Source: Saururus chinensis (lineage: Eukaryota; Streptophyta; Magnoliopsida; Piperales; Saururaceae). Taken from it: a stretch of DNA of 64,000 nt. Within the stretch, counting starts at the first letter, position 1, and every line of letters starts with the position of its first letter. Made by a program: the position numbers and the translations under genes. The stretch is from assembly GCA_035235625.1 (NCBI GenBank), contig CP141146.1, forward strand, positions 4,086,501 through 4,150,500. The letters are read 5' to 3'. This document shows, in pieces, positions 1 to 64,000 of this stretch. The notes under the pieces were generated by a model that had not been told where the DNA came from, made no database searches, and saw only the letters and a list, made by a program, of their open reading frames with translations.

Positions 1-1
1 T

Positions 2-2475
2 GTTGCTAAGACGGCTTTCCGTACCCGATATGGGCATTATGAGTTCTTAGTTATGCCTTTTGGTCTTACTAATGCACCTGCCTCATTTATGGACTTGATG
101 AACCGAGTCTTTCGGCCTTATCTTGATCGGTTTGTGATTATATTCGTGGATGATATTCTGATCTATTCGGCCAATGAGGAAGAGCATGAAGCACATTTGA
201 GGATTGTCTTGCGAACTTTGCGGGAGCATATGCTCTTTGCGAAGTTTGACAAGTGTGAATTTTGGCTCAAGAAAGTGCATTTCCTTAGTCATGTTATATC
301 GAGAGACGGTGTGGCGGTTGATCCCTCGAAAGTTGAAGCCGTGTTGAATTGGGAGCAACCGAAGAGTGCATCGGAGGTCCGCAGCTTCCTAGGACTTGCC
401 GGGTACTATCGCCGTTTCATCGAGGGTTTTTTAGCCTTGCGAGCCCTATGACTAAGTTGACAAGGAAGAATGAGAAGTTCGAGTGGAACTCAGCTTGTGA
501 AGAGAGTTTCCAAGAGTTGAAGAAGAGGCTAACTTCAGCTCTGGTCCTAACTTTGCCTTCCGGGAGTGGCGGATTCGTGGTCTATAGTGATGCTTCTCTT
601 CGCGGCTTGGGTTGTGTACTCATGCAGCATGGGAGAGTGGTGGCTTATGCATCTCGTTAGCTTAGAGTGCACGAGCGGAATTACCCCACTCATGATTTGG
701 AGTTAGTGGCTGTAGTTTTTGCATTGAAGATTTGGCGGCACTATCTCTATGGTGAGAAGTTTGAGGTATTCACTAATCACAAGAGCTTGAAGTATTTGTT
801 CACTCAGCGAGATCTTAATTTGAGGCAAAGGAGGTGGCTTGAATTCTTGAAGGATTATGACTTCATGATATCGTATCATCCGGGCAAAGCAAACGTGGTG
901 GCGGATGCTTTGAGTCGGAAGTCAGCCACTACGGTTGCTTGCATGCGAGTTCGTGAGTGGCTCCTTTATGAGGATGCCATTGAGCTAAGGCCAGAGTTGA
1001 CTTTGGAGGACACACGGAGCTGGTTTGCTAATCTCTCTATTAGCTCTAGTGTGGTGGATGATGTGGTCGAGGCTCAGAAGGGTGATGAAGAGATTCTAGC
1101 TCTTAAGGCTAAGCTAAGGGAGAAGGCAGTGTTGGGTTTTGAGGAAAGATCCGATGGAAGCTTGATGTATAAGGGTCGTTGGTGTGTGCCGAACATCGTT
1201 GAGCTGAGAGAGCGTATCCTATCGGAGGCACACCATTCTAAGTTCTCTATCCATCCTGGAGGAACGAAGATGTACCACGACGTGAAGAGGACATTTTGGT
1301 GGAATGGGATGAAGAAGGACATTGCAGTCTACGTGTCCAAATGCCTTGTATGTCAGCAAGTCAAGGCAGAGCATCGGCATCCAGGCTGTTTACTACAACC
1401 ACTTCCGATTTCGGAGTGGAAGTGGGAGCACGTCACTATGGATTTCGTTTCCGGACTGCCACGGTCGCCGAGTGGTAATGATGCGGTTTGGGTGATTGTT
1501 GACCGACTTACTAAGTCCGCTCATTTCCTCGCGATTAGAATGACTACTCCTTTGGATGTCTTGGCTGCTCTATATTTGAGGGAGATCGTGCGGTTACACG
1601 GGATTCCAGTATCTATTGTCTCTGATCGTGACCCGTGGTTCACTTCGAGATTTTGGTAGAGCTTTCAGGGTGCTTTGGGCACATCTTTGCATCTTAGCTC
1701 CGCTTACCATCCTCAGACGGACGGACAGTCCGAAAGGACCATTCAGACGCTTGAGGACATGCTTCGGGCTTGTATCCTTGAGTGGAAAGGAAGTTGGGAG
1801 CAACATTTGCCGCTGGTTGAGTTTTCTTATAATAATAGCTACCAAGTGAGCATCCGGATGGCACCTTTTGAGGCACTTTATGGGCGTCCTTGCCGATCAC
1901 CGTTGTGTTGGAGTGAGGTTGGAGATCACCTTCTCACTGGCCCAGACCTTATTCAGCAGTCAGTGGAGAAGATACGCCTTATCCGGGAGAGGTTGCAGGC
2001 AGCTCAGAGCTGTCAAAAGAGTTATGCCGATAGGCGACAGCGGGAGTTGGAGTTTGGTGTTGGTGATCATGTTTTCCTTAAGATCTCTCCGACTCGTGGT
2101 GTTGTTCGATTTGGACAACGGGGGAAGTTGTCACCTCGTTTTATTGGTCCATTCGAGATCTTGGAGCGGATTGGCGCCACAGCTTATCGGGTTGCACTTC
2201 CACCCCGACTAGCCGATATCCATAATGTATTCCACGTCTCACTTCTTCGGAAGTATGAGCCGGATCCCACTCATGTCTTGGATTTTGAGCCGTTGGAGCT
2301 CCAGGAGAATCTTTCCTACGAGGAGGTACCTATTTAGATTCTTGATCGTAAGGAGAAGGTACTTCGGCAAAAGGCAATCCCACTCGTGAAGGTGTTGTGG
2401 AGGAATCATGGAGTCGAGGAAGCCACGTGGGAAACGGAGGACGAGATCAGAAAGAAGTATCCTCATCTCCCTATC
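2..2475 (+). pseudogene. Ty3/gypsy pol remnant (RT, RNase H, integrase, chromodomain-like tail)
   Basis: This is the 3' half of a retrotransposon polyprotein; the window opens inside reverse transcriptase. In order it shows the RT fingers motif [12 protein letters not shown] (53-88), the YVDD-type catalytic box as FVDDILIYS (145-171), the RNase H start VVYSDASLRGLG (579-614), a zinc-binding HHCC integrase N-terminus (about 1230-1370), the integrase core with [14 protein letters not shown] (1696-1737), and a terminal EEATWETEDE segment resembling the chromodomain-like tail of chromoviruses. The reading frame is broken by a 1-base deletion near 431, where the second copy at 36610 keeps the base, and by in-frame stops at 658, 1657 and 2335. 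All three are TAG. The frame ends at 2491-2493, but similarity to pol is lost at about 2475, where element A begins. The pol at 35.9-37.9 kb is the same family. It is non-functional. Confidence 0.93.
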
Positions 2476-4974
2476 TCCCAACCTAGTCCATAAGGACCTA
2501 ACTGGAGTGGAAGGGCATGGCCCACAACTGCACCTGAACAGAAGTGGTTAGAGACGCCAACCAAGCAGGATGTCAACGACCCTAAATGCGTGTACACTAA
2601 GTGATCCTCAATAGACCAGTGTGAACCTAGCTCACATAGAACTCCCTCCAATTGGGAGGTGCAACTACATGGTCAAATCAACGGCTTCTCAATAGAGCTA
2701 AAACTTAGAAAACCATTCTGAGTACTATCTTGCTCATCTATAAGCCAGGATTCCAAATGACTATCCCAAACCCTATTAGTCCCTTCTAGACTAGGGTTTA
2801 AAACTCCAAACTGCCATCGGTTCATCAACCAATGCTTATCATCAGGTCGAAGGCTTTGTTCACTGTATGAAGTAGTCTTAGACCTCTCTAAGGTATTTTA
2901 GTCTTTATCTTGATTAGGTGTTCTTGCCCAATCCAAAGCTATCAAACCCCATTAATTAATCTTTTAATAATCTTAAGATAGTGATAAATTACTATCACAA
3001 TATCAATATTAAAAATCGAAACAAAGAACAACATAAACAATTAGAACCACAAAGGTCCAAGCAGATCATAATATCAATAATCAAAATCAATAATGATATT
3101 ATAATTACTCGAGCTCTCGTGCCCTAACCCTCCTTGGGTTAACTTATTAAATCTCTTTAAAAAAGCTCATCATAATGATCTTGAGGGCATTAAGGTAATT
3201 ATTCAATATTGAATATGGTCTTCTTTGCTCTCAGGTAAGTCTTTAACCTCTCAAAAGGTTTCAATATCACATTGGCCCGTTAATAACATCCACGCGAATA
3301 TGGGCCAATTTGCATAGGGGTATTTCTGTTATTTGGTTTAAGGCCTTAATGAAATCTAACAGGTCCAAAATTGAACTCAAGCATACTACTTGACTTCATG
3401 GACTTTGTGTAATTTTCCTGGCATGTGGCGGGGTTGTGAACCTCTTGAACCAACCCAGGTTGACTTAATGGTTTACGATTAACCAAGGGGCAAGAAGAAA
3501 AATTACTCACTCATTGGGATTTTTCCTCACCAAAAGGTTTAGCTTATAATTTTTTTACCTATTACACTATAACGGAGAATTTTTCTAATTTTTAGATCCA
3601 CTCATAGGCCCTTGAACCAGAGCCTCGAACTCGGGTAAGTTAATATTATACGATAATTAACTAACAAGGGTAAAAAGGTTATTTCATAGTCTTTAAGATT
3701 TTTTCCCAATCGGAAACTCAGTCAGAATAATCCCAAACCTCTCCAGGAACATGAGTATTTTTCTAGAATTTTTTTAACACTTTTAGCCCCATGAACCGGA
3801 CCCGGTTCACTCCCCTCCTCAATTTTTTTTAACCGACTTGGCCCAGGTCTTGAACCACATGGTTCGGGTCACCCAACCCGAACCTAGGCAGACAACCGGC
3901 ATTGGTTCGTCTTCCCCGTGTCCGGCCAATGGCAGAAACGCCGCTGGCGGTGCCACCCCTGGCCGTCATGGAAGGGCGGCGGTCTAGGCTCCATCGGATC
4001 GTCTCCAGGCGGCGATCCTGTTAAGCTTAGGTTGGCTGCCTCTCCGTGGCCGTCCGACGGCCATCAAAACGTTCCTTTTTTTTTCTTTAGAATAGTGGAG
4101 TCATCGTGATGGCAGGCCTCCACGGCCGGCCGATGGACCGGACTCGACCGAATTGCCTTCGTCCAGTGATTTCGGCAACCCTAGTCCATCCTCTAGTCGG
4201 CTGCTGCGGCAGCCAATTTGCTGTCACCAAGGCCGCTGGATACAAGCCGCTGCGGCCAAGGTCAGGACCACTGCGGCCAAGGCCAGGACTAGGGCCGCCA
4301 CAGCCAAGGTCAGTGCAGCCCTTTCTGACTGCTATTCTGGCGACTGATAATTACGTGAATAGTATTTGTAGAAAACGCTATTATCGGCAAAAACCACTAT
4401 AATTTTCATTTAATCAGTTAACAAAATCGATAATAATCTAAACTTGAAATCATACCTCCGTGGCCGAGTTAACGTCAATCCACCACCGCTGAAGCCTCAC
4501 CGAAAAATTCCTTCGGCAGCCTTCTCTGCCCTCTCTCCTTGCTCAACCAAAAAAACCCCCTTTAATTGTGCCCTCAAAAGCCTTTTTATAAACATGGGGA
4601 TTACGATTCCTAGCCCCCCTAGAATTTGGGTAATCCTCCCCAATTAGGCCACCTAATTGGAACCTTAAAAATGAATTTCGAAATTATAAACAACCGGGCG
4701 CGTAAAACGACTTAAACGGGCCAAATTCGCGTCTAAATCGGGTGCCCTATACGATATGTTCAACTTTGAACAATCATATATCCCTCATCCGAACTCCGAT
4801 TCATGTGTTCTTAGTGGCGTTTCGAAGCTCTTCCTATCTATTTTCTAATAAAATTTGTTTCAATTACAAATTCTATCTATGGAGGGAGTTATTATACTAA
4901 GAACATCAATGGGTCAAACACCCTATTTTTTACGTATTTAATTTTTGATACTTAGGAAATTTTGGGATATTACA
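2476..4974 (-). mobile_element. Element A: truncated long LTR of a Ty3/gypsy family (same family as B)
   Basis: Read on the - strand, this LTR begins TGTAATATCCC at 4974. Its reverse complement aligns along almost its whole length with element B (42517-45264, + strand). Shared landmarks include the block around 4790-4810 (B near 42690), a TATA-like TTTATAAAAAGG near 4590 (B TATAAAAAGG at 42907), and the stretch at 3470-3800 (B near 43690-44060). Similarity continues to B just beyond the D insertion (51374 onward), so only about 2.5 of about 3.6 kb is present. The 3' part of the LTR is missing at about 2476, where the + strand pol remnant abuts. Divergence from B is substantial. The block 3880-4340 is GC-rich and holds short spurious reading frames only. 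Confidence 0.85.
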
Positions 4975-5145
4975 TTCTTCCCTCCTTAAAAGAATTGCGC
5001 CCTCGCAATTTGCCATGACCAACCCTTTTCAAGTTTGGCCTTTAACTTAAAAGCCGTTCTACCCTTTCAAACAACATCAACTGCAACTTATAATTTAAGT
5101 AACACACAAACTTAATAACCCAAAAAATTCAGGTTGTTATAGTGG
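4975..5145 (-). mobile_element. Internal 3' end and polypurine tract of element A
   Basis: On the - strand this reads towards the LTR of element A. A short coding tail ending in the residues ARAQFF and a stop (about 4993-5030) is followed by the purine run AAGGAGGGAAGAA immediately before the TG of the LTR. This is the expected polypurine tract plus 3' LTR arrangement of Ty3/gypsy elements, so A is a 3' LTR rather than a solo LTR. The internal part is lost after about 150 bases. Near 5140 the - strand reads ATAACAACCTGAATTTT, which looks like another LTR edge. That last point is inference. Confidence 0.6.
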
Positions 5146-5640
5146 GTCAGGCTTGCTGCCGTTGAATTGCCTCATAAAGGTGATGTGGTGGTTGGCACCG
5201 GCTGTACTAATGTCGGCAGTGCACGTGTATCATAGGTGGCAGGACTGCTCGCGGCAGGCTACTACAAAGCTTTGGATGCCAGTCCCAACCTGATCACACT
5301 TTGGATTCATCGGATCTATGCCATAGAAATGCCCGAATCTTGTCTAATTTTTACTTTAGATCGAAAGATTTGAGCTTTCTTTCCATTTGGATTTGAATTA
5401 TTTCAGATTTGTTGATAAAACAAAAGTAACTATTTGGATTTGAATCATTTCGATTTGTTGATAAAACAAAAGTAACTAAAAATCTGTTAAGGGCAACGAC
5501 CAGGATATATAGGTGGGGTGAAGGGGGTACACATGAGTTAAAAAAAAATAATTATTTTTTTAAAATTAAAGTATAAATAAGAGATTAAATAAGTTAAGTG
5601 CGGGGTGCCTCGGAGATCAATTCGACGGCGATTAAGATTG
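5146..5640. other. Spacer upstream of the oxidoreductase gene, with a 47-bp tandem duplication
   Basis: No gene is seen here. Positions 5386-5432 and 5433-5478 are a direct duplication, TTTGGATTTGAAT... ending AAAGTAACTA, differing by one C/T change and one missing base. The rest is AT-rich towards the gene. A stretch at 5150-5330 reads as protein-like sequence for about 20 codons and then hits a stop; I could not identify it. Confidence 0.6.
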
Positions 5641-5656
5641 GAGTCCCCACTTCTCT

Positions 5657-5689
5657 ATGCAGATTGCAGTCGGCCTTCTGTACGGCTAG
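5657..5689 (+). promoter_or_regulatory. Possible upstream ORF in the oxidoreductase leader
   Basis: An ATG at 5657 opens a 10-codon frame ending in TAG at 5687-5689, about 215 bases before the chosen start. If the transcript begins upstream of 5657, this could temper translation. Transcript start is unknown. Confidence 0.3.
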
Positions 5690-5902
5690 TCCCCGCCGCC
5701 TCCCGGCGGAGGCCCGTGCGTAAAAAGTGACGTGTTTGATAGGTACATATACGGGAGGAGGCAAGTGAGTAGGCTTGTCCTTGTCAGTGGGAGCAGAACC
5801 CCCTTCCTGCTTGGCTCTAAAAGTCTGTCTTTCCTATTTAGGAAGCCAGATACTCCTGGGTTCTCTCTCTGGCATAGCAGGCCGCTCAGAGCATTTGCGG
5901 CA

Positions 5903-8485
5903 ATGGTCAAAGCCATCAGAGTCTACGAGCTTGGGGGTCCCGAGGCAAGTCGTTCTCATCCACTTCAATCATTCATTTCACTGGAAGTAAAATTAGCAGG
6001 CATTGTGATTTGAACGAACCCAGGTTATGGTTAGTAGTTTCCTCATGAAATCTTGTATTTGGACGGTGGATGCTGGATTGATTCATCTGAATGATCCTAG
6101 TACGGTGTTGTGACCACAAACGTCAACAAAAGAGACCCTTTTTCCTTGTGATGAACTCAGCATTGTGATAAGATTGATTCATAGTTTCATATAGAATACT
6201 GAAAATCCATCTATGCTTTTTGGTGACGAGAGGAATTGATTTCAAGAATGATTGTTTCTCCTTCTTCTTCGCCCCTTTTTCATTCTTTTTTGTTTTGTTT
6301 TTTGTTTTGGTACCTTGCGGATTATAGAGCTGAGATTGGGACTGTTACCTCTCTATTCTGTGCGTGCCCTTTCGTCGATCATGAACTAAAAAATAATAAT
6401 TGCGGCTGAATTAATTATGTCGTGGAAGCGGTCGGAATAAAATATCTTTCATTCTGCTTGTGAGAGTAAGGAGAGTCTGATCCAATGCAGTTCATTTTAT
6501 CACCTACACACACAAATAAATTTTGAACAGGTCCTGAAGTGGGAAGATGTGGAAGTAGGAGTTCCAAAGGAGGGAGAGATTCGTGTAAAAAATAAAGCAA
6601 TTGGGGTCAACTTCATTGACGTTTATTATCGGAAAGGTGTTTACAAGACTACTCTGCCTTTCACTCCAGGTAAATATAGTGTTCAGCTCTTGTTCTTCTC
6701 CTTGAATAAGCATTTCATCTTCTATTTTCATTTTTCTTTATTCTTGGTAATTGTTATTTGAACACAAATTATAATGAAACGCAATTAAATTCATGTTTTT
6801 TCGGCAGGTTTTACTTAAATGTTTGAAAGTAGTTTCTCCAACTGGAGTAGTTCAGAGTTTAATAATTACATTGGCTCTATTATGCTGAAATAAGTAAGTC
6901 AGGACCATTGCCTTGCAGGATTTGAAGCTGTGGGAGTAGTCACGGCCGTGGGCCCTGGATTGACAGGGAGGGAGGTAGGGGACGTGGTTGCTTTTGCTAG
7001 CAATTTATTGGGTTCTTACACTGAAGAGCAGATCCTCCCAGCCAGCGTTGTAGTACCTGTTCCTTCTTCAATTGAACCCACTGTTGCAGCCTCGATCATG
7101 CTTAAGGGAATGACTGCACAGTGTTTGGTCCGTCGATGCTTTAAGGTCAGTACTGTTGGCAAGTAATAGAATCAGGAGTAAGATAGGAGTACAAACTTAT
7201 ACTCTTTATAAAACATGTGGCCATGCTTATGTTCTTAATGAAGATATTGATAAACATTTAGTTACGGAATTGGATAAGGAATCATAAAACTTTGACATCA
7301 GGATTCTTACTGGCGTTTTATATTTCTAAATGTTCTGGAAATGGTGTACGAACATCAAGGATCAAAATCATTCTGGCATGTTTCCACAGGAAATTCATTT
7401 GACTCAAAGACAAACGCATATGTACTCTTTCCAGATATGTTCAGATACAAACACACACATAAAAACTGAATTTAATCGGTTTGCATTCAGTTTCGTTTGC
7501 TGCCTCTCTGTTTAAATCAACTCCTGCAGGTTGAGTCTGGACATACTGTCCTCGTTCATGCAGCAGCTGGAGGAGTTGGGTCTCTTTTATGCCAGTGGGC
7601 CAAGGCCCTTAATGCAACTGTCATTGGAACAGTATCAACTGAGGCCAAAGCTGCTCATGCCACTGAAGATGGGTGTGATCATGTTATAATTTACAAGCAG
7701 GAGGATTTTGTTGCACGTGTCAATGAAATAACTTCAGGAAAAGGAGTTGATGTTGTTTATGATTCTGTTGGCAAAGACACTTTCCAGGTAAAATCATGTC
7801 ATGAGATATCAATGTGGTCCTTTTTGATAATTTGAAAATTGTGGTATTTTTAAATATATCCCCATTTAGTAGACCTGAGTCTTGAGTTTGACTCATGGGG
7901 CTTGATCTAGTATGTTTTAAGACCTGTGAAAAGTTATAGATGGTGTTGTACAATCATTAGAGAATTGCATCTAGCTCATTAGCATGAAATGACTGCCCTG
8001 AATTAAAATTTTCATAACGCATACCATAAAAAGTTTAGTTATTTTATAGTGTATTCCAAATGGAACCAATATTGTAAACAGCTTATAACTTTGTATCAGA
8101 TTCAGCTAGAATATTCCATGGGAGATTGCATCTGACCATCGCATGATATGTAATAATACAGGGATCATTAGCATGCTTGAAGACCTGCGGGTATATGGTG
8201 AGCTTTGGGCAGTCCTCAGGCACACCTGACCCGATCCCACTATCTGCCCTTGTCCCTAAATCTTTGTTTTTGACAAGGTCCTCACTGTTTCATTACAATG
8301 CAACAAGAGATGAACTACTTGAATGTGCTGGAGAGGTATTTGCAAATGTTGCTGCAGGCGTGTTAAAAGTTCGTGTCAATAACACATACCTTCTTTCAGA
8401 TGCAGCAAGGGCACATGATTACCTTGAAAATCGGCGGACGACTGGGTCAGTTGTCCTGATTCCTGATGCAATTCAGCAAGAATAG
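5903..8485 (+). CDS. NADPH:quinone oxidoreductase, zeta-crystallin-like MDR family
   Basis: Five exons: 5903-5944, 6531-6669, 6919-7145, 7530-7787, 8162-8485 (990 nt, 329 aa, the usual length for plant homologues). The product should reduce quinones or similar acceptors using NADPH. Visible features are the N-terminal [14 protein letters not shown], the catalytic-domain segment [17 protein letters not shown] (residues about 35-51), the Rossmann nucleotide loop HAAAGGVGS (residues 146-154), and the C-terminal GSVVLIP. No zinc ligands are seen, as expected for quinone reductases in this family. Intron 1 uses a GC donor (AG|GCAAGT at 5945) with a normal AG; introns 2-4 are GT-AG, and all phases join cleanly. 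The start chosen is the first ATG in frame; the frame is open upstream to a stop at 5687 but holds no ATG. Poly(A)-type AATAAA motifs occur near 8492 and 8522. Confidence 0.95.
5945..6530 (+). other. GC-AG intron 1 of the oxidoreductase gene
   Basis: The donor is AG|GCAAGT and the acceptor is TTGAACAG. The exon 1 protein end GGPE joins directly to [10 protein letters not shown], the expected continuation for this family. No GT near 5945 would give the same join. Confidence 0.85.
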
Positions 8486-8560
8486 AATGCAATAAATTTC
8501 GAAAAACTTGTATGAAATGAAAAATAAATTCTTAAGCTGTTGAATGTTACCTTTCTTGCT
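8486..8560 (+). terminator. 3' UTR and poly(A) signal region of the oxidoreductase gene
   Basis: Just after the TAG stop are AATAAA at about 8491 and AAAATAAATTC at about 8520, in an AT-rich stretch. They are plausible near-upstream polyadenylation elements. Confidence 0.5.
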
Positions 8561-9754
8561 TTGTATGCTTCTGTAAAGTTTATTCTAGTGAGAGAAGGAA
8601 TGAGGGCGTTTCAGGTGGCACAAGAAATGATATAAGCACTGGAAGGAGGTAGTCAAATGAAACGAGCAAAATGGTTATTTATGAAGTTTGTTGATTCTGT
8701 GCCCATGTTGTGTTTTAAGTGGATCTGTGAGTTTTATGACAATCATAGATAAAAAACTCTTGCTCTGATCACGTTGGAAAAATTGTTTGTGCACACGATG
8801 ACATGCGAATTTGTTAGTACAAATGTTTGAAAAAGAAGATGAAATAGGAGGCACCAATTTGAAGCTTAAAGAGTAAAAACACACATCCCATTATAGCCAA
8901 AGAATTAAGTGGATTGTAATGAAAATAAAAACGAAAAGTTGGAAACTCGGTTTGTTAGTCAAACGTTGAACTTTGTTGTTCTATGCCTAAGTACCTACGA
9001 TTTGGTGAACAGGGTTTCAAGCCTTCAACCATAGGATCCCAAACTCAACTAAAGCTATGCTCCCAGCTCTACTTTTGCTCATAGCGCACCCTAGCATTTG
9101 TTAGGACATGGATTACCCGCAAACTAGGCACTCTGCTGCTGGCCCTCGGCTTTTCACTGCAGGCAAGCCGCTGCACTCCTCGGCCACAGGTGACCAGTGA
9201 AGGCAGCAGTGTTAAGGGCATGGAGAGCTTAGAGAATCTTAAAAAACATAAAACAGTTATATAGCCTGTAATGAAATGGGGCATTTTTGTTACACTAATA
9301 ATTAAATTCTAATACGAAATGAAATGACTAAATTACCAAAACAAAAGTTGAAATGCATGGCAAGTCCTGTGATTCGTCAGTCCTAAAGTGGTGATAAACA
9401 AGAAGGTAAGTAACTGGGGGCGAAGCCAGCTACAATAGGGCCTGCGACATATGAGTTCCCACTTCTTGCACCATTACGGAGGACTTTCTTTTCTACTTCG
9501 TCTACATAGTAATCCAAGCTAATCTGGGTATTTGTCAAAATTTGAAAATTATAATTTGAGGCTCGCATGTTGCATGTCAATATGCTGCCCCAAGGCAACA
9601 CACGGCCTCTTACTTTATAGGGTGATTTTTTGACAAGGAACAAATATTGAATGCTTCCTGAACATACTTGTTAGTCACCCCACTTTATACAAGTTGGGCA
9701 TGCGCTAACACATGTTATCATATGTATGGTTGGTTTTGATCGACGGCTTGTATT
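8561..9754. other. Intergenic region, no gene recognised
   Basis: This is mostly AT-rich. A more GC-rich patch at 9060-9230 and the block starting GGGGGCGAAGCCAG at 9416 look like old transposon debris, but no family can be named. Short frames on the - strand at 9069-9284 and 9383-9643 have no recognisable protein character. Confidence 0.5.
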
Positions 9755-9955
9755 AGTACCTAATAAGTTATCGAAAAATGCTTTAGCGATGAGAAGTCTT
9801 ATCTGTCAAAATTCTACTTCATCACTTCAACATTATTAATGAGCGAGGCCTGTAGGCCTGCTCATCAATGGTGTCGAAATAATGAAATACTGTTTTAACG
9901 TATGAGACTTTACGTTAGAGTAGCATTACTCTATTTTATCTTTGATAATGTAGTT
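9755..9955. repeat. Fold-back MITE-like inverted repeat
   Basis: The left arm (about 9765-9850) is complementary to the right arm (about 9855-9945) around the near-palindromic centre ATGAGCGAGGCCTGTAGGCC / TGCTCAT at 9840-9867. Outward, AACATTATTAATGAGC matches the reverse complement of GCTCATCAATGGTGTC, and pairing continues more weakly for about 70 bases. No clear target duplication was identified. Confidence 0.6.
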
Positions 9956-11111
<1,156 letters not shown>

Positions 11112-11365
11112 CGGTAATCTCAAATAGGGCTCATATACGTTTTTCCCATTAAGTAGAATTAGAAGAGGGGAGCAAGATGACATTTTCTTCGTTAGGAAGA
11201 AAAGAAGTGGACCCCGTAGGGCCCACATCTGAGGGATTGAGCCCAGAGGCCAACAACGCAAGAATTAGGCGGTCGAGATTCCTTCCCGACTCGGCCCATC
11301 TATCTCACTCTCTCCCTCCTGGGAACAGGCGGGGGCCGCTGCTCGTGTTCCTCTCCTAGTAGAAC

Positions 11366-11374
11366 CATAAAAGG
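11366..11374 (+). promoter_or_regulatory. TATA-like box of the DnaJ gene
   Basis: CATAAAAGG lies before a leader rich in CT and GA (GA run at 11412-11434) and about 170 bases before the leader-intron donor. It is the best TATA candidate in the 5' region. Confidence 0.45.
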
Positions 11375-11540
11375 GGCGACGGAAGCAAATTGGAAACCCT
11401 CTCTGCAATCGGCGAGAGAGAGAGAGAGAGAGAGATCGAGAGTTGCCATCTTCTTCCCCTGCTCCAAGTAGCCGGGTCGCCTCCCTCATCTCTCTCTCTC
11501 CTCCCGCCTCGCCGCCGCCGGTCGGAACTTTGGCTTTACC

Positions 11541-11927
11541 GTGAGTCCTTTCTTTTTTCGCTCCTTTTCTGTTTAAGTTCCTGTTGATGCTTTCGCAAAG
11601 ATTCATGCTTTTTGACATCTGTGCTTGCCGCGGGTTGCTTTGGATGTTTTGCGGATCTGGAATTTTCGGTGTGCTTTTTTTGGTTCTGTATATGAAGATC
11701 TAGCTGCTAATTTGAGTTATTTATTCTCTGTAGATCCGGTAATTTCCCATTCTTTTGTCAGTTTGGTTCTAATGATTTTCTTCCGTTCATTAGTTGCTGC
11801 CTTATTTCTGATCAAGTATTGAGAAATTGTTGAATGATGATTTTCATGATGATGAATAATGTATGTAAATATAAATTTACGAGTTACATAATTGTATTTG
11901 TCTCCGTTATTATTTGCTGCTTTTCAG
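11541..11927 (+). other. 5'-UTR intron of the DnaJ gene
   Basis: The donor ACC|GTGAGT at 11541 pairs with the acceptor TGCTTTTCAG ending at 11927. The intron is T-rich and lies between a CT-rich leader and the ATG at 12023. A leader intron is common in plant chaperone genes. It is inferred from splice consensus only. Confidence 0.6.
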
Positions 11928-12022
11928 GCCTGGTACTAAGGAACTGAGGAGGGTGAATTTTGGAGCCAGCTCTAGTATTTTAGAACCAAGCCTTTTCTGG
12001 TTTATATTGAAGTGCTCCAATC

Positions 12023-15000
12023 ATGTTCGGGCGTGCACCAAAGAAAAGTGACAACACTAAGTACTATGAAGTTCTTGGCGTGCCCAAAAGTGCCAGCCAG
12101 GACGAACTGAAGAAAGCGTATAAGAAAGCTGCCATTAAAAATCACCCTGATAAGGGAGGAGACCCTGAGAAGGTTTGTCTTTAATGTTGTTCTGTGCATG
12201 TGATGGTGCATATTAGGATTCTGGTTCGATTTTCTGCAATTTTAATGTCTAGTAGATCCAATTAAGACTTTGAAGAGTGGTGATGAGTAATGCATGCACG
12301 ACGCATGCCACGATGCCCATGCGGGAGCCCATGCCCTCATGTAGGCTCCATGCCTTCATCGTGCCATGCATCACGTGTGTGTTTGTGGGCGTGAGTGTAC
12401 ATTGCATTTTCATTTCCAGAATGTATATTTCGCGTTGGCGTGCTGTTTGGCTGGTGGGGACCCTCATGACTGTAATAAAATATGTTCTGTTCGAATCTCT
12501 TTAAGAGTTCGAGCTGAGCTTGATATTCTAATCCTTTATTAATTCTTGTACGTGTTATAAACTGCTTTCTGCATCCATGAGCTCTGTGTACTTATATCTT
12601 GTACTGCATGTATAGTTTTGATGCTTTGAAACTGCATACATATATTTAATCTCTATATGTTGGGCAGTTTTTTATTTCAATTAAGTTTAATTTTCTATGA
12701 GGTTATTTAAAATCATATTTGAAGAATTTCCTATAAAATTTATAGGAAAGAACCGATTGTTTCCATCAAATTCTTTTAATCTTATACAGTCCTCTATTTG
12801 AGAGATGGTCTATTTTATTGATTTAATATTTTCTAGCGCTTCTTGTGTGAGGAATTTGTTAACCATGTTTTGAAAAAAATGGTGATAAAATTCCATTTAA
12901 TTTTTTTTGTTGTGCAAGTTGTGGTACATTTTTAATATAGGTATGAACGATACATTTCGACAGACTAGGAAACCATATTGGTGATGACATTTCATGAAGT
13001 TATCACTACCTTTTTTTATTGTATTTGTTCTTTGTTTTGAATAGTTCAAGGAGTTGGCCCAAGCGTATGAGATACTTTCAGATCCAGAGAAAAGAGATAT
13101 TTATGACCAGTATGGGGAAGATGCACTAAAAGAGGGAATGGGTGGAGGTGGTGGCTCTCACAGTCCTTTTGACATATTCGAATCTTTCTTTGGTGGAGGA
13201 GCCTTTGGTGGTGAGTTATTGGCATTACTAACTTTGCATTTTTAATTATCTATTAATTGCATTTGGATTGTTACTTGTTGAGTTGCCATCCTCACTAGTT
13301 ATGTGGTGTTGTTTAGGTGGTAGCTCAAGGGGAAGGAGGCAAAAGCGAGGTGAGGATGTTGTCCACACTCTTAAAGTCTCTCTCGAGGACTTGTATAATG
13401 GGACATCCAAGAAGCTGTCTCTATCAAGAAACGTGTTATGCTCGAAATGCAATGGGTATGTCCTTAGCTACTTTTCTGTGTTGCTTGTGTAACCTCCATA
13501 TTTTGCACTTTGCTTGTAATGGGCATGCCTAGCTAGATGTTAGTTAGTCGAATTGGTGAAAAGAAGATGAATATTGAAATATCTATTTTTTTTTAGTTTT
13601 TTATGTAATTTCTGAATTGGCTCTTAATAGTAGGAACACCTATCAAATCAGACCATGTCAAAAGCATGTAGGAGGTGGACGCAAGGAGGTCTGGTTTGGA
13701 GGAACGATAGCATTTTTATAGTTTAGTCACTATTTGTTTGGTCCAAAAAGAAAAAAATTGTTTCCACCATTTGATGATGCAAGAGAAAATTGGCAGAGGA
13801 AATTTAAAGTGTCAAAGTTATAAATATACAGATGATAGAAGTTTTGCACGCTAAAATCTGTAGTAAAGGGTTAAATGTTATTTAACTATTGCTTGAACCT
13901 ACCTGTAACTACCTTCTCATTATCTTTTTTTATCTTTATATAACCAAACAGATAAAAAGAATTAAAAACCTGTCTCTCGCTTTAGTCCCGATTTCCTTGT
14001 AATCAAACAAAGCTTTAAGAGCAAGTCTGATCTCAACGAAGCTGACTTGATCATTACTATGTTACATATGTTAGTCGGCCTGATGGTTGATAGACATATG
14101 TTCTTTTTTATCATACATCACCTGGGGAACAGCAGAAGATGCCCATACGAAGTAAAAGATGGACATTTGGTTTGTATTGAATATAACAAGGGCGATAACA
14201 GCTATACCTTTTCAGAAAGCGTCATTAGGTTGTTTGTAAATTACCTATTCAACTCTGATCTCATGAAAAACATTGTCGCTTCTCTATTTACATAATTTGT
14301 TGAGCCAAGTATCTAAATCAGTCATGTCTAGGTTTCTATTGTCTCTCTAATATAGCAAGTAGGTCATATTCAGATGAAAGGTATTTTTTGTGTTCTATTT
14401 TGTTTCAAAGAAAATTCCTACTGTTTCACTGAAATAATGTGTTATAGGTGTGTTGTTACTTCACTTGTGTATGGTTCTTTTGTGGAACAGTATGACGAAA
14501 AAAATACTTTTTAACATTCAGTTTTAGCAACATCCTTTTTTCCCCCTAAATTTTCATAGGAAGGGCTCAAAGAGCGGGGCTTCAGGAAGATGCTACAGTT
14601 GCCAGGGTACTGGTATGAAAGTCTCAACTAGGCAAATTGGGCCTGGCATGATACAGCAGATGCAGCATGTTTGTCCTGAGTGCAGGGGATCAGGTACTTG
14701 TGAAATAGTATTTATGCATAACTGCTTTTCCTATTAGTTTTTGTGTAGATGCAGCTTGTTTGCTGTAAATGCTGGTTGTCAGGTACATGAGTGTGGTCCT
14801 TATGTATGATTGTCCTTTTCAAAGCAGTCGGATTTGTATAGTTTTTGTTCTCTAAATTGAGTGCTTCTCCTAAATTCAGGGGAAGTTATTAGTGAGAGAG
14901 ACAAATGTACACAGTGCAAAGGAAACAAAGTTGCTCAGGAAAAGAAGGTGTTGGAAGTTCATGTTGAGAAGGGAATGCAACATGGCCAGAAAATTGTGTT

Positions 15001-15803
15001 TGAGGGGGAAGCTGATGAAGCAGTAAGCACATCCATATCTTTTTTTTATTTTTTTATTTCGTGTGTTGATCTTTTTTAGCTCATACATCGAGCTTCAAAT
15101 TTGATTTCTTAATTGTCTCGTGTCATCATACTACTGTTGTTTTTTGACTGACACATGTATGCTACTGTTTTGCAGCCGGATACTGTAACTGGGGACATTG
15201 TATTCTTGTTGCAACAGAAGGAGCATCCTAAGTTTAAACGCAAATATGATGATCTGTACGTAGATCACACACTCAGCTTGACGGAGGCCCTGTGTGGATT
15301 CCAGTTTGTATTAACTCATCTTGACAGCAGGCAACTTCTTGTCAAGTCAAATCCTGGTGAAATTATCAAGCCTGGTATGTTTGCTGCAATAATCTAGGAG
15401 TCGTCTTTTCTTAAATTATTAATTTGTCTTGAAAGATTCTATCGAGCAATTATTTACTGATTGAAACCAAATTTTATCAGGACAATACAAGGCAATTAAT
15501 GATGAAGGGATGCCGCACCAACAGAGACCGTTCATGAAGGGCCGCTTATATATTCAGTTCAATGTGGAGTTCCCTGATTCAGGTGTTCTTTCTCTCGATC
15601 AGTGTCGTATGCTTGAAAAGGTCTTACCCCCCAAACTAGGCACACATGTCACTGACATGGAACTTGAGGAGTGCGAGGAGACTTCTTTACATGATGTGAA
15701 CATTGAGGAGGAGATGAGGAGGAAGCAGCACCAGCAGCAACATGAAGCATATGATGAGGATGATGAGTCGTCTGCCCCGCGGGTGCAGTGCGCCCAACAG
15801 TAG
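12023..15803 (+). CDS. Type I DnaJ (Hsp40) co-chaperone, plant J2/J3 (ANJ1) type
   Basis: Seven coding exons: 12023-12172, 13045-13210, 13317-13455, 14560-14693, 14880-15022, 15176-15374, 15481-15803 (1254 nt, 417 aa), all GT-AG with consistent phases. The protein stimulates Hsp70 ATPase and delivers clients. Domains: J domain from about residue 13 with the HPD triad at 41-43; a Gly/Phe-rich linker (about 81-111); a zinc finger with four CXXC pairs at 147/150, 163/166, 190/193 and 206/209; a C-terminal substrate-binding region; an acidic, Gln-rich tail; and the final residues CAQQ, a CaaX box for farnesylation that tethers plant J3 proteins to membranes. Length matches the family. The ATG is the first in frame and is followed by the family signature [20 protein letters not shown]. 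Confidence 0.97.
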
Positions 15804-16323
15804 AGTACCCGTCTATCTGCCAGTGGACTGCTATACTACTATTGTTTTCTGTTATATGGGTGGTGAAACTTGTGCCGTTTGACGGTTTCTTGCTGTTTTA
15901 TAAACTGCAGAAATTGAGATACTCAATTACTCATGTTTAGCTCTTGCAATGCAATGAATTTACGGTTTATAATCCTTCTTAACTCATGTTTAACTAGACT
16001 AGCCCCCATCTCGTGTAAAGTAATTGAAATATAACCAGTTTTGCTTTAAATTTGCATGTGGATGGACTTATTCCAGTGCGCATCCATGAATTGTAAATGA
16101 AAATAGGTTATGCCGTTCGTGGAATGTGAAGCACAAGAAAAGTCTTGGCAGTGAAGATGGCGCATGCCTTGAGAACTAATATACCATTCCTAATTCGTAT
16201 GTAAATTCTTTAGCGGTTGGTTTACAAGCGACCGTCTTGGATTGCCCTTAAGTATATGAAGCAGGATGATTTGATCTGTCCACGACGTTAAACTTACCTC
16301 CTTACTCAATTATGGCTGCTTTT
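15804..16323 (+). other. 3' UTR of the DnaJ gene and spacer up to element G
   Basis: The 3' UTR is AT-rich, with weak AATGAA-type signals near 15954. The spacer runs to the CTTTT target site where element G inserted. No other gene is seen. Confidence 0.5.
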
Positions 16324-16663
16324 TGTTATGTCCCGTAATAATGTGTAAGTTAGGATACTCCTAATAAAATTATTTGATTTTGAGTTGTATTAGGCTTTGT
16401 TACAGTTTAATTAAAATTAGTTATAATTATAAATGTAGCAAGATGGCTTTTTCTCTATGTAGCTTAATAAATTAGGGCAGCCTTGCCCTAATCTCTATCT
16501 TTCTCCATCTCTCTCCCTGACCCTTCTCCTCCTGTGATCACACTTCTCCTCCTGTGATCACACTTGCTTTTAGGAAGTGCGCCCCTTTCTTCTCTCTGTC
16601 TTCTTCTTCTCTACCTCTCTTCTATCTTATTCCTCCCTTTTCCTTTATGTATAGATTTTATCA
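16324..16663 (+). repeat. 5' LTR of element G
   Basis: The LTR is 340 bases, TG...CA. It holds a short internal duplication, CTTCTCCTCCTGTGATCACA, repeated in tandem near 16525-16565 but present once in the 3' LTR. Confidence 0.9.
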
Positions 16664-16666
16664 ATT

Positions 16667-16679
16667 TGGTATTGGAGCC
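16667..16679 (+). other. Primer-binding site of element G
   Basis: TGGTATTGGAGCC lies three bases beyond the 5' LTR. The canonical plant initiator-Met site starts TGGTATCAGAGC, so the core carries two changes. Confidence 0.7.
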
Positions 16680-17599
16680 TTCCTCCATGGCGAACGATAG
16701 TCTATGAGAGACGAAACCAAACATCCAGCCCAGAAAATGCCATGGCGGAATTAGTTCCGCCCACCACCAACCAAATTGCTGCTGTCCTCTCTTTTGCTGC
16801 CACTGGACAGCCTAGCGATGCACTGACAAAAATAGTTCTGCCCGCCGCTGCCTCTGATTCCGCCGTCACTAGCCAGCCAGCAGCTGCAACTAGATTCTCT
16901 CTGCTCTTCAAGTCCACACAATAGAGTCACAACGAATTTTTCTCTAGGAACTGATTGCAGACCTTCGATCACAACGAACCGCCAGCAAGCGATGCTGGAC
17001 CAAATCCGGAAGGACCAAATATAGCTCGGCAATCTCTTGCTTGTGTATTGTTTTCCTTTAAATAGGGTTTTTACATTTACATTAATCCAAGGATTTGAAT
17101 CCCAAAAAATAATTTAGTTTCTATACATAAGAATATATGAATCAATTTAGAATAAGAAAGGAAAGTAGAATATATGAATCAATTAATGACAAAAAAGAAA
17201 AGTATTCAAATTTGGACGCTACACCAAATCATAGGCTGTCATAGTCTGCCTCACACAAGAGGCCTCTTTGGTCACTTTTATAGCGAGTTTGATATTCGCC
17301 CCGCCTCTGGTCGCGCTGCCTCCACCTCTAATAGTCTATCCCCATGGAAAAGGGATACTCTAGCGACCCTCTACATCTCTAATTCACCTTGGGTCAGATC
17401 GTTCCGCACCATCCACCTCTTCGCAGTCCTCCACCAATGACGGAAGGGTTCCGCTTGCCGCCAGGGCAAGTCGCACACAGTCCAACTTAGCAGTAGGCTA
17501 TAAACCGCCCCCAATTCCTTAATAACATGACAATGATATTTATTCCGACGAAGCAGTGGATGAAGGTATATATGGACCGGCTCTTAAGGCAAGCACAGT

Positions 17600-18730
17600 A
17601 AGCCTTAATTTTTTGGAGTATTCAGGAGAGGACAACCTCAATGAGTGGGTTTTGCGAGCAGAGCGTTTCTTTTAATACTAGCAGGTACTTTTGGCTTCCT
17701 TCCACCTCAAGGGGGATGCCTTGGTGTGGCTTCAGCAACTCGAGCAGCATGAGGGGGCTATCACATGGGAGTATTTGGTAGCGGAACTAAGCACCTGTTT
17801 TGGTCTAAACGAGTATGAGGATTTTGACTCCCGCTTGCATAACCTTTGCCAAACCTCTTCTATTCGAGCCTATCAGATAGACTTTGCGCGGCTAGCCACA
17901 TGAGTTGAATGGACACCTTCAACCTTCCTTTCTAAATTTGTGAGTGGGCTGCAAGAGGACATCTAGGCTAAAGTATGATAGTTTGAACCAGCCAACCTCC
18001 AATAGGACATCTGCCTATCAAGTATCCAATAGGAGTGTCTCCAACATCTACATAAGGGCGGCCATAATTGACTAGTGACACGGACTAATCCTACTTCACC
18101 AGCGTCGACCTCTGGACAAGTGCGGCGCCTTACCCTTGCTCAGATGGAGGATCACTGCTCTTGTGGCCTCTATTTTAATTGTGATGAGCATTTTGTACCG
18201 GGTCATAAATGCAAGCGTCTGGGTTCTATTTTGATAATGGAAGAGGGTATGGACATAGGTGATAATTCCTTGTATGAAGAGCTAGAGGGTGTTCTCAAGA
18301 TCTCCATGTATGCATTCGATAGATCTTATGAACCATGTACATTTCAAGTAGATGGGTTTATCAAATAGCAAATGGTCTCCATTTTCATTGACATCGGTAG
18401 CACTCATAACTTCATTAATGACTGGGTGGCTCGTAAGTTAGGGTGTTCCATTCATCCATCCACCGCCTTTGATTTGCTCATTAGTAGTGAGCAATACTTA
18501 CAGAGCAGTGGTGTATGCCCCTCCATTCCTGTGGTGATCCAAGTTCATATCTTTCATATTGATTTGTTTCTGCTTCCTATCAAGGGGGGGCTGATATTGT
18601 GCTTGGTGTATAATGGCTCTGGGACCTCGGACTCATTACTTGGGATTTCAAACACCTACATATGGATTTCTTCTATGTTGATATACAAGTTCAGCTATGT
18701 GGGCAACAACCAGGTACCCTTCACTTAGTT
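17600..18730 (+). pseudogene. gag and protease remnant of element G
   Basis: The segment ASFHLKGDALVWLQQLEQ (17694-17747) is a typical retrotransposon gag motif. It is followed by a degenerate Cys/His knuckle CSCGLYFNCDEHFVPGHKCK (18153-18212) and an aspartic-protease motif FIDIGSTHNFIND (18384-18422), in which the usual DTG has become DIG. Stops occur at 17656, 17901, 18366 and elsewhere. The DTG change alone should abolish protease activity. Confidence 0.8.
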
Positions 18731-18769
18731 AAGCCTGTGAATTCTCTTTTAAATTTACTCAGCTAGCGG

Positions 18770-20733
18770 GGTGTCTACAGATCCTTCTAAGATTGTGGCC
18801 ATTACAAATTAGCCAACTCCATCTACGGTTCGTGCACTTCGGAGGTTTTTGGGCTTGACTGGATATTATAGGTGTTTTATCAAGAATTATGGAAGATTAG
18901 CAGCACCTCTCACAACCCTCCTTAAAAAGGGATTTTTCAGTGGAACTCAGAGGCCCTGACATTTTTTATACCCTTAAGCTAGTCATGCCATCATTGTCAA
19001 TACTTGCTTTACTTGACTTTTCTCAGCCTTTTGTGGTTGATAGTGATGCTTCTTTACAGGGTGGATGACCCATTGTTTATTTTTCTAAGGCTATCTTGGG
19101 GCATACCTCACAACTTTTTACCTATGAATTAGAGATGTTAGTCATTGTTCATGCAATTCCAAAGTGGAGGCCTTATCTCTTAGGGCACAAATTCTTAATC
19201 CGGATGGATCATCACAACCTGTGCTATTTTTTAGATCAATGAACTGTATCTTCTTCTCAACAAAGATGTGTCCAAGCTCCTAGGGTATGATTATGACTTG
19301 GTTTATTAAAAAAGGAAGTAACAACTAGGTTACAGATGCACTGTCCACAATGTCCATGCCAACCTTTCCATTCTTGGCATACTTGATCATTTCATACAAG
19401 CACAACACAGAGAGTGCCACCCTCATCTCTCAACTATGTGCTGATCCATTGTACTCACCTCCTTTTGTTTTGCAGGGTGATTTGCTCCTATGGCATGACT
19501 GCTTATGGGTTCCCCCTATTCCCCAACTACGGAAACAACTCCTCCATCACTTCCACTCTTCTCCTATTGCAGGCTACGAAGAACAATTTCAAACCTAAAA
19601 GAGGATTTCTCAGAGATGTTATTGGTGTGGCCTCAAGAAGGATGTTCATGATTTGTTACTTCTTGTAATGTTTGTCAACGAGCAAAGACCTTCACTTCCT
19701 CACCCCCGGGGTTGCTCTAGTCTCTTCCTATCTCAGTGAATATTTGAGAAGATATTTCCATGGACTTCATTGAGGGATTACCCTTGGTACAAGGCAAAAA
19801 TGTTATTTTTGTAGTCATTGATCCCCTGCCCATGTTTTTGTGAGAGATGTTGCCAAACTACATGGCATGCCACATTTTATCGTCTTAGATTGAGATTCGG
19901 TTTTCCTTTCCAAATTTTGGAGTAGTTTCTTTGAGCTACAGGGCATTACTTTGAAGATGAGCACAACTTACCATCCTCAAATAGATGGCTAGATGGATGT
20001 CCTTAATCGCTGCCTTGAGCAATATTTGCACTATTTTGTAGGTGATCACCCCTGACGTTATCTTGCACTTCTACCATAGGCTGAATGGTCATTCAACACA
20101 ACTTACCAGACAACGGTTGGCTTTACACCATTTCAAGTTGTTTATGGGCTGCCTCCTCCTACCATTTTCTCCTATGAGCCACATTGTTCAGCTGTGGGAG
20201 CTATTGATTAGTCATTACAAGAGCGGGATGAAGTCCTTCATATTCTCAAGCTGAATTCAAGGCTGCCCAAAATAGAATGAAGTAGGTTTATGACCGCCGC
20301 CGTACTGACAGGGAGTTCATAGTTGGTGATTGGGTGTACATTCGGCTTCAGCCTTATCGTCAAGTATATGTCCATTCAACAAACAATAACAATATCCTAC
20401 CTCATTTCCATGGTCCTAGCTTGATTACCAAATAAGTGGGAAATGTGGCCTACAAGCTCCAACTACCGCCTACTGCCCCCATTCACCCGGTATTCCATGT
20501 CTCCCATCTTTTTTGGTTCGTGGGGGGTCCAACTATTATTACTCCTTCCATTTAGCCATCTTCCCCACTTTTGGATGCTCCACCATATTTATTTCCAGCT
20601 TCCATTCGGAATACTCGGTGCATCTGGCATAATGGTCACAGCGTTACCAAGTCCTTGTCACTTGGTGGGATCAGCCTTTAGAGGAAGCCACTTGGATCCT
20701 TGAAGATGATTTTGTTGGTCAGTTTCCTAACTG
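18770..20733 (+). pseudogene. pol remnant of element G: RT C-terminus, RNase H, integrase, chromodomain-like tail
   Basis: Similarity resumes at RT residues equivalent to the thumb, [20 protein letters not shown] (18839-18898), followed by RNase H with FVVDSDASLQGG near 19030. The integrase core carries TTYHPQ-like sequence near 19966, and a chromodomain-like segment is at about 20640-20730. The catalytic palm of RT (the YVDD box) is missing between protease and thumb, so about 500 bases were deleted. Multiple stops and frameshifts are present. Confidence 0.8.
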
Positions 20734-20772
20734 AACTCCTTTAGGATAAGTCATTTTTCAAGGGTGGTGGGA

Positions 20773-21134
20773 TGTTATGTCCCGTAATAATGTGTAGGTT
20801 AGGATAGGCAATTATTTGATTTGAGTTGTAGTAGGCTTAGCTTCGGTTTAATTAGAATTAGTTATAACTATGTTTATGTAGCCAGATGGCTTTTCCTATG
20901 TTGCCCAATGGATTAGGGCAACCTATTTATGCAATTTCTATTGTAATCAGGAACTAATAAGTGATTAATTGTTGTAATCTTTATCTTTCTCCATCTCTTT
21001 CCCCGACCCATTCTCCTGTGATTGCACTTGCTTCCAGCAAGTGTGCCCCTTTCTTCTCTCTCAGTCTTCCTCTTGTCTACCTCTCTTCCCTCTTACTCAT
21101 CCCTTCTCTTTTCTTTACTGCATATATCTTATCA
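20773..21134 (+). repeat. 3' LTR of element G
   Basis: The LTR is 362 bases, TG...CA. It is longer than the 5' LTR through an insertion near 20925-20975 (ATTTATGCAATTTCTATTG...) and differs at many positions, so the insertion is old. Confidence 0.9.
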
Positions 21135-21139
21135 CTTTC

Positions 21140-21302
21140 TATGGAGGAAATAAGCCGAGGATACATATCTATCATGGGAGAATTCTTACCAACCTTATTT
21201 AGAGAACCTATTTGGGAAGCCACTGCATCAGGAATATTTTCTACAGCTTTATACATCCTCATTACTCCCTTGATAATTCAAATCACCAATCCTTTTGGTT
21301 GA
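21140..21302 (+). CDS. Unidentified short open frame beside element G
   Basis: An ATG at 21140 opens a 53-codon frame, MEEISRGYISIMGEFLPTLF... ending ...ITNPFG and a stop at 21300-21302. It is moderately hydrophobic in its second half (one possible membrane segment) and its codon use is less random than in surrounding debris. It begins one base after the target duplication of element G, so the insertion may have split an older sequence. I do not recognise the protein. It may be a gene fragment, an exon or chance. Confidence 0.25.
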
Positions 21303-22479
21303 AACTTTGGCATATGCACTGTATACCTGGAAATCGATTCTTTTTACCTATGTGGAAGGACCTAAATAATGAAATTTGTACATTTTATCTGCTGCATCAC
21401 AGACTTAAGGCCCCCTTGATTAAACTCTTAACTTGTATGATGCCACCAAAGAGAAGATGGGCACAAACAACCTGTCGCCTTGAAATATGACTTACCTCAT
21501 ACATATATCATTGACTTTTCTATTACTCAACTTCTCCAAGCAAATGCAAGCAGCCTAAACATAATCTTTTGCAGCTGCTAATAAGCCCTAACACAATTTG
21601 ATTAATATGTTCACATGCTAACCTATGCAATCCATGTCACTTAAGAGGTATATTGTCTTTAAATTTTTTATGTTAGTCATTTGTTACAAAAATATGGAAA
21701 GGCTAATTCGGGAAGGGGGTTGAACCTCGAAGGAGAATTGGCAACAAAGATCATTTTTATTTATTCAAAGCTCATGAACCCCTCTACATTGTTAGGATTG
21801 ATCGCTTTCAAGCAAAAAAAAATAACATAGATCATTTTTATTTATTCAAGAAACCAACTTCCCCCCCCCCCCAAAGAACAATTTTGAAAATTAAGAGGAA
21901 AAAATAATAATTCTTTACGGATCAGCGGAGGAGCTAGTGGAGGGAAAGGGTGTAGGCATGAAGTTGCGATCCTGTAGCCGGAGGAGGGGCAGTCAATATA
22001 TTCGTCCATCTCGCTCGTTACCACGTTCAACTGGATTTGCATCATTGCAAGCTAGGTTTGGGCGTCGGCCTCCCATTCTAGCTTCTGAGCATTCGACGGG
22101 AATGAAGGGTCGTTGAGTTGGGGTCCTCAAATCTCTCCACCAGGGGATGTTTGAATGGCTTCCGGCCAGTCGCCTACTCTATCCTAATCATGACCCACCA
22201 TCCTAGGCTTCTACTCGGATCTGGTTGCTCCTAGACGTAGAAGCCACAGAAAGCACGTGGGATGGGGGTGCTTGCTCGGGCTGAGTAGCATTGAAGGTGG
22301 GAGGGTGTCGGAGAGGAAGCGACGAAGGGAGGGAGGCAATGGCGAGGGGAGAGGATGTTGGATAGTTAGAGATGAAACAAGGAAAGGGATCGTGTATGTG
22401 TTGCCACTTCACCCACAACATAAGCATGTGAGTTTGTACGTGAAATGCAGTGAGAGAACAAGCATCACGAAAATGACTT
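21303..22479. other. Repeat-derived region without a recognised gene
   Basis: The first part is AT-rich. A G/C-rich block at 21900-22450 includes a run of about 14 C at 21858-21872. Short frames on both strands here are not recognisable. It ends where similarity to the LTR of element E begins. Confidence 0.4.
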
Positions 22480-23747
22480 ATAGGTGAATATTACATGTTT
22501 AACTGTGAATAATAGATCATGTGTTGTAGATTTTTGGATTAGCGGCATCGAAGGTTTATCAAATTGGTTTACGTCTAAAATATGAGTTTTATGTTCATTG
22601 GATGAGGTTTTATATTCCTTTGATAACAAGTTTCTTCCCCGAGTGAGAAGAATAAAATGCTATAATGAGTTAAATTGATGAGTCTTTCTATACCTTAGAA
22701 TCCAGACTGGTTTGTTCGTATGCACTGGCTTACCAGGGGTAATTTCCCCTTTAGGGATTTACCCAAGCTGCTTTAGTTTTTCTTTCAGGGGTTTAGACTT
22801 CCTTTTACAATTTTTAGGGTGAGCAAATTTTCTTGTACTTCATCAGGGATAAGAAATATTTTTTTCTCTATTATGAGATAATCACTAGATTACTTATGTA
22901 TGTGTATCAATTATAATGCTTATTGACATAGGTTGTGTTGGGATAATGATGCTTTTATTTACATATGATGCATACGTCATGATTACACTTGAACATGCAG
23001 GATGAAATGTGGTTTAATACACTTAATTATGCAAGGTGAATGTGAATGTTGATACTTGATTTATGCAGGATATGAATGAATCATGAAACTTAAATGATTG
23101 CACAGGTTGTGCATGTGTATGATGAATTTTCAATGAGCCTATGATGAATAGGTGGTGTAAATGTGAATATGGAATGTGATTAACTCATGATGCACAAGTG
23201 TAGATAATATATATGTTATGTTTGTTTAAATTAATTTATATGGGAAGAATGTATGTGGCGTTATCATGAGCTTATATTTCGTTTTAAAACCCTTATTGAG
23301 CTGAGTTCACCCCTCTTTTGTTTGTAGTTTTGTTTTGGGGTTGTATGTTATGTCATGCAGGTGCTTTGGATAAATTGTATCATGAGCTCAATGACGAGTA
23401 GATACGCATATGAGAAATGAGGTACTTTGCCATATTTAAACTTATGTCAGCATTATGTTGATGTTGGAACATATTACTTTCATGTTATAAATAACATGTG
23501 ATGGCTTTAAACATGATGTATCCTTAGGGCTTGTGACTATTTGCTTTATATATTGTGTGTAGGTGTGATGATGACCTAAGTGAAACTTAACCTTTATCTC
23601 TTTTTTATTCCATTATTTGCTTTTACACAAAGGGCATGTGTTGTATACTTCGATAAGAACCCTTTTGGGTTAGTCTTTTGCTTTGTAGTACACTGTCTCA
23701 TCACCCTAGACTAGGTTTAGGTCAAAGGGGGGGTGTGGTGGGACATT
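22480..23747 (+). mobile_element. Element F: 3' part of an LTR related to element E
   Basis: This aligns with the 3' third of the E LTR (32480-34014). Landmarks are TTCTTCCCCGAGTGAGAAGA (22630) versus TTCCTCCCCGGGTTGAGAAG, the GGGGTTGTATGTTATGTCATG block (23337) versus GGGGCTGCATGATGCGACATG, and the terminal GGGACATTGA versus GGGCATGATA. The upstream two thirds of the LTR are missing. It is followed directly by copia-type sequence. Confidence 0.7.
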
Positions 23748-25045
23748 GAAACATGTTGTCGACTTGAAAAAGAATATGATCTCCTTGGGAGCATTAGATG
23801 CAATGGCTACAAATTTAATGCAACATGTGGTGTTAAAAGTTATAAAAGGGGTGATGGTGATGATGTAGGGTCAAAAGGTAGGAAATCTATACAAATTAAT
23901 GAGTATGGTGGAGCTATTATGACTACTCCTATAGAATGCAATTGTGATGACACATATTTGTGGCATATATGATTGGGGCATATGAGTGAAAGAGGTATAT
24001 AAGAACCTCACAAAAGAAATTTTTTTGAAATGTGTCAAACATTGCTAATTAGGTTTATATAAATATTATTTATATGGAAAACAATGTAAGGTGAGAGTCC
24101 ACACAGAGAAACATACAAATAAGGATGTGTTAAAGTATGTCCACGTAGATATTTGGGGGTCAACTTCAACACCATATAAATTAAGGCTAAATACTTTATG
24201 ACTTATTAATGACTACTAAGGAAAATGTGTATGTGTATTTTATGAAATAGAAATAAGTGATGTTCATGAAGTTTAAGTAGTTGAAGGTCCATGTTGAAAA
24301 GTAGACATAATAATAGGTAAGACAATGGGTTGAATATAATTCTAAAGATTTTGTCAATTATTACAAGAATTAATGGAACCCCACAACAAAATGGAATAGC
24401 AAAAAAGGATGAACAAGTCACTCTTGGAAAGGGAAAAGAGCACAAGGTTGAACACAAATCTTTCTAAGGAGTTTTAGGCTAAAGCAGTTAATATGGCGTG
24501 CCACGTCATAAATAGGTCACACTGTATTCAGCTATTGACTTGAAGGTGCATGAGTAGATATAGACTAAAAATCCTCTAGATTACTTCACTTTTATAATTT
24601 TTGAGTGTCTTGCATATATCCATATTCAAAGCATGCAATGAAGTAAACTTGATTCTAAGTATGAAAAAATATATTTTTCTTGAGTATGATAAAGGAAAGG
24701 AGTGATATAAACTTTAGGATCAAGAGACAAAGAAAATAATCTTCAATATGGATGTAGTATTTGATGAGGTCCACATGTTAAGCAGACAGGATGGTGAAAA
24801 TGTGCAACAAAATTGTTAGCAACAAAGGGGTTATGGAGATGCCCAAAGGGAATATAGAGGCAAGCGACAATGTTTCAAATAGGTGATGATTAACATCATG
24901 AGCCTTATAGTATGACAAAAGGAAGAACAAAGTGAAACACAAACACAACAGTGAGGCATGACTTCTTTTGCTTTATTGACTCACAATAGAGATCCATCTT
25001 TTTTTCAGGATGTTATAAAATCTAAAGACATTGACAAGTGCATGA
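23748..25045 (+). pseudogene. Ty1/copia pol remnant (integrase into early RT)
   Basis: Translated pieces match the copia order. A GAG-pre-integrase segment around DDTYLWHI and GHMSERG lies near 23950-24000. The integrase C-terminal motif GTPQQNGIAK is at about 24371-24402. After it come the NRSHTVFSYDLKVHE and FECLAYIHI segments (24500-24620), then KGKE-YKL and DVVFDEVHM (24690-24780), and finally the RT start DPSFFQDVIKSKDIDKCM (24990-25043). Stops and frameshifts are frequent throughout, and most of RT and RNase H is absent. Confidence 0.75.
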
Positions 25046-25486
25046 CAATTATTAGCCCCTCAATCAGTCCCATAGATAAAGGGACCAACAACCCCTTAGA
25101 CTTGGCGATAGACAACCAAGTCCCCTTGGCATCGGATAGCCAGAGATGTCCTTGGGCACTTGTGCACTTGGGCAATAGCGTTGGATTCGTTGGAGCATCA
25201 CTTGGTGCATTGGACAACATTAGGAAACACACCGAGAGAAGTCCTAGTGCAGGCAGGTCTTAGGTGGTGAGCTGGGCGCCACTACTACTTGGGGACGAAC
25301 TCCTAAGTCAGCCAGGACTCATCCATTCAGATTCTATAGTCTCTTAGCTCGAGTAGGAGATAGGGCAGTAGCTCCTCTTTTAGCTTGGAACTCTTGAAGG
25401 CATGGGCGCACAGGACTTCTAGCTAGAAAATAAGTCTACAAGTTTCCTAGTTTAGTCTAGGGCAACTTTCCTTAAGAGGGGGGAGT
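25046..25486. other. Unidentified stretch between copia remnant and candidate LTR
   Basis: No recognisable coding sequence after the copia RT start. It ends with a purine run, AAGAGGGGGGAG, at 25474-25485, resembling a polypurine tract. Confidence 0.4.
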
Positions 25487-27436
25487 TGGATAGGGAGCGA
25501 ACTTCATGTATGGGTGGGACTTGTATTACCTAGCTACAATAGGACTTAGCATGGGCTGGGCCTATATAAAGGGAGGTGTAATGTCCCTAAATTTTCTACA
25601 ATTTTTTGTGATTTTTTTGCTATTTTTTTGTTCATTTTTTATGGGAAAATGTGATGCTTCAACATATTTATATTTAAGTAGTTACCCTGTATTTATACCC
25701 ATTGAGTCGGGTGCGGGGTTTAGTCATGGGCCGAGGGCCTCGCTACACGCTTACGGCGGGACTTTAGAGGTACAATGCGTAACCGGGAGGTGAACGCGTA
25801 TTAGGGATGTAAATGGAAAAATTAAAAAGAGTATATAAATCTTGAACCCAAAGATCGGATTTCAGAAAACTTACGTCCAGTAAGTTTTTCACGTCCAGTG
25901 AGTTGGGAGAGAAACCCAAGTAAGATTCCGGTCATTCCGTTCTCCCTCCTCCGTCATTTGATTCTGCCGATTCTTGTTAGGATTCTCTTTGCCTCACTGT
26001 CACGAGTCTGTAAGTACTGGCTATGACTGCCACCATGGCCTCTTTGCTCCTCTACGAGGTACTGAACTTTTCTTCAATTTTTCTCCTTCAAATTTCGTTT
26101 TTAAGCCGTGAGGGTGCGATTTTGATATCATTTGCGGTCGCCCTCAACTAGACTTATGTTTGTTTGGCCACTAAGAACTCATAGGCACTAGCTAGGGCCA
26201 CCACCATGCTTTCTTCACTCCGCCGTGAGCTACCGGTACTTTGGTCGGGTTTTGGTTATATTTTCATTTCATCGTTCGTGATGTTTTTTTGATGTCGATG
26301 TGTTTTTGGTCATTGTCCGGCCACCAGGCGGACTCTATCCAGCGTACTTCAACCTGATGTTGGTTGGCGGTTGCCATTTTTGACCCCGCTTCACCTCTAT
26401 TGTCTTGCTCTGCCCAATTAGATGCTTTAGGTGCGTCTCGGGTTGTTGCCATCAGTGAGTCGTGGGTCATTTGGTCATCGTGGGCTCTGCCCTAGCTTGG
26501 CGACAGTGAGGGCGAGCCCCACTTGGCCCGATTATACCTCCGCTCCGAATAGGCCACTTGCCTTTGCCCTATACCGTGCGAGATGCACAGCTGCCCGCAC
26601 CAAATGTGTTGGTTGTGGGTGGGGATCGGTGATGTCACTGCTTTGATCGGCCACCACCTCTTGGCCATAGCTTAGTTGCCCTTTTGTGGGCCTTGGGCCG
26701 CTACCATCCGACCCATCTCCCCCTAGAGTGGTCCTTTTTGACCACGTGTGCATGTGGCCATGCATGTGCTTTTGGGTTTAGGCGCCGTATTTGTGCCGCC
26801 TGACCATCGGTTGGCTCTGTCACCGAATAGAGTTGACATCGGAGTCCTCCACCACCTCTCCTTTGTCCTCGAGCATCACCCCATGCCCTCTGCCCTATTG
26901 GGGCCCTTGATGACGCAAAATCCACATTGTTGGGTGCTGTCCGCGGCCGATTTTGACATAATGCGGCTGGCCGAGTACTTCTCATCCATTGGCCAACCTT
27001 CAGTGAGTACACCCTCGACTTCTGGTTGCACTGTCACTTATGTTGGCTTGATCTTTCTCCCGATCGCCCTAGTGTGCCGCCATTGGTTACGAATTTTGTT
27101 GCATTGACATTTGACACCCTGTTTGGCCGTGATTGTTTCTGACACTTCCTAAAATCCTCGGGACAATAGTTCTCTCAACTTGGCAATGCTTTTGGCTGCC
27201 AATTTCGCTGCCGCCGCCACCGTCGTATGCTCGCCATCAAACGTTGTGATTACGAGGTAGGGGAGCTTTGAACTCGTAATTTCATGATAGCATGCTTTGA
27301 ATGAGTTGCAACATGCTAGGACTATATGATCCAATGTTATGGACATTAGATTATGATCCATTTGCATGATGTAAAAGGATGAATTATGCCATGTTGAAAT
27401 GCATATTACATGCATGTTGGTGGTATGTTGAAGTAT

Positions 27437-27745
27437 GTATGTGCTAGTGATGGTTAGTGTGTATATTTGTAAGCTACGTATGTGGGATCTGTATGTGCTA
27501 GTGATGGCTAGCGTGTATGTTTGTAAGCTTCGTATGTGGATTGAGTATGTGCTAGTGATGGCTAGCGTGTTTGTTGGTAAGCTTCGTATGCAGATTGAGT
27601 ATGTGTTAGTGATGGCTAGCGTGTTTGTTGGTAAGCTTCATATGTTGATTGAGTATGTGCTAGTGATGACTAGCGAATATGTTTCTACGTATGTGTATGT
27701 ATGTGCTAGTGATGCCTAGCAAGTATGTTGATAAGTTATGTATAA
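27437..27745. repeat. 54-bp minisatellite inside LTR C
   Basis: Units begin GTATGTGCTAGTGATGG at 27437, 27491, 27545, 27599 and 27653 (exactly 54 bases apart), with a sixth, shorter step at 27699. Each unit contains GCTAGTGATGGCTAGC, a near-palindrome. Confidence 0.95.
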
Positions 27746-28484
27746 AAATATATGTATGTTATATGTATATATATAGACATACATATGTATGTTGGCTATT
27801 TGCCTATGCTATAGATATGTGTATGTGCATGTGGGCAGAAGTATGACCTATGGATGGTAAGAAGTGTGAGTGTTTGGTATGGATGTGTAAGAGTATGACG
27901 GATGACAGAGGATATGAGTATGATGGGTGAGGATTGGAGTGGATTATTTTGGATCAGAGCACATCTTGGGGGATTGTCAGACAGTAAGAGTGTGCATAAT
28001 TGTACAAGCATAACGCACAGATTATGAAGTAAAAAATAAGCATAATAAGTGAGGCATAAGTAAGAGGGTGATAACTAGGTTTGGCTCTGAGGAGCTTAGT
28101 TTGATGACGTTTGTGTAAGATGTTTTGGCCATAAGGTGGATGGCGGAGATTGTATGAATATGTAAGATTTTGGTGTACGGTGAGTTATGTTATAAGATGG
28201 ACATGTTAAGTGATGTCTACTGCCCCTACGAACTAGGGTTTTGGATCGGGCTTAGCTTCACTTTGATCAATGGAGCACAGTATGTTTGAGAGTTTGTATA
28301 GTATAATTGTACCGCATAATTTACTTAATTCAAACTTGAATTATAAAGAAAGCTAATGATAGCGTTGTGAGTTTGAGACCTGAGGGTTTCGACTGATTAA
28401 GTTCCTTGTTTGAGCTAGCCAATAATGAGTCAGCTGAGTATTTCTCATGTCTTGCCATAGTATTTATCCTGCGGGATGTTGTCC

Positions 28485-28675
28485 GTGTGCTGTATAGAGC
28501 ACCAGACGTCTGATGCTCTGTTGAGAGCGATGTATGTTTCCAATTTGGTTTGTGTGCTATATGAAGCCCAAACATTTGATGCTCTGTTGAGAGCGAAGTA
28601 TGTTTTTAATTTGGTTTGTGTGTTGTATTAAGCCCATACATTTGATGCTCTATTGAGAGCGTTGTATGATTTTTG
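28485..28675. repeat. 66-bp tandem repeat inside LTR C
   Basis: Three units start at 28485, 28552 and 28618, each containing TTGATGCTCTGTTGAGAGCG or a close variant. Confidence 0.9.
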
Positions 28676-30255
28676 CCCAATAGTGGCACCGTATGATTCT
28701 GCTCAAGAGTGACACTGTATGTTTCTACCCAAGTGGCACTGTATGATTTTTGCCCAAGAGTGGCACTGGCACTATAAGACCCATAATGGTGGGCAATTCT
28801 ATAACACTATAAGACCCATTATGGTGGGCAATTGTATGACCCCTTATGTGTGGGCATTTATGTTTGCGCACTCAGGTAAGTAATATCATGGACCTGCTCT
28901 TACCTGTTTGATCCTGTGCCCCATGAGCATTGGTGTGCCTTGCCTTCGGAAAAGTCTATGACATCTAGTCACTCCCCGGAGGTTAAGGTGATGCCCCAGT
29001 GACATTCTTTTTCATTTCGACGCTGAAGCTTACTATTTGTAATAAGCTTTAGTGGTTGATAGTATGTGTATGATTATGAGTATGAGCACGACTGTAAGAG
29101 TATGAGTATGTGTACGACTGTAAGAGTTTGAGTTTGAGCATGACTGTAAGAATGTGAGTATGAGTACAATTGTAAGAGTATGTTCTGAGTAGGACAATAA
29201 GTGTATGATTTTGAGTAAGACTGTATGACTAAGGTCGTACGAGTAAGATTGTACGAGTAAGGCCATATAAGTATGTGTAAGTTGTATGAGTAAGCATATA
29301 ATTGTATGAGTAAGGTCTATAGGTATGTGTAAGTTATTTGAGTAAGCGTACGATGGTATGAGTAAGTTTTTAAGACCCTGATTAAGGGTGTATATGTAAG
29401 ATTGGTTTGATAGTATGATTTTAGCTTGATGATATGCATGATTGTATGAGTATGAGCATGATTATGATATGTCTCCTTGCTTCATGTTTGAGTTTTATGA
29501 ACGTATCTATGTTTGAACTTACTGAGTTCATTGTTTAGAACTCCCTTACTGGGTATTTTTGTACTAAGAATGAAAATACTCATTACTCTATTTTTTAGCC
29601 CTGTTGTTTGGGAGTCTTTTGCAGGTTTGTGTCGGTGAGCTCCTAGAGATGGATGCTTGTTTCTGTGATGGTTTGACTCTCTTTGACTCAGGTATATACT
29701 TGACTCACTGCGAGCATTATTTTGTGTCACGATCTAATGTATTGGGTGAGACGAGAATTAAAGATGTTTATGTATTTTGGACTTTTACTTTGGATCAGAC
29801 TATGGATTGTTATGAGACTTGCACTCAGGGATGCCTGGGAGAGAATTGTATTTAAAGTCTATTATCATAGCAATTTATTTGTATGTTTATTTTCGAGTAG
29901 CGCCTGTGGATGTTTGGTTTGGCTGTACGATGTTTGATCGAATGAGTAACAATTTGGATGGGAAAAACTGATGTGTTATGTTTTAAATTATAAAATTATT
30001 TTCACAGGTTTCGTATTTGTCATTTTTTCCCGATTTATAGCAATTCTATTGTAAAATTTTTTCATAAAATTTGAGGAAAATGTATGAAAAATCTCGGGCA
30101 TTACAGGAGGGGCATCAGGTAGGTTAATCACTTTTGACTTGGATTTTCAACTAGACTCTCTCTGCCTTTGTTACGATGGATTGTAGCAATTAAGCTTAGG
30201 GTGGCGCTCCTTTGCACAAAGACGATGTGTTGTTGCTGAGATAATCTTCCCCATG

Positions 30256-30702
30256 TGCATACGAGTGGGATGGACATAATTTGTTACACATTACACGGTG
30301 CGGTTAGGCCATCATGTGAGCAAAATGCTATGCACAACTTTGCACCCGTGATAGTTGGTTTCATTGCCAAGATATGAACAAACCAAATGGGATTTTGGAG
30401 GCATTATGAAGGTATTTGGTAGACCGGAACAGAGAAGATCCTTGGTCGTTTTACAGCAAACTAGTTGCTGGCATGGTAGGTTCAATGTTGCAGCACCTTT
30501 TGGAGTTTGAAGGCTAGTGGGATGCAATGAAGATAGTGAATGACACTTTGGCTGAAGTGTAGGCTTCCCTACATTTTGTCCAGGAATGCATTGCCACCTT
30601 TGACCAACATCTGTCCCTTGTGGAGGTCGCCCCTTACGTGGATTATTCAAGAGAAGGTAGCTCTACTGGGAGTGCTACTCATTACAAATCGTTATTTGCA
30701 TA
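30256..30702. other. Unidentified spacer between the copia-type LTR and element E
   Basis: No recognisable gene. The - strand frame at 30312-30650 has no family signature. It is probably more transposon debris. Confidence 0.4.
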
Positions 30703-33700
30703 TGTACAATCCCTAAATCCTAAGCTGGTTTAATTAATTTTATTTAATTATTATTGTGTGGTTTAATGTTAATTTGGCCAGTTTTGATTTATTTTTGAAT
30801 TTAAGAAGGTTAACAATGATTTTAACCAAAATTTCTTCACTTTGATGGTTGTTATGTTAATATAAGTCATTAAAAGTTTTTTGGAATTTTTTACTATTTT
30901 TCTAAAATTTAGATGGTAGGACCTATTGTGGGCCCCACATTTGTAAATTAGGATGATGGGTCCCACAAGACCCTAAAAATATCCTATGATAGTAATTAAG
31001 TGTTTTAAAATTTTTAGACATCATTTTGGACTTAAAATAAATAATTTTTTCATTTTTAGTGTAAAATTCTATTTGTACCCCACATTCTTATTAGGTTTAC
31101 CTTAATACCTACTATAAATGGAATGACACAACCACTTTTCTATTTGGGAAGGGCTTAAATCTGGAGCTTAGGAGGCCCCAATCCCCATTTCCAAAGAAAG
31201 AAATGTGATTAAGGTAAAGATTAGCTTAATTTTCCATTAATTACCTAGGGTTTCTCCTAAACTTTTTAAATCCCTTCTTTTGCCAAGGATTAATCTCGAT
31301 TTTTAACCTTAAAGCTTTTGATTTTGACCTCTATTTCAAACCTCTATGGAAGGATTTTCAATTTTGAATTCAATAAACCCTAAATCTACAAGTTTTAAAG
31401 TGGTTTAGGTATTTTTAATCAAATTTATAAAAGTATTAACAAAACCCTATTGTGGGTAGGATTTGGAAGGAGTTGAAGCATTGATTTCAAGTTAAGAAAG
31501 TCATTGAAGGTAAGATATTTTGTCCTAAATAGGTTTGTGATTTTAGATTTGAAGGGTGGTGGAGTTTTATGTGGGTTTGCATGGAGTTGAGCTTTAATGG
31601 TGGATTTGGAAAAGCTTAAGCTTTTTTGTGATTTCTTGATATTTTTATTTATAAATGACTATATTTACTGTTTCCTAGGCTTATATTTCATTATGGTGAT
31701 ATTTGGGAGTGAGATTTGAAGGTTTAAGATGTATATGTGCATTTTCAGTTTTGAGTTCGAAACGAACAAGACGAACTAGTACTTCTGTTCTTAGTTTGGC
31801 CATCTTTGGTTATTTTGCTCATTTTTTTATTTTTACTCTTAAGTATCATTTCTTATGTTTATGATGAGTAATTTATGCTAGGAAGAGCTCTTGGAAGGGC
31901 ATGCATTTGATGTTGGAAGCTATGATGAATGTTTAAGTATTATCTGAATTACATGTTATTAGGTTAACCATGTTATGATTTCTTATCTTGAATCCATGTT
32001 GAGTGATTTTTCATATTCTAAGTATGATTCTAGTAAGGTTATAGCATGATAATAGATTTGTATGCCTTCACATATTATGATTAAATTATAGGTGAATGAT
32101 AGTGTCATGTTTAGCTTTAAATGTAGTAATGGATGTGTTTACTTAAGTCTAGCATGAGATTGCACTTGATTTGAATTGTATTTTTCGATAGTTTTTACTC
32201 ATGATTTCAGTAAGGAGCCAAGATTAAATGTTAAATAGTATGTGTGTAGTATGTTAATGGGATGCTGATAATGCATGTCCATATGCTTAGAATTGAATGT
32301 TTGTACCATGTACACACATGTGTGTAGTTAATTATGGTGATTGTAGTACTTAAAATTAGAAATGATGCATGTATGGCTGATGGGAAGCACATTTCATAAA
32401 TCAGAATTTATGTAGCCATTGATCACGTATGTACCATATTGTATGCATTATAAGATGGATTTACCAATGAGACTTTGTCAAGGTTAGTTGTATTGATCGA
32501 TTGGATGCAATTGTATGATATTGCTTGCTAGATTAATCGATTAAAGGCTTATCGATTCAGTTTTAAGTCCGAAAGGACAGGTTTTCCTCCCCGGGTTGAG
32601 AAGAGAAACAATGTTGTATGAAGACAAAACTATTGAGACCATCTAGACCCTGAGAATCTAGGCTAGTATAACTAAGTGCATCAACTTACTAGGGAATATT
32701 CTTCCCGTTTGGGAATTCATCCAAACTGCATAATTCTTTTAGACTTTCCAATTGGGGATTGTTTGGAGTGAGCAGGGATTGCTTAAGCTTTGGCCGATTA
32801 AGCTGGGTTGTTTTGTCGATTTGCATGGTTGTGATAGTGTGTTAGAGACACTTTATATGTAGGTTAATGGTTATGAATATACATGATATGATTGTGTTAT
32901 AGACACTTCTTATGTAGATTAAATGTGATGACTATGCACGATATGATTGTGTGTTAGAGAAAATGTGATTAATATGCATGATATGATTGTGTGTTAGAGA
33001 CACTTCTCATTTAGGTTAAATGTGATGAATATGATGTGATTGTGTGTTATAGACACTTCTCATGCAGGTTAATGGTTATGAATATACATGATATAATTTT
33101 GTGTTAGAAACACGTCTCATGCAATTTAAATGTAATAAATATGCATGATATGATTGTGTGTTAGAGTCACTTTTTATGCAGGTTAATGGTTATGGATATT
33201 CATGATGTGATTGTGTGTTGGAGACACGTGTCATGCAGGTTGAATGTTATGAAGGAGAATGGTTAAGCATGGATATCTATGATATGCTTGAGACACTCAT
33301 TATGCAGGATGGATGTTTGTGTTATAATATGGTTATTCATGCCATGAATAGTATGTTTGAGATATTTGCATATAGGATAATTACTTATGAGCAAGTATGG
33401 TTATGGTAAGAAAAATAATCATAAATGGGATACTATATGATATGTAGATTTGATAGACCATGTTGATATGTCGTGGTTGTCTTCTAATTTACTGTTTTAG
33501 CATTTAAAACCTTACTGAGTTTTATGCTCACCATGGTTTTTTTTGTGTTTTCTATTTTGGGGCTGCATGATGCGACATGCTGACGATCAGGTCTCTTTGT
33601 ATAAGGCGCATGTGGATGATGATCGGGTGTAGGTGTGGGAGCCTAGAGATCTTATGATCTTTTCTAATTATTCTACTATTTCATTAGAACTTCATGCTTA

Positions 33701-34014
33701 GATGACTTTGTCTAATACACTATTAGCTATTGTGGCTTTGACTCATTTTCAGATGTTATGACTTTAGCCATATTAAATAGCTTAGTGGTTGTAAGTTTGT
33801 GGGTTGAGACTTGAGAACTAGTTCAGAGTTAATGTCCTTTATACTTTTACTTATCTCTCTTGCACAAAGATTTAAAGGTGCACAACTTCGTATATGTAAT
33901 TTACCTGCTGGAGGGGTCAAGTCTTCCATAATTTTAATACCTTGTCGCCCCAGTGCACTCTACTGTCCCTTAGACCGGGTTATACTTGGGTCAGGCAGGT
34001 GCTGGGGCATGATA
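30703..34014 (+). repeat. 5' LTR of element E
   Basis: It begins TGTACAATCCCTAAATCC and ends GGGGCATGATA, where a final CA appears to have become TA, ten bases before the primer site. It is about 3.3 kb, with a TATA-like CTATAAATGG at 31111, a CT/GT-rich leader and an internal minisatellite at about 32830-33330. Element F is a fragment of the same family. The exact left end is inferred from the TGTA..CC start shared with A-D. Confidence 0.75.
32830..33330. repeat. Minisatellite of about 60 bp inside the LTR of element E
   Basis: Eight or so irregular units carry GATTGTGTGTTAGAGACACTT followed by CTCATGCAGGTTAATG. Unit length varies from about 45 to 65 bases. Confidence 0.85.
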
Positions 34015-34023
34015 GAAAGTTTT

Positions 34024-34035
34024 TGGTATCGGAGC
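34024..34035 (+). other. Primer-binding site of element E
   Basis: TGGTATCGGAGC differs at one base from the plant initiator-Met site TGGTATCAGAGC and lies ten bases after the LTR end. Confidence 0.85.
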
Positions 34036-34269
34036 ACCTCTTTGTCCAAGAGTAAATAAGGTTAGGTGATGAGTCTTAAAGGGTTAAAGGGCGTGAGACA
34101 ATTAAAGAATTAGACATAACTAGCGATGAGGAAATTTTGTTGGTTGTTTCTCTTAAATGTTTGCTTGCTTGATTGTGCTATTTGGTTTGCTTGTGTGCTC
34201 ATGTTGTTTTGAATTATTAGGTTGTATGATTAATGTATGGTTCTTGTGTAAATGGATGACTCTAATCTT

Positions 34270-35180
34270 GTAAGCGCTAATAACTATCACAGTGCCCGTG
34301 ACCCAGAGTTGACGACATGTTAACTGCCATCGATGGGTTAACATAGTTTGTCCAGGCTAAGCAAGCAGGAGGCAGCGGGTCTGAGTCTCTTTTGCTTGAG
34401 GGATTCAACAAGCTTAACCATCCTAGCTTTAAAGGCGGGTTAGATGCTTTAGAGTGGATAACTAGAGACTCCACATGGAGAAAATCTTCAGTGCCCGATA
34501 ATGCAGAGAGGAAGAGAAGACTTGACTTGCAATCTTCACATTTAAGGGTGAGGCTTTGTAGTGGTAGTTGTCCATGGAGAGATAGAGGTTCTAGGTCGTG
34601 TGGATATCCCTTGGGAGGAATTCTTATCTGCTTTCAGTGATAAATATTTTCCCCTCCACACGCAAGAAGAGAAGAAGGAATTCTTGAACCTTTAGTAGGG
34701 ATCTATAACAGTCTTAGCTCATGAGACTAAGTTTGTGGAGCTCAAACGCTTCGCACCTCACTTCTTTAGCGATGAGTATGAGCATGCAAGGAAGTTCAAG
34801 GATGGACTGAAGCCCTTCATCAAAGGCCGGGTGGTACCCTTCCGACATAGGACTTTGGCAGAGGTGCTTAAGACTGCTATCATCATGGAATAAGACTCAG
34901 AGGACTACATGAGAAAAAGGGGGAAGCAGCCTAAGAGGCCGAGACAGGGGGATTCCCATAGATGCCGAAGCCATAATCATCATGATGGTCATCATGCTAG
35001 GAACCACACTACCCATGTGCAGTCGGATGGCTAGGGCCGAAATGCTAATGTCACTTGCTACCTTTGTGGGCAACAGGGGCACTTTAAGATGGAGTGTCCT
35101 CGTAACACTCATGGTGGTGCACTAAGACATCCACTGGCGCCACCTAATGCTGGTCCTAGGTAGCAGGGAGGACCATAGGT
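34270..35180 (+). pseudogene. gag remnant of element E
   Basis: Broken frames contain FNKLNHPSFKGGLDALEWI (34402-34458), a segment reading FSDKYFPLHTQEEKKEFLNL (about 34638-34695), and HARKFKDGLKPFIKGRV (about 34783-34832). A CCHC zinc knuckle, CYLCGQQGHFKMEC, lies at 35058-35099. A frameshift near 34480 and several stops make it non-functional. Confidence 0.85.
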
Positions 35181-35645
35181 GAGGCCCCAAGCTAGACCAC
35201 CCACAGGGCAGAAGGATGCTAAGGAGAAGAGGCCGACTAACAAGGGGAAGGTATATGCTATATCGGCACACAAGGTGGCCAACTTCTCAGGCGTAGTGGA
35301 AGGTATGATCCTCATTGCCTCTCACCATGCTAAGGTGCTATTTGATACCAGTTCTTCTTATTCATTTCTCCGTATTTTACTTGTGAACTTGATGTTGATC
35401 ATGTTGCTATCCATTCTATTGCATGTCTCTAGTCCTTCATCTTCCTTTCGGGCAGAGGAATATCTTGAGATGGTTTCTATATGGATTGATGGGCACGAGT
35501 TGCATGTTGATTTGATTATCTTGCCTATGATTAATTTTGATGTGATTTTAGGCATGAACATGATGCCTAAGTATTATATACATGTGGATTGTCGGGGAAA
35601 GAAAGTGATCTTCACTTTGCCAGATGTTGAGCCTTTCATCTTCTA
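35179..35645 (+). pseudogene. Protease region of element E
   Basis: One open stretch contains VLFDTSSSYSFL (about 35335-35370), the aspartic-protease active site with DTG changed to DTS, and the downstream VILGMNMMPKYYIHVDC motif. A TAG at 35644 ends it before RT. Confidence 0.8.
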
Positions 35646-35672
35646 GGGTGTTAAGTGTCCTAATGAAAATTC

Positions 35673-37903
35673 TTGGTGTTTTTTTCTAAGGCTAAGAGGT
35701 GGATTGACAAGGGGTGTGAAGCATTCCTTGTAAGCATCTTGGGGATGAATGCGTTGTTACCTTCTCTTGAGTCAGTGCGAGTTGTGGCGGAGTATGCAAA
35801 TGTTTTTCCTAATGACTTATCGGGGTTGCCACTAGAGAGGAAGATAGAGTTATATATTTATTTTATTCTAGGTGCGTCCCCTATATCTAAAGCTCCATAT
35901 CATATGACTCCAGCCAAACTCAAGGAGCTCAAGGCTTAACTGCAAGACCTGATGGATAAGAGATATATCTGACCGAGTGCATCTCCTTGGAGCGCACCGG
36001 TTCTCTTCGTGAGGAAGAAGGATGGTTCCCTTCGGTTATACATCGACTACTCTATTTTGAATCAGGTAACCATAAAAAACAAATACCCCTTACCTGGTAT
36101 TGAGGACTTATTTGATCAGTTGTTGTGAGCACATATTTTCTCTAAGATTGATTTGAGATCGGGTTATCATTAGCTTTGTATCCATCTAGACGATGTGTCG
36201 AAGATGATGTTTCATACCCGATATGGACATTATGAGGTCCTAGTAATGTCTTTCAGTCTAACCAATGTGCCAGCATCATTCATGGATCTAATGGATCGAG
36301 TCTTCAAGCCATATTTGGATCAATTCGTAATTATATTTGTGGATGATATCTTGATCTAGTCGGCCGGTAACATGAGGTGCATTTGATAATCGTTTTGCAA
36401 ACTTTACGGGAGCATTAACTCTTCACAAAGTTTGATAAATGTGAATTTTGGTTGAAGAAGGTGTATTTTCTTAGTTATGTTATATTGAAAGGCGGTGTGG
36501 CAATTGATCCTTCGAAAGTTGAAGCCATGTTGAGATGGGAGTGATTGAAGAGTGCATCTGAGGTTCACAGTTTCTTAGGGCTCGCAAGATACTATCGTGG
36601 ATTCATTGAGGGTTTTTCTAGCATTGGAAGCCCCATGACCCAGCTAACAAGGAAGAATGAGAAGTTTGAGTGGAACCAAGCATGTGAAGAAAGCTTTTAA
36701 GAGTTGAAGAAAAGATTGACATCAGCTCTGGTTTTGATTTTTTCTTCAAAGAGTGGTGGATATGTGGTCTATAGTGATGCTTCACTTCGGGGTTTGGGAT
36801 GTGTACTCATGCAGCATGGGAGAGTGGTAACTTATGCATCTCGACAGCTTAGAGTGAGCGAAACTATCCCACTTGTGACTTGGAGTTACCGGTCATGGTA
36901 TTTGCATTGAAAATTGGTAGCACTATCTCTATGGTGAGAAGTTTGAGGTGTTCACGGATCACAAGAGCTTAAATTACCTATTCACACAAAGGGACTTAAA
37001 CATGAGGCAAAGGAGATGGTTAGAGTTCCTTAAGGATTATGACTTTACTATCTCTTATCATCCTAGTAAAGCTAATATAGTAGTGAACGCCTTGAGTAGA
37101 AAATCAGCCACTTTGATAGCTTGTGTGCGTGTCCAAGAATGACTCTTGTATGAGGAAGCTATTGAGCTTAAGTTGGAGTTAGCTATGGAGGATACATGTA
37201 GTTAGTTTGCCAACTTTTTCATAAGCTTTAGTTTAGTTGATGATGTGGTTAAAGCTCAAAAGAGGGATGAAGAGATTCAAGCTATAAAGGCTCAACTGAG
37301 AGAGAAGGCGGTGATGAACTTTAAGGAGAGGTCCGATAGGAGCTTGACTTATAGAGATAGATTGTGTGTGCCAAACTCCACTGAGCTTAAAGAGTATATC
37401 TTGTCGGAGGCATATCACTCTAGGTTTTTCATTTACCTAGGAGGAACCAAGATGTATCATGATGTGAAGAGGACCTTTTGGTGGAGTGGTACGAAGAAGG
37501 ACATTGCTTCTTTTGTGTTTAAATGCCTTATTTTTCGACAAGTTAAGGCAGAAAATTGTTATCCCGGTAGTTTGGTACAACCCCTTCCTGTCCTAGAGTG
37601 GAAGTAGGAGAATGTGGCTATGGACTTTATTTTCAGACTATTGAGTTCGCCGAGCGGTAATGACGCAGTGTGGGTCATTGTTGATCGACTCACCAAGTCC
37701 ACACACTTTCTTGCGATGAGGATGACTACTTCTCTTGATGTGCTAGTTGCCTTATATGTGAAGGAGGTTGTATTCCAGTGTCTATTTTTTTTTACCATGA
37801 TCCTTGCTTTACTTCTCGATTTTGGCAGTTTTTAGAGAGCCTTAAGTACATCATTGCATTTTAGCTTAGCTTACCATCCTCAGACTGATGGGCAATTATA
37901 GAG
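35673..37903 (+). pseudogene. RT, RNase H and integrase remnant of element E
   Basis: Visible are the RT start [20 protein letters not shown] (about 35992-36050), the catalytic FVDDILI box (36336-36356), RNase H VVYSDASLRGLG (36759-36797), the integrase HHCC region (37405-37545), and the start of the integrase core with [12 protein letters not shown] (37658-37693). It ends at HPQTDGQ near 37900. Stops occur at about 35938, 35971, 36126, 36357, 36541 and 37140, with additional frameshifts near 36373 and 36915. Confidence 0.85.
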
Positions 37904-38540
37904 TTGAAGCCAAAGTTGTGCACAAAACAAGTCGCGTAGGCATAACATTATAAATCTCCCCGCAGCCATTACAACCGCTGAACACGTGGTAAATGACAAG
38001 ACAGATTCCACTAGAAAAAGAAGGATGAGGCGTCTTCCTCTAAGGGCTTCTAAGGAAATAGAGACAACAAATAAAAAAAATATGATGATGGACAAACAAA
38101 TGAATACAAAGGAAAGAAAGATGAGTAAGCTGACTCTAACAAAAATAAGGGTCTATCTTGTTTTATTTGCTAGGGCCCTCACCATGCCAAAGAATGCCTA
38201 GAGAGGGAGAAACTAAACGCAATGGTGATTGAGGACGAGTCCTCTTCGGACAAGGAGAAGAACACAATTCGTATGAACCCCTTGCAGCTTGTTAGTGCCA
38301 TTCGCAAGGAGGATTATGATGTGTTGATGTACATGGAGGCAATCCTAGACAAGCAGCCCGTGCAGGCGATGGTTGACACCGGTGCTTCGCTTAATTTCTA
38401 TACTCCCTAACTGGCCTAGCATAAGGAACTCATGGGAGTTGTTATATTTAAAATTGACAACCCACTCGCTAGTATTATTGGCCTGGACACTAACCTGTAT
38501 TGGCATTTAGAATTAATGGCTCCTATGTAATTTATACACT
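37904..38540 (+). pseudogene. gag-protease fragment of a different Ty3/gypsy family
   Basis: Reading frames carry a degenerate zinc knuckle, PHHAKECLEREKLNA (about 38178-38222 with one stop), then RMNPLQLVSAIRK, and a protease site AMVDTGASLNFY (38367-38402) in which DTG is intact. This gag-protease type differs from that of element E, so the join at about 37904 is a junction between families. Confidence 0.75.
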
Positions 38541-38803
38541 AAGTTCACTGTCAGTTAGGGGTGCTCATGGACGTCCATTGTCCGTATGTCCGTCCCTGTC
38601 TGCGCACGTTTTTATATGAAATGGACAATTTTTTTTGTCTGGGGCAAATACGGACACAGGCAAAGTTTTCTGTTTGCACTAATTGCGAGTTACGGATGCG
38701 GACATATCCTTGTCCGTGTCTGCGGATGTCTGTGTCCACCACCTAATACTTTTTTAAATATAATAGTAATTATTAGTAACTACTAGAAAAAAATAAAATT
38801 TAG
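38541..38803. other. Spacer with a short degenerate repeat of TGTCCGT
   Basis: GGACGTCCATTGTCCGTATGTCCGTCCC at 38570 and GTCCGTGTCTGCGGATGTCTGTGTCC near 38712 suggest the ends of a small DNA transposon, but no clean terminal repeats or target duplication could be set. Confidence 0.35.
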
Positions 38804-39078
38804 TTCCTATGTAACATCTTAGGACAGTCCTAACATGCTACATGGGTACTTGACAACTTAAAAATATTAAGTCCAGTGCTTATGTAGCATGTTAGAACAG
38901 TCCTAACATGCTACATAGGTATCAAACAACTTGAAAATATAAATTTAGAATTTATGTAACATATTAGGATAATTTTAACATGCTACATAAGTATTAGACA
39001 ACTTGAAAACATGAATTCCGTACCTATGTAATATGTTAGAATACTTTTACTATGCTACAAAAGTATTAAAAATTTTAA
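38804..39078. repeat. 72-73-bp tandem repeat, each unit with a hairpin
   Basis: Four units start at about 38804, 38877, 38949 and 39021. In unit 2, GTAGCATGTTAG (38884) is the exact reverse complement of CTAACATGCTAC (38903), with a 7-base loop. Units 1 and 3 keep a weaker form and unit 4 has largely lost it. Confidence 0.9.
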
Positions 39079-39740
39079 GTTAATATAAAAGTTTGGGTAT
39101 TGAAATATTTGTTCAAGTTTGTTCATGTCTGCCCATGTCCCTGAGAGATAAATTTAGACAAAATATAATATAATCTAGAGTGGATATAAATGGATATAGA
39201 CAAAGGATATTCAAATGGCAGGTAAATATAAATAATTGTATGTCCATATTTATTTTTATTTATAAATATTTTATTAATTAAAAAGAATAATAAAAAAAAA
39301 TTCACTTTTCCCCGTAATTATTAGCATGTGCCCCGAGAAAGGGAGGTTGAAAGGAACTAACATCGGACATTAGCACGGACAGTGCATGTCATGGACCCAA
39401 TCCCACAACCGATCTACCACGATAAATGGCCCCTACCCTAGGAACAAATGTATGCCTCTTTCAACCGTCCTTCGGATTTTTAAAACGTTCACGTCTTCTT
39501 CGAACTTTTCCTGACTTTTACTTGGGACAAGTTTGCTAGAATATTCTTATGTCAGTGTTAGGCTCTAGTTGATGACTCTGATGTGAAAGCCTTTCAATGT
39601 TAAAAAGTGCGTAAATGTTTACCACTTGAAAATGAACCCATTCATATGTTAACAATGTAAAATTCTGACATTCAGGTATTTTTCAGCCTTATCAGTCATC
39701 AAGCATACCTATTAAGCATACCGGCATTATGACGCGGCCT
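39079..39740. other. Intergenic region, no gene recognised
   Basis: AT-rich to 39300, then ordinary composition. No coding or repeat structure stands out. Confidence 0.5.
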
Positions 39741-39744
39741 GAGT

Positions 39745-41320
39745 TTATCAAACAGATCGTTACAATGAGTTTATTTTTAAATATTATATAAAATAGCTTT
39801 ATGTAAATGTAAACTTTCACACGCATATTATTAATTATTTAAATTATCACTTTTTTTTCTTCCTTTTAACTTCATGCCATTTTTTTATTTCTATCACCTT
39901 CAACTTCGGCTCCGGTACCTCTACAGCCTTTACTATTTTCACCACTAATTTCATCATTTTTGTAATCGATTTTATTTCATCATATTTATTTTCACTTTCT
40001 ATTCTACCATCACCTTTTCTTTGTCCCATCTTTTATCACCTCTTCATCTTCTTTTTCCTTCTTTCCCTCTTTTTTTTTTTCTCCCCTCTTTTTCTCCTCC
40101 TTTTTTCTTCTCAATTTTGTTCGTTTATTCTCTCTCAAAATCTAGCAAGGCCAATTAAAAACTAGCTAGTGGAGCCATTAAAAAACAAACTTTTTTTATT
40201 TACAAACTCTAATATTAAAAAATAAACTCATAAATATGTTAAATTACTCAAAATTAAAAATAAATTTAATTTTCACTTAATTTTGAGTTTTTTCTAATGC
40301 TAATATAAATGTCTTCTTGACAATCAATAATTAGATTTGTTGCAATAAAAGAAATATAAGATAACATTATGAGTGATAATGTCTTCCTAAATATTTACAA
40401 TGAACTGTTTTAATAAACTACATAAATAAAATAAAAACTACAGTAAACTTTAAATATGCGATTGTCGACTATCAACTGTCAATCGTTGATTGTCAATTGT
40501 CATAACATATGGGGCTAGAGACTACCTTCTTCTTTGGCGCTGACAATGAGAATCTTCTCCTCTGGCGTCAGTGATCTTTTATTGATGTGTGACAATCGAC
40601 AATGGAGACATTCGACAACCGACAGTCGAGACAACTAATAGTTGACAATCACATGTTTAAAATTTATTTTATTTTTTATTTTAACTATGTAGTTTGTTAA
40701 GATACGTCATTATAAATACTTGAGAAGACATTGTTACTCATAATGTTATATTATATCACCTTTATTGCAACAAACCTGATTGTCGACTATCAACTATCAG
40801 TACAAGGTTTTGGATTAACGTTAGAGAAAGCTTAAATCAAGTACAAATAAAACTCATTCTTGGTTTTGAGTAGTTTAACATGTTTATGAGTTCAATTTTT
40901 AACATTTGAGCTTGTAGATAAAAAATATTTGTTTAATAAATCTATAAACTAGTTTATAGTCAGTCTTGTTAATTAGATTCTAATAGGAAAAAAGATGAGG
41001 CGACGACAAGGAAGATAGAGAGGAGGAGGCAAGAGGAGAGAGAGAAAGAGGAGGAGGTGGCAAAAGAGAAGAAGAGGAGAAAGTGATAGTGCTGGAGAAG
41101 GTGAAGACAAAATTGGATGAAATAAAGCTAGTGGCAAAGACAATAAAGTTGGTAATAGAGGAGGCAAGGTCAGTGGTGAGCATGAGTAACAAGGAGTTAG
41201 TGAAGTTAAAATGAACGAAATATAAAAGGGGTAATTTAGATAATTTATACCACATGTGTGGAGGTTTATATATGTATAGGGTTATTTTGTGTATTACTTA
41301 AAAGTAGGAGACATTTGTAT
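39745..41320. repeat. Large imperfect palindrome (arms about 740 bp)
   Basis: The left arm, 39745-40505, is the diverged reverse complement of the right arm, 40585-41320. Landmarks pairing across the centre: TTTGTTGCAATAAAAG (40338) with the complement of CCTTTATTGCAACAAAC (40759); ATAACATTATGAG (40362) with CTCATAATGTTAT (40738); CTCATAAATATGTTAAA (40228) with TTTAACATGTTTATGAG (40874). Farther out, the polypyrimidine tract 39850-40135 pairs with the purine-rich tract 40985-41215. It resembles a long-terminal-inverted-repeat (Mutator-like) or fold-back element without transposase. No target duplication was confirmed. Confidence 0.85.
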
Positions 41321-42516
41321 AATATATTATATTTAAGGGCCATTTTGGCTAATTCTTTTTTAATTTAAGCTTTTAAATAGTGCCACCCCCATATGGTAAG
41401 TTTTCAGTTTTAACTCTATTGCTTAATCTCGTCATAAACGAAAATGGAATGAAGTACAGAAGAAATAAATCAACTCATGTTTGGATAAAAAAAACTGTCA
41501 TTTCCAAACAATCATACAAAATCTCCGAACACTTTGGAAATTAGTAAAACCGATGGACTTTTTTGCATGTGCACAACAAGCAAGCAAAACGACACTTTAT
41601 GATGAAAGTGCTGTGGTAATATAAGCAACTAGATGGGACCTAATTGTAAGGGACGGTGGAAAGTTTCCAGCAAAAAAAACATGGCACGTTAATTCCTCAC
41701 ACCAAGTTCATACCTTGTTTCTTTAATGAACGTCTCTATGGTATGACAATTCTAGGGGGTGAACGAGAACGATAGTTTCGTTATCACCGCCAACTACTAT
41801 AAATGTAACAGTGGCATTTAGGTGCGTCTTATAGGTAGGGTATGGACGAGGAGAATAATCCATATGTAATGCCACAAAAGAATAAGCAAAGGAAATAAAA
41901 GAATCTAACGGCTGATTGTGCACCTTTGATGGGAGAAATTTTCAGATGTGCGTACCACACCATGTTGCCTGTATATTCAACCACTCAAGACATGATCCTA
42001 TCAGTAGAGAATAACTGTTGGTTGCCCTGGCATCTCGCGTACATGCATACTATGCTAATGGGTTATTTGGTGAATGGTAAAATACACTACCAGCATCAAC
42101 ATGTGTTCAATACATAACTAAAATTTTATCCTTTAATAGGGGTTCGTCAAGAAAAAAAAGGAAAAAATTCTAATTTAGGCTTATGTGAACTCAAATCTGC
42201 TTCTGAAGTTAGCCATTGATGGCCCATAATACTTACATAGTGCACACGTGAAACTTTACCGGCGGATTTGAGTACAGCTCATGTATGTTGTTTGGATGGG
42301 CTAATCACGTGATTGGCAAGTGTTGGGATATAAGAAATGAAGGGTTATCCATTTGCATACCCAAGACGTATCTGATGATTAAGCAGTTAATCTCATAATT
42401 GTGTTACTATCATCTTTAAACACCCAATAAACCCACAAGTAATGTGGGAGATAGTATAGTCAATTAGAGAGCCAATTTCCCCATATAGATAATCCTCATG
42501 AGACTTGTATTGAAAA
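41321..42516. other. Intergenic region before element B
   Basis: Low gene content. The short frames at 41723-41923 (-) and 41926-42117 (+) have no family signature. Nothing else is recognisable. Confidence 0.5.
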
Positions 42517-45500
42517 TGTAATGTCAGAGAATTTTCTAAATTCTTGAAGTCATACACGTGAAAATTAAGGTATAGGACCCCTTGACCTTTCTGTGGGAGT
42601 AACTTAATCATCAGTTGGAAGTGGTGGCTGAAATACATATTAATGGAAAGTAAATAGAAAGAGCTTCAAAATGCTACCAAGAATGCACGAATCGGAGTCC
42701 GGATGAGGGAGAAACGACTGTCTGAACTTGAACATATTGTGCAGGACCCATTTACCCGAATTGAACGTGTGAATTATCCGTTTAAGTCACTACACAGGCC
42801 CGATCAATTAACATTCCGAATTTGTATTTTTGGGGCCCAATTTGGTTGTTGAATTAAGGAGATTTTGGCCTAACTCCATATGGATTGAAAACCCTAATGG
42901 TATGCCTATAAAAAGGCTAATTGGGGCTTTTTGGGGGGAGCTTTTTGGGACGGAGGATGAGCTGCCGTTAGAATTTTTTGGCGAAATTCTAGCGATGCTC
43001 TGGTGGTGATGGATCGACGACAAATCGGCCTTCAAGGTAGGATTTTGAATCAATATCAAAGATAGTTTATTATTAAAATATAAATCATTTTTGTATGTTG
43101 TGAACAGTGATATCTGCAATCACTGTTTACTTCTGGACGTTTTCTGACTACCGGCCGACCGCTGGTGGCTAGACCTATTGCAAGGAGGGGGGTATGCCGG
43201 TCTTGGCTGCGGCGGCTTTGGATCTGGCGACCTTGACGGCGGCGGATTTGCTGCCACCGGATAAAAAAAAAAGAGATGAGCCTTACTGCAGCGCAGCCGC
43301 CGGCCGGGGGATGGACCAGGGCTACCGGAATCGCCGGAAGATGGCGATCCGGTCAAGCCCGGCCCATCGGTCAGCTGTAGCGGCTTGCCGTCACGACGGC
43401 ATCGCTGGATTTCAAAAAAGAAAAGGGGAAGTAGGGAAAGTGGCCGTTTTGGCCACCGTCTGGCTACAAGACGGTGGCGGGACCGACCTCGTCGGTTCCG
43501 CCGTGTGCCAGCGGTTAGAAAACCGGTGAGCCGCCATCCCTTCCCCGTGGTAGGGGGTGGCACCGCCAGAGGCTGAAACGCCTCTGGCCAGATGCGGGGA
43601 AGACGACCCGTGTTGCGGGTCGTCGACCCAAACTGACCCGGTCCAGGTCGGTTTAAAAAAAGAAGAAGAAGAAGAAGAGAGAAGGGAGTAAACCGGGTCC
43701 GGTTCAGGGGGCTAAAAGTGTTAAATAAATTCTAGAAAAATATTCATGTATCTAGAGATATTTGGGATTATTCTGACAGAGTTTCAGCAAGGGGGAAAAT
43801 CCCAGAGACTATGAAATAACCTTTTTACCCCTATTAGTTAATTATCGTATAATATTAATTTCCCGAGTTCAAGCTCCGGTTCAGGGGCTTTGAGTTGATC
43901 TATAAATTGGAAAAATTCTCAGTGATAATTTAAAGAGCAACCTAATTATATGCCAAACTAAAAAATGAGGAAAAATCTCAGTGGGTGGATAATTGACCCT
44001 TTTGCCCTTAGGGTTTATAGTAAACCATTAAGTCAACTTGGGTCGGTTCAAGGGGTTCATGACCCCGTCACATGCCAAGAAAATTACACAGAGTCCATGA
44101 AGTCAAGTAGTACCCTTGACCCTAATTTTGGACCCATTGGATGTCATTAAGGTTTTAAACCAAATAATATAAATACCCCTTAGGGTGGACCCGTCCACAT
44201 TCATTTGAATGGAAGCACGAGTCAGTTTGAGAGTGGAGCCTTCTAAGAGGTTAATGACTTAAAATAAATAAAAGGGTAGTGAGATGACCTAATGACCTAA
44301 GGGAGGGTAGAATACCCCTAAGTGGTAGAATTACCCTAATGCCCTTAGGGGCAATATGTTCTATTTCTGATGAAACAGATGACCTAGTGAATCAAGAGTT
44401 AAGGTACCCTATAAATGACTTCAAAAGGAAGGGGTGTGACCGGTAGGTGACACGAAGACCTTGACAGGTCACAGTGTCATGGAAAACCAATGGAAAACCC
44501 TAATTCTCAGCATTTAGGGCAGTGTATTGCATGTGTCCGTAACACAGCATAGAAATCCACTAGGGCATTATATATGTCACTCGTGGAATATGTTAATTTA
44601 CATATCAGGCTTGAATTCTCTGAGCCCTAGCCTTGTAAATGAATGCAATGAGCCTCCATTTATTATTTATACGTTTGTATGACTACATGATTATTTATGC
44701 TGCTGCATGCTTTTGATATTGATGCATTGATTTATGTCAGTAACTTAAGATTAATGAAGATTAATTAAGAGACATGGGTTGTTGTTGGTTTGGAAGGAGA
44801 ACATCTAATTAAGATAATGACTAAAATACCCTCTTTAGGGTTGGGACCAGTTCATGGAGTGAACAGGGCCCTGATATAGAATTTGACCTTAGTTAATGAA
44901 TTGAGGGTGGTTTTGGGATGTTCTTCGAGTCATAGCTCAATAGATGATCTATTTAGTGGGCCAATTCACAAGGTGAAGAGGACCCACCTGGTTGAGTGGC
45001 TACATGACTGGATCAAAATAATCTAGTCTAAGTTTAAGATGCTTGGGGGAGTCAATGGTCATAAGGACCTAAGACTTCTATTAATACATTAGTAATGTCT
45101 TATAAGACATTTTCTCCCAACGTTGGGAAGGTGGAGATTGCAATATGCATCTTCATCGCCATGACGGTTTGGGTATTGACCAGAGGGTCTTTACAGCGGG
45201 TCTCCCACAAGTCTTCCTAGGACTATTTAGTATGTACAAAAAGTGGAGTTGTATGAGCATCATGTGCAACGCCTGAGATTTTTCACACATTTTCCTTAAA
45301 ATTCATAGAAAATTTTTGCAATATAACGTCTATAAATCAGAGGAAAAATGACGAAATCAAAACCTGATAAAACAATTTATAATTTAAAACAGTAAACATC
45401 CATTTTTCATCTAAATATTTTCATTATACAGTCAAACATCATACGGTCAAATAAAATATCATCAGGCACTACTCAAAAACACACGTACGACTAAATTGAC

Positions 45501-46677
45501 TTTAAATACAAATATCTCTCAGGCATCCCTGAGTGCAAGTCCCATAATAGTCCATAGACTAATCCAAATGAAAGTCCAGAAAGATAAACATCTAACTTCT
45601 CATCTCACCCAATACAACAGATCATGACACAAATAAACTCGCAGTGAGTCAAGCAAATACCTGAGTCCAAGGGAATCAATCCACCTCGGAAGCAAGCATC
45701 CATCTCCAGGAGCTCTCCACACAACCTGCGAAACCTCCCATACAACGGGGCTAACAAGTAGGGTGATGAGTATTTCCATACTCAGTAGGAAAATACCCAG
45801 TAGGGGAAACCAACACAGTGAACTCACTAAGTTCATAAATACATGCATTCATGCAACTCAAACTTGAAGCAAATAGGCATAACATAATCATGCTCATACG
45901 CATACAAACATACCAAATGCACCATCGTGCCAAAGTCATACCAAATGCACCATCGTGCCAAAATCATACCAAATGCACTATCGTGCCAAAATCATGCCAA
46001 AGGCACCATCGTGCCAAAATCATACTATCAAATCAAACTTACACAAACACCCTTATCTAGGGTCTTACAAACTTACTCGTACCACCGTATGCTTACTCAT
46101 ACAACATATACATACTCATACAATCATACTCGTACGACCTTCCTCGTACGGCTTACACAAAATCACACTTACTGTCTTACTCAGAAACATACTCTCACAA
46201 TCGTACTCATACACATACTCTTACAGTCATGCTCATACGCTTACAGTCGTGCTCATACTCATATACTTACAGTCGTGCTCACACTCATATAGTCGTACAC
46301 ATATCAACGACCACTGAAGCTCATTATCACTAATAAGCTCCAGCGTCGAAATAGAAAAGAATGCCACTATGGCAACACCTTAACCTCCGGGGAATGACTA
46401 GACGCCCTGGACTTTTCTAAAGATAAGGCACACCAATGCTCATGGGGCACTGGATCAAACAGGTAAGAGTAGATCCATGATACTACTTACCTGAGCGCGC
46501 AAATATAAACACCCACACATAAGGGGTCATACAGTTGCCCACCATAATGGGTCTTATAGTGCCATAGAATTGCCCACCATAATGGGTCTTATAGTGCCAA
46601 TGCCACTTTTGGGCAGAAATCATATAGTGCCACTTGGACAGAAACATACAGTGCCACTCTTGGGTAGAATCATACAA

Positions 46678-46925
46678 CGCTCTCAACAGAGCATCAACAT
46701 TTGGGCTTATACAGCACACAGACCAAATCGAAAACATACGTCACTCTCAGTAGAGCATCAGACGTTTGGGCTTCATATAGCACATAGACTAAGTCAGAAA
46801 CGTACATCGCTTACAACAGAGCATCAAACGTCTGGGCTTATACAGCACGCAGACTAAATCAGAAACATACATCACTCTTAGCAAAGCATCAGACGTTCGG
46901 TGCTCTATATAGCACACAAACAACA
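46678..46925. repeat. 66-bp tandem repeat inside LTR D (four units)
   Basis: Four units of about 65 bases, each with AGAGCATCA.ACGT and a GGGCTTATACAGCAC-like part, starting near 46678, 46739, 46805 and 46870. Element C has three. Confidence 0.85.
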
Positions 46926-47629
46926 ACCCGCAGGATAAACACCATGGCAAGACATGAGAAAAGCTCAGCTAACTCATTATCGGCTAGCTCAAACACGAAA
47001 CTTAATCCATCGAACCCTCAGGTCTCAAACTCACAACGCTATCATTAGTTGTGCTTATAATTCAAGTTTGAATTAAGTATATTATGCGGTACAATTATGC
47101 CACACAAACTCACAGTCCTCAACTGATCAAATCGAAGCTGAGCCCGATCGAAACCCTATTCCGTCAAGGCAGCAGACTTCACTTACCCGTCCACATCATG
47201 GACAAAACTCATCGTACATCAAACCCTTACAGTCTTACATACTTCGCCATCAATCTTATGGCCAAATCATCTTACACTGACATCATCAAATGAAGCTCCT
47301 CAAAGCCAACCCAGTTGTCGCCCTCTTACTTATATCTCACTTGTTATGCTTACTTTTCACTTCATAATTTGTACAATTATGCACACTCTTACTGTTTGAC
47401 AAACCTCACCCGTCATACCCTTTTCCTCTGACATCTGTCATACGCTTACACATCTGTATCCAGATCCAGACAAAACCTCTGTCACCTCTTACTGTCCATT
47501 GCCCATACTTCTACCCACATATACTTACACATATCCCTATCATAGGTAATTAGTCATCATACATACGTATGTCAGTCAAACATACGTATAACATACACAT
47601 ACGGTCATATATACGTAACTTACAAACAT

Positions 47630-48070
47630 GCTCACTAGCCATCACTAGTGCATACATACACATTTATACATACGTCAAACATACACGCTAGTCATCACTG
47701 GCACATGCATACATATGTCAAACATACACGCTAGCCATCACTAGCACATGCATAATCCATACATACTCCAAACATGCACGCCAACCATCACTAGCACATG
47801 CATAATCCATACATACTTCAAACATGCACGCTAGCCATCACTACCACATGCATACACATACATACATACATACTTCAAACATGCACGCTAGCCATCACTA
47901 GCACATGCATACACATCCATACATACTTCAAACGTGCATGCTAGCCATCACTAGCACATGCATACACATACGAAGCTTACCAACAAACACACTAGCTATC
48001 GCTAGCACATACTCAATCCACATACGAAACTTACCAACAAACACGCTAGCCATCACTAACACATACATAC
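47630..48070. repeat. Minisatellite inside LTR D (about nine units)
   Basis: The core GCTAGCCATCACTAGCACAT recurs about nine times with spacing from about 41 to 58 bases. It is the reverse complement of the core of the 54-bp array in C, which has about six regular units. Confidence 0.9.
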
Positions 48071-49026
48071 ATCCAACGTACTTACAGCCAACATGCATGT
48101 CATATGCATTTCGACATACCATATAATCATGCTTACATGCACATCATGCAATCGAATCGTTACTTAATATCCAAAGCATGGAATCATACAATCCTAGCAT
48201 GCTACTACTCATTCAAAGTATGCTATCATGAATTTACGAGTTCAAAGCTCCCCTACCTCGTAATCATGACGTTTGATGGCGAGCACATGATGGTGGTGGC
48301 GTCGGTAGTGGAGTTGGCGGCCAAAACCATTGCCTGGATGAGAGAGCTACTATCCCGAGGGTTTTAGGATGTGCCGGAAACAATCAAGGCCAAACAGGGT
48401 GTCAGAAATCAATGCGGCAATATCTGCGATCCACGGAGGCACACTAGGGTGGTTGGGAGAAATATCGTGCCAACATATGTGGTGGAGCGACCAGAAGTAG
48501 ATGGTGTACTCACTGAAGATCGGCCGGTGGCTAAGACGTACTCGGCCGGCCACAAGATATCGAAATTGGCCATGGACAACACCCAACGACGACAATTTTG
48601 TATCAACAAGGGCCCACATATGGGCAGAGAGTGTGGGACAACGCTCGAGAACAAAGGAGAGGTGGTGGAGGCTCTAGTGGTCAACTCTACTCGGTGGCAA
48701 AGCCAACCGATGGTCAGGCGGAGCAAATGCGGAGCCTAAACCCAAAAGCACACGCGTGGCCACATGCACACGCGACCCAAAGGGGCAAGGGAGAGGGCTA
48801 AAAGGAGACGACTTAAGGCCCACAAAAGGCCAATAGGGCTAAGGCCCTAGCTGTGGCCAATCAAAGCGGCGACATCGCCGATAGCCACCCACAACCAAAA
48901 CCCATGGTGCAGGCAGCTGTGCATCTCGCACGGTATATGGCAAATAACAAGTGGCCCATTCCAAGCGAAAGAATAATTGGGCCAAGTGGGGCTGACCCTC
49001 ACTATCGCCGAGCCAGGGCAGAGCCC

Positions 49027-50458
49027 TGATCGTTTATAATTAAACCCTTTGCAAGTGTACAAGGTAATTGTACTAGGATAAGTATTTAAGGATTGTCGAA
49101 CCTCAGGGATGGATGAATTATTACTAAATCTAAAGCGGAATTTGCTGAATAAAAAGTAGAAAGAACTTAAACTTAAACTAAGCAAAATAAAGGAATCAAC
49201 TAGTTTAAAAATAAGAGATTAATATAATAAAATTTACTTAGGAAATTGAATCCACTATAGAACCATAACAATTCCTTAATTTTTAATCTAAATCTAGTGT
49301 GAATATGAGCAAGTATTCTCAGCTACAAGCTAGAATTACTTCAAAAAGAATCAATAATTAAATTCCATGGCCTGAACTATCTTCGACAATAGCACGAATC
49401 ATCTACACTAAACTAGCTATAGGCATGACCCGTCTAATCTTAGTAAAACTCATCCAAGTCATTAATTAATTGAACATTAAAACTATCGTATGACCATCTC
49501 ATCTAAATCACAGAAATTAGAATTGATGAAAATATCAAAACCATATCAATCTATCATCTACAAGACAATAAATCATCATAGACTTGAATAAATATTAAAA
49601 ACTCTTCCATTAAAAAGGAAATCCATATCATACAATTGTCATCATTCACAACTAAGATCTAAATTTAAAAGAAAAGAAACCGAAACTTATCTATAGTTTC
49701 ATCAACTCCTAAGTAAAAGAAAAGTCTAGCCTTCCACTGTAGAAGAAAGCACTTTAATCTTCATTAAAAGCTTTGAGTTCTCTTCCATCTTCTTCTTCTT
49801 TTTTCTCTTCATAAAATCTACTGGAATCCCCCAATTTTGAGCCAAATATGTCTTTTTATAGGCATAAGCTCCGTAGGAAGAAGTCCAATATGAAAAGGAT
49901 TGAAATTTGGGTTAAACTAGGAAACTGCATGTTATGCTGTTCAAACGCCCTGCATGCCTGTTCGAATGCGTGAACTGAGTTTGGCTTCAAAATCATGTTA
50001 TCCCCATCGAACGGTAAGTGGCCCCATTCGAACGGCTACAATGTTTCTGCAATCTGGACAATTTTTCTCGACAGTCTATATTCTGTTCATTAAACTTTTT
50101 TTCATGTCCATATTGATTTCCAACTTGTTTATAACTCCAAAAAGTTGTCCAAATCACTTTAAAACATGTCAAGACTATTTTAAATTATTTCAAACATCGT
50201 CCAAGTACTTCGATAAGTGCACTTTACCTACAAAACATAAAATATCATCCTTTAGACATGTATAATGTAATTAAAATTCTAACTTTGTTCAAATACATAT
50301 CTAAACTACTAATAACTATAAAATTATTAATAATTAAACTAAAATACTAATATCTATCTTAATCTAAATAAACCATAACTAACTCTAAATTAACCTAACC
50401 TATACTAGCAAATACGGTAAAAAGACATATAAAATAGATATATATTTCATATTTATCA
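49027..50458. mobile_element. Element H: 1432-bp solo LTR inserted in D
   Basis: The element begins TGATCGTTTATAATT and ends CATATTTATCA, with short inverted ends TGAT/ATCA. It is flanked by AGCCC at 49022-49026 and 50459-50463. Comparison with element C (around 26470-26530) shows an uninterrupted GCAGAGCCCACGATG-like sequence at this point, which confirms the insertion. It is AT-rich with no coding capacity. The LTR family cannot be named and the orientation is not certain. Confidence 0.85.
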
Positions 50459-52262
50459 AGCCCACGATGGCCAAATGGCCCACAACTCGCCGATGGCAAG
50501 ATGCACCCAAAATGTCTAATCGGGCGGAGCAAGGCAATAAGGGCGAGGCGGGGTCAAAAACGGCAAACCCCTACCGATACTAGGTCGAGGTAGGCTAGAC
50601 GGAGTCCTACCGGTGGCTGGATGACAATCGGAAACCCACCGGCATCAAAATAATGCCACAGATAGTGAGATGGAGAATGTGAATAAAAACCCGACCAAAG
50701 TACCGGTAGCTCACCATATAGCAAAGAAAGCATGGCGGCGACTCTAGCCAGCGCCTATGGGTTCCTAGCGGCCAACTAAACATAAGTCTAGTTGAGAGCG
50801 GCTGCAAATGACGTCAAAATCGTCCACCCACAGTTCAAAAACGGGATTGAAGGAGAGAAAAACCTAAAAAAAGGTTCGGTACCTTGTCGAGGAGCGAAGA
50901 GGCCATGACAGTGGTCATAGCTAGTACCTACGGACTCGTGGCAGTGAGGCAAAGCAGATCATGACAAGAACCACTGGAATTCGTTGTCGGAGGAGGGAGA
51001 ATGGAGCGACCGGAATTGAGCTCAGGTTTTCTCTTCTCCTCTCTAGATGTGAAAACATTTCTGGAATGTCGGTTCTGTGAAAACCGATGAGTGGAAAGAT
51101 ATATATAGTTAATCTTTTTAATTTTTATATTCATGTCCCTAATACGCATTCACGTACTGGTTACGCATTGTAGCTCTAAAATTTGTGTCACAAGCGCGCA
51201 GCGAGGCCCACGGCCTGCGATTAAGCCCCACACTCGACTCTAGGGGCATAAATATGGGGTATGTATACATAAATATGAATATGCCAAAGCATCACATTTT
51301 CCTGCTGAAAATGACTAGAAAAATAGTAAGAAAATCACAAAAAACTGTAGAAAAATGAGGGACCTTACATCATGGAAGACTTGTGCTTTTCGCCAATCTG
51401 TGTCCATGAGCACAGTTAGGATCCTCTTCTCCAGATTTGGGGCAGGTTATTGAGAGCCCTGGGGATTTGGGTAAAGTTGCTGTTAAGCAATCCACTCCAA
51501 GGCTGGAGTACTTTGTTTGGAGATTTCTCGAGGGGCGAGTTATCTCTGAGTTATAGATTTGATAATATTAATTATTGAACAAGGGATGTAAGATAATTAA
51601 TAATAATGTTTGATATTGCATGTTAATTAGACAAGTGAAACGGTTAAAGGACAAACTAAAATGTAGGTTGAAAATATCTAAGCATTGCATGTGTGATGCT
51701 ATGCTTCTTAGGATAGAGTAGTTTCTAAGCAAAACTACATCTAGATCTGATCTTGTTGGAAACATTGGAGATGTTGTCTGATGAGTACGTAGGCAACTAA
51801 TATCGGATGATGTTGGCCCGATCCAAAAAATATTAATAAAACCTTTTGTCCTCTGGAAGCTCTTTTCCTGTAGGTGGAGATGCACCATTGTGGTTGTAGT
51901 TGTTGTTTGGTTTGCTTTGTTGCAGATCCTCCAGGCGACGACAAGTGAGACCAAGGCAGGCATGCATAAGAGGTTTTTGCGTTTGTGTAACTCCAGTATG
52001 TAAGTGTACCTTAAGCGTGAGAGTCAACTTATTATTTATTTTCAAACGGATGATGGACTTGTACTTAGATGAGCTGGTCTTTATGAATTTTCAGATGTTA
52101 AATAATATCATATGATTTGATATTCGTATTTGTGAACCCCAGTTATCATGACTTTGATATTTAATCGAAGAGTTTGTTTTGTATTTAAAGGAAAAAAATT
52201 CTCGCTACTTACTGTTCGTGCTATTTAAAAATAATCTTAAAAATCCGGGTCGTGACAGAAAA

Positions 52263-52456
52263 ACACTTCGGACAGTTAAAAAACTCTAAATTTAGAAAAT
52301 TTGTGTCATTATTCACCAAGGTTCACCATCTCTTACCTTGGGGATTAAAGGGTACGCAGTCGGGTGGTTCTAGTAAACAATGGCTGAAGTTTGAATAAAA
52401 GGAGCACACATTAATGTGGATCAAGGCGTGGTAACATTCATCAAATCTTAAAATAG
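52263..52456. other. Short spacer between element B and a MITE
   Basis: Nothing recognisable. Confidence 0.5.
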
Positions 52457-52458
52457 TA

Positions 52459-52542
52459 CTCCCTCCATCCTAGATTACTAGTTTCATAATTTTAGTTTAT
52501 TTTGAAAAATCATACGAAGCTATTAATCTAAAACGGAGGGAG
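52459..52542. mobile_element. Stowaway-type MITE, 84 bp
   Basis: The terminal inverted repeats begin CTCCCTCC and end GGAGGGAG, extended inward by ATCCTAGATTA / TAATCTAAAAC. The flanking dinucleotide is TA on both sides (52457-52458, 52543-52544), the Stowaway/Mariner target preference. Confidence 0.9.
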
Positions 52543-52544
52543 TA

Positions 52545-54077
52545 CAAAAATAAATAAAATGGTCCACAAAGTTAGTGGCTACTATGTGCAAACGCGGTTA
52601 CTGGTTCTCTACAACAATGCAAGTAGGTTTGCAAATGCATGAAAATATTTTGAGGCCCCATAGAGTTACCGTGTTACCTTGAATTATCCAATGCAAAGTT
52701 GTCAATAGGGTTGTCAAAGCAAACTTAAAAGCTCGACTTCGTTCACATTTGATTCAATTTGACTCATGTTCAAGCTCAGATTTAAAGTTGGTTAAATCAA
52801 ATATAAGCACATATATCCGTATTCGCTCAGCTCAACTCAAAGCTCAAGAAAAATTTAAACTCACATTAAGTAATATTGTTTTTTTAAAATACATTCATGC
52901 ATATATTACACATTGTATATAGATTTATTTCATTCATATATATTATTTTCACTTTTTCAAATACAATTATATTGGGTTTTTTTATTAGAGGAGTTAGATA
53001 ATGTCTCATGTGAACTAAGAACTACTTTTTTATATAACTTTATGCTCTCCATTTTGTATTTATAGTCTAAACTAAGAATTCAAAATTAGTTAAAACTAAT
53101 TTATTTAGTTTTTTTATCCTAACACATTAGACCGCTTTTTAGCCATGTTTGTATTGTTAATCTTTTTTGTAAATACATTCAAGGCACTAATTACAAAATA
53201 AACAAGGATCACAAGCTAAAGATATTCTATTCTAATCAAACTTGAAATTGAAATATCAAACTCAAACAAAAATAGTCCAAAGTTTGATATGACTCAGCTT
53301 ATTAGCACCCCTTACACCCCTAGTTATAGGGAAACCTTCATACTTGAGCATATGTCATAAAGATGTGGATGTAATTAAATTGTCATAAATGCAAAGAAAA
53401 AAAGGGAAATGAAGGAAAATAAATTATTTTCTATATTTATGGGTCCCATACAACACAATGCATTTTTCTTATTTTGGGTACACCTACAGCACAATGCATC
53501 AATAAAACGACTTCATTGCAAAAAAAGGCTAGCAATCCTTGTTGAGGAAAGTGCTTCGTGGCTCTCCATCCACCACAAAAATTTGCAAGGAGTGAGAGTG
53601 ATAGACACAATTGTTTAGATTTTGCTTCTACTTTGATCAAAATTTGACTACTCACTGTACACAAGTTCACGTTGACGTGCATATATAAGCCAAACTTAAG
53701 TTAATTGATCTTTTTAAAATTTTGTTTTGATGATAAATAAATATACATCAAATACAAAGTGATGGAGGCATGTTTATAAATAGGGTTTATAAAAGGGGAT
53801 TACCATGTTGAAAAAGGAAGTATTTTTAATGCTCCCTTCTAACAATGAATCAGCATAAGAAATATATAAGAATCCTTTGTTTATTAGATTTTAGGTGTAC
53901 TTACTAGCGCATATTAGTACTAGTATTCCGTTGATCTTGAATAAAGGACTTCTATGCATTCTTTAAATTAAGTTCATTGTTAAATAAGAGTATAAAAAAC
54001 TTGTTAAAGAGGAGTATGAAAAACTCTCTGGGAGAGATAATGCATAGCCCAATAACATCTGTTACGACAACACATTA
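52545..54077. other. AT-rich intergenic region
   Basis: No gene recognised. The frames at 53409-53618 (+) and 53437-53682 (-) overlap each other and have no family signature. Confidence 0.5.
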
Positions 54078-54272
54078 TGAGTAGCGTTTGATAGTGCTTA
54101 TTGGCGTCTGAAACAAAAAAACACAAAAAAAACTGCTTGCTTCTCTCGCACCTTCTGATTACGCTTCAGGTGTTTAACTTCTGAACAGGTAAATGCCCAT
54201 TTTTAAGACTACCCATTTAGACGCTTTTCAGTATTTTCAGTACATCAGATTCAGATCTACCGAATGCTATCT
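54078..54272. mobile_element. Candidate hAT-type MITE
   Basis: The ends TAGCGTTTGATAG (54082) and CTACCGAATGCTA (54257) are inverted repeats with three mismatches. The interior, with GTCTGAAACA, CTTCTGA, CTGAACAGGTAAATG and GACGCTTTTCAG, resembles common plant hAT-derived MITEs. No 8-bp target duplication is visible. Confidence 0.45.
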
Positions 54273-57015
54273 AAGATGAAGCTGAATTGTTAATTACTCT
54301 CGAAATTGAAGCAATAATTTACATTAGATGATGGAGTAACAGAAACGACCTATGACCGGAGATGCTCACACTACGAGATAAACATCTTTTAATGTTGCAA
54401 GGCCTGTTTCTTGTGGGCAGGTGGAAAGCATAACCCCTTATAATGCGCTAGTTAATAGTACTCTTAAGTGTTGTATGTGTAGAAGAAATACGATTTTGTG
54501 TGGCTTTGACTGTGACATTTGTATGAACATGCAGTCTGCAATTACAGCATGTTTTCTATTAAGGAGATGGACTAAAAATCTTTCACTTGATGAAGCAATG
54601 CTAATAGCACTACGAATCGATTGCAAGCGGACAAGCTATCGTTGTAGATGATGTTTCCAGGAAATCCAGTCATGGGGCGTCTTGGACGTCAATTGTGACA
54701 GCTAAATGCGCCTAGTTAAGCAATTAGTCATATATAGCAACTAATTAAGCATTATTCAATGGTTAATTTGGGGAGTGTCCCACGACCGATAGACGATTCA
54801 AAGGGAGTTTATAATTTCTAGTGACATGAAGAATAAGGAAAAGAAAGACGTGATGATCATCATACAAGGCCAACAGGAACAATGGCAGTGAAAGCAGGTA
54901 GAAGAGGCAGAAATAATCAATAAAGTGCTTAGACACCTAATCACTTGGCCACTAGACACTAAACAAAGAGAGATTGTAGGTCATGTCTTGGGGCCCTGGC
55001 GATTATCTCTTTTCACTGTTGCTCATAGATGATGACATTTGTTTAAAACTGGGAAATTAGGTGTAGAACAGCCCATACAAGCACCATTTAAATCACAATC
55101 TTCAGCTTGGATACTGGTCCATTGGACCCATTAAGTCCCATTCGGTTCTCGTGTATCTGAAACAAAGGACAAGACCAATCATGTCTCCGAAAGATGCCTA
55201 GTACATATTTGTTTACCTCTCATTAAGGTTTCGCACATAAGAATTCTAGAATAGTCGAAGCTCATGTAGATCTTATTCACATCCAATTATTTCATGAATA
55301 CTGTTATTTTCCTCCAATTATATACCTAATATTCCTCAAAAGAAAAAATGATTGTTTTTTCTTATTGTTCAACCCCATAGTTTCCCACTATTTTGTTAGT
55401 GGTCACCCCTAACATATTGTGTCTTTCTTTTCGCTTTTTCTTCTAACTGATGTAGGCAGTTAATTGCCGATGCCGGCTATAATTTTTTTGAATGTTGGTA
55501 TTTAAACCCCACTCTTTTATCTATGTCCCCTAATTTTTTTCATCTCACCATATTTTATATCTCTATTCTTACCTTATTGATTTTTTTGTACTTTTTTTCC
55601 TTTTTTATTACCGGTGTTCTTTATCTGGCACTAGCGCTGATGCTGGTGACCTTCATAACGAGCAACTACATTAGCTATTGACGACTAGATTTAGAGTCGT
55701 AGCCAAAAGAAATAAGAGAGAAAAAAATTAATATTATAAAGAAAAAATAAATAAAATAAAAAAATATATATAAAATAAAAAAATAAAAAAACTACTTTTA
55801 TAGTTTTTTCAGGGGGGGGTTGGGGCACGGAAAAAACGAGGTCTAAATAGCATCATTTTATTTTATTACCAAATCATAACCCTGTCGTATCTGGAGTCAA
55901 GGCCAGGGTGCCTATTACGGCTAAGTCGGGCCAGAGCTATGGATAGATCGGGCTTGGCCTGGCCGGTCCACAGCGGGCAAGGCGACCCTCACCAGCCCAT
56001 AGTGGCGCAGGCTAGGGCCCGCGGCGGGGAAGGTTGGGGCTGATCTAGCAGCCCTTGCGGGGAGGTTGGGGGGGGGGGCCTCGGTGGGGCAGGGTAGGGG
56101 GATGCCTGCTGAAGGGTAGGCTGGCCGGTGCGACTGGCCCTTTAGCAACACGGCGTAAAAACAAAAAAAGAGAAGAAAACAAATAACAAGAGGGGCATGT
56201 ACGAGCAATCTTTTTTTATATTTTATGGGACGTATGAGTAGCGGGGGGTTAGCAACGTTCTTATTTGATTTACATCGCGAAGTAACAAATAATGATCCCT
56301 TAGATACAAACCCAACGAGCGTCCCAAGTCCCCCAATTATCCAGTTGGTAAATCATCTGTTTGTGAAGCAAGTCAGTCAAACATAACTAATAGCACAAGA
56401 ATCTGAAATAGACTCAAGTTTGCGCGATTATTAGCTTCAGTCTCGGTTCCTCCCTCTACGGTTCACGGTCCTGGGTGGCACGGCGATTGGAGGATAGCGC
56501 AAACCAATTAATGCAGCTGTTTACGGTGGACAGGGGAGGGCATGGATGGTGAGCAGGTAAGTACCAACCCATGCATGCCATGTCCAAACAGAAAGGGTAC
56601 ATCAGATGGGTCAGGGAGGAAGGAGCCCCTTCCATGGCCTGAAACTGCCATCCCCTCCCCTGGCCATTCTGTCATCACTCATCACTATGCTAGGCTACTG
56701 AGTGCCACCAAAGAAGACACGTGAAAAATGTAGGATGCAGAAGTTGTTGGACCCCATGTATAGAGGCAAGTATGCACACAAAATAAAAACGAATGGACAT
56801 GTCCAGAGGAGCCGAAAGAAAAGCGCCAAGAAGAAGAAAAGCCCCAGGAAGAGGAAGAAGAGATTGAAGAGATCGAAGGAAGTTAAAATAGAGAGGAATG
56901 TTGATTTGGTTGGTAAGAGAAAGGGGAAGAACAAAGGTGTGGCCCCTTGCCCTAGGAAAGGGTCCTACATGATACCCCTTCACCCCTTAGTTTGTCCCTT
57001 TCCTTCCCTACTCTA
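54273..57015. other. Intergenic region upstream of the DREB gene
   Basis: A frame at 54421-54651 with several Cys-X2-Cys pairs begins with GTG and has no family match. A/T-only tract at 55690-55800. A G-rich block at 55920-56130, with a short - strand frame, looks like repeat debris. A purine-rich stretch at 56700-56930 gives a Lys/Arg-rich frame without an ATG. None is accepted as a gene. Confidence 0.5.
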
Positions 57016-57018
57016 TGA

Positions 57019-57027
57019 TCATAAAAG
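57019..57027 (+). promoter_or_regulatory. TATA-like box of the DREB gene
   Basis: TCATAAAAGG precedes a C-rich leader and lies about 80 bases before the ATG at 57106. Confidence 0.5.
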
Positions 57028-57105
57028 GCCCCCTCCCCCTTGCAATTTGTGCACCAGTCCACATTAGCTTCTACCCCCATCCAACCTAACCACCCCCATT
57101 CAATT

Positions 57106-57798
57106 ATGGGAATGGAAGGGGGGCCTCTCACCACAGATCCTCAGCCCATTACTTCCTCTCCTTGTTCCTCTTCTTCTTCTTCTTCCTCTTCTAGTCCTTT
57201 TACTTCAAGTCTCAAGACTCCCAAGGAGTCAGGTAGCAAAGTGGTAGAGCGCAAGGAGAGGAGTGACAACAAGCATCCAACCTATAGGGGAGTCAGAATA
57301 CGCAACTGGGGCAAATGGGTGTCCGAGATCAGGGAGCCCAGGAAGAAATCTAGGATTTGGCTGGGGACCTTCCCAACTCCGGAGATGGCAGCCCGGGCGC
57401 ATGACGTGGCGGCGCTGGCCATCAAAGGCCAGGCCGCCTACCTCAACTTCCCGGAGCTGGCCAACGAGCTGCCCCGACCGGTATCCTCCTGCCCCAAGGA
57501 CATCCAGGCCGCTGCCGCAAAGGCTGCTGCCTCGTCATTTGACGGGTTGCTGCGCGGCCACGCTGCCTCCGCCGCAGCTGAGCCTGCCGACTCCAACTCA
57601 GCCTCCCCCACCACCATCAACAACTCCGACGAGTTGTCCTCGTCAACGACGAATTGCGCATCTCACGACGAGGACGACGCCTTCATAGACTTGCCGGACC
57701 TCACCAGCTTGAGTGATGGGGTCTACTACTCGAGTTCTTCATGGGTGCCGGAGGGTGCGTTCCGGCTAGAGGAGCCATTTGTGTGGGAATGTTACTAG
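57106..57798 (+). CDS. AP2/ERF transcription factor, DREB A-4 (TINY-like) group
   Basis: A single exon of 693 nt encodes 230 aa. The protein should bind DRE/CRT-type promoter elements in the nucleus and regulate stress or growth genes. The AP2 domain spans residues 60-117, from [19 protein letters not shown] to LNFPEL. The DNA-contact positions that separate DREBs from ERFs are Val at residue 72 (position 14) and Glu at residue 77 (position 19), the DREB pattern. A basic stretch [14 protein letters not shown] precedes the domain, as in nuclear-localised members. The [20 protein letters not shown] segment after the domain and the acidic tail with DLPDL and EEPFVWECY are typical of the A-4 group. 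The N-terminus has a run of 10 Ser. Upstream in-frame codons to 57040 lack an ATG. The coding sequence is GC-rich, unlike its AT-rich surroundings, which is usual for monocot DREBs. Confidence 0.95.
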
Positions 57799-59578
57799 CT
57801 ATTGGTGCTTCATTTCCATGCAATCCGTGTTGCCCCATTTGCCCACAGTACACACTAGCAGCAAACTCTTTACATAATCATGTTGGAAGCAAAAGAGAAA
57901 GGTATGAATGATTGGTTCCATGTCTTCAATCCACAAGAACTCAGAAATTGCAAGTAAACATCTTTCCTTGTGTTGTCTCCCTCCAATTTCCCTGCCAACG
58001 CTCACCCGCTGGAAGGTCAATTGAATTACCATATGTTGTATGATATTGGACGAATTGTATAGATGAAGCATCTACATTTACCTTTTATCAATCTCTATAA
58101 CTATAATGACCTACAGGGTCTTTCTTCTTGTTCCAATATTGTCCACATAGAGATCACTTTTACTGTCTGCTGCAAACGGTCAATTTCCAGAATACAGAGC
58201 AACATGCATCAATATCAGAAGAAGTTGACATCTGGGAGTTGCCAATTTAATTCAGTTGGGGGGATAAATTACTAGAGCCAAGTCCTACTTGCTTGCTATT
58301 AGAGGAAATCTTTCATTGATATGGTGATTGTAGCATGACGCTTACAGCAACAGTTTTTTAAGCAATGCACCAATATGTAAAGCCAATCCTCCATATAAAG
58401 ACGGATCTAGGACCGATATTTTTAGTCCACACCTACTTGAGTGCCCTTTATTTTAACAGCAAAAAATAGACCCGCATCTTAACGTGACGATGCCTGGAAG
58501 GCACCTCGTCTTACATGGAGACAATATCTCTGGCCCCTTTGAACCCGAGTCTGCGTTCCAGCCTTTTACTTGTGCAACTGGTCGAATGGCTACAAGGGTC
58601 AGAACCCCATAAGGCCAACATCATCCACTCATTGCTCATTACTCATTACTCATTAGTAAAAGGCGGGCAGATGACCTCAGTGCCATAACCCGCTTGTGGT
58701 CTGCTTCCTCATCATTTTCGCCCAAGCATACGTGTAATTAGATTTCATGCCCAGAGTGGCGATTCAGATGCTCAATCATTTTCTTTTGCTGCTTTCCGGA
58801 AGGGAGTAGGTGGGAAAGAGTCATTCTCCCTTCTTATAATAAGCTCAGAAACATATGTGAGTCTTTGATATGCATATATATTAACGCATGATGCTAACAC
58901 TAGCGTATGTAATATTGTTCTCAGGATAGATAAAGATAAAAAACTTCCTTATTTTCTTATATTGGGCTCATTGTAAAGTGAAGCATTAAAAGGTGGAGGT
59001 ACGAGAAGAGTATAAGAGAAAAAAAGCTCTTTAATATGATCATTAAGATTTGAAGGTTTTAAGCTTAGGGTTTGTTACCTCAATCAGCCGCCATCAGCTA
59101 AGAAAAAGTGTGGAAGGGTACGCCTTTTTCATGCATTTTTCTAACTGTGGGCGGCTGATTGACACTTACTTCCCGTGAGCTGTGAGGGATCTAAATCCCT
59201 TAGTTACGGCAGGTCAAATATTTGAAAATTCGACTGTAGAAAGTTTGTCTTGATTTCAATCAAAAACCACAAATGAAGAGAATGTACTAGACATAATTGC
59301 TTCATAAGCCAGTCAGGCAACACTAGTGGAATAATTTTGGAAGAATGTTCAAAATATTTAATTTTTAAAATTTTATTTTTATTATATTTGAAATATTTTT
59401 ACAAGTAATATTTGGTGAGCATAAGCCAAAGTATCATCTCTTGGATTTAAATATGAAAACAAACATTACTCAGGGGCAAATTAGTTTTTCTGCCCTGTCA
59501 GCTTTGACGATTAATGATGCTTGGGCTCTCTAACGTGGGTGAGCTAAGGTTCATGCAAATATTATTGTATTTTTATTA
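57799..59578. other. 3' region of the DREB gene and intergenic sequence
   Basis: No further gene recognised. A short inverted motif, TCAGCCGCC (59083) and GGCGGCTGA (59150), is separated by about 58 bases and may be a small hairpin. Confidence 0.45.
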
Positions 59579-59774
59579 CTCCCTTCACTCATTTTAATAG
59601 TTGAAGTTATAAAAAAAATTAGTCTTCTATTATTAAATTTATTTGGCTCAATTTAATTTATTAGGTATTTAAAAAAAAACCTCTCACATATTTATTTTCT
59701 GATTTTGTGGGTCTCACCATTTAGTGTAAGTCACTATTTTTTTAAAGGAAGCTATAAATATGAGATGGAGAGAG
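59579..59774. mobile_element. Stowaway-type MITE, about 196 bp
   Basis: The left end CTCCCTTCACTCATTTTAAT and the reverse complement of the right end, CTCTCTCCATCTCATATTTA, are inverted repeats. TA flanks both sides (59577-59578, 59775-59776). Confidence 0.75.
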
Positions 59775-62700
59775 TATATCCAACATGCCCCTATTCTAAA
59801 TTTTTATATATGTTATACCCATTATATAATTAAAAGGTAATGTTACTCTTCTATAATGTGTATATGTACCCTTCATTATTATGGTTCATCATGTCTTACC
59901 ATGTTATGGGTCCGCCCAGAATGTGGCCTACATGTTGAAGATCTGTACGTATGAGCCTATCATGTTGTGGGCACCACATGTTATGGCCTATGAGTCTACC
60001 GTGTTGTAAACCTACCATCATATTGGACCCAATACCATATCGGGCCATATGATCCCACCATATTTGATCATGTTATAAGGTTTATAATATTTTAAAATTA
60101 TTAATTTTTTACTTGAAATAAGAAAGTATTGTTGGATTTAATGTTTTAATTTGTATAGTAGCAAAGAAGAAATTTTATAATAGAGGTATAGTAGATATAA
60201 CAAAAATATATATAATAAATATAATAGAAATTAAAATTTAAAAATTAGGCATTTTAGATATCTTCCCTAGTTTTTGTCCTCTCACTTCCATTTTTATGTT
60301 TCAGGATATCCTCCATTTTACACAAGTCATGGACCAGCAAAATTGACCGTACACCCGCTAATACACGCGTCTCTAACATTGATGCTCATTAACGTTCGTG
60401 GCAAGCATGGCCGGAGACTTACTTTTACATCAACAACAGGAAACCATCCCACTATAACGACTTGACTTAGAGCGTATGTTTTGTCTACTCCAAAATAGTT
60501 GTCGTTCTTCTAATACTAACGGCATAATTTTTGGTAAAAAAAGGTTCTTGAACATTGGTCACAAAAGAAACGTTCCTTGAGTTAAATTTTCAAACAATTT
60601 TTACATTTTATCAATTTTTTGGGCCATTGCCCCTTACCCGGATCAGTAACTGTGAAATCAGCATTTAAGTACTATATTAATCCTAATGCATTTGATCAGT
60701 GTTGACAGCAAACAAGAGATGAGCAGCTAATGGTGAAAAAGACATGTTTGAGAGATTTTACTTCGGTTTCGATCTTACTGGGGCATAAAGAGCCACTGAA
60801 TCAGCACAAATGCTGCATCAAAGTTGGGAACAGGAAAAGGCCATGGAGAAGCCAACCGAAATGTTCATCTTTAACATTGAAAATGAGGCCGTATGCCTTT
60901 GCCCCCATTGCAAGATACTTCTTGTATGCTTTTCATGCAGGTGTTCTTTCTCTTCTTCTTTTTAGCTTGGAAGGAAGATAGAAGCTTCGTGCTTACCTCT
61001 AAACACTAGACTTGTTGATTTTGTTGCCTGAAAACCCAAAGATAGTCCAAAATCTTCTGCATGCATGCACGATTCTCTGTCAATTCTGCACACTGATTAG
61101 CATCATGTGCTGATGTTTTGCTTCTATATATCAACTTGGTGACCATTAGATTTGGAAGATATCTCTGGTGCACAGGGTTTATTAGTATCAAAAGTTCTCT
61201 AATCAATTATCTGTTGTACGGGTTTGCCTGCTTGTACCTTCCATGCAGCTCACATCTCTGGGACCTACCCCCAATCCTGAAATTGTAAGTGGGAAGAGAA
61301 TAAAGCTAAAAAGACTGAATTCTGCCCATTACAAAAGCAAGACAAGAGCCTATATTCACATTAGTAGATTATGATTACATTTTTTACTAGAGCGAAAACT
61401 ACAAAAATGTAAAGAAAGTAAACGATGTCAAAAACAAAGTGCAAAGGAGGACAAATTGTGGATAAATGGACAAAAGGAAAAGGAAGTCATGTCCAAAAGA
61501 AAAGGAAGAGGATTGAATTATTTTCGGAGAGAATCTCGATTTGCATGTGGCACATGTGCTAGGGAAAAAGAAAATAAAGAATGATCAAAATATGGTGCGC
61601 CTCAGCTTTTGGCAAGTAATATCTGATATCATGCAGATGTTATTGGTCGGGCTAGTGGAGTTTTTTGGCCCTCTTTCCACCATATGATCGACCAATCCAT
61701 CTGATGGTCTGCTTATGAAAACAAATAACTGTAAGATCTGTCATTCGCCAAAAAAAAATCAGATTGAACAGGTTTAGTTGAGTATATTTTTGGGATCATG
61801 CTGAGCTGGACACTAGGTCAGTGGCAAGAGGGGGGAGAGGAGACCCCTTTTCACATTATTCTTTATGGGATGTCAAAGAATCCTATGTTACTTCACATGA
61901 TTCTGCCGATGTACTATTGCTTATGTTGATGGGAAGTGCATCAAACCAATCAAGTCACTCACCCTAATCAGCCATGCTGGCAGCACTTGCTGGGTTGGAC
62001 CTCAAAGACGAACACATGCAAGCTCTGCCCACCTTGACCATTAATCCAGTTGCCCAATTGGGAAAATTCTTTCACTTGAAGATGTCAACCAGTTTCTGTT
62101 CCAAAATTATACTTTATAAAAACAAGCATATCAAAACTCATGGATTGGAGGACTAAAGTAACTCCAATTGCACATACCCAATCTGTAGAATATAACTTAA
62201 TTACAAACCATGTAGGAAGCACTCCATTAATGCGACAACCATGTAATTTCTCTCTTAGTCAAATGTCTAGCTAGAATATGACGGACAGGGTCCATGAGGG
62301 TGAGAGCCTATGTTCATTGGTAACAAGCCAAAAAAACAGCTAGCTTGATAGATGATTTATTTTGTGTTCCATATATAAAAGAAGTATATACAATAGCCAA
62401 GACAGGCGTCGATAAGGAGAACCAAAACATTCCAGGCTGTTTCCTGCATGCAAAGCCAAGTCTCGATCTGCCGGCTTGTCGCTTTTCAACTAGCTTTGCT
62501 GAATCTCCAGGGAATGACCTGGAAGCCATTTTTCTGAGTTTGTTGAAGTGCTCATGGAGTATGGAACCATGCACAACTATCCTTTAAAACCATTTATTTA
62601 ACATGAGATGTCCGTTGGCCGGTCAGTACTGATTAACTCCGACCTGGACTTCTTCTCCCCATGCGACAAGATCAGATTAAACTATATTGTATTCGTTTAT

Positions 62701-63274
62701 GTAGTGGACTGGATGAGGAGCCTAAAGACTGTTGGAAAAAAGCTTCAGTATCTGATTTTGTTTATTGTTTTGTGTCTTCTTATTTGGGTGCTTGTCAAAT
62801 AACATAGCACTAATTGATTCTTGTAAACGTATCAACGGTATTGAAGAGCAAAACTAGCTTGACCAACACTGTTCTTTAGTCGCAAATCTGTCGCTCCTAA
62901 TGGTGTCAGCTCCAACTTTGGGATTCCATACAGCGCATCTGAATGATAAAATCAGAAAAGAGAACGGCGCAGAGGGAGCTGCGCTGTAATTATTGCCACT
63001 GACTGGCAGTGGCGGAGGCAGGAACTTTGTTTAATCTACGATGGGCAACCTGCTGACTGTTTATAATATCAATGGAGATATTATCGTGGCCACAAAAATT
63101 ATTTAAGAAACGAACGTCTGCATGCTTATAGGTTGTTGCGGGCACATAGCGGATGATTTAAACCCATCTACCCCTTAGTTTGTTTTAACTTGTATTGTTC
63201 TGTGGTGCCCCGTGCAGGCCGGTATGCACGCGTAATCTGGGAATATATTAATTTTTATTTAAAATTATGTATAT
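59775..63274. other. Intergenic region with unassigned short frames
   Basis: A degenerate repeat of CATGTTATGGG/CATGTTGTGGG at 59880-60080 is visible. ATG-started frames at 60730-60981 (83 aa) and 62608-62802 (64 aa, hydrophobic C-terminus) are unassigned. A - strand frame at 62314-62584 has exon-like character but no family could be named. GGCAGTGGCGGAGGCAGG near 63005 resembles an end often seen in plant repeats. Confidence 0.4.
62314..62584 (-). other. Unidentified exon-like frame
   Basis: On the - strand, a frame preceded by a possible acceptor (GGATAG at about 62588) reads VHGSILHEHFNKLRKMASRS... to ...FLACYQ and a stop, about 86 codons. It starts with GTG rather than ATG, so it would be an internal or last exon if real. 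The middle is basic, and a hydrophobic stretch (FSLSTPVLAIVYTSFIYG) follows. I do not recognise it. The opposite strand is also open over most of the same region. Confidence 0.2.
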
Positions 63275-63472
63275 TCTCTCTGCCTTATATTAATAGTTAT
63301 ATTTAAAAAAATAATATTTTTTATTGAATGGTAAATCTGTATTTAAGAAAAAAGAAAATAAGTTTATAATATTTTTTTTAAGTACCCAACCACTTTAATT
63401 AAACCAAATGTAGTTGTTAATATACAACAATTTTTTTTGCCAAATGGAACTATTAGTGTTAGATGGAGGGAG
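63275..63472. mobile_element. Stowaway-type MITE copy 1
   Basis: The left end TCTCTCTGCCTTATATTAATAG pairs with the right end CTATTAGTGTTAGATGGAGGGAG. The interior TTTTTTATTGAATGGTAAAT is shared with the copy at 63795. Confidence 0.75.
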
Positions 63473-63794
63473 TATAATATAACTATCTAATTTTTATGGC
63501 GTTATTTATTTATCTTCATAGAGTAGATGAATGTGCTGTTTAGGGTAAAAATATTAAAAAGATTTAGCATTCTCTTGTCTGTATATTTCTACTCCCTTAT
63601 AAGTATTTTATTAAAAAAAGAACACTTATCCCACATTATCTTATTTTTCATTCTCTCAAGAAGACTTCTAATAAGCACGTGAATCTTAATTAAAATTAGC
63701 TAAAATTATAAGAATTTGGGTCAATTAGAGTTTGCCAATGTTTTTTTTTGTCTAAGGTGCTTCTTATCTTCATATTTTACATTTTTTACGAATA

Positions 63795-63985
63795 AACTCC
63801 CTCTAACTTATTTTGATATTTATATTTAAAAAATAATAATTTTTATTGAATGGTAAAACTTACTACTAAGAGAAGGAAAAATAAGCTCATAATACTTTTT
63901 TTAATTATTTAAATTAAAAAAATAGAGCTATTAATATGATACAATTTTTTTATTAAATAGAGCTATTAATATAAAATGGAGAGAG
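63795..63985. mobile_element. Stowaway-type MITE copy 2
   Basis: The left end ACTCCCTCTAACTTATTTTG pairs with the right end TAATATAAAATGGAGAGAGT. The interior TTTTTATTGAATGGTAAAA and AATAAGCTCATAATACTTTT match copy 1 (63275-63472) in the same order. Confidence 0.75.
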
Positions 63986-64000
63986 TATAAAACAAATGAA

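Follow-up and report, generated by a model that had tools for sequence, protein, structure and literature searches.

The window analysed here, a 64,000-nucleotide stretch of the Saururus chinensis genome, contains between positions 42512 and 52262 three sequences lying one inside another, and the question raised by this locus is what these units are and how they came to be nested. The outermost unit, B, is a long LTR on the plus strand between two copies of GAAAA (42512-42516 and 52258-52262); its 5′ part (42517-45264) begins with TGTAATG and has a TATA-like box near 42907 (offset 390), and its 3′ part (51375-52257) ends with GGGTCGTGACA (GTGACA). Between these parts sits a second long LTR, D, on the minus strand and thus opposite to B, with its duplication, TCATG, at 45260-45264, within the right end of the 5′ part of B, and at 51370-51374. 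D is itself divided into a part at 45265-49026 and another at 50464-51369, the latter with the 5′ terminus of D (minus strand, TGTAAGGTCCC). The sequence dividing it is H, a 1432-bp insertion (49027-50458) with TG...CA ends, probably a solo LTR, flanked by AGCCC at 49022-49026, within the right end of the first part of D, and at 50459-50463. Including the nested insertions, B spans 42517-52257, D 45265-51369 and H 49027-50458; the net lengths, obtained from the coordinates by subtracting the inner insertions and one duplication copy for each, are 3631 bp, 4668 bp and 1432 bp, respectively. The duplication of D can be extended by two bases, CA preceding the left TCATG and D itself ending in CA, and its phase is settled by the TG...CA rule. 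Boundaries, duplications and nesting are observed directly, and the coordinates, boundaries and exact 5-bp duplications given for the three nested units in the initial annotation were all correct.

A second copy of D without H, designated D′, lies on the plus strand at 25577-30105 (4529 bp from its coordinates), between two copies of GGAGG (25572-25576 and 30106-30110). Comparison of the window with itself showed that D and D′, on opposite strands, are 75-78% identical by block. The main blocks cover D from end to end with H omitted: D 51369-50459 aligns to D′ 25577-26486 and D 49026-45265 to D′ 26482-30105, the second match being made up of two blocks that overlap at tandem repeats. Tandem repeats of ~50-54 bp are found inside both D (47605-48069) and D′ (27437-27706), in arrays that differ in length. 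The alignments on either side of H share five bases of D′, GGGCT at 26482-26486, which is AGCCC read on the opposite strand, and at the aligned junction D′ has a single copy of GGGCT where D has two copies around H. D′ therefore carries an unoccupied H site of one 5-mer, again a direct observation, and H is a true insertion. The ends of D′ are the same as those of D and are nearly symmetrical, with TGTAATG(T/C)CC at both, and D′ has its own exact duplication and no interior. Since each copy has an exact duplication of its own, D and D′ represent two separate insertions of one unit, neither with an interior, and the existence of a second, independent copy with identical ends and its own duplication supports the reading of D as an LTR. 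TG...CA ends together with an exact short duplication on both sides were found in all four units (B, D, H and D′).

The surroundings of D′ were also inspected. AAAGGGAGG precedes D′, and the idea that D′ closes a leftward element as its 3′ LTR was set aside, since GGAGG is present on both flanks. A TATA box, CCTATATAAAGGGAGG, lies just before D′, and we take the sequence around D′ (25400-25576 and 30106-30140), by eye, to be of the copia LTR type; D′ may also be a nested solo LTR, in copia-like sequence. A stop-free segment beside it (24955-25260) gave no Pfam match.

The identity of B was assessed with a diverged relative, B′, at 2571-4974 (minus strand). On that strand, just right of 4974, there is a polypurine tract, AAGGAGGGAAGAA, followed by TGTAATATCCC, the LTR start of B′. 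Under loose scoring, the first 1745 bases of B (42517-44261) are 66% identical to B′ 4974-3236 and a second block of 204 columns is 68% identical, while under default scoring a 503-column stretch inside the first alignment reaches 82%. The two termini of B both recur in B′, the 3′ one over 11-12 bases only: TGTCACGACCC, with one edit allowed, occurs within the window only at 2571 and at the right end of B, and this common terminus differs by a one-base indel. The last 237 bp of B′ match B at the terminus only, the 3′ part of B being otherwise without a collinear match in B′, and the right part of B has a single significant match to B′ (E 8e-4 over 41 columns), which does not follow the common order. 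Because B′ shares both termini of B and adjoins a polypurine tract, B is an LTR, which we regard as observed through B′. No matching flanks were found for B′, which therefore resembles the terminal part of a larger, disrupted element rather than a solo copy. An unoccupied D site was not found in B′, in which this region has no alignable counterpart, and the joined flanks of B, self aside, had no match at E below 0.1 within the window that could be an unoccupied B site. B′ was also considered as the 3′ LTR of the plus-strand pol sequence at 2-2493, which was ruled out because B′, to judge by the polypurine tract, lies on the opposite, minus strand. The initial annotation had called all three units solo LTRs. 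LTR identity is supported for B, through the polypurine tract beside B′, and for D, through the independently duplicated second copy that shares its ends; for H, the unoccupied site in D′ demonstrates insertion only.

Neither 42400-52400 nor D′, H and the two pieces of B taken by themselves contained terminal direct repeats, the matches found being tandem repeats or short and weak. A Pfam scan of the open frames of at least 150 aa in B (two) and D′ (one) gave no match (0 of 3). These results agree with the earlier claim that B, D and H are without internal regions. The window showed no full-length element in which B, D or H forms an LTR pair, and no paired D-type LTRs.

We consider it very probable that three LTR retrotransposons were nested by insertion and that in each of them recombination between the two LTRs later left a single one. 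B would have inserted into older DNA, D into the LTR of B in the opposite orientation, and H into the LTR of D, with 5 bp of target copied on each occasion. The two LTRs of each element would at some stage have recombined, deleting the coding interior and one LTR and leaving a single LTR between intact duplications. We infer this loss of the interiors through LTR-LTR recombination. Intact duplications on both sides are described, in the passages cited from PMC2672092, as the product of recombination inside one element, and they would not be expected after recombination between different elements. The nesting fixes the order of insertion as B, D, H, and to this extent the order of events proposed initially holds; the nest does not fix the order of the LTR-LTR recombinations, and the interior of B, for instance, may have gone before D arrived or afterwards.

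Could the nest instead be a product of chance TG...CA pairs with matching 5-mers, or of an assembly join? Such pairs are common: a 5-bp duplication flanks 454 of the 430,662 TG...CA pairs spaced 1-10 kb apart in 40000-56000, a count that includes B, D and H, and 28 of the 30,669 TGT...ACA pairs of the same spacing and region, a count that includes B. A duplication by itself is for this reason weak evidence. The nest stands above chance because homology places most ends independently: the alignment between D and D′ breaks precisely at the two termini of each copy and at the two edges of H, the ends of B coincide with those of B′, and the unoccupied H site in D′ is a single 5-mer, against which an accidental nest or a faulty join is barely credible. 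A further explanation is that H belongs to another class of mobile element with 5-bp target duplications. No relatives of H were found within the window, and it is classed by its TG...CA ends, 5-bp duplication and size, features from which it would be an LTR. The precise termini (TGAT...ATCA), the duplication, a TATA-like box and the finding of no terminal inverted repeat beyond TGAT all speak against another class, which we hold to be unlikely; internal direct repeats of H were limited to short weak matches. The TATA-like box, on the minus strand at offset 598, also weakly suggests that H is in minus orientation.

An origin without recombination was weighed for D, and perhaps H, as non-autonomous single LTR-like units that never had an interior and used the integrase of another element. 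Both copies seen, D and D′, have the same content of 4.5-4.7 kb, exact duplications and no interior, and a D-type pair is absent from the window, all of which such units would explain. However, a single LTR contains neither a primer-binding site nor a polypurine tract, and no route by which it could pass through reverse transcription is known. We judge these units to be very improbable, and the specific proposal that D-type units spread as interior-less single LTRs, with a chromovirus integrase acting on their nearly symmetrical ends and with D and D′ never having been two-LTR elements, to be more improbable still. Also relevant is a regression of the solo/full-length ratio over the chromosomes of fifteen plant species, for which the passages cited from PMC7251063 give an intercept of 2.69. 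With 2.69 as the typical ratio, ~73% of copies would be solo, and simple arithmetic gives a chance of ~0.39 that three of three are solo and of about half that two of two are. Repeated LTR-LTR recombination, as suggested in the initial annotation, fits B, D and H; the alternative offered with it, that the elements were short from the start, may still apply to D and H but is unneeded.

B and D likely come from Ty3/gypsy chromoviruses of the Del/Tekay type. Del LTRs are reported to measure 1143-4831 bp, and the U5 end of type A to have GGG at -8 to -10 (PMC4029996, passages cited). B, D and D′ (3631, 4668 and 4529 bp) all lie inside this range, as does H, which is yet not proposed as Del. Among the U5 att letters, D′ has GGG at the type A place, D has AGG, and B has GGG one base off. 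The very long LTRs of B, D and D′, the GGG of D′ and the presence of a chromodomain pol in the same window are like the Del/Tekay lineage, whereas the want of recognised coding sequence in B, D and H, and att letters that fit only in part in B and D, are unlike it. The pol sequence, on the plus strand at 2-2493, has reverse transcriptase, RNase H, integrase zinc-binding, SH3 and chromodomain matches in pieces split by stops or frame changes, and its chromodomain match, at 25.6 bits, is just above the cut-off of 25.1.

A further element at 30-38 kb has TGGTATCGGAGC at 34024, which we take to be an initiator-Met primer-binding site, and downstream of it a protease match (35179-35643) and an integrase zinc-binding match (37206-37604); its presumed LTR starts near 30704 (by eye). 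We compared the last 700 bp of five LTRs with the 3′ part of this presumed LTR, using 100 shuffles each. The observed score was reached by 4 of 100 shuffles for D′, 35 for D, 2 for B, 72 for B′ and 16 for H, and in four control stretches put through the same test by 25, 38, 26 and 90. Given these controls, the 3′ regions of the LTRs showed no clear homology to the iMet-primed element, and a shared U5 motif with that element, expected by eye, was not borne out by the alignment test.

Other elements are present in the window. Direct repeats at 16324-16667 and 20773-21138 (~344 and 366 bp) are 71% identical; the first is followed by the primer-binding-like TGGTATTGGAGC, the second is preceded by the purine-rich AAGGGTGGTGGGA, and a protease match lies between them (18369-18725). 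The interval 16324-21138 looks like an old gypsy-like element with paired LTRs, and the window seems to hold one paired element beside the four solo units B, D, H and D′. The LTR start of this element, TGTTATGTCCCG, resembles that of D′. When aligned with its reverse complement, the ~750-bp interval 40183-40934 shows 71.5% identity, which makes it a large fold-back or MITE-like element, and a short palindrome is found at 10956-11116 (10984-11116 against its own reverse complement, 95.5%). An 88-bp Stowaway-like MITE, TACTCCCTCC...GGAGGGAGTA, lies at 52457-52544, ~200 bp right of B. An open frame with an AP2 domain occurs at 57025-57795.

Solo LTRs nested in other elements are already known, and the nest is a clean but ordinary example. 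In the passages cited, an INVADER1 LTR is described within COPIA2 LTRs of Drosophila with a tool that, as presented there, does not check duplications (PMC2672092), a solo LTR inside a copia-like element of Bryonia dioica (PMC2898664), and complete elements that contain solo LTRs as a situation covered by a detection tool (PMC11020628). The Drosophila and Bryonia dioica cases share with the present locus a single LTR inside another retrotransposon sequence; unlike them, the nest described here has three levels with an exact 5-bp duplication at each. The Drosophila arrangement differs further in that INVADER1/COPIA2 multiplied in tandem, and no such tandem was found in this window. Retrotransposons of plant genomes usually turn over in this way, by nesting and by loss through LTR-LTR recombination, and prior knowledge is left unchanged by this locus. 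What the nest provides is a clean three-step chronology of relative insertion, with a matched unoccupied site for its youngest member, H, which is useful for annotating these LTR families.
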